A DNA stretch of 47,500 nucleotides from Bacillota bacterium (GTDB lineage Bacteria; Bacillota; Clostridia; Saccharofermentanales; Fastidiosipilaceae): the NCBI GenBank assembly GCA_030057555.1, contig JASGUU010000012.1, forward strand, positions 1 to 47,500, given 5' to 3'. Every line of letters starts with the position of its first letter. Position 1 is the first letter of the stretch. Below are positions 1-47,500 of this stretch, in pieces. Under the pieces are notes generated by a model. The model made no database searches. It was not told the origin of the DNA and was given only the letters and a program-made list of their open reading frames with translations. The position numbers were made by a program, and so were the translations under genes.

Positions 1-53
1 TTGTGTCGCAAATGAAGTTTAGACGAAATTCAAAGGTTCAAAATGCTCTGGCT

Positions 54-108
54 GAGTGGCTCCAAAAGGCCGAGCAGGTGGCTCCGTTTGCTCCGAGCAG
101 GTGGTTCT
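54..108. repeat. Short imperfect direct repeats (GTGGCTCC / CCGAGCAGGTGG)
   Basis: GTGGCTCC occurs at about 56 and 78, and CCGAGCAGGTGG occurs twice, at 70-81 and 93-104, all within 55 bp. Closely spaced repeats of this kind are typical of the terminal regions of some insertion sequences such as the IS21 group. No transposase gene and no partner end are present in the window, so the identity is a guess. Confidence 0.3.
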
Positions 109-639
109 AAAACGCCGCGTTTTCCACGTAGGGGGTGAAATGTGAATAAGTAGAATTGTTATGAAGTTGAAGTGTCGTGCGGACTTTTTATATCATTTAA
201 TTGAAAAGTTTATGCAGAGCCTAGTTTGACGACTGTCATGCGCGTCCATGGCAACTCTCCATCTCCCAGGTGCAAGGGTTTTGAGCCATTTTCGTCATGA
301 TTTGTGCGTCCATAGATAGCTAATACGCCTCATACGCCCTGATATCAGGACTTTCGGGATGCTCAGCAAGCCCTGTCGAGTTCGCATAAGCCAACTCATA
401 CTTTTGTATCAGTGATTGCCGTTGCGAATTCGAGGATCAACGAATCTCCACCAATGACGCAGCTGCGGTATGAGAGCAAGTGCTAAGTACGTGTCCATCT
501 CCGCATCGGGACATGATCTGATTTGGGCTGAGAGGAATACGCTTCACGTTCGGTCACTGGAAGCAATCCGCAATCTCACAGTCTCATGTTCATTGACGCA
601 GGCTGCCAGGAATGTGTAACTCGGCATGACATGTTTGCT

Positions 640-786
640 TCACAATACCAGTTCGCGTCTGATCAACAGAGCAGGAAGCGGCTCGATCATGATGTAATTG
701 GTGAACTGATGACGCATGTCCTGAAGCCAGCGAAGAATCGTCAGCTTTGTCAGTCCTAAATACTCCTGCAATGTAAAGAGAAAAAA
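640..786 (-). pseudogene. C-terminal fragment of an unidentified protein (transposase-like?)
   Basis: Read on the minus strand, this is an open stretch of about 47 codons ending in TGA at 640-642. Its composition is protein-like: a Leu-rich, helix-forming N-terminal part containing EYLGLTKLTILRWLQDM, then IEPLPALLIRRELVL at the end. An in-frame stop at 787-789 closes it upstream and there is no start codon with a ribosome-binding site. The first half resembles a helix-turn-helix segment, as found in transposases or regulators, but I cannot name the family. It is best treated as a truncated relic. Confidence 0.35.
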
Positions 787-1018
787 TCAGTCTTGTTTTT
801 CAATCCATAGAAAGCTTGAAAAGGTCCGAATTTTCGGGGTCATGTCAATTTCAAAATCGTTTGTGAAAACCAAGATCCCAAATCAACGAAAGCAAGGAAT
901 TATCCAACAACTCATGTTGAAAAAACCTTGCTTTTATGATTGTGAAATAGTCTTTGAAAGTAGATAGGCTTCTGTTTTGCTGAATTCCGGCACCCAAAAA
1001 GAATGAATCAAACTGGTA

Positions 1019-1135
1019 TCATGAAACTGTATAATAAGTCATGTCCTCAGTATAATAGGACCAAAGATATCCACTGGCAGTCTTGTCAACAGACAGAATC
1101 TCCAATTCGGGTGTGTTCCATTCCTGTTTCACCAT
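1019..1135 (-). CDS. Lasso peptide precursor A3
   Basis: This 38-residue precursor peptide is encoded by ATG at 1135 and TGA at 1019-1021. The leader (residues 1-20) is identical to that of the next copy and carries W6, P9, L11 and T19, with the W-x2-P-x-L spacing of Firmicutes (paeninodin-type) lasso leaders recognised by the PqqD-like B1 protein. The core region is SGYLWSYYTEDMTYYTVS: five Tyr, one Trp and a C-terminal Ser. If the core starts at Ser21 (Thr at -2, as in paeninodin) the first acid is Glu10, which is unusual. If it starts at Gly22, Glu9 gives a normal 9-residue macrolactam. An AAAGGCGGG ribosome-binding site precedes the ATG. It is the last of three tandem genes, and its core differs most from the others. 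Confidence 0.82.
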   Translation of the reverse strand: MVKQEWNTPELEILSVDKTASGYLWSYYTEDMTYYTVS

Positions 1136-1210
1136 TACGATACCCGCCTTTCGTTGCAGTTTATCAATTCATACAATTAATTGACAATCTGTTTATGAAA
1201 ACAGGAGCGC

Positions 1211-1231
1211 AAATAAGAGAGAGCATCTCTC
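1211..1231 (-). terminator. Weak intercistronic hairpin between precursor genes A2 and A3
   Basis: On the minus strand, just after the A2 stop codon, GAGAG-ATG-CTCTC forms a 5-bp stem with a 3-nt loop, followed by a U-rich run broken by one A. It is the diverged copy of the hairpin after A1. It is too weak for full termination and may act as an attenuator or mRNA end stabiliser. Confidence 0.35.
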
Positions 1232-1234
1232 ATG

Positions 1235-1348
1235 TCATGAATAAGGATAACAGTATTCATCTTCGTAGTAATACTGATAAGTCCCGCTGGCGGTCTTGTC
1301 AACAGACAGAATCTCCAATTCGGGTGTGTTCCATTCCTGTTTCACCAT
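1235..1348 (-). CDS. Lasso peptide precursor A2
   Basis: This 37-residue precursor runs from ATG at 1348 to TGA at 1235-1237, with an AAAGGCGGG ribosome-binding site about 9 nt upstream. The 20-residue leader contains W6, P9, E10-L11-E12, L14 and T19 and ends KTA. The predicted core SGTYQYYYEDEYCYPYS has seven Tyr in 17 residues, an acidic EDE stretch, one Cys in the tail and a C-terminal Ser. Counting Ser21 as position 1, Glu9 is the natural ring-closing acid; counting Gly22 as 1, Glu8 or Asp9 would serve. The acid-flanked tyrosines fit a sulfotransferase substrate, and the C-terminal Ser fits the PadeK-type kinase reaction. It shares 57 nt of identical leader-coding sequence with A3. Confidence 0.86.
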   Translation of the reverse strand: MVKQEWNTPELEILSVDKTASGTYQYYYEDEYCYPYS

Positions 1349-1422
1349 TACGATACCCGCCTTTCGTTGTTGTTTATCAATTCATACAATTAATTGACAA
1401 TCTGTTTATGACAACAGGAGCG

Positions 1423-1444
1423 CAAAAAAGAGAGAGCATCTCTC
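1423..1444 (-). terminator. Intercistronic hairpin with U-tract after precursor A1
   Basis: Immediately downstream of the A1 stop codon on the minus strand, GAGAG-ATG-CTCTC is followed by T-C-T-T-T-T-T-T. The short stem suggests partial termination between precursor genes. It is conserved, with a poorer U-tract, after A2. Confidence 0.45.
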
Positions 1445-1447
1445 ATG

Positions 1448-1561
1448 TCATGAAACAGGATAACAGTATTCATCTTCGTAGGAAAACGGATAAGTCCCGC
1501 TGGCTGTTTTGTCAACAGACAGAACTTCCAAGTCAGGCGTGTTCCACTCAAGCTTAACCAT
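1448..1561 (-). CDS. Lasso peptide precursor A1
   Basis: This 37-residue precursor runs from ATG at 1561 to TGA at 1448-1450. It has the best ribosome-binding site of the three (GGAGGG, 7 nt before ATG) and is promoter-proximal. The leader keeps W6, P9, L11 and T19 but differs from A2/A3 at a few residues (Leu4, Asp10, Val13). The predicted core SGTYPFSYEDEYCYPVS has four Tyr, the same YEDEYCYP block as A2, and a C-terminal Ser. Glu9 is the candidate ring acid if Ser21 is residue 1. Alternatively Gly22 is residue 1 with Glu8 or Asp9 as the acceptor. The leader divergence suggests this is the oldest copy and that A2 and A3 arose by later duplication. Confidence 0.86.
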   Translation of the reverse strand: MVKLEWNTPDLEVLSVDKTASGTYPFSYEDEYCYPVS

Positions 1562-1584
1562 CACAATACCCTCCGACCAATAGA

Positions 1585-1614
1585 GTTATAAAACTCATTC
1601 TAGATCATGCTCAA
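1585..1614 (-). promoter_or_regulatory. Putative sigma-70/A promoter for the precursor array
   Basis: On the minus strand TTGAGC (1614-1609) and TATAAC (1590-1585) are separated by 18 bp, and the -10 box lies about 24 bp upstream of the A1 start codon. The match is 4/6 and 5/6 to the consensus. This would give the precursors their own transcript, separate from both biosynthetic operons. Confidence 0.5.
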
Positions 1615-1671
1615 GAACTGTTCCTGATCAGTAATCTGGCAAGTTGTTACACTTCTTCATAGGCCATTTTA

Positions 1672-1725
1672 TTAAGCGATGATAGTCTTGTCAACAAACA
1701 AAAGGCATAAAAATCGTGAGGTGAA
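1672..1725 (-). pseudogene. Possible decayed fourth precursor leader
   Basis: The minus-strand frame reads ...LLFVDKTIIA and then TAA. The DNA GTCTTGTCAACA is shared with the three intact genes at their SVDKT codons. The upstream half of the leader (W..P.LE) is not preserved. The similarity is short and may be chance. Confidence 0.22.
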
Positions 1726-2163
1726 AATGAATGTTTTCACATAGCAAGAGCCCTGAAAGCGGAAGCGATCCTCGGAACCCATCACATCAAATGCGAGCGT
1801 TATGCGCTCGTAAAGGCTGCATCAAAGATAGCATCAGATGAAAGATCGTATCAGATGATCGATTGATACCATAGCGTTCGATTCGCTCGATCCATCTCCT
1901 CAAACAGAGTTTTGAAAAAGCTACCATCTCGTTCGTGTGGAGCCACCAACGCGGCGCAACGGATTCCTGACATCGTTCAGACTTACACGGATCGTCCAGC
2001 AGTTCTGTAAGTGCTGAAATCGCTTTGTAGTGTATCGGAGACTGTTTGTGTGGACGATTTCTATCTGATGGGAGTTCATCTGCAGCAGACTCTTTTCCAG
2101 TCATACTCTTTGTCGCCGCCGTGCGAGAACGCGATGAAAACGTCGAGTTCGTATGAATAGTAG

Positions 2164-2169
2164 TATAAT
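2164..2169 (+). promoter_or_regulatory. Candidate -10 box for the kinase-PAPS operon
   Basis: A perfect TATAAT lies about 125 nt before the kinase start. No good -35 box is found at the usual distance, so the call is weak. Confidence 0.25.
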
Positions 2170-2293
2170 TTTAAATTGATTATGCACAGATGGCATGCGT
2201 GATCCATACACTTGAATTCCTGCTGAATTTGCCGAAGAAATCTTCGAGTATATGAACAGAAAAACATACTCATTTTGAAAAGAGGATAGTCAA

Positions 2294-3247
2294 GTGCGGA
2301 AAGCTTATGTTTACAAAGCATATGGGCTTTTATTCTCCTCAGAGTTGGCAATTCCGGAGTTACCAGAAGCGGAAGGTACACCGGATGTGTTCGTTAAAAT
2401 CGGCACTGTTCCAAGCTCATTGTGTTGTTCAGGGCGATCAAAACTGGCATTTCAGGCTGCTCCCCAGGAATTCCTGCTGCGCTTGAAGAACATAGCCCGG
2501 TTTTATGTTTCTGAAGGCCGCGAGATAACAGTTGAGTTACAGGCGGGAGGAAAAGACAAGGATGTACGGCTTTATCTGTTGGGATCCGTTTTTGGTGCAT
2601 TGCTGCAACAGCGGGGCTATCTGGTGCTGCACGGATCCTCGATTGAAATAAACGGTGACGGGGTACTCTTTGCTGGCGAATCTGGCATTGGAAAATCCAC
2701 CCTGGCAGCAGGCTTCCAAAACCGGGGGTACAGGATTTTAACAGATGACGTTTCTGCCATTGACATTGATCAGGAAGGTATTCCCTATGTTCTGCCAGGC
2801 TTTCCCAGCCTCAAATTATGGAAGGATGCTGCTGAGAGGCTGGGGGCCGACGTGAGCGGCTTGTCAGCAGTCAGAACAAATGTGGATAAATACAGGGTCG
2901 ATCTGGAAGCAAGCTTCTGCAATCAGGCCGTCAGACTTCAGAACGTGTTCATTTTGGAAAAAGACAGCAGAAGTGAAATAAGGATTGATGAAATAGAAGG
3001 CCCTGACAAAGTGGAATCATTGATAAGTAACACCTACAGATACCACTTTCTAAAAGGTCAGGGTATAAAACCGGTCCACTTTCAGCAGTGTGTATGTGTA
3101 GCCAATCAAGCCGTCTTTTATCGTGTAACTCGCCCACAGGCTGGGTTTATGCTGGATCAGCTGGTTTCCGCCATAGAGGATAGAATACAGACAAACCAGC
3201 CAGTGGATAGACATATTCGGGCGACAGGAATGGAGACGATCAGTTGA
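2294..3247 (+). CDS. HprK-like kinase of the lasso cluster (kinase 1)
   Basis: This 317-residue protein is related to HPr kinase/phosphorylase and to the lasso-peptide kinase PadeK. Visible features are the VLHGSS segment with His113, a P-loop GESGIGKST at 128-136, and LTDDVSAI with Asp151-Asp152, all in the HprK order. PadeK phosphorylates the C-terminal Ser of the paeninodin precursor; the three precursors here all end in Ser, so the same role is likely. The start is GTG with GAGGA upstream. The stop overlaps the TTG start of cysD (TTGA), so kinase and PAPS supply are translationally coupled. A second HprK-like gene lies at 9270-10160; the two have different active-site details. Substrate assignment is by inference. 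Confidence 0.8.
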
Positions 3248-4125
3248 ACCGTTTAGATATGCTGGAAAATAGAAGTGTACACATTATTCGTGAAGCCTAC
3301 AGCCAGTTTGTCAATCTCTGCATGCTCTGGTCCATTGGGAAGGACAGCACGGTATTGTTATGGCTTACCCGCAAAGCATTCTTTGGCCATGTGCCATTTC
3401 CTCTAATCCACATCGACACCCGCTATAAGATTCAATCCATGGTCGAATACCGGGACAAGCTTACAAGAGAATGGAAGCTGGATATGATCTATGGCGAGAA
3501 CACGGAAGCACTGGAAAGCAAAGCAACGTTTCCGGATCATAACGCCACCCGCCTGGAATGCTGTCGCAGGCTTAAAACAGATGCTCTGACGAAAACCCTT
3601 AACGGTGAGGGGATTCGTTACCGCTTTAACCATGCGGCTGACGAATATGAAATAGATCATAATACAGAGCCGTTTACTGGAGTTATAGTGGGACTTCGTG
3701 CTGATGAGGAAGGCAGCCGATCCAAAGAACGCTATTTTTCCGCCAGGGACAAGGATAATGTCTGGCACATTTCCGAACAGGCACCAGAGTTCTGGAATCA
3801 GTACAAGACAGATTTTAAATACGGTACACATGTCAGAATTCATCCACTATTAGACTGGACCGAGCTGGACATATGGGAATATATCAAGCGTGAGAATATC
3901 ACCATGGTGCCACTCTATTTTAATCATGGCGACGGCAAACGGTACCGGTCGCTGGGCTGCTGGCCCTGCACCAAGCCAGTTGCTTCCGATGCGAGCAATG
4001 TGGACGAGATTATTGAAGAACTGAAAACTGGCAAATTCGCCAATATCGCAGAACGATCAGGCCGGGAACAGGATAAGGAGGACGGCGGCGGTCTGGAAGA
4101 ACTGCGAAAGGAAGGGTACATGTAA
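3244..4125 (+). CDS. cysD: Sulfate adenylyltransferase small subunit, CysD family
   Basis: This is the catalytic subunit of ATP sulfurylase (ATP + sulfate to APS), which works with the CysN GTPase. The 293-residue protein shows the PP-loop [12 protein letters not shown] (SGGKDS variant) about 30 residues in, then [21 protein letters not shown], matching the CysD signature region, and the C-terminal [10 protein letters not shown]. The start is TTG, overlapping the kinase stop by 4 nt, with GGAG upstream. It is followed without a gap by the CysN-CysC fusion. No APS/PAPS reductase or sulfite reductase gene is in the window, so the pathway ends at PAPS here. This favours a dedicated role in supplying the sulfotransferase at 8410-9270. 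Confidence 0.93.
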
Positions 4126-6057
4126 GTGGCAAACGAAGACGAACGGCCCCGTGAAGACATGAGCATCGTTGTTGTAGGTCATGTGGATCATGGAAAAAGC
4201 ACCATAATCGGCAGATTACTGGCAGATACCGGCTCTCTTCCCCAGGGGAAGCTGGAAAGCGTAAAAGAACGCTGCCGCCGTAATTCGCGCCCTTTCGAAT
4301 ATGCATTCCTGCTTGATGCCCTGAAAGATGAACAGAATCAGGGCATCACCATTGACGCGGCCCGTTGCTTCTTCAAAACCCATTTGAGAAACTATATGAT
4401 TCTTGACGCACCGGGACATACTGAATTTCTAAAGAATATGGTAACCGGTGCATCGCGTGCCGAAGCCGCCCTGCTGGTCATTGACGCCTGGGAAGGCATT
4501 ATGGATAACTCCAAACGACATGGATTCCTCTTATCCATGTTGGGAATCAGGCAAATCGCAGTTCTAGTCAATAAGATGGATCTGATTGATTATGATGAAC
4601 GGAAATATGAAGAGATAAAAAGAGAGTACCAGGCTTTTTTGCGGCAAATTGGAGTTAATGCAACTGCTTTCATCCCTGTCAGTGGCAGGCAGGGAGATAA
4701 TATCATCGCTCCTTCCGCGTGCATGACCTGGTATCAGGGAGATACTGTTCTGGAATTACTGGACCGGTTTACGAAAGACAAAATGCCTGCGGACAAACCG
4801 TTCAGGATGCCGGTTCAGGATATATACAAGTTTACGGCCTTTGGAGATCAAAGGAGAATTATCGCCGGTACCGTTGAGACGGGCCAGCTGGCTGCAGGAG
4901 ATGCCGTTGTTTTTTATCCATCCCGGAAACGCTCGGTTGTTAAAAGACTGGAAAGTTTTGGTGATCATCCCAGGCATATGATCGCGCCTGGGGAGGCAGC
5001 TGGCTTTACTCTAAGGGAGCAAATATATATCCGGCGTGGGGAAATAGCTGTTAAAGAAGGGCAGGAACCTCCTGCGATTGCCAACAGTCTTCGTGTCAAT
5101 TTATTCTGGCTGGGCAACCGGCCAATGGTTCCTGATCGAGAGTATTTTTTGAAACTGGGAACTGCCAGAGTAAAAGCCAGATTGCACCGGATTGAACGAG
5201 TTTTGGATGCAGTACGCTTGGACAGTTCTGAAAAAGACATAATCGAAACACGTGATGTGGCGGAGTGCATTCTTTTGCTAAGCCAAGAGATCGCCTGCGA
5301 TCTGGCCGGGGACAATCTGTCTACAGGTCGCTTTGTAATTGTGGATGATTATGAGATATCTGGTGGCGGCATTATTCTGGAAACCCTGCGGGACAGCAGC
5401 CAATGGATCATGAAGCAACCATTGGGAACACAATACAGCTTTGATAAAGCCGATCAGGATCTGGTCTGGCACAGTGGTCAGGTTTCCTATGCCAATCGTT
5501 GTCAGCTCCTGCAGCAGAAGGGCTTGGTCATTTGGTTCACAGGCCTTTCCGGGGCTGGTAAATCGACCATAGCGGCCGCAGTTGAAAAAAAACTGACAGG
5601 AATGAACAGACTTGTCTATCGGCTGGATGGTGATAATGTACGCAGTGGCCTTAACAGCGATCTGGGGTTTACCAAAGCAGATCGCGATGAAAACATCCGT
5701 CGCCTGGCCGAAGTTGCAAATCTGTTTAAGGATGCGGCCATCATCACACTGGTAGCAGCCATATCGCCATATGCGGCCATGCGCAGTTTCGCACGTGAAA
5801 CGATCGGTTTCCATGATTTCATCGAAGTATATGTAAAGGCTGATGTTGAAGAATGCATCCGGCGGGATCCCAAAGGATTCTACGCCCGTGCCCTGCAGGG
5901 AGACATCAATGGTTTTACAGGAGTAGCAGATCCCTACGAGGAACCACAAAATCCGGATATTGTTATCGATACCATGCAGTTATCCATCGAAGAGGCAACC
6001 GACATGGTGCTTGATTATTTGATAGATCAGGACCTCTTAAATCCGTGTGTTTCATGA
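4126..6057 (+). CDS. cysNC: CysN-CysC fusion: sulfate adenylyltransferase GTPase / APS kinase
   Basis: This 643-residue bifunctional protein has the NodQ-type architecture. The N-terminal CysN GTPase has GHVDHGKST at 18-26, LDAPGHTEF (G3) and NKMD (G4). It drives APS formation by CysD. The C-terminal APS kinase begins near residue 465 with [12 protein letters not shown], then DGDNVR, and keeps the ISPY segment containing the kinase serine. It converts APS to PAPS. It starts with GTG directly after the cysD stop. Together with cysD it forms a complete sulfate-to-PAPS module inside the lasso cluster. Downstream, the lasso cyclase gene converges from the other strand, leaving a spacer of 173 bp with only a weak hairpin. 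Confidence 0.94.
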
Positions 6058-6230
6058 ACTGCTCACATCAAAGCTTTGTCTGATCGCTGAAAACCCCACG
6101 CATTACATTCTTTGCAGCCAAGGGCTACATGTAGCTTACATTCCGCACCTTTCTGCGGCGAAATTCTCTGGTTTGCTCGCGGTCTCAGACAGCTTGTCAA
6201 GGCCTGCTGGACATGCAGTTTCGCATTTTG

Positions 6231-8108
6231 TCAAGAACTGCCAGACATTGATACGCTTTCCTGCACGGTTTCTGCCAGAATTGTTTGGATGTCCATACAG
6301 ACGGCAAGCCTCCTGGAGATATGAGTATTCGCTTTCTGCTTAACTGGAGTTGCATTGACCATTGCCTGTAATGAATCCCAATTGATATAGGCAGAAAAGA
6401 GATTGCGGTCCAGTTGGCTGACAGCTGCCCTGATCCTGGTCAGATTCCCTTCAGCCCGATTGCTGCGAAGGAGTGTAGATTTGGCTATGTCGTCCTTGGT
6501 AGAATATTTTGCGTAATCTCGAGGCAGTATTTCAGAAAAAGCCTGGCGGAAAATATATCTATTCACACCCTGCCTGTGATATAAGGTTCTGGGGATAGAC
6601 AGGGCGAAATCCACGACCTGATAATCCAGAAAAGGAAAAAGGTGCTGCACATTGAATAGAGCTCCCAATCTGGCAGTTAGTTCAGTTCTAGTCTGAATGG
6701 CTCCCGACTCAAGAAATTTTACCGGATTTACTGCAAATTCCAGACGATCTTTCTTACAGCGTCTTTTCATCTTTTTGCTAAACTCTTTGCTCGCTATACT
6801 GGGTGCACGCCTGGCAGGCTGGTAGAAATAACTGATACGACGCTTTAGATATACTATGATGCTATTGGCAAGAACAACTTTCAAGAATTTAAGGAATGAC
6901 CCATGAGCTAAAAGCCAGGTCTGTTGCACAAAGTGTTTCCAATAGCCCGCGCGCAGCAAGGAAAACAGACTGGCTCGTTGACTGATGGCATCATCACCGC
7001 CCCAGCCGCTAAGAATATAACTCACGCCCCGGGAGGACAGCTCCTGCAGCTCCCGGTACAAGGGTTTTTCAGAGGCCGATCCACCCGACGGAAGTGTTGC
7101 ATGATCTTCTCTCACAGCTGAGACTTCAAGTGGATTATCAAAAAGGCAATGTAATCCTTCCTGTCGGCAGACCGCAGCAATCAGTTCTCTTTCATCCGCC
7201 GGCTGTAAATCCAACAAGTCAACTGGTGGTGACCAGGAATACAAGTTCCCCAGGCTTCTGCCATTTCTTTTCAGCTCTCGACTGGCCAGAATAGTAATGA
7301 CCGCAGAGTCCAGTCCGCCGCTGAGTTCAGCACTGATCACAGCCTGAGTGTAATTGACCCGGCGCCTGATGGCATCATCGACAACATCAAATAGTGCCTG
7401 TGTATACTCCGCGTCGGTACTGAATGTGATTTTTTCACCCGCTCCGGGGGTCCAGTACTTTTCTTTTTGAATGCTCTGCGAATCGACCTTCAATACGTGT
7501 GCCTGAGGGAGACTTTTGATGTGCTCAAAATAAGTGCGTTCCGGGGCTATATGAAAGGTACCGCTCAGCAAGGAGTACAGTTTGACCTCATCCAACTGTT
7601 TCCCCACCCAGGGCAAAGCCAGTAAAACACGCATATCCGTAGCAAAAGCGAAGGTAGAGCCGCTGTAATAATAAAACAAAGGCCGTACCCCCAAATGATC
7701 TCGTGCAATGAACAGTTGTTTTTTCTGTCTGTCCCAGATGGCAAAGGCAAAGTCCCCGTTCAGATAGCGGGGACACTTCTCTCCCCACTTCCTGTATGCA
7801 GCCATCAGCAAAGCTTGAGTTGATACATTTTCACTTTCGACAAGCTTGTATTCATTGACCAGTTCTGTCTGATTGTAAATCTGAGCATCACTTACCAGTA
7901 TATTTCCGGTCTCATCCGTATAAACAGGTGTATCCTGCATTCTTGACAAATCAGGCAGATAGAGACACGCACCGAGTCCGAGATCCTGACAAAGTCGAAA
8001 GTCCTGCTGATTGCGGCCATAATGGGTCAATCCGGCCTGCATCTGCAGCAGATCCGTTTCTTTCACATTTTCTCCACGTATTTTCCAGACCCCAAATATG
8101 GCACTCAT
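6231..8108 (-). CDS. Lasso peptide cyclase (asparagine synthetase homologue, C protein)
   Basis: This ATP-dependent macrolactam synthetase adenylates the Asp/Glu side chain of the core and joins it to the core N-terminus. The 625-residue protein has an N-terminal Ntn-type domain beginning MSAIFGVW. The nucleophilic Cys2 of true asparagine synthetases is replaced by Ser, as expected for a lasso cyclase that does not use glutamine. The synthetase domain shows ELSGGLDSAV (PP-loop, 261-270). It is the last gene of the minus-strand operon. Its ATG overlaps the B1 stop (ATGA), which implies coupling. Length and domain order match the lasso C family. It could be mistaken for AsnB, but the neighbours and missing Cys2 argue against that. 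Confidence 0.93.
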   Translation of the reverse strand: MSAIFGVWKIRGENVKETDLLQMQAGLTHYGRNQQDFRLCQDLGLGACLYLPDLSRMQDTPVYTDETGNILVSDAQIYNQTELVNEYKLVESENVSTQALLMAAYRKWGEKCPRYLNGDFAFAIWDRQKKQLFIARDHLGVRPLFYYYSGSTFAFATDMRVLLALPWVGKQLDEVKLYSLLSGTFHIAPERTYFEHIKSLPQAHVLKVDSQSIQKEKYWTPGAGEKITFSTDAEYTQALFDVVDDAIRRRVNYTQAVISAELSGGLDSAVITILASRELKRNGRSLGNLYSWSPPVDLLDLQPADERELIAAVCRQEGLHCLFDNPLEVSAVREDHATLPSGGSASEKPLYRELQELSSRGVSYILSGWGGDDAISQRASLFSLLRAGYWKHFVQQTWLLAHGSFLKFLKVVLANSIIVYLKRRISYFYQPARRAPSIASKEFSKKMKRRCKKDRLEFAVNPVKFLESGAIQTRTELTARLGALFNVQHLFPFLDYQVVDFALSIPRTLYHRQGVNRYIFRQAFSEILPRDYAKYSTKDDIAKSTLLRSNRAEGNLTRIRAAVSQLDRNLFSAYINWDSLQAMVNATPVKQKANTHISRRLAVCMDIQTILAETVQESVSMSGSS

Positions 8109-8386
8109 TGAATATCCAGCAGTCCCTCTCTCGACATGGCGTTCAAAAAAGCAAGCACTTCAGCTTCACATTGCTCCCTGGTAACATCGTATTTTTCAAG
8201 CAAAACCCGGATGATGGTTTCCACAGAAACCGGATTGTCAATCATTCTCCAAATAACGGTACCCATATTCCCGAGATTATAGTATTTCCCGGTTTCCAGA
8301 CTCATCATGACGACTTCGCCGTCCATTTCAGCGGTGGTAATCTCCTTTTTACCTGCTATAACGGAGTTTAGAACAACTGCTTCCAT
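8105..8386 (-). CDS. Lasso peptide B1 protein (PqqD-like RiPP recognition element)
   Basis: This small PqqD-family protein (93 residues) binds the precursor leader and delivers it to the B2 peptidase and cyclase. Features include the GEVVMMSLETGKYYNLGNMGTVIW region, typical of PqqD/RRE strands, and a helical C-terminus. I place the start at the ATG at 8386, because a GGAG Shine-Dalgarno lies 7 nt upstream. A TTG at 8413 overlapping the sulfotransferase stop would add nine residues and lacks its own site. The stop overlaps the cyclase start. Its expected ligand is the W6-P9-L11 leader motif of the three precursors. Confidence 0.9.
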   Translation of the reverse strand: MEAVVLNSVIAGKKEITTAEMDGEVVMMSLETGKYYNLGNMGTVIWRMIDNPVSVETIIRVLLEKYDVTREQCEAEVLAFLNAMSREGLLDIQ

Positions 8387-8409
8387 GACCCTGCTCCTTT
8401 CGCGCCCAA

Positions 8410-9270
8410 TCAATACACGATATTACCATAGGGATCCAGATAACCGCATTTGCTCATGATGATTCCATGATCCGACAGTAATCGGTCTCTTTGTTCATCG
8501 CTTAAGTGATTCCTCCAGTCTCCAACCTTACCGGAGCGGAAGAAGGACGGTGATTTAAACATCTTCTCCCTGAACCCATGCTCTTCCTCCTGGCTTTTAA
8601 GTACTTTAAAATCAGACAGTTCCAGAGCGCGAATAATTTCTTCTTCGCTGCTGTTCAGACCAATGAACCGCACTGCCTCCGTAAAGGTGCGTAATGGATC
8701 CAGACTCATGTCCTCGTATCGCAGTAAATGAACCGGGAGTTCTCGGGCCTGCATCCAACTGTCAACATGGTGGCTCCAGGTCAGCAGCTTTTGCCTCAGC
8801 TGGTTGGGCAATCTGTCAGGGAGGTCACAGAGAGCATGCGACTCACTGCCCATCACTCTTATCATGTGATCGATGTCTCTGGCTGCGTGATTTGCATAAG
8901 ACACGGCTACATCGAGCGGGTTACGCATGATGTAAACCGCTCGTGCATTGACCGTGCCCAACAGCGGACTGCCATTCTCCAGATAGGTATAGGCATCGTG
9001 GACTTTTATGAACAATTTCCTGTTCGTTTTCCGGGCCAGGTAATTATATGCCTCTGGCCTTAGTTGATCGATTTCATCCGCTGTCAGATTCGATGACTCA
9101 ACTCCGATGAGAGGGTCAAAGATCAGTCTGGAACTAAAGATTCCATCGGTCGGTAAATTATTTATCGTGATCTCGATGCTTTCCTCACTGATCAGGTTCG
9201 CGATGAAAGATCGAAACCAGGTGTTGCCAGACTTGGGATAGGAAGCCAGCCATACAATACCACCATCCAT
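8410..9270 (-). CDS. PAPS-dependent sulfotransferase (lasso tailoring enzyme)
   Basis: This 286-residue cytosolic sulfotransferase has the three hallmark elements in order: YPKSGNTWFR at 11-20 (5'-phosphosulfate binding), YIMRNPLDVAVSYANH at 113-128 (3'-phosphate binding), and RSGKVGDWRNHLS near the C-terminus (the RKGxxGDWKNHFT-like PAPS loop). His91 in FIKVHDAY is in the place of the usual catalytic base. It overlaps the upstream kinase gene (TAATG) and sits between kinase 2 and B1. PAPS comes from the CysD/CysNC operon. The likely acceptor is a tyrosine (or Ser/Thr hydroxyl) of the lasso precursor or product; this is inferred from the Tyr-rich acidic cores and the operon context. Confidence 0.9.
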   Translation of the reverse strand: MDGGIVWLASYPKSGNTWFRSFIANLISEESIEITINNLPTDGIFSSRLIFDPLIGVESSNLTADEIDQLRPEAYNYLARKTNRKLFIKVHDAYTYLENGSPLLGTVNARAVYIMRNPLDVAVSYANHAARDIDHMIRVMGSESHALCDLPDRLPNQLRQKLLTWSHHVDSWMQARELPVHLLRYEDMSLDPLRTFTEAVRFIGLNSSEEEIIRALELSDFKVLKSQEEEHGFREKMFKSPSFFRSGKVGDWRNHLSDEQRDRLLSDHGIIMSKCGYLDPYGNIVY

Positions 9271-10160
9271 TAGCCCAACTCCTCCAGAATAAGACCAGCG
9301 AGCTTTTCTACCGGATAAACAATATTATTGAAAACCACCTCATAAAAAGAGGCTTGTTGGACGACAGCAGAGCCCATCTGAAAAAAACGGCCTCTGTCAA
9401 CTAAGGCATGATCAAAACAAGCATGTTGAATCAAATGCTTAAACTTGGAACCTCCTTGAATGGGTTGATAGTTCAAGGTCATCTGATTATGTCTACGCAG
9501 AAAAATGACACAGGCCAACTCACTCCCGACAGAAGCGAAGCGATCACAAACTGGAACGGCATACTTGAGGAGTCCGGTTCTGATTGGCGCATAGCTGCGA
9601 AAATCGCGGCCCGTTTTCGCCAGAGTATCCTGCCAGGCATTCAATTGCGGTATGCCGGGTTGAGCGACGATTTTGTCATTACGTATTTGGATTGCACAGA
9701 CTTCATCACCGAGCAGTTTATAGCCCAGATCATAAAAACATAAGGCCAGGGCCGTTTTACCTACTTGAGAAGGTCCGAGAAAAACGACGGCCTTGCCATT
9801 CACAACCACCGCTCCTCCGTGCAGGACTAAATAATCCCTCTGACTGAGCAGGGCAGGTAGAACCGTGCCAAGTAAAAACACCCGTATATCCTGGGCTTTC
9901 GCGTTCATGCAGGGCTCGATAATGATCTCGTCACCATTCTTTGCGTAGTAGCTGGCTACTCCACTTACACGAAGCAGATACTCGTCGGTTGTGATCTCCC
10001 ACCATGGTGATTGATCAAGGGGCACTTCCAGTCGATCCGGCACTTTTCCCCAAACAATCTTTATGTCTGCCTGACCTTCTGCAGAGAACAATTCCGGGAG
10101 CTCCAGGTCTGAGTGCAGAATAAGTCCGAAAGCTGTATAAACATGGCTTGTTTTCAGCAT
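9270..10160 (-). CDS. Second HprK-like kinase of the lasso cluster (kinase 2)
   Basis: This 296-residue paralogue of kinase 1 has the same layout: MLKTSHVYTAFGL at the N-terminus (compare [12 protein letters not shown]), LVLHGGAVV with His114, P-loop GPSQVGKTA at 129-137, and LLGDEVCAI. The Asp-Asp pair of kinase 1 is Asp152-Glu153 here, and the P-loop is more divergent. The two kinases are thus unlikely to be simple duplicates in function; one may act on the C-terminal Ser and the other on another site, on another precursor or further down a polyphosphorylation path. The gene is 31 nt after the exporter gene and overlaps the sulfotransferase start by 1 nt, so it is cotranscribed with the core biosynthetic genes. 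Confidence 0.8.
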   Translation of the reverse strand: MLKTSHVYTAFGLILHSDLELPELFSAEGQADIKIVWGKVPDRLEVPLDQSPWWEITTDEYLLRVSGVASYYAKNGDEIIIEPCMNAKAQDIRVFLLGTVLPALLSQRDYLVLHGGAVVVNGKAVVFLGPSQVGKTALALCFYDLGYKLLGDEVCAIQIRNDKIVAQPGIPQLNAWQDTLAKTGRDFRSYAPIRTGLLKYAVPVCDRFASVGSELACVIFLRRHNQMTLNYQPIQGGSKFKHLIQHACFDHALVDRGRFFQMGSAVVQQASFYEVVFNNIVYPVEKLAGLILEELG

Positions 10161-10191
10161 GGAATACGACTCTTCTTTCCCCGATTTCTAC

Positions 10192-11997
10192 TCAGTTTAA
10201 CATTTCCCTGTTAATATCTACTATCTTTCTGAATTTGCTTTGGTCTGACTTTATGAGTTCTTTTAAATGTCCACTTTCAACAACTTCCCCCTCATCTATA
10301 ACAATAATCTGATCAGCTCGGTTTATTGTTTCCATACGATGGGCAATAATAATGATAGTCAGGCGGTCTTTCATCCCTTCAATTGCCTGCTGAATTTTGA
10401 ATTCATTCTCCACATCGAGTGCACTGGTGGCTTCATCCAGAATCAGCAATTGAGGCGTTCTAATCAAGGCGCGGGCCAGTACGATCCTCTGTTTTTCTCC
10501 TCCAGACAGCCTTACTCCCCGATCGCCCAGCAGGGTATCAAGCCCCTGCGGGAGTTTGCTGACAAAGTCTCTGGCGGCAGCCATTCCCAGAGCATCCCAT
10601 AATTCCTCTTCACTGGCTCCTGGATTGAAGCACAGGAGATTCTCACGTATTGTATCGTTAAACAAAAATGGATCCTGGGGAACGTAACTGATCACCTTTC
10701 GCCAATCAGATAGAATACTGCCCTCAATTATCGTATTGTCTACCAGAATTCGTCCGGTATCAGGTTTCAAAAGGCCCAGGAGCAAATCAACCAGTGTGCT
10801 CTTTCCTGCGCCAGACTTTCCTACCAGCGCTGTTATCGAATGAGCCGGAATGCTGATGGAAATATCTCGCAGGGCGAAACTCTCTTCATCATGCCGATAT
10901 GTAAAATTCACATCTTCAAACTCTATCGCATTCTCCAGTCTCAGCCTGCCTGTGGGTTGCTCTGCATCCCCGCTGACAACCTGCTCGGTTTGCATGCTCA
11001 ATTCATGCTTAAGCTGCTGGAGAGACTGATAGGCTGGCATTATCGCGAAAACATTCAATAGATTGTTCTGCAGGGAGGAAAAGCCGGGCCACAATCGAGC
11101 AAAAATGAATATGACAATGAGCATGGAAGCCGGTTCCACCTGCAAAAGGTTAACAGCGAAATAAAAAAGAAAACTAATGACTAGAGCTGCCGCGATCTTA
11201 TAGAAAAAATCAGGCCGGGTTTGCAGGCGCGTAACGTCAGTTGCGTTCTGCTCCATTTCAGCTGTGAGAATGCGGAATCTCTCCTCCTGCTCCTTCTCAA
11301 CGCCGTAGATCTTGCTCTCTTTGATGCTTCCCAGTTGTTCGGTAATACGTCCCATCAGCGCACGGTTCAATCCGTGGGTCAAACCGCCCAGCTGCCTGGA
11401 TTTCATCAGATTGCTGTTCATAAGTAAAAACATCAATGTACCACAGATCAAAACAAAAGCAGTTAAGAGCGGTGATGCCAAAAATGCAATGTACAGCTGT
11501 ACCACAGCCAGAAGCAACTGTGCGCATATCCTGAGCAGGAAGATGGTTGCCGAGGATACCCTGTTCACTTCAATGACAAAGGCATTGGTGATATCTGTCA
11601 GTCTTTTGCCAGTCAGGCAGGCCCAGTCACATCGTAGAATCTTCGAGAACAAATCCTCTCGTAAGTATCTGGCGTAACCCTGTGTAAGCTGAACATTCAG
11701 TATCGCCATCCGTCGGTTTACGATCGCCTGAAATATGATCAGTACAATATACACCAGCAGCACAAGCAGCAACTGCACTGATGAATCAAACTGATCCAGC
11801 CATGACAGGGCATGCCTGAGAAACGGAACAGTAACTGTTCTATCCCCTGTTATTCCGGTAATGGCCAGCATGGGAACCAACAGAAGCACCCCTATCCCGC
11901 TGGTCAAACTGGCAACAATCATATGCAGGATATTTGACAAAAGCCTGTTTGGAGAGAAGGTAGATATATCTTTTATTAGCGGCCATAGCGTATTCAT
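10192..11997 (-). CDS. ABC exporter of the lasso cluster (D protein)
   Basis: This 601-residue fused ABC transporter has an N-terminal membrane domain with about six helices (around 21-47, 72-93, 154-195 in two, 267-300 in two) and a C-terminal ATPase with GKSGAGKST (393-401), LSGGEKQR (498-505) and LLILDEATSALD (517-528). In lasso clusters the D protein exports the mature peptide and gives self-immunity. There is no N-terminal C39 peptidase domain, which fits the separate B2 peptidase. It lies between the nucleotidyltransferase and kinase 2. A 165-bp spacer precedes it. Confidence 0.9.
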   Translation of the reverse strand: MNTLWPLIKDISTFSPNRLLSNILHMIVASLTSGIGVLLLVPMLAITGITGDRTVTVPFLRHALSWLDQFDSSVQLLLVLLVYIVLIIFQAIVNRRMAILNVQLTQGYARYLREDLFSKILRCDWACLTGKRLTDITNAFVIEVNRVSSATIFLLRICAQLLLAVVQLYIAFLASPLLTAFVLICGTLMFLLMNSNLMKSRQLGGLTHGLNRALMGRITEQLGSIKESKIYGVEKEQEERFRILTAEMEQNATDVTRLQTRPDFFYKIAAALVISFLFYFAVNLLQVEPASMLIVIFIFARLWPGFSSLQNNLLNVFAIMPAYQSLQQLKHELSMQTEQVVSGDAEQPTGRLRLENAIEFEDVNFTYRHDEESFALRDISISIPAHSITALVGKSGAGKSTLVDLLLGLLKPDTGRILVDNTIIEGSILSDWRKVISYVPQDPFLFNDTIRENLLCFNPGASEEELWDALGMAAARDFVSKLPQGLDTLLGDRGVRLSGGEKQRIVLARALIRTPQLLILDEATSALDVENEFKIQQAIEGMKDRLTIIIIAHRMETINRADQIIVIDEGEVVESGHLKELIKSDQSKFRKIVDINREMLN

Positions 11998-12162
11998 AAA
12001 CTATCCAGTACTTTCTTTGATGCGCTCCCTGCCATTCCTCACCTGGAAAGGCAGTGGCGTCCAGATAGGCATTTTCGTCGTCTTCTGCCAACGGCATTCA
12101 CATTGAGGTTCACTTCATACGGCACCACCGGTACAAATCCACCGGCTGTAGATCTGCTCCCA

Positions 12163-13362
12163 TCAGCTGCGCCTGATAATCGATCTATACACTTTCAAAA
12201 ATGGACGGACCAGATAGTACATGAAAAAAAACCGATCGCTAAAATGTATGGTATTTAAGTCAATGAGAGCAGGCCGGAATCTGTTAACAAAAAACTCAAG
12301 CTTTGACCTTAAGCCTTTCGATCTAAGCATATTGTATTTCCATATACGATTATTGAAAAAACTCCCTCCCTGCATGGATGATTCATCAGTTTCGGTCATG
12401 ATTGAAATAGCCTGTAATGCCATCTTCTGTCCTGTTCTGCTGGTAACAAGGGATGCTCTTAGCGCTTCAGGTATCTCAATATGCAAAAGATTCTCAACCA
12501 GGATTACAGTCTGCACCAGCATCTCCATGATGTTCATCTCGGTGACTCGTTTCAAGATCCTCCCCCAGGGCAACTTGTCTTTCTTGATAATTTCTGCGAT
12601 ATCACAAAGCCATCGCAATCTACTGTATCCATGGGCGGAGCCATGGAAAAGCAGGTATAAGAACTCATCCTCATCGGACAAAACATTGATGGTTTGCCCG
12701 CTGAGTTCAGATCCCTTTCGGTTTTTCCACAGCTCATCAAAATGAAACACCGTGTTCCCCGAGCTTACTCTCCAATGCATCTCAATGATGACACGGTCTT
12801 TATTTTGATAAACAAAATGTTGTCTGGTTCTTATCAGGTATGCTTTTTGTTTGGGCGAAAAACAAGCATCCGCGTCAATTCTCCGAAAGCCATTGGCCAG
12901 GAGCAGTTTGTCGGCCTTATCTATATCATGCTCAGAAATAAGAATATCCAGGTCTTTGGAACTTCTATAGGCAATATCGCCATATATATTGATGCTTAGC
13001 AGCGGGCCTTTCAGCGATATCACGCTTATGTCGGAATCTTCCAGTAATCTCGCCACATTCACAAGTTCACTGGCCAGTCGTACTGACTGCATTACCTTTC
13101 TCTGAGATATTCGATGCAACTCATTCAATGCTCTTGAGTTGACATTCTCTGAATGAATCCTGGTCAGTTGCCGATAAACCGTCATATAGACGCGATGTCT
13201 TTCAACTATTATCAAAAAATCATCCCAGCTTATTCCCGCTCCTAAGATATCCCTGATTTTCTCTTCCTGCTCCACTGGTATATCTTTAATTGAACAGAGC
13301 AGGAACAGCTTCATTTCATCCGGCAAGGCTTCAATTTTTCTACCCAGGTCTTCTCCCCGCAT
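12163..13362 (-). CDS. Nucleotidyltransferase-fold protein of the lasso cluster
   Basis: This 399-residue protein matches the uncharacterised nucleotidyltransferase family often found in paeninodin-type lasso clusters (NTP_transf_5-like). Visible motifs are SLKGPLLSINIYGD (117-129), RSSKDLDILI with Asp137 and Asp139 as the likely metal ligands, and VIIEMHWRVSSG further on, the E-H-W element of the family. The N-terminal 100 residues are helical. It may transfer a nucleotidyl group to the peptide or to another substrate, but no reaction has been assigned to my knowledge. It sits between B2 and the exporter in the same operon. The start is ATG with a weak GGGTGA site upstream. Confidence 0.8.
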   Translation of the reverse strand: MRGEDLGRKIEALPDEMKLFLLCSIKDIPVEQEEKIRDILGAGISWDDFLIIVERHRVYMTVYRQLTRIHSENVNSRALNELHRISQRKVMQSVRLASELVNVARLLEDSDISVISLKGPLLSINIYGDIAYRSSKDLDILISEHDIDKADKLLLANGFRRIDADACFSPKQKAYLIRTRQHFVYQNKDRVIIEMHWRVSSGNTVFHFDELWKNRKGSELSGQTINVLSDEDEFLYLLFHGSAHGYSRLRWLCDIAEIIKKDKLPWGRILKRVTEMNIMEMLVQTVILVENLLHIEIPEALRASLVTSRTGQKMALQAISIMTETDESSMQGGSFFNNRIWKYNMLRSKGLRSKLEFFVNRFRPALIDLNTIHFSDRFFFMYYLVRPFLKVYRSIIRRS

Positions 13363-13390
13363 AAATCAATCACCCAACGGAATAAACCGT

Positions 13391-13831
13391 TTACATATCA
13401 GCAAAGACGGATACGACACTGTAATCAACTCTGGCCTGTGCTCCAGTCACCGTCGTTTCGCCGCTCCTCAGCCATGCGTGAGCGATCAAGGACTGGTTTC
13501 CATCACGGGCTACACCCAGATATAAAGTACTACTAATATGCCTTCGCCGTAACATGAATTTGGCAGTAAGGGCCTGAACCAGGCATTTGCTCTTCCAAAA
13601 CGTACGTCGGCTGGTGGCCTGCACCGCCCAGGATATCCTTTTGATTACTGTCAGTTCTTCTGTACGGCTTTCCATCGGAGATTCCTGCATATGCTGTCCT
13701 AAATATGGAGCGATACGCTTGAAAGGCATTATAAGAAGAATTAGGCGAAAGAAACCCAAAAGAATAATACTTTCAAGCAACATGAGTTTTTCTGGCGTTT
13801 TCAGTCTAAAAAACTTTCTTATACTGTTCAT
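13391..13831 (-). CDS. Lasso peptide B2 protein (transglutaminase-fold leader peptidase)
   Basis: This cysteine protease removes the leader before cyclisation. The 146-residue protein carries WKSKCLVQALTA with the catalytic Cys and LIAHAWLRSG with the catalytic His, the B2 hallmarks. I chose the ATG at 13831 because AGAAGG lies 6 nt upstream; the ATG at 13837 directly abuts that site. The N-terminal part contains hydrophobic helices (LESIILLGFFRLILLIM), usual for split B proteins. It is the first gene of the minus-strand operon B2-NTase-D-K-ST-B1-C. Cleavage is expected after TA or TAS in the precursors. Confidence 0.9.
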   Translation of the reverse strand: MNSIRKFFRLKTPEKLMLLESIILLGFFRLILLIMPFKRIAPYLGQHMQESPMESRTEELTVIKRISWAVQATSRRTFWKSKCLVQALTAKFMLRRRHISSTLYLGVARDGNQSLIAHAWLRSGETTVTGAQARVDYSVVSVFADM

Positions 13832-14490
13832 ATTCATCCTTCTTATATTATGGACGATGTGATGGAAAGCAATAGCAGTAAAGAAACAATGTCTTGGACG
13901 GTAGCAGGATTTGTGTAATGCTCGGACGACAGTCCGTTATTCCGAAAAGCTCTGATCATCCACTGTTACATACCCGCACAAGATCCGTATTCACCTCCCA
14001 TATTCCATAACATTCCTGAACGGTTCATATCATATGATACTTCGCGCAGGGAAAATAAAGCGGACATTTCCATCCTCCTCGGATAAACCCGTTCAGCAGT
14101 GCCAGGATCACGCAATGGCTGATTATCAGCCTGACTGGAACTTCCACGGCAGATCTCCGTCTCCGAGGAGGGCGCCGCCATTGTTCTCCTCTTCCCATAT
14201 CACATGGGCGACAGCATCATGCCAGCCGCTGCGGCATGTGGCGCCCATGCCGGCAAAACTCCGGGAGACCGCCCGTCTCTGCCTGTCTCTCGAGCTCCGC
14301 CGAGCACTGCAGAAGCCGGCAGCCAGGACAGCAGAGTTTGCGAAAGTCCCTGGCAGACAAAGCCGGCACCTCGAACACCTGCAACGCAGCAGCTAACTTC
14401 AGGGGCTGAGAGCACTGGCATGTACCGAGTCATATATAAGATGCTGCCGGCGCCTGCCAAATGCAGTCCGTCAACATCAGACCAGCCGGC
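13832..14490. other. Boundary region upstream of the lasso operon
   Basis: No convincing gene is found. The part nearest B2 is AT-rich and must contain the operon promoter, though I see no clear -35/-10 pair. A small hairpin CGGAC-GACA-GTCCG sits at 13923-13936. A 71-codon minus-strand frame (13966-14181) has no ribosome-binding site and no leader motif. From about 14.15 kb the DNA becomes GC-rich, which marks the right edge of the lasso island. Confidence 0.4.
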
Positions 14491-15522
14491 TCAATACCAT
14501 TCACTGAGTTCCACGCGCTCACGCCGCCGGGCACTCTCGATCGCGCCGAAGACCATGGCCAGACTGCGGATGTTGTCGCGCCCGTCCGTCTCGGCCGGCC
14601 GCCCCTCGGCCAGCGCCGCGAACATCTCGTCGAGGCAGCCGAAGTGCCCCTCGCGCCCCGACCACTCGAGCTCTCCGTCAGCCAGCTCCCCGCGCACCGC
14701 GTCCCGAATAAAGGGCATCGGCTCCGCCTCCACCGGCGTCTCGTACCAGGGCACTCCCACCCCGTCCCAGATCGCCGTGCCGCCGCTGCCCACTGCGCGC
14801 CAGCTCGACTCCCAGGACGTGTTCGCGCCCTCGGCGCACCAGGAGCCGCGGTAGCTGAACACCGAGCCGTCCGACATCTCGAAGAGCGCGACGGCACTCG
14901 CCCCCTCGGCATACCACGAACCCGGCGGATTGAACTCATGACAGTAGACGGCCACCGGGTCGGCGCCGCTGATGAAGCGCGCCGCATCGAAGGTATGAAT
15001 CGCCATATCCAGAATCAGGGGGCTCGCCATCACATCGCGGAAGCCGCCGAAATGCGCCCCGATATAGAAGTCCGCCGTCAGCATGCCGACCGTCCCGACC
15101 CGCCCCTCCGCCAGAAGCTGGCGAAAGGCACGGATCCGCCGGTCGTAGCGACGGTTTTGCATGATCGCGTACTGCCGCCCCCGCTCCCCGGCCAGCCGGA
15201 CCAGCCGCCCGGCCGCCTCCATCGAATCGGCCAGCGGCTTCTCGCTCAGCACGTCGCAGCCCGCCTCGAGCGCCGTTGTCGCGATCAGCTCGTGCGCCGC
15301 GGGGATCGTAACGTCAAAGACCAGGTCCGCCCCGGTCGCCCGGATCGCCTCCCCAAGCTCCCGGAACAGCGGCACGTCCAGCCCCTGTTTCGCCGCAAAC
15401 GCCCGCGCGGCCGCCTCCACGACGTCCACGAGAGCGACAATTTCCACATCGGTCCTTTCCTTTGCATAACGCACCCACTCCTGCGCCATCGAGCCGCAGC
15501 CGGCCACCACCACCCGTTTCAC
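14491..15522 (-). CDS. Gfo/Idh/MocA family NAD(P)-dependent oxidoreductase
   Basis: This predicted sugar or inositol dehydrogenase has 343 residues. The N-terminal Rossmann fold starts at once with VVVAGCGSM, and the family motif EKPLADS (consensus EKP) follows at about residue 95. The C-terminal half is the mixed alpha/beta substrate domain. The start is GTG at 15522, chosen because a strong AGGAGG lies 8 nt upstream. An upstream ATG would overlap the previous gene. It is the last gene of a minus-strand run with a sugar isomerase/epimerase-like protein, a pairing typical of catabolism of unusual sugars or inositols. The substrate cannot be read from sequence. Confidence 0.85.
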   Translation of the reverse strand: MKRVVVAGCGSMAQEWVRYAKERTDVEIVALVDVVEAAARAFAAKQGLDVPLFRELGEAIRATGADLVFDVTIPAAHELIATTALEAGCDVLSEKPLADSMEAAGRLVRLAGERGRQYAIMQNRRYDRRIRAFRQLLAEGRVGTVGMLTADFYIGAHFGGFRDVMASPLILDMAIHTFDAARFISGADPVAVYCHEFNPPGSWYAEGASAVALFEMSDGSVFSYRGSWCAEGANTSWESSWRAVGSGGTAIWDGVGVPWYETPVEAEPMPFIRDAVRGELADGELEWSGREGHFGCLDEMFAALAEGRPAETDGRDNIRSLAMVFGAIESARRRERVELSEWY

Positions 15523-15535
15523 AGCTGCCACCTCC

Positions 15536-16420
15536 TCAAACGGGAATGGGGATGAAATCCCCACCCCGGCAGGACTTCAGGTAGTTCAGCGCATGGATCT
15601 GTCCGGTCATCTCGAGCTCGCCGCGGTAGACAGGATCGTGGAAGCCCTCGATGTCGATATGTCCCTCATAGCCGCCCTGCCGCAGAATTGAGATCACATC
15701 CGTCCAGTTGGTGTCGCCGAAGCCCGGCGTGCGGTGCCAGACAAACTGCCGCGGCCCGTGAATGCCGTATTCGCGCACGATATCCCAGGCGATCGTCGCG
15801 TCCTTCCCATGCACATGGAAGATCTTCGGCAGCCACCTGCGCAGCTGCGGCAGCGGCTCGATCAGGCTGACCATCTGATGGCAGGGTTCCCACTCAAGTC
15901 CCATATTGTCGACGGGCAGGACGTCGAACATCTTCTCCCACATCGTCGGATTGTGCGCGATATTCCAGTCCCCGCGCTCCCAGGTCCCGTCCATGTCGCA
16001 GTTCTCGAACGCGATGCGCACACCCCGGTCCGCCGCCCTTTGCACCAGTTCGCCAAACACGTCTTTAAACTTCGGCAGCGAGGCATCGAGCGGCTGATCC
16101 ACGAGCCGTCCGGTAAAGCCGGTCACGAGATCAGTCCCGAAGACTTCCGCCGCATCAATCAGGCGCTCCCAGCTGGCGAGTGTGTCGCTGTTCCGGCCCG
16201 TCCCCGTCAGCGGATTGCCGAAGATCGACAGCGCCGACACGATCACGCCCGCGGGCTCGAGAATCTCCCGCAGCCGCCTGGCCAGCTCGCCGAGATCGGT
16301 ATCGCCCGTCGTCTGCCAGAACGTCAGCGCGAAGGACTCGAAGCCATGGGGCAGAAGCTGCGGAATCACCCGCAGCGCATCGCCGCCCGACACCAGCGTC
16401 CCAATCCGAATCTGTTTCAT
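15536..16420 (-). CDS. Sugar phosphate isomerase/epimerase-like TIM-barrel protein
   Basis: This 294-residue xylose isomerase-like TIM barrel (AP endonuclease 2 superfamily) carries metal-site segments such as IAFENCDMDG, LEWEPCHQ, FHVHGKD and IDIEGFHD, with Glu, Asp and His ligands. It begins 4 nt after the methylase stop, with AAGGAAG as ribosome-binding site, and is followed by the Gfo/Idh gene. The two likely act on one sugar or polyol, in the cytoplasm. The exact reaction is unknown; 2-keto-myo-inositol dehydratase-like or hydroxypyruvate isomerase-like roles are possible. Confidence 0.83.
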   Translation of the reverse strand: MKQIRIGTLVSGGDALRVIPQLLPHGFESFALTFWQTTGDTDLGELARRLREILEPAGVIVSALSIFGNPLTGTGRNSDTLASWERLIDAAEVFGTDLVTGFTGRLVDQPLDASLPKFKDVFGELVQRAADRGVRIAFENCDMDGTWERGDWNIAHNPTMWEKMFDVLPVDNMGLEWEPCHQMVSLIEPLPQLRRWLPKIFHVHGKDATIAWDIVREYGIHGPRQFVWHRTPGFGDTNWTDVISILRQGGYEGHIDIEGFHDPVYRGELEMTGQIHALNYLKSCRGGDFIPIPV

Positions 16421-16424
16421 CTTT

Positions 16425-17429
16425 TTATCTTCCTTTCATGCAGGCAAAGATCGCCGCCTGCCGTCCGTTCACCAGTATGTCCCAGCGTCCCGCGATCTGA
16501 AAGCCCTCTGCCTCCGCCGCCTGCTGCCACTGCGCCACCGCCCCGCTCAGCAGGATAAGCCGCCCTCTGTCCCTGAGCACCCGTCCCGCCTCAGCCACAA
16601 AGTCGCGGTAGAGCCCCGCCACATCGATCGCCTCATACAAACCCCAGGGCGGATCCGTCACGATGGCGTCCACCGACCCGTCCGGGATCGCCTCCAGCCG
16701 CCTGGCGTCGGCCACCATCCCCACGAAGCGCGCCTCCTGCGGCCAGCTGTCAACACGAGCGGCATCCATATCACTGAGATACATGCGTTTAAAGGCAAAG
16801 TCCGCCGCCGCCCGCCCAATCGCCCCGCTGCCGGCAAAGGGATCAAGCAGCACCTCCCCTGCCCGCGGCCGGGCCAGTGCCACAAGCAGCCAGGCAAGTT
16901 CCGGCCGCAGCTCTCCCGGTGCGAGATCGCGCTCCGTGCGTCGCTGCCGCGCAAGCCGCCGTCCATACCACGCCGCCCCGCTGCGCCTCGTGATATACCA
17001 GAACTCCGTGTCCGGGTTCACCCGGTCCGGCCTGGCCCCCGTCGCCTCCGCGACAATTCGTTCCGCCCGCGCCATCGTCTCTGGCGCCACCCGCGTGAGC
17101 CGCCCCTCGTGCTGGAAGCGCAGCCGGAAGGTCCCCTCGACCTGCCCATGGCTCAGTCGCCGCCTGCCGACCTCCTCCACCAGCCGCTCGAAGGGCAGGG
17201 CCCGCCCCTCGTAGAGCAGGCGAAAGAGATTGTTGAACAGGGGCACGGTCACGAGCTCCGCCTCCGCCCCCGCATAGTCAAAGAGCACATAGCCCGGCTC
17301 GATATGCCGCAGCCTCGCTCCGGGCAGCACCCGCGGCAGCAGCGACCCGACGAGCGGCTCGATCCCCGACATAAACGAGGCCAGATAGCGCCGTCCCCCG
17401 CTACGCCGGTTCCGCTTCGCGGCAGGCAT
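16425..17429 (-). CDS. RNA methylase-like SAM-dependent methyltransferase
   Basis: This predicted nucleic-acid N-methyltransferase of the Trm11/RlmL-like group has about 334 residues. The N-terminal region contains YLASFMSGIEP and may be a THUMP-like RNA-binding domain. The C-terminal Rossmann domain has LDPFAGSGAIG (about 195-205, SAM binding) and VTDPPWGLYE (about 257-266, the DPPW/NPPY catalytic motif for N-methylation). I set the start at the ATG at 17429, preceded by GAGG and overlapping the upstream gene by 29 bp. The likely target is tRNA or rRNA guanosine. Its place inside a sugar operon looks incidental. Confidence 0.78.
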   Translation of the reverse strand: MPAAKRNRRSGGRRYLASFMSGIEPLVGSLLPRVLPGARLRHIEPGYVLFDYAGAEAELVTVPLFNNLFRLLYEGRALPFERLVEEVGRRRLSHGQVEGTFRLRFQHEGRLTRVAPETMARAERIVAEATGARPDRVNPDTEFWYITRRSGAAWYGRRLARQRRTERDLAPGELRPELAWLLVALARPRAGEVLLDPFAGSGAIGRAAADFAFKRMYLSDMDAARVDSWPQEARFVGMVADARRLEAIPDGSVDAIVTDPPWGLYEAIDVAGLYRDFVAEAGRVLRDRGRLILLSGAVAQWQQAAEAEGFQIAGRWDILVNGRQAAIFACMKGR

Positions 17430-18474
17430 CGAAAAAGGCCTCGATATTCTCCGGTGGCACCTCCGGCTCGAGCACATGGGTCGGCGACAGGATCAGCCCC
17501 CCGTCCCGCCCCAGCTCCCGGCGGCTGTGGCGCACCGCCTCACGCACCCCCGCCGCATCGGCGAAGGGCATCGTCGTCTGCGTCCCGATGGTCCCGTCAA
17601 AGACCAGTTTGTCTCCATAGCGCCGCTTCAGCTCCACGACATCCAGGCACTCGGGCTGCAGCGGGTTCAGGATGTCAACGCCGATCTCGATCAGCTCGGG
17701 GATGATGGTTTCTATGTTGCCGTCGCTGTGGTACCAGATTTTGATATCGGGATGGATGGCTTTCGCCGCGGCGTAGACTTCGGCCCAGCGCGACTTGATA
17801 AAGCGCCGCCAGAGTTCGGGCGCGAACATCAGCGCCCGCTGATTCGCCACATCATCGCCGGTATAGAGGATATCCACCCCTGCCCTGGCCGCCGCCCGCG
17901 CCTTCGCGAGATTCCGCTCCTGCACGCGGTCGAGTACGTAGTCGCAGATCTCCGGCGCCTCGATCATGTCCATCAGGAACTCTGTGTAGCCGCGAATCTG
18001 CCAGGAATCCTCATAGAGATGCGTCAGGTGCATCCCGGCAACCCGCCCGGCCCGATGCGCCGCCTCCACCTCGGCCGCCAGATGCGCTTCCGAGAAACCC
18101 GCGACCGAAGGATAGGGGAAATCCATCACCTCCGCCAGCGTCGTGGCTTCCCGCAGCGGGCTCAGATAGGAAGTGAAGTGATAAAGGCTCCCGGGCGTCT
18201 CCAGCACGCCGAGGTGATTGATGAAGGCCCCGGGCTTCTTTTCAACCTTTGCAAAATACTTCCCGAAGTCCGGCTTCTCCCAGCCTGCGGGCGGCCTGAG
18301 CGCCACATCCACCGGCCGGAACATGCCGAAGCGCCGGCCGAGGTCCTCCCTCTCATCCACCCCGAGCCAGGCGCGGAAGCGCGTCTCCATCGGCGGCGTG
18401 AAGTTCGCGTAGTAGAGGAAGCGCTCCTGCCTCTCGCGGCGCATCGTGCGCCTGAACTGTTCCAGCTGGTTCAT
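17401..18474 (-). CDS. Uroporphyrinogen decarboxylase (UroD) family protein, copy 1
   Basis: This 357-residue protein has the UroD/MtaA-like TIM-barrel fold. Recognisable parts are GVDILYTGDDVANQRALMFAPELWRRFI, KIWYHSDGNIETIIPELIEIGVDILNPLQPE (read as separate segments) and FDGTIGTQTTMPF. Such proteins in anaerobes are often corrinoid-dependent methyltransferases or of unknown sugar-associated function rather than heme enzymes, and no heme genes are nearby. The ATG at 18474 lies just after the argJ stop. A second distant member is at 29965-31092. Confidence 0.8.
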   Translation of the reverse strand: MNQLEQFRRTMRRERQERFLYYANFTPPMETRFRAWLGVDEREDLGRRFGMFRPVDVALRPPAGWEKPDFGKYFAKVEKKPGAFINHLGVLETPGSLYHFTSYLSPLREATTLAEVMDFPYPSVAGFSEAHLAAEVEAAHRAGRVAGMHLTHLYEDSWQIRGYTEFLMDMIEAPEICDYVLDRVQERNLAKARAAARAGVDILYTGDDVANQRALMFAPELWRRFIKSRWAEVYAAAKAIHPDIKIWYHSDGNIETIIPELIEIGVDILNPLQPECLDVVELKRRYGDKLVFDGTIGTQTTMPFADAAGVREAVRHSRRELGRDGGLILSPTHVLEPEVPPENIEAFFDACREAEPA

Positions 18475-18481
18475 GGTCCCG

Positions 18482-19690
18482 CTAGGAGCGGTAGCTCCCG
18501 TTGATCGACACATAGTCGTGGCTGAAGTCACAGGTCCAGTAGCGGGTCTGGCAGCTGCCCGCGTGGAGATCGACCGTCACTACGATCTCCTCAGCCTGGA
18601 GGATCTCAAGCGCCCGCCCCTCGTCGAAGTCTGTCGCCATCCCGTTACGGCAGAACTCGAGGTCACCGATGTGAATCGTGACCAGGTCGGGGTCGAAGTC
18701 GACGCCGGCATAGCCGGCAGCCGTCAGAATGCGGCCCCAGTTGGCGTCCTCGCCGTAGATCATGGTCTTAAAGAGCGGCGAACGCGCGATCGAGCTGGCA
18801 ATCTGGACTGCATCCGCGTCGGTCATGGCTCCGCGGACCCGGATTTCGATGAGCTTGGTGGCGCCCTCGCCGTCACGGGCGAGCTGTCGGGTCAGTTCGA
18901 TCGCCAGGGCATCGAGCTCGGACTGCACGGCCGCGGCCGTTTCGCTGTCGGGATCGCTGATCTCGGGATTGCCGGCCTCCCCGGAGGCCAGCAGGACAAC
19001 CATGTCGCAGACCGACATGTCGCCGTCAACCGAGAGGCGGTTGAAGCTGCGGTCCGCCGCGCGCCTGAGCATGGTCTGAAGACAGGCCGGTGCGATCGCG
19101 AGATCGGTCAGCAGCACCGCTATCATGGTGGCCATATTGGGATGAATCATGCCCGAGCCCTTGGCCATGCCGGCCAGCGTACAGGCGCAGCCGTCGATAA
19201 CGGCTGTCCGGCGCTCGAGCTTGCGGTGGGTGTCGGTCGTGCGGATGGCCTCCGCCGCCGCCTCGAAGCCGCTCTCGTCCGCCGTCAGCCCGGCCGCGGC
19301 AGCTTCGATCCCGGCGGCCATGGCCTCCATGGGCAGGCGGAAGCCGATAACACCGGTCGATGCCGTGAGCACCGTTTCAGCGCGGGCAGAGGGGATGGCT
19401 GCGGCAACGAGTTCCGCAACGCGCTCCGCATCCCTTTCACCATCGGGTCCCACACAGGCATTCGCATTGCCGGAGTTGATCAGCAGGGCCTGGACAGGGG
19501 CACCGGCTCCGAGCACCCTGATGGAACGCTGCAGGGAATGCCCCTTGACCACGTTACGTGTTGCGATGAGTGCACCCCGGGCCCCGGCCTCACAGACCAG
19601 CAGCGCGAGGTCGGGAGCGCCGTTTTTTTTGATCCCTGCCGCGGTACCGGCTGCGATGAAGCCCGGAACGAATGCCTTCTGAACCGCCAT
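18482..19690 (-). CDS. argJ: Bifunctional ornithine acetyltransferase / N-acetylglutamate synthase
   Basis: ArgJ transfers the acetyl group of N-acetylornithine to glutamate in arginine biosynthesis. The 402-residue protein shows INSGNANACVG (71-81), the KGSGMI motif and NMATM with Thr188, the self-cleavage site that generates the alpha and beta chains and the N-terminal nucleophile. The start is the ATG at 19690, preceded by GGAGG at 8 nt. It is the first gene of the minus-strand run that continues with UroD-like, methylase, isomerase and oxidoreductase genes. No other arg gene is in the window. Confidence 0.93.
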   Translation of the reverse strand: MAVQKAFVPGFIAAGTAAGIKKNGAPDLALLVCEAGARGALIATRNVVKGHSLQRSIRVLGAGAPVQALLINSGNANACVGPDGERDAERVAELVAAAIPSARAETVLTASTGVIGFRLPMEAMAAGIEAAAAGLTADESGFEAAAEAIRTTDTHRKLERRTAVIDGCACTLAGMAKGSGMIHPNMATMIAVLLTDLAIAPACLQTMLRRAADRSFNRLSVDGDMSVCDMVVLLASGEAGNPEISDPDSETAAAVQSELDALAIELTRQLARDGEGATKLIEIRVRGAMTDADAVQIASSIARSPLFKTMIYGEDANWGRILTAAGYAGVDFDPDLVTIHIGDLEFCRNGMATDFDEGRALEILQAEEIVVTVDLHAGSCQTRYWTCDFSHDYVSINGSYRS

Positions 19691-19898
19691 CCTCTGTTCC
19701 TCCATGTTCCAAAACAAATCCGGGGCTGAGCCGGCCGACGACCGGCGGCCAGTACCTGACGACAGGCTTCGCAGAACCCCTCAGCGAGAGGATACCACGC
19801 AGCCGCAGTGTCCGGCAGGCAGATCAGGATCCGCCCGGGGCGGATAGCGGCAGAACACGTCAACTCCACCGGGAACTGATCCGCGGCATGCTGCTTCC

Positions 19899-20795
19899 AT
19901 GAAACACTACAGATCACACTTCAGCGCCCTGGCTTACTGGCCCGTCCCGCTCGCGCACGAGTTCTTCCGGGAACAGATTCGCGAAGCCGGTGACAAACAA
20001 CAGCTCATCCTCGACCGCGGCGGGCGCACGCGGCGGGGTGACCACCAGCATATCCTCTGCAGCACTCCGATTCCCGACGGCGGTCTTCTGCACCGACGGG
20101 ACATGGGGATTGTCTCACCCGAAATGCTCTTCGTACAGCTCGCAAACGAGCTCGATGACATTGAGCTGATCATCCTTGGCGACCTCCTCTGTTCACGGCC
20201 CGACCGCTACCGGACCCCTGCCCTGACACGGCACCGGCGCCTCTTCGACTTCGCCACAGCGGCATATGGGCTGCGCGGCCGCAGGCGGGCGCTCGAGGCT
20301 CTGCGCTATGTCAAAGAGGATGCCAGCTCGATCATGGAGGTTTTCCTGGACCTGCTGATCGGCCTGCCGAACTATTTAGGCGGCCTCGGGATCACGGGCG
20401 GCGTCCTTAACGCCCCCGTCCCGCTGACCGCCGAGAGCAGCGTAGCCCTGCGTCAGCACATATGCTATATCGACTATGCTTTCCCCGAACAGCGTATAGG
20501 CTACGAATACCAGGGCCAGTATCACGACCGCAACACCGACCACGATTCGAGCCGCGCGATGGCACTGCAGAGGATGGGCTATACCATCGTTACTGTCACC
20601 AGATCCCAGCTCTATGACGACAGGCGCCGTGCCCAGCTGCTGGAGCACTGCCTCAAGCTGCACGGAAAGCGCTGGCAGCTGCGGACGGAGAAATACCCTG
20701 CCGCTCACCGGAACATCATCGCGAAACTGCCGCGCCGCAGTGCCCCACATGTTGCTGACAACATCAGTCAGGCTGCGAACCGGTCAGATGGGTAG
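19899..20795 (+). CDS. DUF559-like (restriction-endonuclease-fold) protein
   Basis: This 298-residue protein has a C-terminal half fitting the DUF559 pattern common in AbiEi-associated proteins: SIMEVFLDLLIGLP (conserved Glu147), CYIDYAFPEQRIGYEYQGQYHD (Asp192, Glu203 and His209, read in two parts) and MGYTIVTVTRSQLYDD near the end. This is a PD-(D/E)XK-like nuclease fold with possibly altered catalytic residues. The N-terminal half is not recognised. It is divergent from argJ and is followed by the 98-bp repeat. Function is unknown; a DNA-processing or toxin-antitoxin-related role is only an inference. Confidence 0.55.
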   Translation: MKHYRSHFSALAYWPVPLAHEFFREQIREAGDKQQLILDRGGRTRRGDHQHILCSTPIPDGGLLHRRDMGIVSPEMLFVQLANELDDIELIILGDLLCSRPDRYRTPALTRHRRLFDFATAAYGLRGRRRALEALRYVKEDASSIMEVFLDLLIGLPNYLGGLGITGGVLNAPVPLTAESSVALRQHICYIDYAFPEQRIGYEYQGQYHDRNTDHDSSRAMALQRMGYTIVTVTRSQLYDDRRRAQLLEHCLKLHGKRWQLRTEKYPAAHRNIIAKLPRRSAPHVADNISQAANRSDG

Positions 20796-20810
20796 AGTAC
20801 CCAGTTAATG

Positions 20811-20908
20811 GCTGAGCAAATAAACGACTTATACACGGAAAAGCGTGTATAAGTTGTTTTATTGAGCAATACCGGCGCTTAATTCACAATAATACAAGTT
20901 ATACACGG
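20811..20908. repeat. 98-bp dispersed intergenic repeat, copy 1
   Basis: It shares an ordered set of blocks with 35615-35712: GCTGAGCAA, CTTATACACG, ATAA.TTG, TAT.GAGCA, AATAAT.CAAGTTAT and a terminal AC. Overall length is the same in both. Copy 1 contains a strong hairpin, copy 2 a degenerate one. It lies between the convergent DUF559-like and mnmA genes. Confidence 0.7.
20827..20854. terminator. Bidirectional terminator-like hairpin within the repeat
   Basis: ACTTATACACG-GAAAAG-CGTGTATAAGT is a perfect 11-bp stem with a 6-nt loop, followed on the plus strand by TGTTTTATT. It lies 32 bp after the plus-strand DUF559-like gene and downstream of mnmA on the minus strand. The stem is AT-rich, so termination strength is uncertain. 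Confidence 0.5.
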
Positions 20909-21082
20909 CCTTTTTGCACACAAATCGAATTATTGATCAAGCCAAATCCCACCGCATGCGAAATGACGGTTCGTACAGGCCGAACACAGCATACCGGCTC
21001 ACTGTCCGGCCTCCGCCGCTGCAGCAGAAACACGATGCCGGCACATTTCAGGACGCTGCACCTGACCGCCGGACCGCAGCGC

Positions 21083-22165
21083 TCACGATTTGCTCCCCTC
21101 GATGATCCCCCCGGCCAGAATCAGTCCGTCCCCATCATAGAGAACGAGGGCCTGGCCCGGTGCCGGCGCCGGAATCGCATCCTGCGGTTCCACTCGAACC
21201 CGCCCTCCCGCGAGCGGCGTCACCAGAGCCGGCTGCTCCTTCTGCCGGTAGCGCATCCGCACGAGGCAGCCGAACGCGTGCGCCGGCCGGGCCAGCGAAA
21301 CCCAGTTCATCCCACCCGCCTCCACCTGCCGCACCAGCATCTGGGCGGCCGTCGCGAGCACAACCTGGTTTTTCTCCACATCGAGATGGCGGACATAAAG
21401 CGGCTCCGCGGCCGCGATACCCAGACCCCGCCGCTGTCCTACGGTATAGTTCGACAGCCCCTCATGACGGCCCAGCACGCGCCCGGCGAGGTCGACAAAG
21501 TCGCCCGCCGCCTCAGCCACCCCGCGCTCCCGGAGCAGAAAAGCACGATAGTCGCCATCAGGAATGAAACAGATATCCTGTGAGTCCGTTTGAGCGGCAT
21601 TCACGAGGCCAGCCGCCCGCGCCCGCTCCCGGATCGCGGCCTTCTCGAGCCCGCCACAGGGCAGCAGCAGCCGGGCCAGCTGCTCCTGCCGCAGCCAGGC
21701 CAGCATGTAGGCCTGGTCGCGCGACGAATCCACTCCGCGCCGGAGCTGCTCGCGCCCGCTCACGACATCACGCCGCACCCGCGCATAGTGTCCCGTCGCC
21801 ACCCAGTCGCAGCCGTTGGCCTCCGCTGCTGTCAGCAGCTCGGCCACCTTCACGTCACGGTTGCAGCGAAAACAGGGGTTCGGCGTCCAGCCCCGCGCAT
21901 AGCTCTCCACGAAAGGCCGTACGATCCGCTCCCGGAACAGCCGGCGCCGATCGAGCACCTCATGCCGGATGCCCAGCTCCAGCGCCACCCTCTCCGCCCG
22001 CGCGATCTCCTCCTCCGCGGCCTGATCGAGCAGCAAAGTCACTGCGACGACTTCCGCCCCAGCTTCCCGCAGCAGCAGCCCGGCCACAGCCGAATCCACA
22101 CCACCGCTCAGGGCCAGCAGCACCCGCGCCCCGCAGAGATCATCACGTTCCCGCTTCATCACCAT
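21083..22165 (-). CDS. mnmA: tRNA-uridine 2-sulfurtransferase MnmA
   Basis: MnmA makes the 2-thio group of wobble U34 in tRNA Lys, Glu and Gln. The protein has 360 residues from the ATG at 22165, the usual family length. It shows the PP-loop LALSGGVDSAV (18-27), NPCFRCNRDVK with the first catalytic Cys98, ATGHYARV, DSQDICFIPDG with Cys199 and TVGQRRGLGI. A second ATG two codons later (22159) is equally possible; neither has a clear Shine-Dalgarno. The longer upstream frame is out of line with the family and rejected. Confidence 0.93.
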   Translation of the reverse strand: MVMKRERDDLCGARVLLALSGGVDSAVAGLLLREAGAEVVAVTLLLDQAAEEEIARAERVALELGIRHEVLDRRRLFRERIVRPFVESYARGWTPNPCFRCNRDVKVAELLTAAEANGCDWVATGHYARVRRDVVSGREQLRRGVDSSRDQAYMLAWLRQEQLARLLLPCGGLEKAAIRERARAAGLVNAAQTDSQDICFIPDGDYRAFLLRERGVAEAAGDFVDLAGRVLGRHEGLSNYTVGQRRGLGIAAAEPLYVRHLDVEKNQVVLATAAQMLVRQVEAGGMNWVSLARPAHAFGCLVRMRYRQKEQPALVTPLAGGRVRVEPQDAIPAPAPGQALVLYDGDGLILAGGIIEGSKS

Positions 22166-22466
22166 GACTGCAATAGTAAACGAAAAGAGCGGCCCGTTCC
22201 CGGAACACCGCCCTCTTTCGCTCTGTAAACACACCCTGTCCGCACCGAAGCAGGCCACCCAAGCAGGCCCACAGCCACTGCCTGCCGGAGAAGGCAGCAG
22301 GCTCAACACAGCATCGCACCGCTGCCACACCGCACCTTCGCGGCACCATGCCACCACCGCCTCCAGCTCACGCTCCCCGCAGCCCTGCCGGTGTCAGGCC
22401 GGCACAGTCCGCCCCCGGGCCGGGCCGTCAGGCAAAAGGCTGCCTGACGCGCACCCGGGCATCAGG
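22166..22466. other. Intergenic region between mnmA and the SIS gene
   Basis: No gene is seen. The DNA is GC-rich with a clear inverted repeat at 22426-22449. The promoter of mnmA should lie in the left third, but no good boxes are visible. Confidence 0.5.
22426..22449 (-). terminator. Hairpin downstream of the SIS-domain gene
   Basis: CGTCAGGCA and TGCCTGACG form a perfect 9-bp stem with a 6-nt loop, beginning 17 nt beyond the SIS gene stop on the minus strand. There is no following U-tract, so it may protect the 3' end rather than terminate. Confidence 0.4.
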
Positions 22467-23195
22467 CTACATGTAGTGAATCTGGTCCTTGTACGCCTCG
22501 AACATGCGGTCGTTGTACTCGTCACCGCCCGGCATGTTCGCACTCATCAGCACCGGCACGTGCACGCCGCGTTCGATCAGCAGCTCCACCGTCTTTTCGA
22601 TCAGGGCGCTGGCGATAATGCCACCCATCACAGTCGAGGTCGGCGCCACCTTCGCCGGCAGCTCCGGGAACGACAGGCAGGCGTCTCCCGGCTCTCCGCA
22701 GTTGTCGATCACAACCTCGCCGAGCTCGTAGAGCAGTTTCCCGGAAGGATGCCGCGATTCGCTGTGCTCCGAGAAGGCCAGGTTTGTGATCACGATCACG
22801 TGCGCTCCGAGCTCATTCGCTGCCAGTGCGGCATCGATCATGACCGTGTTGCGCCCCGAGACCGAGTGCAGGATGACAACATCGCCCTCTCCTACACCCC
22901 GATAGCGGATCAGGTCGGCACCGTAACGCTCATAACGCTCCATCTGAGAGCTCAGCGTAAACGGCATCACATCAAGATCCATGCCCGGAGCGGAGATCGG
23001 GTTGATGACGGCCAGTCCGCCGGTGCGGTAGACCATGTCCTTGGCCACCAGATTGGCGTGTGTTGTCCCAAAGGCCCAGATGCACTTCTTCTTCTCGATG
23101 GCCTCGGCCATCAGTTCCGCTGCACTGGTGATGGTTTCCGTTTCCTGCTGCTCCAGCTGTTCCAGCATGTTACGAATATGATCGTAAAACCGCAT
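22467..23195 (-). CDS. SIS-domain sugar-phosphate isomerase/binding protein
   Basis: This 242-residue protein has the SIS fold of the SIS_2 type. It shows IWAFGTTHANLVAKDM (phosphosugar loop area), GDVVILHSVSGRNTVMIDAALAANELGAHVIVITN (SIS core with the Ser/Thr-rich loop, read in parts) and an LLYELGEVVIDNCG segment typical of this group. Relatives act on or sense phosphorylated amino sugars. The partner gene upstream encodes a DUF5107 protein. No exact substrate can be given. Confidence 0.82.
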   Translation of the reverse strand: MRFYDHIRNMLEQLEQQETETITSAAELMAEAIEKKKCIWAFGTTHANLVAKDMVYRTGGLAVINPISAPGMDLDVMPFTLSSQMERYERYGADLIRYRGVGEGDVVILHSVSGRNTVMIDAALAANELGAHVIVITNLAFSEHSESRHPSGKLLYELGEVVIDNCGEPGDACLSFPELPAKVAPTSTVMGGIIASALIEKTVELLIERGVHVPVLMSANMPGGDEYNDRMFEAYKDQIHYM

Positions 23196-23287
23196 CTTAC
23201 CCTCCTCCGGTCTGCTCGGGAATCCCAGGGATCCCGAAGCGGCTGCTCACTATGGTACCCGCATGCACGGGCACGGCCGACAGTTCC

Positions 23288-25318
23288 TCAGGTACGCATG
23301 CGAAAGTCGAGATGCGCCGGAATCGGCCAGCGGCAAATCGCCGTCCGACGCGCCTGATCCTCATCCAGTCCTGCGAGCTCTTCCGCATGTTTCTTTTTCT
23401 GCAAAGCCACCCAGATGTCCGACAGCAGCACTTCGCCCTCACGGACATCCGCGATCTCCAGCTCCGGGTCACTCAGAATCGCCTCGGCCCGCTCCAGTTC
23501 CCCGGTTTCCACCAGCGCCTCGGCCAGCAGGATCCGCGGCCTGTCCGCCGCCTGCAGCCGGGCGGGCATCGCGTCATAAAGCCTGACGTAATCAGCCTGG
23601 CGCCCGTTCCGGATCAGCGCCCGGCCGGCCTCAATCGCGAGCGGCAGAATCGGCCGTTCCTGATAGGCCCGGTAGAGCAGCTCCGTCGCCTCAACCGCCT
23701 CGCCCCGCTGCAGCAGCAGGACCGCCAGATTGCGTCTGGCCCAGGCATTGGGCCACGCCTCTTCGGACTTTCTGAAGGCCTCCATGGCTCCGTCGACATC
23801 ACTCGCCGCATAGCGCATGACGCCGAGCTGCAGCCAGCCCTGCCAGTGGGCCGAATCACCGCGCGCCACGGATCGCTCGAGCATATCGCGCCAGTCGCTC
23901 TGCGTCAGATAGGCGTGGGGCTCCTCCGCGGGACTGCCCTCGGGCAGAACGCCGGTCCGCAGCAGCGTGAGCCAGGGCGCCTGCTCGGCTCCCAGCGTTT
24001 CGGGTCCAAAAGCTGCTGCTTCGGAGGCAAAGCACCGGGCCGCCTCCCCGCCCGCCGCCCGCCGCGCGAGTTCGAGCGCCGCCCAGCCGCTGCCCCGTGC
24101 CGGCCAGGCCTCCAGCTCCCGGCCCTCGGCCGCCAGCAGATCCCGGCTCTCCGCGAAGATCCTGTCCAGCTCCGCACGTGGAAGATCCGTTTCCAGCTGC
24201 CTGTCAGCCGCGCGCCAGGCCGCTTCCCACTCGCCATGGGCGAGTGCGGGATCCAGCTTGACCGCTCCATATGCTTCGAGCCAGTCCCAGACCGCTCCGC
24301 CCGGCAGCGGCAGATGCTGCATCTGCGTCTTCGCGAGGCCCGCCTGCGTCTCCAGGTAGGCCCTTCCCGGTTCGGCCAGGAAATCCTGCCAGCGCAGGCC
24401 GCCGGGCCCGGTGCCCCAGCGGAAAAGCTTGCGCCCGATCAGGCGGTCGGTCGAAGTCTGTATGAGTCCGTAGCCGTCACTGTCAACGGCCGCCTCCCAT
24501 TTGCGCATCCCGTCGTCAATATCAAAGAACCAGTCACCCGAGTGCTTCGCCCGCACCGGGTAGCTGAGATCCACACCGTCTTCCAGCGGTACCTCTGTCA
24601 ACGTGACACCGCGCCCGTAACCATAGGCATAGGCCCTGTTCGCAGGAGCCAGGACCCGCGTCCCGTCCTGAAGCTCGACAGCCATGTTGGACCACCAGTA
24701 AATCGGCGTCACGGTCTCGCGCGTGTTCACCAGGCGCACGCGCACCATGAGAAACTTCGACTCTGCAGGCAGCCAGGCGTCGATCTGATAGGAGACCTCG
24801 CGCACCCGTTCCCACTCATACATGCGCAGCACCGGCGTGCCGTCCGGCAGCTCGAGCACCGCCACATGCAGCGGCGAAAGCGTAAAGGGCGTATGCCCTG
24901 TCATGCCGATATTCCACTCGACCCCGCCGCTCGTCCAGGCGTTGCGCAGAGCCAGATTGGCCGGCTGAAAGACGGGATTTGCATGCAGAAGATCCCGGCC
25001 CGTCGTCCGGTCATGGAGATTCCAGAGCTTGCCGCCATACTGCGGCGTGAAGGTCGCGGTCAGGTAGCGGTTCTCGAGAACGACAACCGGCATCTCGGCC
25101 TCGCAGCGCCGACGGCTGTAGCCATCCTGCAGGCGATAGGGCAGGATGGTATGCACCTTTCCATAATGAAAGTAGGGGCGCTGCCGCTCCGGGATGGAAT
25201 CATCCAGCTGAACCCGAGCATGGGGATCCAGTACCGGCCTCATGTCCGGCAGTGGATTTTCACGTCCCAGATCAGCCATTGGCAGCCGGATGCTGCCCCT
25301 GCGCAGAACACAACCCAT
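23288..25318 (-). CDS. DUF5107 protein with C-terminal TPR-like repeats
   Basis: This 676-residue protein has an N-terminal half of the DUF5107 type, a galactose-mutarotase-like beta fold associated with carbohydrate handling. Typical segments are YGGKLWNLHDRTTGRDLL, GGVEWNIGMTGH and IYWWSNMAVE. The C-terminal half is helical with tetratricopeptide-like units (WLQLGVMRYAASDVDGAMEAF, WARRNLAVLLLQRGEAVEATELL and so on, in separate repeats). Many relatives are over 1000 residues, so this may be a shortened form. No signal peptide is visible, so it is probably cytoplasmic. The ATG at 25318 has GAGGGAG upstream. Confidence 0.8.
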   Translation of the reverse strand: MGCVLRRGSIRLPMADLGRENPLPDMRPVLDPHARVQLDDSIPERQRPYFHYGKVHTILPYRLQDGYSRRRCEAEMPVVVLENRYLTATFTPQYGGKLWNLHDRTTGRDLLHANPVFQPANLALRNAWTSGGVEWNIGMTGHTPFTLSPLHVAVLELPDGTPVLRMYEWERVREVSYQIDAWLPAESKFLMVRVRLVNTRETVTPIYWWSNMAVELQDGTRVLAPANRAYAYGYGRGVTLTEVPLEDGVDLSYPVRAKHSGDWFFDIDDGMRKWEAAVDSDGYGLIQTSTDRLIGRKLFRWGTGPGGLRWQDFLAEPGRAYLETQAGLAKTQMQHLPLPGGAVWDWLEAYGAVKLDPALAHGEWEAAWRAADRQLETDLPRAELDRIFAESRDLLAAEGRELEAWPARGSGWAALELARRAAGGEAARCFASEAAAFGPETLGAEQAPWLTLLRTGVLPEGSPAEEPHAYLTQSDWRDMLERSVARGDSAHWQGWLQLGVMRYAASDVDGAMEAFRKSEEAWPNAWARRNLAVLLLQRGEAVEATELLYRAYQERPILPLAIEAGRALIRNGRQADYVRLYDAMPARLQAADRPRILLAEALVETGELERAEAILSDPELEIADVREGEVLLSDIWVALQKKKHAEELAGLDEDQARRTAICRWPIPAHLDFRMRT

Positions 25319-25692
25319 GCGCTGGTCTCCCTCGGTTCATCGTTGTCCCGTTGTGGGACCTCCCGCTTGAACGGTTCCAGTTTAGCAGGTATTTACAAGC
25401 GGGCAAGCCATAAGAATTTCATTCATCCGCATTGGACCTGAACAAATCGCCTGAATACCGTCGTTCCACGCAAACAGAGCTTTCTGACACCATTCTCTGC
25501 CGGCTCGACCCCTATCGTGTCCGCCAGCAGGTACGAAAAAGCGCCTGTTTCCCGTGCTGTTCTATTTTGACTGCTCAAGCTTTATGGGCTTTCCCTTGAC
25601 GCGACTGGGCAGAAAGCCTATATATTGAACTCAGGTTTGTATTCCCCGAGCCTTTCCCTGCAGTGCCTGCAGGGAGCAGAAAGAGGTGGACA
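25319..25692. other. Divergent promoter region, DUF5107 gene and hyd operon
   Basis: There is no gene. It holds a good promoter for hydC and a weaker candidate for the minus-strand gene (TTGCCC at 25406-25401 and TAAACT at 25384-25379, 16-bp spacing). The rest shows nothing recognisable. Confidence 0.5.
25596..25624 (+). promoter_or_regulatory. Sigma-70/A promoter of the hydCBA operon
   Basis: TTGACG (25596-25601) and TATATA (25619-25624) are separated by exactly 17 bp, both 5/6 matches. The predicted transcript start is about 60 nt before the hydC ATG. Confidence 0.65.
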
Positions 25693-26172
25693 ATGCCCGA
25701 CGGAAGAACGGACAACCCCCAGCTGATCGCACTGCAGACCTATCTAAACGGTCTGGATAAGGACGAAGGGTCGCTCATCGTGGCCCTGCAGAGAGCTCAG
25801 GAACTCATCGGCTATCTCTCGGAAGACGCCATCTTCATGGTCGGTCAGACCCTCAACATTCCGGTGTCAAAGGTCTATGGAGTGGTAACCTTCTACTCCT
25901 TCTTCCGTACCAGGCCGCGTGGGAAATATGACATCAAGGTCTGCCTCGGCACCGCCTGCTTCGTGCGGAAGTCCCCGGCTATCCTGAATGAGCTCGCCAC
26001 GCTGCTGCAGATGGAGGTCGGCACGACACGGGAGGATCTGAAGTACTCCCTCAACACCGTCCGCTGCCTTGGCGCCTGCGGTTCGGCCCCCATCGTCCAG
26101 GTCAACGACGATCTTTACGCCAACGTACAGGTCAGCGATGTAGCCGGCATCATCCGCCGCTACCTCGATTAG
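25693..26172 (+). CDS. hydC: Electron-bifurcating hydrogenase subunit HydC (NuoE-like)
   Basis: This 159-residue thioredoxin-like [2Fe-2S] subunit is homologous to NuoE. Cluster ligands are in KVCLGTACF (C-x4-C) and RCLGACGSAP (C-x3-C). The start is the ATG at 25693 with GAGG six nt upstream, rather than a GTG ten codons earlier. With HydB and HydA it forms the soluble trimer that couples oxidation of NADH and reduced ferredoxin to proton reduction, or the reverse. It is first in a plus-strand operon with a strong promoter. Confidence 0.92.
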   Translation: MPDGRTDNPQLIALQTYLNGLDKDEGSLIVALQRAQELIGYLSEDAIFMVGQTLNIPVSKVYGVVTFYSFFRTRPRGKYDIKVCLGTACFVRKSPAILNELATLLQMEVGTTREDLKYSLNTVRCLGACGSAPIVQVNDDLYANVQVSDVAGIIRRYLD

Positions 26173-26194
26173 AGTCCCGGCGGAGGGAGAGCCT

Positions 26195-28081
26195 ATGCAT
26201 CAGAGTATCAAACGCGTCAACAGCCTCGAGGATCTGCTTGAACTGCAGCGGCAGTACAGCCACATCGCTGACTTCCGCACCGGCCGCCGCCGTGAGGACG
26301 GCCACCGCGAGGTCCTGATCTGCGGCGACACGGGCTGCGTGGCCAACGACAGCACCGAGGTTGTCCGCGAATTCAACCGCCAGCTGGCCGCCGAGGGTCT
26401 CGAGGATCAGGTCAAGGTTTCGGTCATCGGCTGCTTCGGCTTTTGCGTGCAGGGCCCGATCGTGAAGATCATGCCCGACAACACCATGTACGTGAAGGTC
26501 AAGCCCGAGGATGTCCCGGACATCGTCCACCAGCATCTGCTTGACAGCCGCCGCGTCAAGCGCCTGCTCTATCATGATCCCTCCTCGGGCCGCGATCTTG
26601 AGCACTCCGAGGACTTCCCCTTTTATAAGAAGCAGAAGCGCGTGGTCATGCGCAACCTCGGCCTCGTCCATCCCGAGAAGATGGAGGAGTCGATCGCCTT
26701 CCGCGGCTATGAGGCGCTCGCCCGCTGCGTCTGTGAGAAGACGCCGCAGGAGGTCATCGACATTGTCCGCGCCTCAGGCCTGCGCGGCCGCGGCGGTGCC
26801 GGCTTCCCGACGGGAATCAAGTGGCAGGCGGCTGCCGACCAGCCGGGCGACGTGAAGTATATCGTCTGCAACGCCGACGAGGGCGACCCCGGCGCCTTCA
26901 TGGACCGCGCCATTCTCGAGGGCGACCCCAACTCCGTGCTGGAGGCGATCGCCATCGCCGGCTATGCCATCGGCGCCCACGAGGGCATCATCTACATCCG
27001 CGCCGAATACCCCTCGGCCATCCACCGCCTCAAGCTGGCTCTGACCCAGGCGCACCAGTACGGCTTCCTGGGGAAGAACATTTTCGGCTCGGGCTTTGAC
27101 TTTGACATCACGCTGCGTTATGGCGCCGGCGCCTTCGTCTGCGGCGAGGAGACGGCCCTCCTGCACTCGATCGAGGGCGGCCGCGGCGAGCCCACGCCGA
27201 AGCCTCCCTTCCCCTTCGAACACGGTCTCTACGGGAAGCCGACCATCATCAACAACGTCGAGACCCTGGCCAACATTCCCGTCATCCTCCTTGAGGGCGC
27301 CGAGTGGTTCAGCTCCATCGGCAGGCCGGGCTGCAGCGGGACGAAGGTCTTCTGTCTCGCGGGCAAAGTCCGCAATGTCGGTCTCGTCGAAGTGCCCATG
27401 GGCACGACCCTGCGCGAGATCATCTTTGACATTGGCGGCGGCATCCGCGACGACAAGCGCTTCAAGGCCGTCCAGACCGGCGGCCCGTCCGGCGGCTGCA
27501 TCCCCGAGTCCCACCTCGACACGCCCATCGACTACGACTCGCTGAAGGCCCTGGGCTCCATCATGGGCTCGGGCGGCATGATCGTCATGGACCAGGACAA
27601 CTGCATGGTCGACGTGGCGAAGTTCTTCCTTGAGTTCGCGATCGAGGAGTCCTGCGGGAAGTGCGCGCCCTGCCGCATCGGGACGAAGCGCCTGCACGAA
27701 CTGCTGACAAAGGTCACCAGCGGCCGTGCCACCGACAACGACCTCGAACTGCTCGAGGAATTCGGCCAGACCATCTGCGCCTCTTCCCTCTGCGGTCTCG
27801 GCCAGTCGGCTCCCAACCCGGTCCTGACCACGCTGCGCTACTTCCGCGACGAGTACGAGCAGCACGTGCATGACCACCACTGCGCCGCCGAGGTCTGCAT
27901 CGACCTGATGGAGTTCGAGATCACGGACGCCTGCATCGGCTGCAATGTCTGCAAAAAGAACTGCCCCGTCTCCTGCATCGACGGCGCCATACGCGAGAAG
28001 CACCACATCAACCAGGCCGACTGCATCAAGTGCGGTTCCTGCATGTCGATCTGCCCCGTCGGCGCGATCATCAAGAAGTAA
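26195..28081 (+). CDS. hydB: Electron-bifurcating hydrogenase subunit HydB (NuoF-like)
   Basis: This 628-residue flavoprotein has an N-terminal thioredoxin-like [2Fe-2S] domain (Cys43, 48, 80, 84) and an FMN/NADH domain with GLRGRGGAGFPTG (195-207) and YIVCNADEGDPGAF (222-235). A NuoF-type [4Fe-4S] site follows in SCGKCAPCR near 485-493. A C-terminal 2x[4Fe-4S] ferredoxin domain (ACIGCNVCKKNC and ADCIKCGSCMSICP) completes it. This layout is that of HydB in trimeric bifurcating hydrogenases. It lies 22 bp after hydC and 13 bp before hydA. Confidence 0.94.
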   Translation: MHQSIKRVNSLEDLLELQRQYSHIADFRTGRRREDGHREVLICGDTGCVANDSTEVVREFNRQLAAEGLEDQVKVSVIGCFGFCVQGPIVKIMPDNTMYVKVKPEDVPDIVHQHLLDSRRVKRLLYHDPSSGRDLEHSEDFPFYKKQKRVVMRNLGLVHPEKMEESIAFRGYEALARCVCEKTPQEVIDIVRASGLRGRGGAGFPTGIKWQAAADQPGDVKYIVCNADEGDPGAFMDRAILEGDPNSVLEAIAIAGYAIGAHEGIIYIRAEYPSAIHRLKLALTQAHQYGFLGKNIFGSGFDFDITLRYGAGAFVCGEETALLHSIEGGRGEPTPKPPFPFEHGLYGKPTIINNVETLANIPVILLEGAEWFSSIGRPGCSGTKVFCLAGKVRNVGLVEVPMGTTLREIIFDIGGGIRDDKRFKAVQTGGPSGGCIPESHLDTPIDYDSLKALGSIMGSGGMIVMDQDNCMVDVAKFFLEFAIEESCGKCAPCRIGTKRLHELLTKVTSGRATDNDLELLEEFGQTICASSLCGLGQSAPNPVLTTLRYFRDEYEQHVHDHHCAAEVCIDLMEFEITDACIGCNVCKKNCPVSCIDGAIREKHHINQADCIKCGSCMSICPVGAIIKK

Positions 28082-28094
28082 GCGAGGTACGCAT

Positions 28095-29879
28095 ATGAGT
28101 GAAGCTGTGAAAAGCCAGACTGCGCCCGTCGCCGAAGCTGCCGAGACGCTGACCGTCACCATCAACGGCCAGGCTGTCAAGGCCCGGCCCGGCCAGACGA
28201 TCCTCGAAGTCGCGAAGGAGAACGGCTACCACATTCCGACCCTCTGCCACTTCGACCTCGCGAACCTGCGCTATGTCAACGAAGTCGCCTCCTGCCGCAT
28301 CTGCATGGTCGAGGACCGCAAGCGCGGGCGCCTCTATCCCGCCTGCGCCACGCCCGTCTCCGACGGCATGGACATCCAGACCAACAGCCTGCGCGTCATC
28401 CGCAACCGCCGCAACGTCCTCGAGCTCATCCTCTCAGACCATCCTTTCGACTGCCTCGTCTGCTGGAAGAACGGCGACTGCGAGCTGCAGGCGCTGGCGA
28501 GCGAGGTCGGCCTGCGCGAGATCCGGGTCAAGGGCGAGCGCCATCAGGTCAACGTCGACACCTCGTCGCTCTCCTTCATCCGCGACAGCTCGAAGTGCAT
28601 CCTCTGCAAGCGCTGTGTCACCATGTGCTCGCAGGTGCAGTCGGTCAACGTCTACTCGGCCGTCGGCCGCGGCTTCAACTCCGTCATCTCGACCGCCTTC
28701 GACCTGCCCATGATCGACACCAACTGCACCTTCTGCGGCCAGTGCCTGAGCGTCTGCCCGACCGGTGCCCTCGCCGAAGTCTCCAATATCGACAAGGTCT
28801 GGGCCGCCCTCACGAGCGGGAAACACGTTGTCGTTCAAACCGCCCCGGCCGTCCGCGTCGCCCTGGGCGAGGCCTTCGGCATGCCGCCGGGAAGCAACGT
28901 CACCGGCCGCATGGTCACCGCCCTCAAGCAGATGGGCTTCAACGAGGTCTTTGACACCAACTTTGCCGCCGACCTGACCATCATGGAGGAAGCGACCGAG
29001 CTTGTGCACCGCATCGAGCACGGCGGCCGCCTGCCCATCCTGACCTCCTGCTGCCCTGGCTGGGTCAAGTTCTTCGAGCACCAGTTCTCCGACATGCTCG
29101 ATGTCCCCTCGAGCTCGAAGTCCCCGCATGAGATGTTCGGCTCGGTGATCAAGACCTACTTTGCCGAACGCCAGGGACTGAAACCCGAGGACATCATCGT
29201 CGTCTCCGTCATGCCCTGTGTGGCGAAAAAGTTCGAGTCCGCCCGCCCCGAGCTCATGAACGAGGGCGTCAGCGACGTCGACATCGTCATCACGACCCGC
29301 GAGCTCGCCCGCATGATCCAGGAGATCTCCCTCGACCTCGAGAATCTCGAGGACACGCCCTTTGACGATCCTTTCGGCGAGTCGACCGGCGCGGCGGCAA
29401 TCTTCGGCTCCAGCGGCGGCGTCATCGAGGCAGCTCTGCGCACCGCCTACGAAATCATGACCGGCGACAAGCTCGAGGATGTCAACTTCACCCCGCTGCG
29501 CGGCCTCGAGGGCTCAAAGGAAGCCACCGTCAGCATCAACGGCGCCCCGATCCGCATCGGCGTCGCCTCCGGCCTCGGCAATGCCCGCAAGATGATCGAG
29601 TCGATCCGCAGCGGCGAGCAGGTCTACCATGCCATTGAGATCATGGCCTGCCCGGGCGGCTGCATCGCCGGCGGCGGCCAGCCCTATCACTTCGGCAACA
29701 TGGAGCTGATCAAGAAGCGCATGGAGGCGATCTACGCGATCGACGACAACGCCGAGGTCAGAAAGAGCCACGAGAACACAGCCGTTCAGCGCCTCTACCG
29801 CGAGTATCTCGGCGAGCCCTACGGCCAAAAGGCAAAGGAGCTGCTGCACACGACCTACACGCCGCGGCGAAAATTCTAG
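28095..29879 (+). CDS. hydA: [FeFe] hydrogenase catalytic subunit HydA (group A3-like)
   Basis: This 594-residue catalytic subunit has an N-terminal [2Fe-2S] domain (Cys51, 67, 70, 84) and a His-Cys3 cluster region (HPFDCLVCWKNGDC, His116, Cys120, 123, 129). Two [4Fe-4S] clusters follow (Cys168/171/174/178 and 211/214/217/221). The H-cluster motifs are LTSCCPGW (Cys319 proton relay, Cys320 ligand), MPCVAKKFE (Cys375) and MACPGGC (Cys519, 523). It starts at ATG 28095 with GAGG upstream; a longer open frame upstream is an overlap artefact with hydB. No HydEFG maturases are in the window, so they must lie elsewhere. Confidence 0.95.
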   Translation: MSEAVKSQTAPVAEAAETLTVTINGQAVKARPGQTILEVAKENGYHIPTLCHFDLANLRYVNEVASCRICMVEDRKRGRLYPACATPVSDGMDIQTNSLRVIRNRRNVLELILSDHPFDCLVCWKNGDCELQALASEVGLREIRVKGERHQVNVDTSSLSFIRDSSKCILCKRCVTMCSQVQSVNVYSAVGRGFNSVISTAFDLPMIDTNCTFCGQCLSVCPTGALAEVSNIDKVWAALTSGKHVVVQTAPAVRVALGEAFGMPPGSNVTGRMVTALKQMGFNEVFDTNFAADLTIMEEATELVHRIEHGGRLPILTSCCPGWVKFFEHQFSDMLDVPSSSKSPHEMFGSVIKTYFAERQGLKPEDIIVVSVMPCVAKKFESARPELMNEGVSDVDIVITTRELARMIQEISLDLENLEDTPFDDPFGESTGAAAIFGSSGGVIEAALRTAYEIMTGDKLEDVNFTPLRGLEGSKEATVSINGAPIRIGVASGLGNARKMIESIRSGEQVYHAIEIMACPGGCIAGGGQPYHFGNMELIKKRMEAIYAIDDNAEVRKSHENTAVQRLYREYLGEPYGQKAKELLHTTYTPRRKF

Positions 29880-29964
29880 GTTCGCCCGCACCGCATTCGC
29901 AGACGGCGTGCCACTCCGGTGCGCCGTTTCTCTTTGCACTCCGCTGCCGGACAGGAGGAGCCCC

Positions 29965-31092
29965 ATGACCTCACGCGAACGCCTGCTTGCCGTCCTCGAC
30001 GGCCGGACGCCCGACCGTCTGCCACTCTCGACCTACGAGCTCTGCGGACGAAACAGCGAAGCCTGGGAGAATCGGGCCCCCTCCTACCGCTCCCTGATGG
30101 AGCTCATCCGCCGCGATACCGACGCCATCACCATGTGGAAGCCGGCCTCGAACGAAGTCGCCGCCCTCTCGGCCTGGCCCGCCAGCTGGTGGCATGAGAC
30201 CCGCCCGGCGGCTAACGGCCGCCATCAGGTCACGACGAGCATTCTCGAGACGCCACGGGGGCCTCTGCGCCGGGTTACGAAGACTTCGCCGGATCTGCAC
30301 ACCGTCTGGCAGGTAGAGCATCTCTGCAAAGACCGCCACGACGTCGACCGCCTTCTCTCCATCCCCTACGTCCCCGTCGACTACGATTTCAGCGATGAAG
30401 CCCGTATCCGCGCCGAGCTCGGTCCCGGCTCGCAGCACGGTATCCTGATGCCCTCGATCGCGGACGCCGTCTGCACGGCGATGGAACTGATGAACTTCGA
30501 GGACGCGATGGTCTGGGCACTCACCGAGCGCAGCCACTTCAGCGCCACCGTCCGCCGGCTGCATGAGCGCGGCATGACGAATCTCGAGCGCATGCTCGCC
30601 GGCAGCGTCCAGGAGCTCTACCGCATCGTCGGTTCCGAATACCTCGCCCCGCCCTACATGGATCCGGCCCTATTCTACGATGTCGCTCTTCCCTGCCTCG
30701 AGGACATCTGTGCCCTGCTCCGCCGCCACGGTGCGAAGTCGCGCATCCACTGCCACGGCCGCATCGCAGACCTCGTCGACGCCTTCGTTGCTTCGGGCTG
30801 CGACGCTCTCGATCCCTGCGAGGCGCCGCCGGACGGTGACATCACGCTGCCGGAGCTCTACCGCCGTACGGAGGGGCGCCTGACCCTCTTTGGCAACATC
30901 GAGCTGCGCCTCCTCGAGCGCGGCACGCCGGACGAGGTGCGGGACACGGTCCTGGGGCTCATCGACTCGATGCAGGGCGCCTGCAACTGGGTCCTCATGC
31001 CCACCGCCGCCCCGATCGACGCCGTCCTGCGCCCCGCCACCGCGCGCAACTACGAGGTCATGATCGAAACAGCCCGGCGGTGCCGGGCCTGA
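29965..31092 (+). CDS. Uroporphyrinogen decarboxylase (UroD) family protein, copy 2
   Basis: This 375-residue TIM-barrel protein begins TSRERLLAVLDGRTPDRLP, a classic UroD/MtaA-family opening. It contains AKSRIHCHGRIADLVDAF and SGCDALDPCEAPPDGD, where the His-x-His and Cys could bind a metal or corrinoid, as in methyltransferases of this superfamily. AGGAGG lies 6 nt or so before the ATG at 29965. It sits 85 bp after hydA in the same direction and may be read through from it. It is only distantly similar to copy 1 at 17401-18474. Confidence 0.8.
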   Translation: MTSRERLLAVLDGRTPDRLPLSTYELCGRNSEAWENRAPSYRSLMELIRRDTDAITMWKPASNEVAALSAWPASWWHETRPAANGRHQVTTSILETPRGPLRRVTKTSPDLHTVWQVEHLCKDRHDVDRLLSIPYVPVDYDFSDEARIRAELGPGSQHGILMPSIADAVCTAMELMNFEDAMVWALTERSHFSATVRRLHERGMTNLERMLAGSVQELYRIVGSEYLAPPYMDPALFYDVALPCLEDICALLRRHGAKSRIHCHGRIADLVDAFVASGCDALDPCEAPPDGDITLPELYRRTEGRLTLFGNIELRLLERGTPDEVRDTVLGLIDSMQGACNWVLMPTAAPIDAVLRPATARNYEVMIETARRCRA

Positions 31093-31114
31093 TCATGGGA
31101 AGAGCAGTGATCCT

Positions 31115-32011
31115 TCAACTGCCCGGTATACGCCAGCGCGGCAGATAGGCAAAGTAGAGCCGCCACTCGTCCTTCCGGCCCAGGGTGGACGCGATGCCCT
31201 CAAGATAGAGCCCCAGCTCATGGAGCGCGCGCAGGTCTTCCTTTGAGACGACCTGTTCCCAGCCGAGCCGTTCTGCGAGGCTCTCGGACATCGGCAGCAC
31301 ATGCTCTATCTGTCGCCCAAAGGCATCAGACTTGAAATAGAGCTTTCGCTCACAGCTCTCCGCATCCTGGTTGATGCCCACGAAAACCGGCCGGTAGCGA
31401 TGCTTCGCGATCTCGAGCAGACTCCCCGCCTGCGGCTCGAGATTCACTTCAAACGCGTTCTTGAGGTGATCAATAAAACCACGGTCACAGACACGCCTGC
31501 GCCCGGTATCAAGTGTCAGATTCAGATAGTATTTAACGATGCGGACATTCGCATGGATATCCGTCTCCACCCCAATCTGCTGCAGCGGCTGGATGGACAT
31601 GTCAAAGCGGCGCGCCAGAGCCCCGGCATCCCGCCGCAGGGCTCCGGCGATCGCCGGCAGTGTCAGGTTTTCAAAGAAGGCCTCCAGCAGCAGCTCCACA
31701 TCCGCATGGGAGAGGCTGCGGTCCAGAGTGAAGACGAGACGGAAGCGCTCCCTGGTGCCAGCCAGACTCTCCGAGATGTCACAGACACGGACGCCTCCGG
31801 CCGCTGCGAAGCGGCTGAGCAGGCTGCCGAGCAGCAGGCGATAGGGCAGCCGTCCGCGAAGCTCCTCCGCCACTCCAGGCGTAGGGTTCTCGTAGACCCT
31901 GTACGAGACGAGCTCTCCGTCCCGGACTGTCAGGCCGAGATATTCGAAGCTGTCCCGGCCCGGATGGCCATAGGTTTCAAGAGAGCTGCGGATCCGGCCG
32001 AGGAGGCTCAC
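31115..32011 (-). CDS. Unknown protein paired with a lipoprotein
   Basis: I do not recognise this 298-residue protein. It has no signal peptide or membrane helix and is rich in alternating strand/helix segments, for example NVRIVKYYLNLTLD, CERKLYFKSDAFGR and DEWRLYFAYLPRW near the end. Repeated K-L-Y-F / R-L-Y-F strands are faintly reminiscent of ABBA-type aromatic prenyltransferases, but the resemblance is too weak for a call. It overlaps the stop of the upstream lipoprotein gene by 4 nt (ATGA), so the two are cotranscribed. Confidence 0.6.
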   Translation of the reverse strand: MSLLGRIRSSLETYGHPGRDSFEYLGLTVRDGELVSYRVYENPTPGVAEELRGRLPYRLLLGSLLSRFAAAGGVRVCDISESLAGTRERFRLVFTLDRSLSHADVELLLEAFFENLTLPAIAGALRRDAGALARRFDMSIQPLQQIGVETDIHANVRIVKYYLNLTLDTGRRRVCDRGFIDHLKNAFEVNLEPQAGSLLEIAKHRYRPVFVGINQDAESCERKLYFKSDAFGRQIEHVLPMSESLAERLGWEQVVSKEDLRALHELGLYLEGIASTLGRKDEWRLYFAYLPRWRIPGS

Positions 32012-33387
32012 TTCTCCAGATAGAAGCCCGACAGAATCGCGATCAACTTGCCTTCATTTCCGGGAACAGCCAGCTGAATCTTCAAGCTGTTGACCGTCGA
32101 GATATCAACACTGACGGTCGTCGGCTCTGTGGAGACCGAAAGCGGCAGCGTGTACAGGACCTCGCCGTCACCTTCAATCGTCAGCTCTGACGTGACGCTG
32201 TCGCTCTCATCGCTGACCGCGACAACACCACAGAGCCTGCTGTAGCTGCCATTGAGGACGTATTCAACCATGCCGGGCTCCGACGTCCAGCTGCCGTTGG
32301 TCGCATTCAACTGGAAGAGGTTGCCGCTCGCGATACGATAGGAGTTGCCCGCCGTGTCTTTGGGATCCAGGCCGGTCTTTATCTCCTCGAAGCGATCGCG
32401 ATCCTCGGGCCTCAGGTCACTGAGATAGACCGGCCTCACGGCCTCAAGATCGGCCAGCAGCGCGTCAAACTCCTCCGCCTCGGCCACCTGGCGGGCATGC
32501 TCCAGCATCTCCAGAGCCTCGACATAATCCCCCCTGTCCATGAGGGCCAGCAGCTGCGGCAGCATCTGGTTGACATAGTCTTCCACGTACTGGTCATGGA
32601 CAGCCTGCAGCTCGGCATTCGAGTCGCCGCTTTCTGTCTGAAATCTTTCGAGGATACCCAGCGCCGCTTCGAGGTTGCCATTCGAGGCTTCGGCCTCCGC
32701 CTCTTCCAGAGCCGCCCGGCGCGCGGCAGCGAGCCGGAACTCTTCCGCCGCGGCCGTGACCTCTTCGAGACGGGTCTCCAGAGCCGCGGCATCTTCCAGG
32801 TTGGGAATGGCTTCCTGCAGCAGGCTGATCGCCGCATCATAGTTGTCGCCGGCTGTCAGTTCATCGACCTGGGCCAGCACTTCAGCCTCGTATTCAGCGA
32901 AGGACTGTTCGATCTTCTCCACGGCGTCATCGTAATGCGGATCCAGCGGGTCCACACGCCTGTAGGATTCGGCAGCCGTGAGCCAGTCGCCGTCGGCATA
33001 GGCCTGCTCGGCGGTCAGCCAGGCCTGCTTTGACGTATTGAGTGCCTGTATCTTCGCCCGGACGACGAGCAGATCCTCCGACAGAGTACCGAGATGCATG
33101 GCCTCAATCGTATCGAGCGTTCTCCGGGCCTGCTCATAGTCGATTTCATCGGCTGCGAAGCGCTCCGGCAGCTCCAGCACGATCGCGCGCAGGGCCTCGG
33201 CCAGCTCCTCGCGATCCTTGTCCTTGACCTTGGCTCTGTAGAAGTCCAGCGCCTCGTCGTAATTCTGTTCCGCGATGCAGGTCGTGATTTTTTCAACCTT
33301 GTTCGTGCAGCCTGCCAGTCCCGCAGTCAGAACGGCGGCACTCGAAGCCAGTGTCAGAGTTCTCTTCCAAACCTGTTTTCTGCCCAT
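32008..33387 (-). CDS. Lipoprotein with helical repeats and NPCBM-like C-terminal domain
   Basis: This 459-residue protein has a type II signal peptide (positively charged start, hydrophobic run, lipobox LAGC with Cys27). Residues about 30-320 form acidic TPR-like helical pairs (NYDEALDFYRAKV, DWLTAAESYRRV, NYDAAISLLQEA, GDYVEALEMLEHA). The end (about 340-459) looks like a beta-sandwich of the NPCBM type (GSYSRLCGVVAVSDES, TVSVDISTVNSLKIQL), a carbohydrate-binding module. It is probably anchored outside the membrane as a scaffold or cell-wall-binding protein. It is translationally coupled to the unknown downstream gene. Confidence 0.75.
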   Translation of the reverse strand: MGRKQVWKRTLTLASSAAVLTAGLAGCTNKVEKITTCIAEQNYDEALDFYRAKVKDKDREELAEALRAIVLELPERFAADEIDYEQARRTLDTIEAMHLGTLSEDLLVVRAKIQALNTSKQAWLTAEQAYADGDWLTAAESYRRVDPLDPHYDDAVEKIEQSFAEYEAEVLAQVDELTAGDNYDAAISLLQEAIPNLEDAAALETRLEEVTAAAEEFRLAAARRAALEEAEAEASNGNLEAALGILERFQTESGDSNAELQAVHDQYVEDYVNQMLPQLLALMDRGDYVEALEMLEHARQVAEAEEFDALLADLEAVRPVYLSDLRPEDRDRFEEIKTGLDPKDTAGNSYRIASGNLFQLNATNGSWTSEPGMVEYVLNGSYSRLCGVVAVSDESDSVTSELTIEGDGEVLYTLPLSVSTEPTTVSVDISTVNSLKIQLAVPGNEGKLIAILSGFYLEK

Positions 33388-33588
33388 CTTTCATGCCCCC
33401 ATAAAGAACACATTTGGCTCATCCTAACACAGGCGTCCGGAAATTCCGGCCTGCTGCTCTTCTCTACAGACTGGCTTTCCCGTGCTTTCGAAAAGAGCGA
33501 CGGCCTGCAGCTGCCTGAAGCAAAGGTCCCGGAAGCAGACTGCCAGGCCCGCGATGCCCGCTCCCTCTGCTGCCTGTCGCGCTGGACC

Positions 33589-34164
33589 TCAGTCGATCAG
33601 CACATCTTTCAGTGTACGCTTCGGCACATGGTGCACGCTATCGGCATCACGGTAGTAGCTCGGCGAAGCCACACCGGTCCCGGCGTCCTCGAGCACGATG
33701 GTCTCACCCTGAATGCCAAAGGCCAGCACCAGTATGATCTCGCACCACTCCGGCAGAGAGAACTCCGCCCGGATCCTGTCGCGCTCAATGGCGCCCAGCA
33801 TGCAGGAGCCGTAGCCGTCCGCCCGCGCGGCGAGCTGCAGCGCATAGGCTGCGATACCCTCATCGTGCTCGCGCGTCTTCGAGAGCCGCGAATCCCGCAG
33901 CAGCAGCACATAGCCTGTCGGCCGCTCGCCCTCGGCCGGCCCCGGCCAGTCCTTCAGCGCACCGGCCCAGTGCAGCGAGGGAAAGAGCCGCGCGCAATCC
34001 TCCGCCCCGGCCACCACCAGATAGCGCAGCGGCTGCCGGTTCGTCGCCGACGGTGTGCGCCGGGCCAGGTCCACCCAGGCCTCAAGCTGCTCCCGTCCGG
34101 GTGCAGGTTCCTGTTGGAAGCGTCGGACACTGCGTGTCTCAAGTACCAGTTTTTTGAAATCCAT
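33589..34164 (-). CDS. Nitroreductase family protein
   Basis: This 191-residue FMN-dependent oxidoreductase shows the RSVRRF opening, RRTPSATNRQPLRY (the PSA..N.QPW-like FMN-binding motif), AAYALQLAARADGYGSCMLGAIER (family helix, read in parts) and a VPKRTL end. It starts at ATG 34164 with GGAGG 6 nt upstream. The longer upstream frame overlaps the divergent flavoprotein gene and is rejected. Substrate is unknown. Confidence 0.87.
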   Translation of the reverse strand: MDFKKLVLETRSVRRFQQEPAPGREQLEAWVDLARRTPSATNRQPLRYLVVAGAEDCARLFPSLHWAGALKDWPGPAEGERPTGYVLLLRDSRLSKTREHDEGIAAYALQLAARADGYGSCMLGAIERDRIRAEFSLPEWCEIILVLAFGIQGETIVLEDAGTGVASPSYYRDADSVHHVPKRTLKDVLID

Positions 34165-34231
34165 CTCACACCTCCACGATCTTCTGCTTTCCATGATCGC
34201 ACAAAGTCGTCCAAATGGGATAATACAGGAC

Positions 34232-35479
34232 ATGAAAGCCATTGATGTTAAGCCGCTGGTCATTATCGGAGCAGGGGCGGCAGGGCTCTTCCTCGCTGCT
34301 CTTGCTGCCAGGAACGGACACTCACCGCTGCTGCTGGAGCGCGGTCCCCTGACCGGGCGCAAGCTGCGCCTCAGCGGTGGCGGACGCGGCAACCTGACCC
34401 ACTTGGGCGAAACCCCCGACCTTCTCCCCCACTACCGCCCTGACCCGCGCTTTCTCTGGTCCCTCTACAGCGCCTGGCCGCCGGAGCGCATCCGCGAGAC
34501 CCTCGCCGCTCTCGGCATCTCGACCCATGTCGAGGCCGACGGACGCGTCTTCCCGGACAGCCAGTCCGCCACGGCCGTCGCCGATCGCCTCGCCGCCAGC
34601 ATCACGGAACACGGCGGCACGATCCGATGCCACAGCCGCGTCCTGGCACTCGAGCCGGATCCCGGCGGCTGGCGCCTGGAGCTCGAGGACGGCGGCAGCT
34701 TCCGCGCGGCAAAAGTCGTCCTCGCCACCGGCGGGGCGGGCTACCCGCAGACGGGTTCCGACGGCTCGGCTCTCGAGCTCGTCACGAGACTCGACCTGCC
34801 CGTCCGTCTCTTCTCCCCCGCCCTCGTCCGCCTGCTCTGGCACGAGCGCCGCACGCGCGAGGCCGCTGCCGGTCTCGCCGGCCTCGGCCTCCCGGACGTT
34901 GCTCTGAGCCTCGACCATCGGCAGCAGACGCGGGGCGGGCTTCTCTTCACGCATACAGGGCTCAGCGGCCCCGCCGCCCTCAATCTCTCCGGCCGTCTCG
35001 ATGCGAACGGCTCGCGGCTTCATCTCGATCTCGCCCCCGGCGAATCTCCCGCCGGGACCCGCGCCTGGCTGACTGCAGCAGCCTCCGAAGCCGGGGAACG
35101 CCACCTGCTGACCACCCTGAGCGCACGCTGGCCGCGCCGTCTCCTTGAGGCTCTCCCCGTCATTTCGCCCGACTGGGCTGTCCTCGCCGGCCAGCTGCCG
35201 CGCCGCAGCCGCTCGCTCACTGCCGCCCAGATCGAAGGGATCGCCCAGATGCTCCACCATCTCGCGCTGCAGCCCCTGCACCCTGGCCCGCTGCGGGAGG
35301 CCATGGTCTCCTCGGGCGGTCTCGATCCCGCCGCCCTCGACCCGCAGAGCTGCGCCATCCGCGCCTGCCCAGGACTCCATGCCATCGGCGAGCTTATCGA
35401 CATCGACGGCGACACGGGCGGCTATAACCTCCAGTTTGCTTTTGCCACGGCCGCCGCCGTCGCCGACACCCTGGCCTGA
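34232..35479 (+). CDS. NAD(P)/FAD-dependent oxidoreductase, BaiN/HI0933 family
   Basis: This 415-residue flavoprotein has the FAD-binding LVIIGAGAAGLFLA near the N-terminus, GRKLRLSGGGRGNLTH (family signature), VVLATGGAGYPQTGSDG and the C-terminal GELIDIDGDTGGYNLQFAFA. Members of this family include BaiN of bile-acid 7-dehydroxylating bacteria, but most are uncharacterised. It is divergent from the nitroreductase gene, with a 67-bp spacer. Confidence 0.9.
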   Translation: MKAIDVKPLVIIGAGAAGLFLAALAARNGHSPLLLERGPLTGRKLRLSGGGRGNLTHLGETPDLLPHYRPDPRFLWSLYSAWPPERIRETLAALGISTHVEADGRVFPDSQSATAVADRLAASITEHGGTIRCHSRVLALEPDPGGWRLELEDGGSFRAAKVVLATGGAGYPQTGSDGSALELVTRLDLPVRLFSPALVRLLWHERRTREAAAGLAGLGLPDVALSLDHRQQTRGGLLFTHTGLSGPAALNLSGRLDANGSRLHLDLAPGESPAGTRAWLTAAASEAGERHLLTTLSARWPRRLLEALPVISPDWAVLAGQLPRRSRSLTAAQIEGIAQMLHHLALQPLHPGPLREAMVSSGGLDPAALDPQSCAIRACPGLHAIGELIDIDGDTGGYNLQFAFATAAAVADTLA

Positions 35480-35614
35480 GCTTTGCCTCGAAAGCATCCA
35501 TGCAGCAAAACGCCAGCGGCCGGCAGCTGTTATGACCGGATAGCGGCAAAGGCAGGAAAGTGTGAACACTCCCGCCCCGTCCGAGAGCCGTGACAGCCTG
35601 CTGCATACAGGATC

Positions 35615-35712
35615 GCTGAGCAAGTTTTCAGCTTATACACGCAAAATATGCATAACTTGAATTATCGAGCAGAAAAATCACCATTTATGCTCAATAATGC
35701 AAGTTATGTACA
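35615..35712. repeat. 98-bp dispersed intergenic repeat, copy 2
   Basis: It aligns end to end with 20811-20908. The central stem is degraded (CTTATACACG against ATGCATAACTTG), but the flanking blocks GCTGAGCAA, TATCGAGCA and AATAATGCAAGTTAT are kept. Same length and order point to a mobile or selected intergenic element. Confidence 0.7.
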
Positions 35713-35949
35713 GAAAATTGAACATAAACTGTTTTTTCGCTCACTGCATAATGTACCCAGACCGCGAAGCGCCGTTTTTTCTGCTTGTGAAGAACTCCCC
35801 GGACCCGACCGGGAGGATCAGGCTCGCGCTGGCAGCAGGTCTACTTACGCAGCTACACATGGGAAGGCAAAAGCGAAACGAGGACCGGTGGTACAAAAAG
35901 CCTGCGCAACACAAAAACGAAGGGATACTGCTCCAGACATCACATGATA

Positions 35950-35988
35950 AACGGCCAGAACAGCTGCTGTCAGCGCGTTTTGGCCGTT
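35950..35988 (-). terminator. Terminator-like hairpin after the AroD-like gene
   Basis: AACGGCCA pairs with TGGCCGTT around a 23-nt loop that itself can fold. On the minus strand it is followed by TATCATG rather than a long U-tract. It begins about 34 nt beyond the stop of the 36023-36778 gene. Confidence 0.4.
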
Positions 35989-36022
35989 CCTCACTGCATG
36001 GCCCGGAAAGCCCCGCGAGGCT

Positions 36023-36778
36023 TCAGGCATCCAGGTTCTCAAGCACCGCCTTCTCGGCCCGAAGCAGCGGCTTGTCCTTGTGTCCCGCCGGCGTGTAGCG
36101 CTGCACGCAGAGGGCGAAGCACGAACCCAGCTTCGGTCCGATCGCCCGGTGCAGCTTCCCGTGCGGACCCATGCAGATGTGCAGGAAGGGCACGCCAAGC
36201 GCACGGCTCACGACCACGGTGGAGCGCATGGCCTCCAGAGCCTCTTCCTCACTGTTCACGCTCATCGCGATCTTGATGAAATCGGCCCCCCGCGCCTCGA
36301 GCTCGGCACAGTGCTCCAGCAGCTCCCCGGTCGTCATGTAGACCCAGGTATGCGAGGACAGCAGGACCTCGCCGCCCATCTCATGAACCCGTTCGATCGT
36401 CTCCCGCTGTCTGCGCACCGCTCTGGGATCCCGTGTCAGTTCACGCGGCGACGGGTCATACATGTCGCCCATCATGTCGATCATGGAGGCGCCGCATTCG
36501 AGCGCCAGCAGCTGCTCGGCGATCCGCTCCTCATCGCTCCTGCCGTCATCCCGGCGATAGCTCATGGTGTAGAGCGGCCTGCCCCTCAGATGCCCGCAGA
36601 GGCGTGTCAGTCCCTCCCGGTTCAGCTCGTCCCCGCGCAGCTTCTCGAGATGCAAAAGGAAGCCGTCCGTCCCATCATAGATCGCCTCCCGCACGGTGCA
36701 GATCGTATCATCTACCGTCGCATCGCTGAGCGATGTCAGCAGCATCGGCAGTTTCTGATCACGGAATTTTACTTTCAT
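36023..36778 (-). CDS. Type I 3-dehydroquinate dehydratase-like (AroD-like) protein
   Basis: This 251-residue TIM barrel resembles class I dehydroquinases: GFLLHLEKL, PLYTMSYRR (compare P-x-x-x-T-x-R), VLLSSHTW with the catalytic-type His143, and GADFIKIAMS with Lys169, the Schiff-base lysine position. The early Glu-x-Arg substrate motif is altered (LHLEKL), so the substrate may not be 3-dehydroquinate. It follows the frameshifted SDR gene by 12 bp, with GAGGGGG as ribosome-binding site. No other shikimate gene is here, which suggests catabolic use on a quinate-like or other cyclic polyol. Confidence 0.7.
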   Translation of the reverse strand: MKVKFRDQKLPMLLTSLSDATVDDTICTVREAIYDGTDGFLLHLEKLRGDELNREGLTRLCGHLRGRPLYTMSYRRDDGRSDEERIAEQLLALECGASMIDMMGDMYDPSPRELTRDPRAVRRQRETIERVHEMGGEVLLSSHTWVYMTTGELLEHCAELEARGADFIKIAMSVNSEEEALEAMRSTVVVSRALGVPFLHICMGPHGKLHRAIGPKLGSCFALCVQRYTPAGHKDKPLLRAEKAVLENLDA

Positions 36779-36790
36779 GCCAGGACCCCC

Positions 36791-37533
36791 TCAGTTCTGC
36801 GCACCGCAGCTGCGGCCGCCGTCGATCAGATAGTTGACGCCCGTGATATAGGCCGCCTGCTCCGAGGCCAGGAAGAGGATCAGATCGACCACCTCCTGAA
36901 CCTCCGCCGCCCGTCCCAGCGGCGTCCGCATGTTTGCCATCGCCGGCCGCGTCAGCACCGGCCCGGGCGAGACACAACAGACGCGGACCTTGTGCGGCGC
37001 CCCGTAGAGTGCCAGCGACTTCGTCAGCCCCTGCATGATCCCGCTCTTCGAGGCGGAGTAGTCGACCGCGAAGGAACCCGTCTCGCCATCAATCGAGCCA
37101 ATGTTGATGATCACGCCCGAGCCCTGCTCCATCATCGAGCCGATGACCGCATGGGCCATGTAGATCGGCCCCTTGAAGTTGACATCGATCCCCCAGTCGA
37201 TGATCTCGATATCGAGGTCCTTGAAGGTCTCCGGCACGCCGAAGACCCGCGCCGAGTAGCCCCGGCCGCATTTACCAGCACATCGATCCGTCCCCGGCTC
37301 TCGAGCGTCCGGGCCATCGCCTGCCGGACCGCGTGGTAGTCACGCACATCGACGCTGACGGCCCTGGCCTCACCCCCCGCCGCCCGGATTGTGTCCGCCA
37401 CCTCCCCGGCGGCTGCCGCGTTGACATCCAGCACCTCAACCGCAGCGCCTTCCGCTGCCAGACACTCGGCTGTCAGGCGTCCGATTCCGGAACCCGCGCC
37501 TGTCACTACGGCTACCTGATCCACAAAACGCAT
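36791..37533 (-). pseudogene. SDR-family oxidoreductase with a frameshift
   Basis: It is a short-chain dehydrogenase in two frames. The N-terminal part (from ATG 37533, good AGAGG site) has VAVVTGAGSGIG (NAD(P)-binding) and IDVLVNAAG. The C-terminal part has IINIGSI, the catalytic YSASK (Tyr and Lys) and a CVSPGPVLT segment. The reading frame breaks at the C-run 37260-37263 (minus-strand CCGGGGCT). Adding one G would restore NAAGGYSARVFGVPETF. It is either a recent frameshift mutation or a sequencing error in a homopolymer; all active-site residues are intact. It is in an operon with the AroD-like gene. Confidence 0.85.
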
Positions 37534-37620
37534 CGTCCCACCTCTCCCTGTCGCCATTGGCCTCTAAGCCATCAAGGGCTATGCTGTTACCAGCAAACTA
37601 CCACAAAAAAGGAGTCGCCC

Positions 37621-37650
37621 ATGAAGTCCCGATCTCCAGTAAACCTATGA
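37621..37650 (+). CDS. Nine-codon leader ORF overlapping the araM start
   Basis: ATG at 37621 has an excellent AAAGGAG site 7 nt upstream and encodes MKSRSPVNL. Its TGA overlaps the ATG-ATG start of the dehydrogenase gene. The dehydrogenase itself has no other ribosome-binding site, so translation may be coupled through this mini-ORF. Alternatively a small indel has separated the true start from the gene. Confidence 0.4.
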   Translation: MKSRSPVNL

Positions 37651-39002
37651 TGCGCCCGCTGTCAGAGCTCAGTCCCGCCGAACTGATCCGCTGCCACATC
37701 ACGGACTGCCCCTGCGGCCGGATCCACGAAGCCGATCTCGCCCAGCCCGCCATCGGCCCCGGCAGCGTCCGCACGCTTCCAGAGCACATCAGGCGCCTCG
37801 GCATGAAGCGCCCTCTCGCCTTCAGCGACCGGAACCTCGCCGCCCTGGCCCGCAGCCGGGTGCTGAATCCCTCAGAGCCTCTGTATGTGCTGAACCAGGC
37901 CGAGCCCTCCGCCTCCGACGCCACCGTGGCCGAAATTCTGGCCGCCGCGCACGGCCACGACGGCCTGATCGCCATCGGTTCCGGCACCCTGAACGACATC
38001 GGGAAGGCCGTATCCGCCCGGCTCGGCCTGCCCTTCATCCTCGTCGCTACCGCCCCCTCGATGGACGGCTTCGTCTCGGCCACCTCCTCGCTCACGGTCG
38101 ATGGGATCAAAACTTCTGTCCCCAGCCGTCCGCCGGACGTCATCATCGCCGATACGGACATCGTGCGTACAGCTCCCCTCAGGCTCTATCTCGCGGGCTT
38201 CGGTGACATGCTGGCCAAGATCACCAGCCTCCTCGACTGGCGCATCGCCCATCTCATCACCGGCGAATACTACTGCAGCGAGGTCGCTGCCCTGGTCCGC
38301 CGTGCCTGCATCGCCGTTCTGGAAACAGCGCACGAGATTCCCGACCGTTCGCCCAGAGTCACGGAACGCCTCCTTGAGGGTCTCATCCTCTCCGGGCTCG
38401 CCATGAGCCTCGCCGGCGTCTCCCGTCCGGCGAGCGGCACCGAACACTACATCTCCCACCTCTGGGACATGCGCCATGCCAGTCTCGGCCATGCCCACGA
38501 CCTGCACGGGCTGCAGTGCCTCGTCGGCACGCTGGAAACGCTGAAACTCATGGCTGCCGTACGTCAGCTGATCCCGCAGCACGGGCGCGCCCACGCCGCC
38601 GCAGCCGCCCACGATCCCGCCATCTGGGCCGCGGAACTCCATGAGCTCCTCGGCCCCGCCGCCCGACCCCTGATCGAGCTGGAAGAAAAAGAACAGAAAT
38701 ACCACCCCGGGCCCCACGCCGCCCGCCTCGAACGCATCCTCGCCCACTGGCCGCAGATTCTCGAGGTTCTCGACGAGCTGCCCGATTTCGCCGAGCTGGA
38801 GAAAGCACTCAAATCCTGCGGCGCGCCGCTCTCTGTCGCTGACCTCAAGGTAACAGAGCCGCGTCTCACGGATGTCATCCGGCACACGGGCGACATCCGC
38901 GACAAATACATCATCACCCGCCTGCTCTTTGATCTCGGCGAGCTTGACTCGGTTCTGGCGCGCCTCTACGGCCCCGCACAGCCTCAGTTCTCGAGTCCGT
39001 AA
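37647..39002 (+). CDS. sn-Glycerol-1-phosphate dehydrogenase (AraM family)
   Basis: This 451-residue protein is of the AraM/EgsA type and reduces dihydroxyacetone phosphate to sn-glycerol-1-phosphate. Motifs are AIGSGTLNDIGKAVSARLG (NAD-binding), VATAPSMDGFVSATSS, AGFGDMLAKITSLLDW (metal Asp) and SGTEHYISHLWDM (metal His). Start codons are ATG 37647 or 37650. In Bacillota this enzyme feeds archaeal-type ether lipid or heptaprenylglyceryl phosphate synthesis; no PcrB partner is in the window. It converges with and overlaps the next minus-strand gene by 19 bp. Confidence 0.87.
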   Translation: MMRPLSELSPAELIRCHITDCPCGRIHEADLAQPAIGPGSVRTLPEHIRRLGMKRPLAFSDRNLAALARSRVLNPSEPLYVLNQAEPSASDATVAEILAAAHGHDGLIAIGSGTLNDIGKAVSARLGLPFILVATAPSMDGFVSATSSLTVDGIKTSVPSRPPDVIIADTDIVRTAPLRLYLAGFGDMLAKITSLLDWRIAHLITGEYYCSEVAALVRRACIAVLETAHEIPDRSPRVTERLLEGLILSGLAMSLAGVSRPASGTEHYISHLWDMRHASLGHAHDLHGLQCLVGTLETLKLMAAVRQLIPQHGRAHAAAAAHDPAIWAAELHELLGPAARPLIELEEKEQKYHPGPHAARLERILAHWPQILEVLDELPDFAELEKALKSCGAPLSVADLKVTEPRLTDVIRHTGDIRDKYIITRLLFDLGELDSVLARLYGPAQPQFSSP

Positions 39003-39961
39003 AGCAGCATGCCTAGCTCCGGCAGCCGTTCCTCCGGCTCTGTGAGCCCGCTGCTGTAGATCGTGAACAGGTAGGGCCGCCCGGCATACACCAGGCCGAT
39101 ATCACAGCGCTCCTCGCCGAGCCAGCCATACTTGTGCGCCGCCGGCACCGGCAGGTCCCGCGTCGCATGGCGCTTAAAGGACGAGCGCTCCATCCAGCCG
39201 AGCAGCATGTCATAGTGCGGCCTCGCCTCACGCTGCGTAACCAGCTCGACCAGCACCCGATGCATCTCGACCGGCCGCAGCCGGCCCCAGGAGGACTCCG
39301 CGTCATAGACCAGCCCGTAGCGCTCCTCCATCCGATGGCGCAGCGGCTGCGGCTCCGGCGCCTCTTCGGCGAACCAGCGGAAAATCATATTGGTCGCGAT
39401 GTTGTCGCTCTCGACGATGGCCAGCTCCAGCAGGCGGCCGAGCGGCACCGCGTCGCCGTCCCGGATGCTGTGCTGCAGAGATCCCGCCCCGCCCCAGTAA
39501 TCCTTTTCGGCGTCGTAGACCAGAGCCTGTTCGAGGCTCAGCTCACCCCCGGCCACCAGATCCAGACAGTACATCGCCATCGGAACCTTGATCGTGCTCG
39601 CTGCACCGAACAGCGATTCGGCGTTGTATTCGTAATAGCTGCCCGTCGCGAGGTTCTCGTAGGTCACGGCGATCTGTTCCAGGCGGATCCCGTGTTCGGA
39701 CATCCAGGCCCCGAGCTGCGCCTCCACCTCCCGCTGCCAGAGCAGGCCCGCATCCTCCGTCGTTGTCGGCGCCGCCGTTGTCGGCTCCTTCTCAGCAGAA
39801 GCTGGCGACGCAGTCGTTTCCGGCCGCGGCGTCGGATCCGCTGTCACCAGAGGCAGCGTCAGCTCCCGCACCTGTCCCCCGGAGTTCCCCGTCCCTTCGC
39901 CTGCAGCCGCACAGCCCGCGAGCAGGAGCAGCAGCACGACAAACGCACTACGCCTGCTCAC
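38984..39961 (-). CDS. Class A beta-lactamase-fold lipoprotein
   Basis: This 325-residue exported serine hydrolase has a lipoprotein signal with LLAGC (Cys17), then a Pro/Thr-rich linker (about 30-70). The penicillin-binding fold follows with ASTIK (Ser122, Lys125), VESDN (185-187, SDN motif) and HKYGW in the KTG position. The KTG change and the missing clear Glu166 loop make a true beta-lactamase doubtful; a peptidoglycan- or cell-wall-related hydrolase is an alternative. The start is GTG 39961, inside the end of the PfkB gene (14-bp overlap), so it is the last gene of the operon. Confidence 0.75.
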   Translation of the reverse strand: MSRRSAFVVLLLLLAGCAAAGEGTGNSGGQVRELTLPLVTADPTPRPETTASPASAEKEPTTAAPTTTEDAGLLWQREVEAQLGAWMSEHGIRLEQIAVTYENLATGSYYEYNAESLFGAASTIKVPMAMYCLDLVAGGELSLEQALVYDAEKDYWGGAGSLQHSIRDGDAVPLGRLLELAIVESDNIATNMIFRWFAEEAPEPQPLRHRMEERYGLVYDAESSWGRLRPVEMHRVLVELVTQREARPHYDMLLGWMERSSFKRHATRDLPVPAAHKYGWLGEERCDIGLVYAGRPYLFTIYSSGLTEPEERLPELGMLLYGLEN

Positions 39962-40961
39962 GGAAGGCCCGCATCCTCGCCAGCAGCTCATCCAGCGGCA
40001 GGATGGCGTCGGCGCCGCCCGCCCCCGACAGGCTCCAGGCGGCGACCGCCCCGGCCACATGGATGGCCCGGGCGAGATCCCAGCCCCGCCAGATCGCATA
40101 GAGCAGCCCGGAGGTGAAGGCATCGCCGGCCCCCACGCTCGACTTCTTAAAGCCCGGAGGAATGGGCCAGGAGGCCTCCTCCACATAGTTGCCCTCTGCA
40201 TCCATGCCACCCGAGAGGTACTGGCTGTGAATGACGGCCCAGCGTCCCACGCCCAGCTCCAGCAGGCGTTCACATGCCGCACGCAGATTCGCGGCGATCA
40301 GCTCTCCCTTTGCATCACGCAAAGGCACCCCCGTCGTCCGCTCGGCCTCGATCTCGTTAATGCTCAGGTAGTCCGTGTACGGCAGGGCCGGCACCACCAG
40401 CTTCCGGTAGCGGTCGCTGTCCTCGCTGATGACATCGACGGAGGTAGCGATGCCCGCCTGCCGCGCCCCGTCGAGCACCCGGCACATCGCCGTCGGGTAG
40501 TCCGGATCCCCCTGATCCAGGCCTTCCAGCAGCAGGATGTAGCCGACATGAAGCAGCCTGGCGTCGAGGTTCGTGAAATCAAAATCATCCGGCGTCAGCA
40601 GGGCGTTCGAGCCGCTGTAGGTGAAGAAGGTCCGGCCCCCGTCCGGCGTCGTCATGACATCCGTGTAGGAGGTATGGCCGGCCCGCCTGATGCGCGAGCA
40701 GTCGATGTTCGCGTGCCGGGCAAAACGCTCGAGCACATGCCGGGCCATCTCGTCCTCGCCCAGAACGCCGATCACGGTCAGGGGCAGCCGGGGATCCAGC
40801 TTCGCGAGTGTCAGACCGCAGTTGCAGGCGAGTCCGCCGATGGACAGCTCCATGCGACTGATGGCTGCCAGCGTCTGGGGCGAGGGATAGCGATCAACGT
40901 ACTTGATCTGATCGACGATCAGGTTGCCGGCGATGGCGATGCCCTGTTTTGTCTCTCCCAT
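39948..40961 (-). CDS. PfkB-family carbohydrate kinase
   Basis: This 337-residue sugar kinase shows the ELSIGGLACNCGLTLAKL substrate-binding glycine region (39-56) and SSVGAGDAFTSG with the catalytic Asp280. The family includes ribokinase, fructokinase and adenosine kinase. Neighbouring MtlD-like dehydrogenase suggests a fructose or related hexose substrate, but this is an inference. A GGGAGG site precedes the ATG. Confidence 0.88.
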   Translation of the reverse strand: MGETKQGIAIAGNLIVDQIKYVDRYPSPQTLAAISRMELSIGGLACNCGLTLAKLDPRLPLTVIGVLGEDEMARHVLERFARHANIDCSRIRRAGHTSYTDVMTTPDGGRTFFTYSGSNALLTPDDFDFTNLDARLLHVGYILLLEGLDQGDPDYPTAMCRVLDGARQAGIATSVDVISEDSDRYRKLVVPALPYTDYLSINEIEAERTTGVPLRDAKGELIAANLRAACERLLELGVGRWAVIHSQYLSGGMDAEGNYVEEASWPIPPGFKKSSVGAGDAFTSGLLYAIWRGWDLARAIHVAGAVAAWSLSGAGGADAILPLDELLARMRAFREQA

Positions 40962-40976
40962 TTTTCCTCCCTTCTT

Positions 40977-42185
40977 TCAGCGGACAGCCCCGGTCACGCC
41001 GCGCCAGTGCAGTTCGACAGCCATGAAGAGCAGCCGGCTGCTTCGCGTTCCCTCCAGACTCTCGATGAGCTCCAGCAGCTCGAGCACCGGCTCCGCCTCA
41101 AGCTCGCTGACCTCCGTCAGAATACGGCGTGTCTCAGCCCCATCGGAACGCAGGCCGAGGCTGTGCAGGGCGAGCGCGAGCCCCGTTTCGACATAGACGG
41201 CCGTCCGCCCTCCTTCCCTGATTCGTCGTATGGCACCCGCGAAGCGCTCGCCTGCCTTGATCTTGCGCAGCACATCGCGTCCCACCCGTTCCGCCGTATC
41301 GCCGAGGTCATGGTTACCGAAGCGCGCCAGCAGATCGCGGACATAGGGCAGCAGCTCGGAAAAGGGCTGCCCGAATGACTCTGCCAGCGCCGCCGATGCG
41401 TCCAGCATCGCTCCCTCGACCAGCAGCCTCACATGGGGATCCTCCATGGCCACCGCGAGTTCACGGATACCGAGCCACTGGGCCAGATAGGCGCAGCACG
41501 CATGACCCATGTTGTGGACCTCATATTTACGTGCTTCATGGAAGGCGAGATCATCAACCAGCAGCAGCTGCGGCAGCTTTGGCGCAGCGAGGCAAAAGCT
41601 CCCCCGTGCCGCCGGCAGCAGGTCGTAACTGTCCACCCTGAGGCGCAGGGGGTCCGCTTTCCGCATTGCCTCCGTCGGCCTGGGCACCGTGCAGCCGATG
41701 ACCGTCTCAACACAGCCGGTCTGTTCCAGGATCTCATCTGCCCTATCGGGTGGGAGAGCCGCCCGCAGTAAATCCCGCAGCTTTGCCTCGCCATCCTGGA
41801 TATTTTCACAGATCAGGATATCGAGCGGCCTGCCGTTCGTCGCTGCCCGTTCCACGAGTCCTGCGGCGATGCGGGGTGCGATGTCCGGCAGGTTCCCGGC
41901 TCCGACGGAGCAGGCGAGCCAGTCACCGTCTGCAATGGCCGCCGTGACGGCGGTCTCGTCCCTGCTGTCGAGCGCCTCGAAATCCTCTACCACCCGCTGT
42001 GTTCGGCTCGCCCCCATGATCTCGAGGCGATACGAGCGCATTTGCTGCAGCTGCCGGATGAGCTCGCGGTCTTTGTCTACAAAGACCACACGGTAGCCGG
42101 CCTGGCGAAAGGCTGCACCAATGAAGCCGCGTCCGATGCAGCCGGCTCCATACATGACCAGTGTTTTTATCTCATGCTCCGACAT
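40977..42185 (-). CDS. mtlD: Mannitol-1-phosphate 5-dehydrogenase-like protein
   Basis: This 402-residue polyol-phosphate dehydrogenase of the long-chain mannitol dehydrogenase family shows MYGAGCIGRGF (NAD-binding, 11-21), the CENIQDGEAKLRD region and RKYEVHNMGH with Lys220, Asn225 and His228 as catalytic residues. It interconverts mannitol-1-phosphate (or a close relative) and fructose-6-phosphate. ATG 42185 overlaps the upstream unknown gene by 14 bp. A PfkB kinase follows by 15 bp. No mannitol PTS is present in the window, so the exact substrate remains open. Confidence 0.82.
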   Translation of the reverse strand: MSEHEIKTLVMYGAGCIGRGFIGAAFRQAGYRVVFVDKDRELIRQLQQMRSYRLEIMGASRTQRVVEDFEALDSRDETAVTAAIADGDWLACSVGAGNLPDIAPRIAAGLVERAATNGRPLDILICENIQDGEAKLRDLLRAALPPDRADEILEQTGCVETVIGCTVPRPTEAMRKADPLRLRVDSYDLLPAARGSFCLAAPKLPQLLLVDDLAFHEARKYEVHNMGHACCAYLAQWLGIRELAVAMEDPHVRLLVEGAMLDASAALAESFGQPFSELLPYVRDLLARFGNHDLGDTAERVGRDVLRKIKAGERFAGAIRRIREGGRTAVYVETGLALALHSLGLRSDGAETRRILTEVSELEAEPVLELLELIESLEGTRSSRLLFMAVELHWRGVTGAVR

Positions 42186-43251
42186 GCCCCCAGCCCACCT
42201 CTGCAAAATCGGCGCAGAAGAACTCCGCGCGTTTCTGGAAATGCATTGAGTAGTGTTCATCCGTGAACGGCAGTGTCCAGATGAGAGAACCCGGATGAAG
42301 ATCAGATGACTGGATCCAGAAACGGAGTTTATGGGGCTCGATCCAGCCGGCCTTGATCAGGCGGCAACAGGATGCACCGTCCGCAGCGCCTGTCCTCTCG
42401 TCCGGCTCCTCCCTGTCCGTTTCCTCTGCCGCTTCTGCCTGGAAACATTCATGCAGGATCTGCAGCGATACCGGTACTCCCTCGGCTGCGGGCTGCATAT
42501 TGGCGTTGGTGCAGATGACAAGATCGCGCTGCAGATAGCAGAACGCGAGCTGTGCACCCATGCGGAACAAGACGAAGCCTTTGTCCATCATCCAGATCTG
42601 ACAGCCTGAACCAATCATGTGCTGATTGCCGGCGTAGCCCTGCGACGCCTCCGTGATCTGCAGGCGAGCGCGTGCGGGCGGACCCCACGCCGTCCGCAGC
42701 ATTTCCGCTTCCTCAAAGAAGCCTGGACGGTGCAGCAGCCGTCCACGCAGAGAGACCAGGTCCTGACGACTCAGGCGTTCAGCGAGGCCTGCCGGCACAT
42801 TCGAGACGGAGGTCTCGTAGCGGAAGATTGCTTCCGGGGTGCTTTCCGGCTCCGCAGTGAAGAAAGGGTCAGGCCAGTCTCCCAACTGCGGGTGATAGCC
42901 GATCCCGCTTCTTCCCGCTGCCATCATCCCCTGATCGCGGCGGCTCATCTCCGCGCTCAAGCGTGAGCTTTCCATCAGCGCCGAGGAGACCGGTGGCTGT
43001 GTCGCCACGAATGACTGGCTAACCGAACGCCTGCGACGATTCGAACAACGGTCAAAAAGAGCCCGGCCGGCTTCAAGTTCCATATTCCAGCCATGTGCAG
43101 CAAACAAGCCGTGCAGGTTGAGCCTTTGTCCCTCGAACCCGTCAGGCAATCGCGTTAATTTCCGGATCAGGATTGTACGTCCAGCTCCCGTTACGCTTTG
43201 AAGCCTGTCTTGAATTGTCCGCCTCCCTCTCCAGGCTGCCGGGCAGCCCAC
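42172..43251 (-). CDS. Unknown protein upstream of mtlD-like gene
   Basis: I do not recognise this protein of up to 359 residues. No signal peptide or membrane segment is visible. The middle contains YAGNQHMIGSGCQIWMMD and the end IWTLPFTDEHYSMHFQKRAE, which read as a globular beta-rich protein. The start is uncertain: GTG 43251 has only a poor ribosome-binding site, and the first 55 residues are of low quality, so a later start is possible. It is the first gene of a four-gene minus-strand operon. Confidence 0.6.
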   Translation of the reverse strand: MGCPAAWRGRRTIQDRLQSVTGAGRTILIRKLTRLPDGFEGQRLNLHGLFAAHGWNMELEAGRALFDRCSNRRRRSVSQSFVATQPPVSSALMESSRLSAEMSRRDQGMMAAGRSGIGYHPQLGDWPDPFFTAEPESTPEAIFRYETSVSNVPAGLAERLSRQDLVSLRGRLLHRPGFFEEAEMLRTAWGPPARARLQITEASQGYAGNQHMIGSGCQIWMMDKGFVLFRMGAQLAFCYLQRDLVICTNANMQPAAEGVPVSLQILHECFQAEAAEETDREEPDERTGAADGASCCRLIKAGWIEPHKLRFWIQSSDLHPGSLIWTLPFTDEHYSMHFQKRAEFFCADFAEVGWGHVGA

Positions 43252-43274
43252 CCTGTTGGGATATCAGAATAGAG

Positions 43275-43280
43275 TATAAT
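43275..43280 (+). promoter_or_regulatory. Candidate -10 box before the LCP gene
   Basis: A perfect TATAAT lies 67 bp before the LCP ATG, within an AT-rich spacer. No -35 with standard spacing is clear. Confidence 0.35.
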
Positions 43281-43346
43281 TCAATAATAACACCCAACCA
43301 CAGATGCCATGACATGGCATGTCCATCAAACTGAGCTGAGGGCATT

Positions 43347-44447
43347 ATGAGACAGGTTTATCCCGCACCCCGTAGACGCAAGCGTCTTCTACCGAAGGTA
43401 CTTCTAGGTCTTCTAGCTGTTGTTGTTCTCCTGATCGGTGTTATTGCTCTATATGTGAATAACCTGCTAAATAAGATAGAGTATGAAGACGAGTTCACAG
43501 TTCCCACTATTTCCGGAGCAGTTACGGACGAACATAACAATCTCATTATTCCAGAGCTTGACCCTGCAGATCACGACGCTTTGCCGACAGAATACGCTCC
43601 CCTTTCGGATAGTGACCTGGCAATCATCGCCGAGGATGTATTAGCGGCATCTGAAGATGACACAGAGCTCATGTCCGACTCCAATGTCATTAACATTATG
43701 CTCATCGGAACTGACAATAGGGAACGGGGTCAGTACCGGCTTTCAGACTCTATGATCCTGCTTTCAATCAATCGATCCAAGGGAAAGATCGTCATGACCT
43801 CGCTGATGCGGGATATCTATGCCCATATACCCGGAAGAGGAAACACCAAGCTCAATGCAGCCGTTGCTGTTGGAGGACCCAATCTCCTGCTGCAAACTGT
43901 ACGTAATACTTTCAAGATCGATGTACAGCAGTATATGATGGTTGATTTTTACTCTCTGGCTGAAATAATCGATGTGTTGGGTGGCATCAGCATTAATGTA
44001 AGTGCTGCAGAGGTTTCCGAAATTAACAAACACGTTCGGCAGTTTGCACCAGGAAGAGAACTGTTGTCCGGTTCCGGTCAAATGCTGCTTAACGGACCTC
44101 AGGCTGTTGGATATGCTCGAATTCGCAAAGTGGGACATGCCGACTTTCAGCGTACTGAGAGACAAAGAACAGTTTTGACTCAAATCATTAACAAGACCAA
44201 ATCATCCAGTGTCGCGACACTGAATAATCTGCTTAATTCTATTCTGCCAAGGATTCAAACCAATATCAGTAAAGGCACGTTTCTGGAATACCTGACCATT
44301 GCTCCGACGGTTCTTAACTATCAGGTATCACAGCTTCGAATTCCAGCCCAGGGCGCATATACTGGCGCCAGTTTCCCGGGGATAGGAGATTCTCTGGTCA
44401 TTGATATCAATAAAGCCCGTGAAGCACTATTCTCTTCCATTTACTGA
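43347..44447 (+). CDS. LytR-CpsA-Psr (LCP) family glycopolymer ligase
   Basis: This 366-residue membrane-anchored enzyme attaches teichoic acid, capsule or other glycopolymers to peptidoglycan. An N-terminal basic stretch and one transmembrane helix (about 17-40) are followed by an extracellular LCP domain with NIMLIGTDNRERG, LSDSMILLSINRSKGKIVMTS (read in parts) and MRDIYAHIPGRGNTKLNAA, carrying the conserved Asp/Arg residues for polyprenyl-phosphate and Mg binding. GAGG precedes the ATG. It opens an AT-richer polysaccharide locus that continues to the window end. Confidence 0.92.
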   Translation: MRQVYPAPRRRKRLLPKVLLGLLAVVVLLIGVIALYVNNLLNKIEYEDEFTVPTISGAVTDEHNNLIIPELDPADHDALPTEYAPLSDSDLAIIAEDVLAASEDDTELMSDSNVINIMLIGTDNRERGQYRLSDSMILLSINRSKGKIVMTSLMRDIYAHIPGRGNTKLNAAVAVGGPNLLLQTVRNTFKIDVQQYMMVDFYSLAEIIDVLGGISINVSAAEVSEINKHVRQFAPGRELLSGSGQMLLNGPQAVGYARIRKVGHADFQRTERQRTVLTQIINKTKSSSVATLNNLLNSILPRIQTNISKGTFLEYLTIAPTVLNYQVSQLRIPAQGAYTGASFPGIGDSLVIDINKAREALFSSIY

Positions 44448-44674
44448 TTCCGAACCAGGCACACTCTGATATGTCTTTTGTCAATCCGTCTCAACCAGGC
44501 AAATGAACATCACCGATGTGTTGACTTCCTGTTTTCTTCCCAGTCCCATGGGGCTGCTTCTGCTGACGAGGCATCAACTGCATCTCCGTTTTTACGGCTT
44601 CTGTACTGTTGCGATACGTATTTTCATCCTCAATGAATGAGAGATCTGGACTAAGAGAGGGACTGTTGACATAT

Positions 44675-45826
44675 ATGAAAGTAAGTATTGAACATTCGGT
44701 ACCGATGAATAATGGCGATGCTGCTCTCATTTTTGCTCTGGGGGAAGCTCTTGGCAATTACGGACTTGATATAACCTACACAACATTCAACCTGGATTTT
44801 GCTCAAGAGAATTATGGCAGGCACAAGTGGTCTCAATCTATTTTAAGTTCTAAAATAACCAAACTGCCTTTTATTGGCTATCTTGTTTTGTTCTTTTACG
44901 TCCTGCTTTCAAGTTATTATAAAAACCTGGATGGTGTTATTGCTTCTCCCGGAGGATATCTGCACGGCTATTATAAAGGGACCAAACGAAAACTGCAGCT
45001 GCTTGTTCTTGTGAAAAGAATTCATAAGAGAACGATATGCATGTACTCACAATCCGTAGGAGAATTGTCACAATCCGAGACTGCATATCTCAAGCGCAAC
45101 CTCTCTCATTTTGATCTGTTTTATGTTCGCGATCAGATATCTTACAGGCGCCTGCAGGCTCTTAATGTTAATGATCTCGACAATGTTCGTCTAACCGCCG
45201 ATGCAGCATTCCTTCTTGAATCACTACCCAGGAAAGAATCGGCAGCAGGGATTGCCTTTTCAGTCCGAAGCTGGAGCCGGGGTAACAGAGACAAAAGCAA
45301 GTATTACAATCTTGTTTTTAAACTGGTTGGCGAATGCATTCGTTTAGGATTTGATGTTACATTTTTATCAACATGCCAGGGTATCAGTGGCTATACAAAT
45401 GATGCTTCAGTCGCTGAAGAGATTTACCATTCCATGCCCGCTGCATGGCAGAAACGGGTATTCATTGATAAAGAATATAACACGCTCGATCAGCTTAGAA
45501 GTAAACTGGCTGGATTCAAGTATGTCATCGGAACACGCCTGCATATGTGCATTCTTGCATGGCTCTCAAACACCCCTGCCCTGAATATCAGTTATGAAGA
45601 AAAAGGGGTTGAATGCTATCAGTATCTGCAAATACCCATGTACTCTATCGACTACAACCATGATGGCGATATAGCACCACTATTGCAGCAATTCCTTGCT
45701 GATGATCATGAGCATGTTTTCCAGACAATTGAAGATTTGAGAAAGAAGAGTCTTGATCATGTTCTCGAACTGATCGAAGCAATCAGCAATAACCAGGCGC
45801 ATTCCACAAAGAAGAACTCGCAATGA
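44675..45826 (+). CDS. Polysaccharide pyruvyl transferase family protein
   Basis: This protein of about 383 residues belongs to the CsaB/WcaK-like family that adds pyruvyl ketals to surface sugars or acts as a related transferase. Typical elements are VPMNNGDAALIFALGEAL at the N-terminus, VIASPGGYLHG, CMYSQSVGELS and KYVIGTRLHMCILAWLSNTPALNISYEEKG (read in parts, the conserved R-x-H segment). I prefer the ATG at 44675 because the family starts there; upstream starts at 44609 or 44633 are possible. It overlaps the flippase gene by 4 nt. Confidence 0.82.
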   Translation: MKVSIEHSVPMNNGDAALIFALGEALGNYGLDITYTTFNLDFAQENYGRHKWSQSILSSKITKLPFIGYLVLFFYVLLSSYYKNLDGVIASPGGYLHGYYKGTKRKLQLLVLVKRIHKRTICMYSQSVGELSQSETAYLKRNLSHFDLFYVRDQISYRRLQALNVNDLDNVRLTADAAFLLESLPRKESAAGIAFSVRSWSRGNRDKSKYYNLVFKLVGECIRLGFDVTFLSTCQGISGYTNDASVAEEIYHSMPAAWQKRVFIDKEYNTLDQLRSKLAGFKYVIGTRLHMCILAWLSNTPALNISYEEKGVECYQYLQIPMYSIDYNHDGDIAPLLQQFLADDHEHVFQTIEDLRKKSLDHVLELIEAISNNQAHSTKKNSQ

Positions 45827-47244
45827 AACCTTATCGTAAGCTAATAAAGAACTCTCTGATATTTGCCATTGGCAGTTTTGGAAGCAGAATCGTTTCTTTT
45901 GTACTTCTTCCTGTATATACCTTATATTTGAGCAGCAGTGAATACGGAACGATCGATGTCATTACCACTACAGCTACGCTGCTCCTGCCACTGGTTTCCC
46001 TAAGTATTTACGATGCAGTATTAAGATATGTTCTTGAAGACTCAAACATATCATCAAAGATACTGACCAACAGTATTCTTGTCTCTCTTTGTGGTTTCCT
46101 CTTCTCTTGTCTGTTTCTGCCATTAGTTGTGAAAATCAGTTTTTTCCGACAATACTATATTTATTTATACTTATTACTGTTTTTTGAAATTATTGAAAGA
46201 ATACTGTCTTCATTCTGTCGAGGGATAGGCTATGTGAAAAGATTTGCCTTCAATGGCATGCTAAAAACCTTCACATCGGGACTTTTCAACGTACTGTTTC
46301 TGGTTTTTTTGAAGCGCGGAGTAGAAGGCTACTTTATTTCTCTGATTATTTCCACCATCATTTCGATAGTCTTTTTGACAACCGCGACAAAGTCAATTTG
46401 CTACTTTTCTTTGAACAGTGTCAGCACTACCTATGTAAAGCTCATGGTCAAGTATTCCATTCCTCTTATCCCTAATTCGATCATGTGGTGGGTCATAAAT
46501 GGTGCCAGCAGATTCATGATCACTACTTTCATCGGTATTTCAGCTAACGGCTTGTACGCTATAGCCAGTAAAATCCCGGCAATCCTCAATATGCTCAACA
46601 GCGTTTTTGCTCAAGCCTGGCAGTTGTCAGCGATTGAAGAATATAATAAAAGCGAGACCAAACGTTATTACAGTAATGTCTTCAGAGTTTATTCTCTGCT
46701 CTCATTCGGCTTAAGCGGAGTCATAATGATTCTGCTTAAACCGATATTTTTCTATATTTTTTCGTCAGACTACTCGGAAGCATGGATCGCAGTGCCCTTT
46801 CTTTTGTTAGGTACAATATTTTCTTCATTCTCGGGGTTTATTGGAACAACATATCTGGCTGCAAAAAACACAAAAGGATCTCTGAAGACATCATTAATTG
46901 GCGGTATTGTAAGTCTAATACTTAATGCTTTATTCATACCATTTGCTGGTCTTTTAGGTGCGGCTTTCGTTTCATTTATAAGCTTTACCATAATGTTCAT
47001 ACTTAGGTATTTTGATACAAAGGATATCGTTGGAATCGAAGTTGATTGGAAGCGAATGATTTTGAATACACTGGGCATTGTTGTTCAATTTGCTGCCATT
47101 TACCTGACAAATATGGTGACAGGCATAATGATATCAAGCTTGCTCTATCTTCTCTTTTTGATAGGTAATCGTTCAGACCTGGCGATTGCCTGGGAATACT
47201 TAATCGTCTCCAAGCAATCTAGTGATAAAATAATCAACCACTAG
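45823..47244 (+). CDS. Wzx-like oligosaccharide flippase
   Basis: This 473-residue integral membrane protein of the MATE/MOP polysaccharide transporter group has about 12-14 predicted helices. It begins with a basic stretch and SLIFAIGSFGSRIVSFVLLPVYTLYLS, the classic Wzx opening. It moves lipid-linked repeat units across the membrane for polymerisation. ATGA overlap with the pyruvyl transferase gene shows cotranslation. Confidence 0.9.
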   Translation: MKPYRKLIKNSLIFAIGSFGSRIVSFVLLPVYTLYLSSSEYGTIDVITTTATLLLPLVSLSIYDAVLRYVLEDSNISSKILTNSILVSLCGFLFSCLFLPLVVKISFFRQYYIYLYLLLFFEIIERILSSFCRGIGYVKRFAFNGMLKTFTSGLFNVLFLVFLKRGVEGYFISLIISTIISIVFLTTATKSICYFSLNSVSTTYVKLMVKYSIPLIPNSIMWWVINGASRFMITTFIGISANGLYAIASKIPAILNMLNSVFAQAWQLSAIEEYNKSETKRYYSNVFRVYSLLSFGLSGVIMILLKPIFFYIFSSDYSEAWIAVPFLLLGTIFSSFSGFIGTTYLAAKNTKGSLKTSLIGGIVSLILNALFIPFAGLLGAAFVSFISFTIMFILRYFDTKDIVGIEVDWKRMILNTLGIVVQFAAIYLTNMVTGIMISSLLYLLFLIGNRSDLAIAWEYLIVSKQSSDKIINH

Positions 47245-47295
47245 AATTATGGCAATTCTGCCGTTAACAAAATTCAGATACAGGAGCGAATCGTC

Positions 47296-47500
47296 TTGCG
47301 AATGGTGAACAGCATAAAAGCCCTTTCCGGAAAAGTACGTCAATATGCTCCTACCATTGTTCTCAGTATGGCGCTGCTGCTTCCTGCCGTGACGATTTCG
47401 TCTTTTACCATTCCCTTCGCGTACTTGATGTTACCCGTTTGCGGTTTGTACATTCTGTACTGGACCAAAAGCAACTTCTCCGTTTTATTCCGTTCGAGCA
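47296..47500 (+). CDS. Start of a membrane protein, cut by the window edge
   Basis: An open frame runs off the right edge. It can start at TTG 47296 (AGGAG about 9 nt upstream) or ATG 47302. The first 20 residues are basic and polar, then hydrophobic segments follow (TIVLSMALLLPAVTISSF and FAYLMLPVCGLYILYW). In this position after a flippase an O-antigen polymerase (Wzy-like) is likely, but the visible part is too short to confirm. Confidence 0.55.
   Translation, partial: MRMVNSIKALSGKVRQYAPTIVLSMALLLPAVTISSFTIPFAYLMLPVCGLYILYWTKSNFSVLFRSS

Follow-up and report, generated by a model that had tools for sequence, protein, structure and literature searches.

The clusters closest to the locus described here are those of the lasso peptides paeninodin (padeA/K/C/B1/B2/D) and pseudomycoidin (psm, with PsmN), which share with it a precursor with a WxxP leader, a Thr at position -2 and a C-terminal Ser, an HprK-like kinase, split B1 and B2 genes, a PF14907 gene and an ABC exporter. 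Known lasso kinases target the C-terminal Ser, or Ser3 in the case of BsfK (PMC10368454), and PsmN, a member of the PF14907 family, has been connected with the attachment of a hexose to the phosphoserine in pseudomycoidin (PMC8498205, PMC9266682). Sulfate is not among the modifications given in reviews of lasso peptides up to 2026 (PMC9266682, PMC13352647), in agreement with a remark in the original prediction for this locus that no sulfated lasso peptide had been characterised. According to a statement in PMC8498205, putative sulfotransferase genes were noted in lasso clusters of Firmicutes in 2016 by Zhu et al., and in this respect the present locus is alike. Our full-text literature searches returned no characterised sulfated lasso peptide, which is weak evidence, with little reach into subscription papers and preprints; nor did a literature search return any paper joining lasso peptides with adenylylsulfate.

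Dedicated copies of ATP sulfurylase and APS kinase (NodPQ) feed one sulfotransferase, NodH, in a biosynthetic locus, the acceptor being the Nod factor, a lipochitooligosaccharide. In the RaxX/RaxST system of Xanthomonas, in which a sulfotransferase modifies a ribosomal peptide with PAPS as donor, the PAPS genes are core housekeeping genes (PMC6637879). The present locus resembles NodPQ/NodH in having its own PAPS-making copies for one sulfotransferase, but not in the lipochitooligosaccharide acceptor; it resembles RaxX/RaxST in the kind of substrate and in the donor, but RaxX is not a lasso peptide and is sulfated on Tyr, whereas the acceptor is only predicted here.

Methods

The window is the whole stretch of DNA analysed (47,500 nucleotides); its genome (G000) is a MAG that is 96% complete. 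Genes were called from open reading frames, Pfam and NCBIfam. In a survey of 188 genomes of the order, a bona fide APS kinase was defined by an E value below 1e-50. A GTDB genome scan for the sulfotransferase (ST) supplied the best 80 loci among the matches listed, which are therefore a biased sample; with the window and G055, a genome from another family of the order, they form a set of 82 loci. The background density of APS kinases was 0.29 per Mb in 49 host genomes. As a control, lasso loci from Bacillota and Bacteroidia were sampled through B2 and sorted by the presence of a sulfotransferase.

Gene content of the locus

The lasso locus spans positions 1019-13837 of the window and contains three precursors, B1, B2, C, an ABC exporter, two HprK-like kinases, ST, CysD, a CysN-CysC fusion and N. 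The genes for B2, N, D, K1, ST, B1 and C follow one another on the minus strand from 13837 down to 6231, K2, CysD and CysNC occupy the plus strand from 2294 to 6057, and the precursor genes lie on the minus strand at 1564-1019. Every gene named in the original prediction was recovered at nearly the same coordinates. B2, a transglutaminase-like leader peptidase (13391-13837, minus strand), scores 113.8 bits to NF033537 (lasso_biosyn_B2; cut-off 33); B1, a PqqD-like leader-binding RRE (8105-8413, minus strand), scores 102.8 bits to NF033536 (lasso_PqqD_Bac; cut-off 80); and D (10192-11997, minus strand) is an ABC exporter with PF00664 and PF00005. The putative lasso macrolactam cyclase C (6231-8108, minus strand) matches NF033535 with an E value of 4e-99 though below its curated cut-off, and both its domains and its position fit a cyclase. 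N, overlooked in the original prediction, belongs to the PF14907 nucleotidyltransferase family of PsmN type (12163-13362, minus strand; E 1.6e-57), and its presence makes a sugar or nucleotidyl decoration of the product probable.

The embedding of ST between a kinase and B1 proved real. On the minus strand, stop and start codons overlap as TAATG between K1 and ST, TTGA between ST and B1 and ATGA between B1 and C; on the plus strand the K2 stop overlaps the CysD start (TTGA), and CysNC follows CysD without a gap. The overlaps in both groups span one to four bases.

The three precursors sit within a 213-bp tandem duplication and were supported by their open reading frames, this repeat and a precursor HMM. 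A1 (1019-1135, minus strand; 38 aa, HMM E 5e-11) has the core SGYLWSYYTEDMTYYTVS, A2 (1235-1348, minus strand; 37 aa) the core SGTYQYYYEDEYCYPYS and A3 (1448-1564, minus strand; 38 aa) the core SGTYPFSYEDEYCYPVS. All share the WxxP leader motif, the Thr at -2 and a C-terminal Ser, and with 31% Tyr in their cores they are indeed the Tyr-rich, Ser-ended precursors that had been described. A2 and A3 have their ring acid at Glu9, within core positions 7-9; A1 has its first acid at position 10, so that a canonical ring is uncertain and its ring may be non-canonical. What sets the locus apart from the paeninodin and pseudomycoidin clusters is the presence of two kinases, a SULT-type sulfotransferase, CysD/CysNC and three Tyr-rich precursors. 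That it is a real variant of paeninodin-type clusters is well supported.

The sulfotransferase and the two kinases

ST (8410-9270, minus strand) is a SULT-type sulfotransferase matching PF00685 with 106 bits against a cut-off of 22, and is the only PF00685 protein found in the genome by profile search. It carries the 5'-PSB motif YPKSGNTW, His91, Arg116 and Ser124, within the stretches ASYPKSGNTW, KVHD and RNPLDVAVS. The 5'-PSB, the catalytic His, the 3'-PB Arg and Ser and the SULT fold that mark PAPS-dependent sulfotransferases are thus all present, and the full set of PAPS motifs ascribed to ST earlier is intact: Lys13, Lys89, His91, Arg116, Ser124 and the FF..G region are invariant in 56 aligned homologues. 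The AlphaFold2 model (pLDDT 96) has as its nearest folds Teg12 (Z 22.6, 232 residues, 2.6 A), StaL (20.3) and Teg14 (20.2), with SULTs close behind (Z 19-20). Teg12, StaL and Teg14 sulfate phenolic groups of peptide antibiotics; these glycopeptide enzymes act on macrocyclic peptides, but they share only about 21-26% identity with ST and their substrates are non-ribosomal.

Both kinases match the HPr kinase C-terminal domain, as expected from the original prediction, K2 (2294-3247, plus strand) above the cut-off (PF07475, 39.7 bits) and the divergent K1 (9270-10160, minus strand) weakly (E 4e-4). K2 has the full motif set of lasso Ser kinases (His, Walker A Lys, Asp-Asp). K1 retains His114, the Walker A motif GPSQVGKT and Asp152, with Asp-Glu replacing Asp-Asp, as is also the case in the ST-adjacent kinases of loci L023 and L041. 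In a tree, K2 falls into one group with the kinase next to ST in L023 and with G055's second kinase (0.99), and K1 groups with the ST-adjacent kinase of G055 (0.93). The predicted phosphorylation agrees with the kinase family and with the C-terminal Ser of all three precursors, and it is on these two features that we base it. Since known lasso kinases differ in their site, C-terminal Ser or Ser3, K1 and K2 could serve two different sites.

PAPS supply in the genome and the order

CysD, the small subunit of ATP sulfurylase (3244-4125, plus strand), scores 341 bits to NF003587 (cut-off 195) and matches 1zun_A with E 5e-55. The adjoining fusion of the ATP sulfurylase GTPase with APS kinase (CysN-CysC; 4126-6057, plus strand) aligns to PRK05506 over residues 12-635 and scores 234 bits to apsK (cut-off 139). 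Both ATP sulfurylase subunits and an APS kinase are therefore encoded in the cluster, forming a complete module for PAPS synthesis. Family searches of the 96% complete MAG found no other CysD, no other APS kinase and no Sat, and no APS/PAPS reductase of CysH type above the cut-off, PF01507 matching only CysD. In the order, a bona fide APS kinase was present in three of the 188 genomes (G000, G054 and G055), always in such a lasso locus or its remnant; ST was found in G000 and G055 only, and lasso B2 in four genomes.

A CysD/CysNC operon in relatives devoid of lasso genes, which would have spoken for a general pathway, was not found among the 188 genomes. Because the genes are the sole copies in the genome, PAPS reductase is missing from it and no lasso-free relative has the operon, we regard them as dedicated; the claim of a PAPS module belonging to the cluster is thereby borne out, and a supply private to the cluster is strongly supported. 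An ordinary role in sulfate assimilation or capsule sulfation, with the genes lying beside the lasso cluster by chance, is improbable. Polysaccharide genes do occur 30 kb away, at 44.6-47.2 kb, and a sulfite-reductase-like gene is present on contig C6, although nothing was found tying it to PAPS. Set against these are a genome with neither a CysH-type reductase nor a further PF00685 sulfotransferase, relatives in which the PAPS genes are missing together with the locus, and the recurrence of PAPS genes near ST in other phyla (see below). General sulfate assimilation, with no Sat, no CysH above cut-off and PAPS genes confined in the order to such loci, was accordingly rejected.

Relatives and origin of the locus

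G055 has the same gene set, including two kinases and N, on two contigs: one ends with D-N-B2-kinase, and the other starts with A-A-A-kinase-ST-C-ATP-grasp-CysD-CysNC-ABC importer-CysC. The two contigs presumably join, and B1 was found on neither. In G055 the APS kinase domain of CysNC gives a partial match and is degenerate; downstream lies an intact CysC. In G054, of the same genus as the window, only D-N-CysC is left, adjoining a homologous neighbour gene and with CysC overlapping N, which is apparently a remnant of the locus. The whole cluster of the window has a GC content of 43-49% versus 62-66% in the chromosome beyond 14 kb. This step near 14 kb reflects either horizontal transfer of the whole cluster with its PAPS genes or a wrong contig join in the MAG, and of the two, horizontal transfer is the likelier, given that G055 has this gene set too.

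Recurrence of the kinase-ST pair and of PAPS genes

In 73 of the 82 loci (the best 80 among the matches listed, G055 and the window), ST has an HprK-like kinase on its own strand no more than 300 bases away. Among the matches listed, 45 loci with full context had B1 in 37 cases, B2 in 30, C in 36 and N in 28, so the co-occurrence of ST with lasso C that had been proposed as a check is found; the hosts belong to Bacteroidota, Pseudomonadota, Acidobacteriota, Chloroflexota and others. On this comparative evidence, the ST-kinase pair is not an isolated case but a module shared across phyla. It also provides a rule for genome mining: a PF00685 gene that directly follows an HprK-like kinase gene, with B1/B2 nearby.

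APS kinase genes were found near ST 10 times in the best 80 loci listed, against 0.39 expected (Poisson P 2e-11), and 7 times against 0.23 in the first 50 loci alone, whose genomes had supplied the density. In three loci from Legionellaceae and a gammaproteobacterial MAG related to them (L028, L036, L040), the operon includes a bifunctional Sat-CysC scoring above cut-off, directly after D in L028 and L040 and after B1 in L036, and directly before N in L036 and L040; precursors were looked for in the Legionellaceae loci and none was convincing. The PAPS genes of L042, L060, L059 and L089 lie several kb off and could be general. In the control, APS kinase accompanied 6 of 10 lasso loci with any sulfotransferase versus 1 of 19 without (P 0.003), a contrast that weakens to P 0.017 once three congeners are merged. 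The linkage of APS kinase to ST near lasso genes is not absolute: L133 has a CysC 3.4 kb from an ST-free lasso cluster, and G054 retains N-CysC without ST.

In the Paenibacillus-type loci L129-L131, an unrelated NoeE-like sulfotransferase has a stop codon overlapping the start of C, and a CysC lies beside D. Sulfotransferases thus seem to have been recruited to lasso clusters at least twice. These loci, with the NoeE-like gene upstream of C, fit the 2016 observation as far as it is relayed in PMC8498205, whereas the window has a kinase-paired PF00685 sulfotransferase together with ATP sulfurylase. As a novelty, the presence of a sulfotransferase gene in a lasso cluster does not stand, having been mentioned in that source, and what stands is that no characterised sulfated product was found; similarly, the dedicated PAPS supply was confirmed, but the combination is less singular than first thought, kinase-ST pairs and cluster-borne PAPS genes recurring across phyla. 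New are PAPS synthesis encoded within the cluster, which is both exclusive and recurrent, the pairing of kinase and ST across phyla and the case against a general Tyr acceptor.

Proposed pathway and acceptor of the sulfate

From the observed gene content, motifs, exclusivity and recurrence we infer the product and every enzymatic step towards it. The locus is probably a paeninodin-type lasso cluster whose enzymes make the PAPS with which its product is sulfated; besides sulfate, the product would carry phosphate and probably a decoration added by N. In this scheme APS would arise from ATP and sulfate through CysD/CysN, and the CysC part of the fusion would convert it into the PAPS that ST uses. 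B1 would bind the WxxP leader, and at least one kinase would phosphorylate the C-terminal Ser; the remaining kinase may work together with ST or modify another residue, Thr3 for example. Leader removal would fall to B2, ring closure to C and export to D. The sulfate would be placed on a Tyr of the Tyr-rich cores, on the C-terminal Ser, or on a group built on the Ser phosphate. The locus thus predicts sulfated (and phosphorylated) lasso peptides, a prediction that the cluster-borne PAPS supply makes directly testable in a heterologous host, and such a decoration would bear on the role of paeninodin-type peptides.

It is quite possible, if on balance not the expected outcome, that ST, like RaxST with RaxX, sulfates core Tyr residues beside acidic ones. 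Tyr makes up 31% of the window cores and has Glu/Asp neighbours, a tail Tyr is present in 6 of 6 precursors of the window and G055, and the closest folds of ST are the phenol-acting Teg12, StaL and Teg14; on the Tyr content and the fold, a Tyr acceptor is possible in the window. As a general rule the predicted Tyr sulfation fares less well. Among the matches listed, 35 ST loci yielded 47 precursors ending in Ser, including a probably spurious one in L049. The cores of 19 of these precursors are free of Tyr, and in 13 of about 34 loci every core found lacks it; L152 combines ST, APS kinase and a Tyr-free core. Nor does Tyr mark clusters with ST, other ST-positive cores having 4.7% Tyr versus 6.4% in Bacillota cores without such ST. 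With so many Tyr-free kinase-ST clusters, Tyr is doubtful as the acceptor across the family, and the case against it is strong but not final, as precursors may have been missed. ST specificity could vary among lineages.

Sulfation at the C-terminal end, in which ST would follow the kinase and modify the Ser end, for example a sugar attached there by N through the phosphate, is possible too, with the balance tilted somewhat against it, and would give a sulfated phosphoglycosyl lasso peptide. The C-terminal Ser is the sole position with a hydroxyl in every core (26 of 26 clean cores), and ST is paired with a kinase of the type that modifies this residue. Of the 38 kinase-ST loci with full context among the matches listed, 28 contain N, but in the other 10 none is within reach. 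Sat-CysC abuts N in L036 and L040 and CysC overlaps it in G054, and the second sulfotransferase, that of L129-L131, resembles the Nod-factor fucose sulfotransferase NoeE, although this likeness is weak (138 bits, cut-off 500) and the window ST is nearest to phenol sulfotransferases. A wider proposal, which we hold as rather unlikely, is that across many phyla the HprK-like kinase and ST work as a pair of tailoring enzymes that builds a phospho-sulfo end group on the lasso C-terminal Ser, possibly via a sugar that N attaches, and that PAPS synthetases were repeatedly enlisted to supply this pair; if true, this would be a new class of RiPP modification. Sulfate might finally serve as a leaving group, activating Ser or Thr for elimination to a dehydro residue in a sulfate-free product. 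The SULT-fold relatives retinol dehydratase and LGS1 use sulfated intermediates, but they rank below Teg12 and StaL for ST, the cluster has no lyase gene and we know of no precedent in lasso peptides, making this reading very improbable indeed.

Signals near the precursor genes

A candidate fourth precursor relic at 1684-1703 was rejected, the stretch being better read as the -35 element of a promoter. The putative promoter upstream of A3 (1666-1694, minus strand; TTGACA-17-TAAAAT) is near-consensus, with 11 of 12 positions matching. The sequence GAGAGATGCTCTCTC forms a predicted hairpin with a T-rich tail 3' of A3 (1430-1444, minus strand) and recurs as a predicted hairpin 3' of A2 (1217-1231, minus strand), these signals, like the promoter, being consensus matches.

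Sulfotransferases and APS kinases in other lasso clusters

In Paenibacillus-type lasso clusters, a NoeE-like sulfotransferase (L129 4960-6234, L130 13874-15142 and L131 5210-6478) is encoded immediately upstream of the cyclase gene C, and CysC adjoins the exporter gene D. This enzyme is unrelated to the PF00685 sulfotransferase (ST) and seems to represent a second recruitment to lasso clusters. Core position 5 is Tyr in these three loci, whereas it is Trp in L133, an ST-free lasso cluster. Legionellaceae-type lasso operons contain a bifunctional Sat-CysC (L028 4893-6557, L036 4554-6224 and L040 12880-14565), which is the sole APS kinase in those genomes; no lasso precursors were found when looked for in these loci.

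Within the order, the cluster of G055 (locus L007) carries a sugar-transfer-associated ATP-grasp protein (PF14397, 4321-5592) flanked by C and CysD. The APS kinase domain of the CysN in this cluster is degenerate; next to it, within 6448-11492, come an NMT1/SsuA-like ABC importer and then a separate CysC that is intact and apparently compensates for that domain. G054, of the same genus as the window, retains a D-N-CysC remnant (L110 14445-17943) devoid of ST, B2 or C, in which the reading frames of CysC and N overlap; CysC is kept here in a genome lacking any sulfotransferase of the PF00685 ST family.

Two HprK-like kinases per lasso cluster, as in the window, were also observed in L064, L067, L081, L048 and L042.

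Composition and gene content of the window

GC content is 43-49% at 1-14000 versus 62-66% at 14001-42000, with an abrupt change near 14 kb, and returns to 43% at 44000-46000, among the polysaccharide genes of the right end. The low-GC parts are possibly horizontal islands, or the contig may be chimeric. Genes for a LytR-CpsA-Psr protein, a polysaccharide pyruvyl transferase and a flippase (43347-47244) form the beginning of a surface polysaccharide locus. Genes for a NuoF-like subunit and an [FeFe] hydrogenase (26195-29879) are consistent with an anaerobic host.
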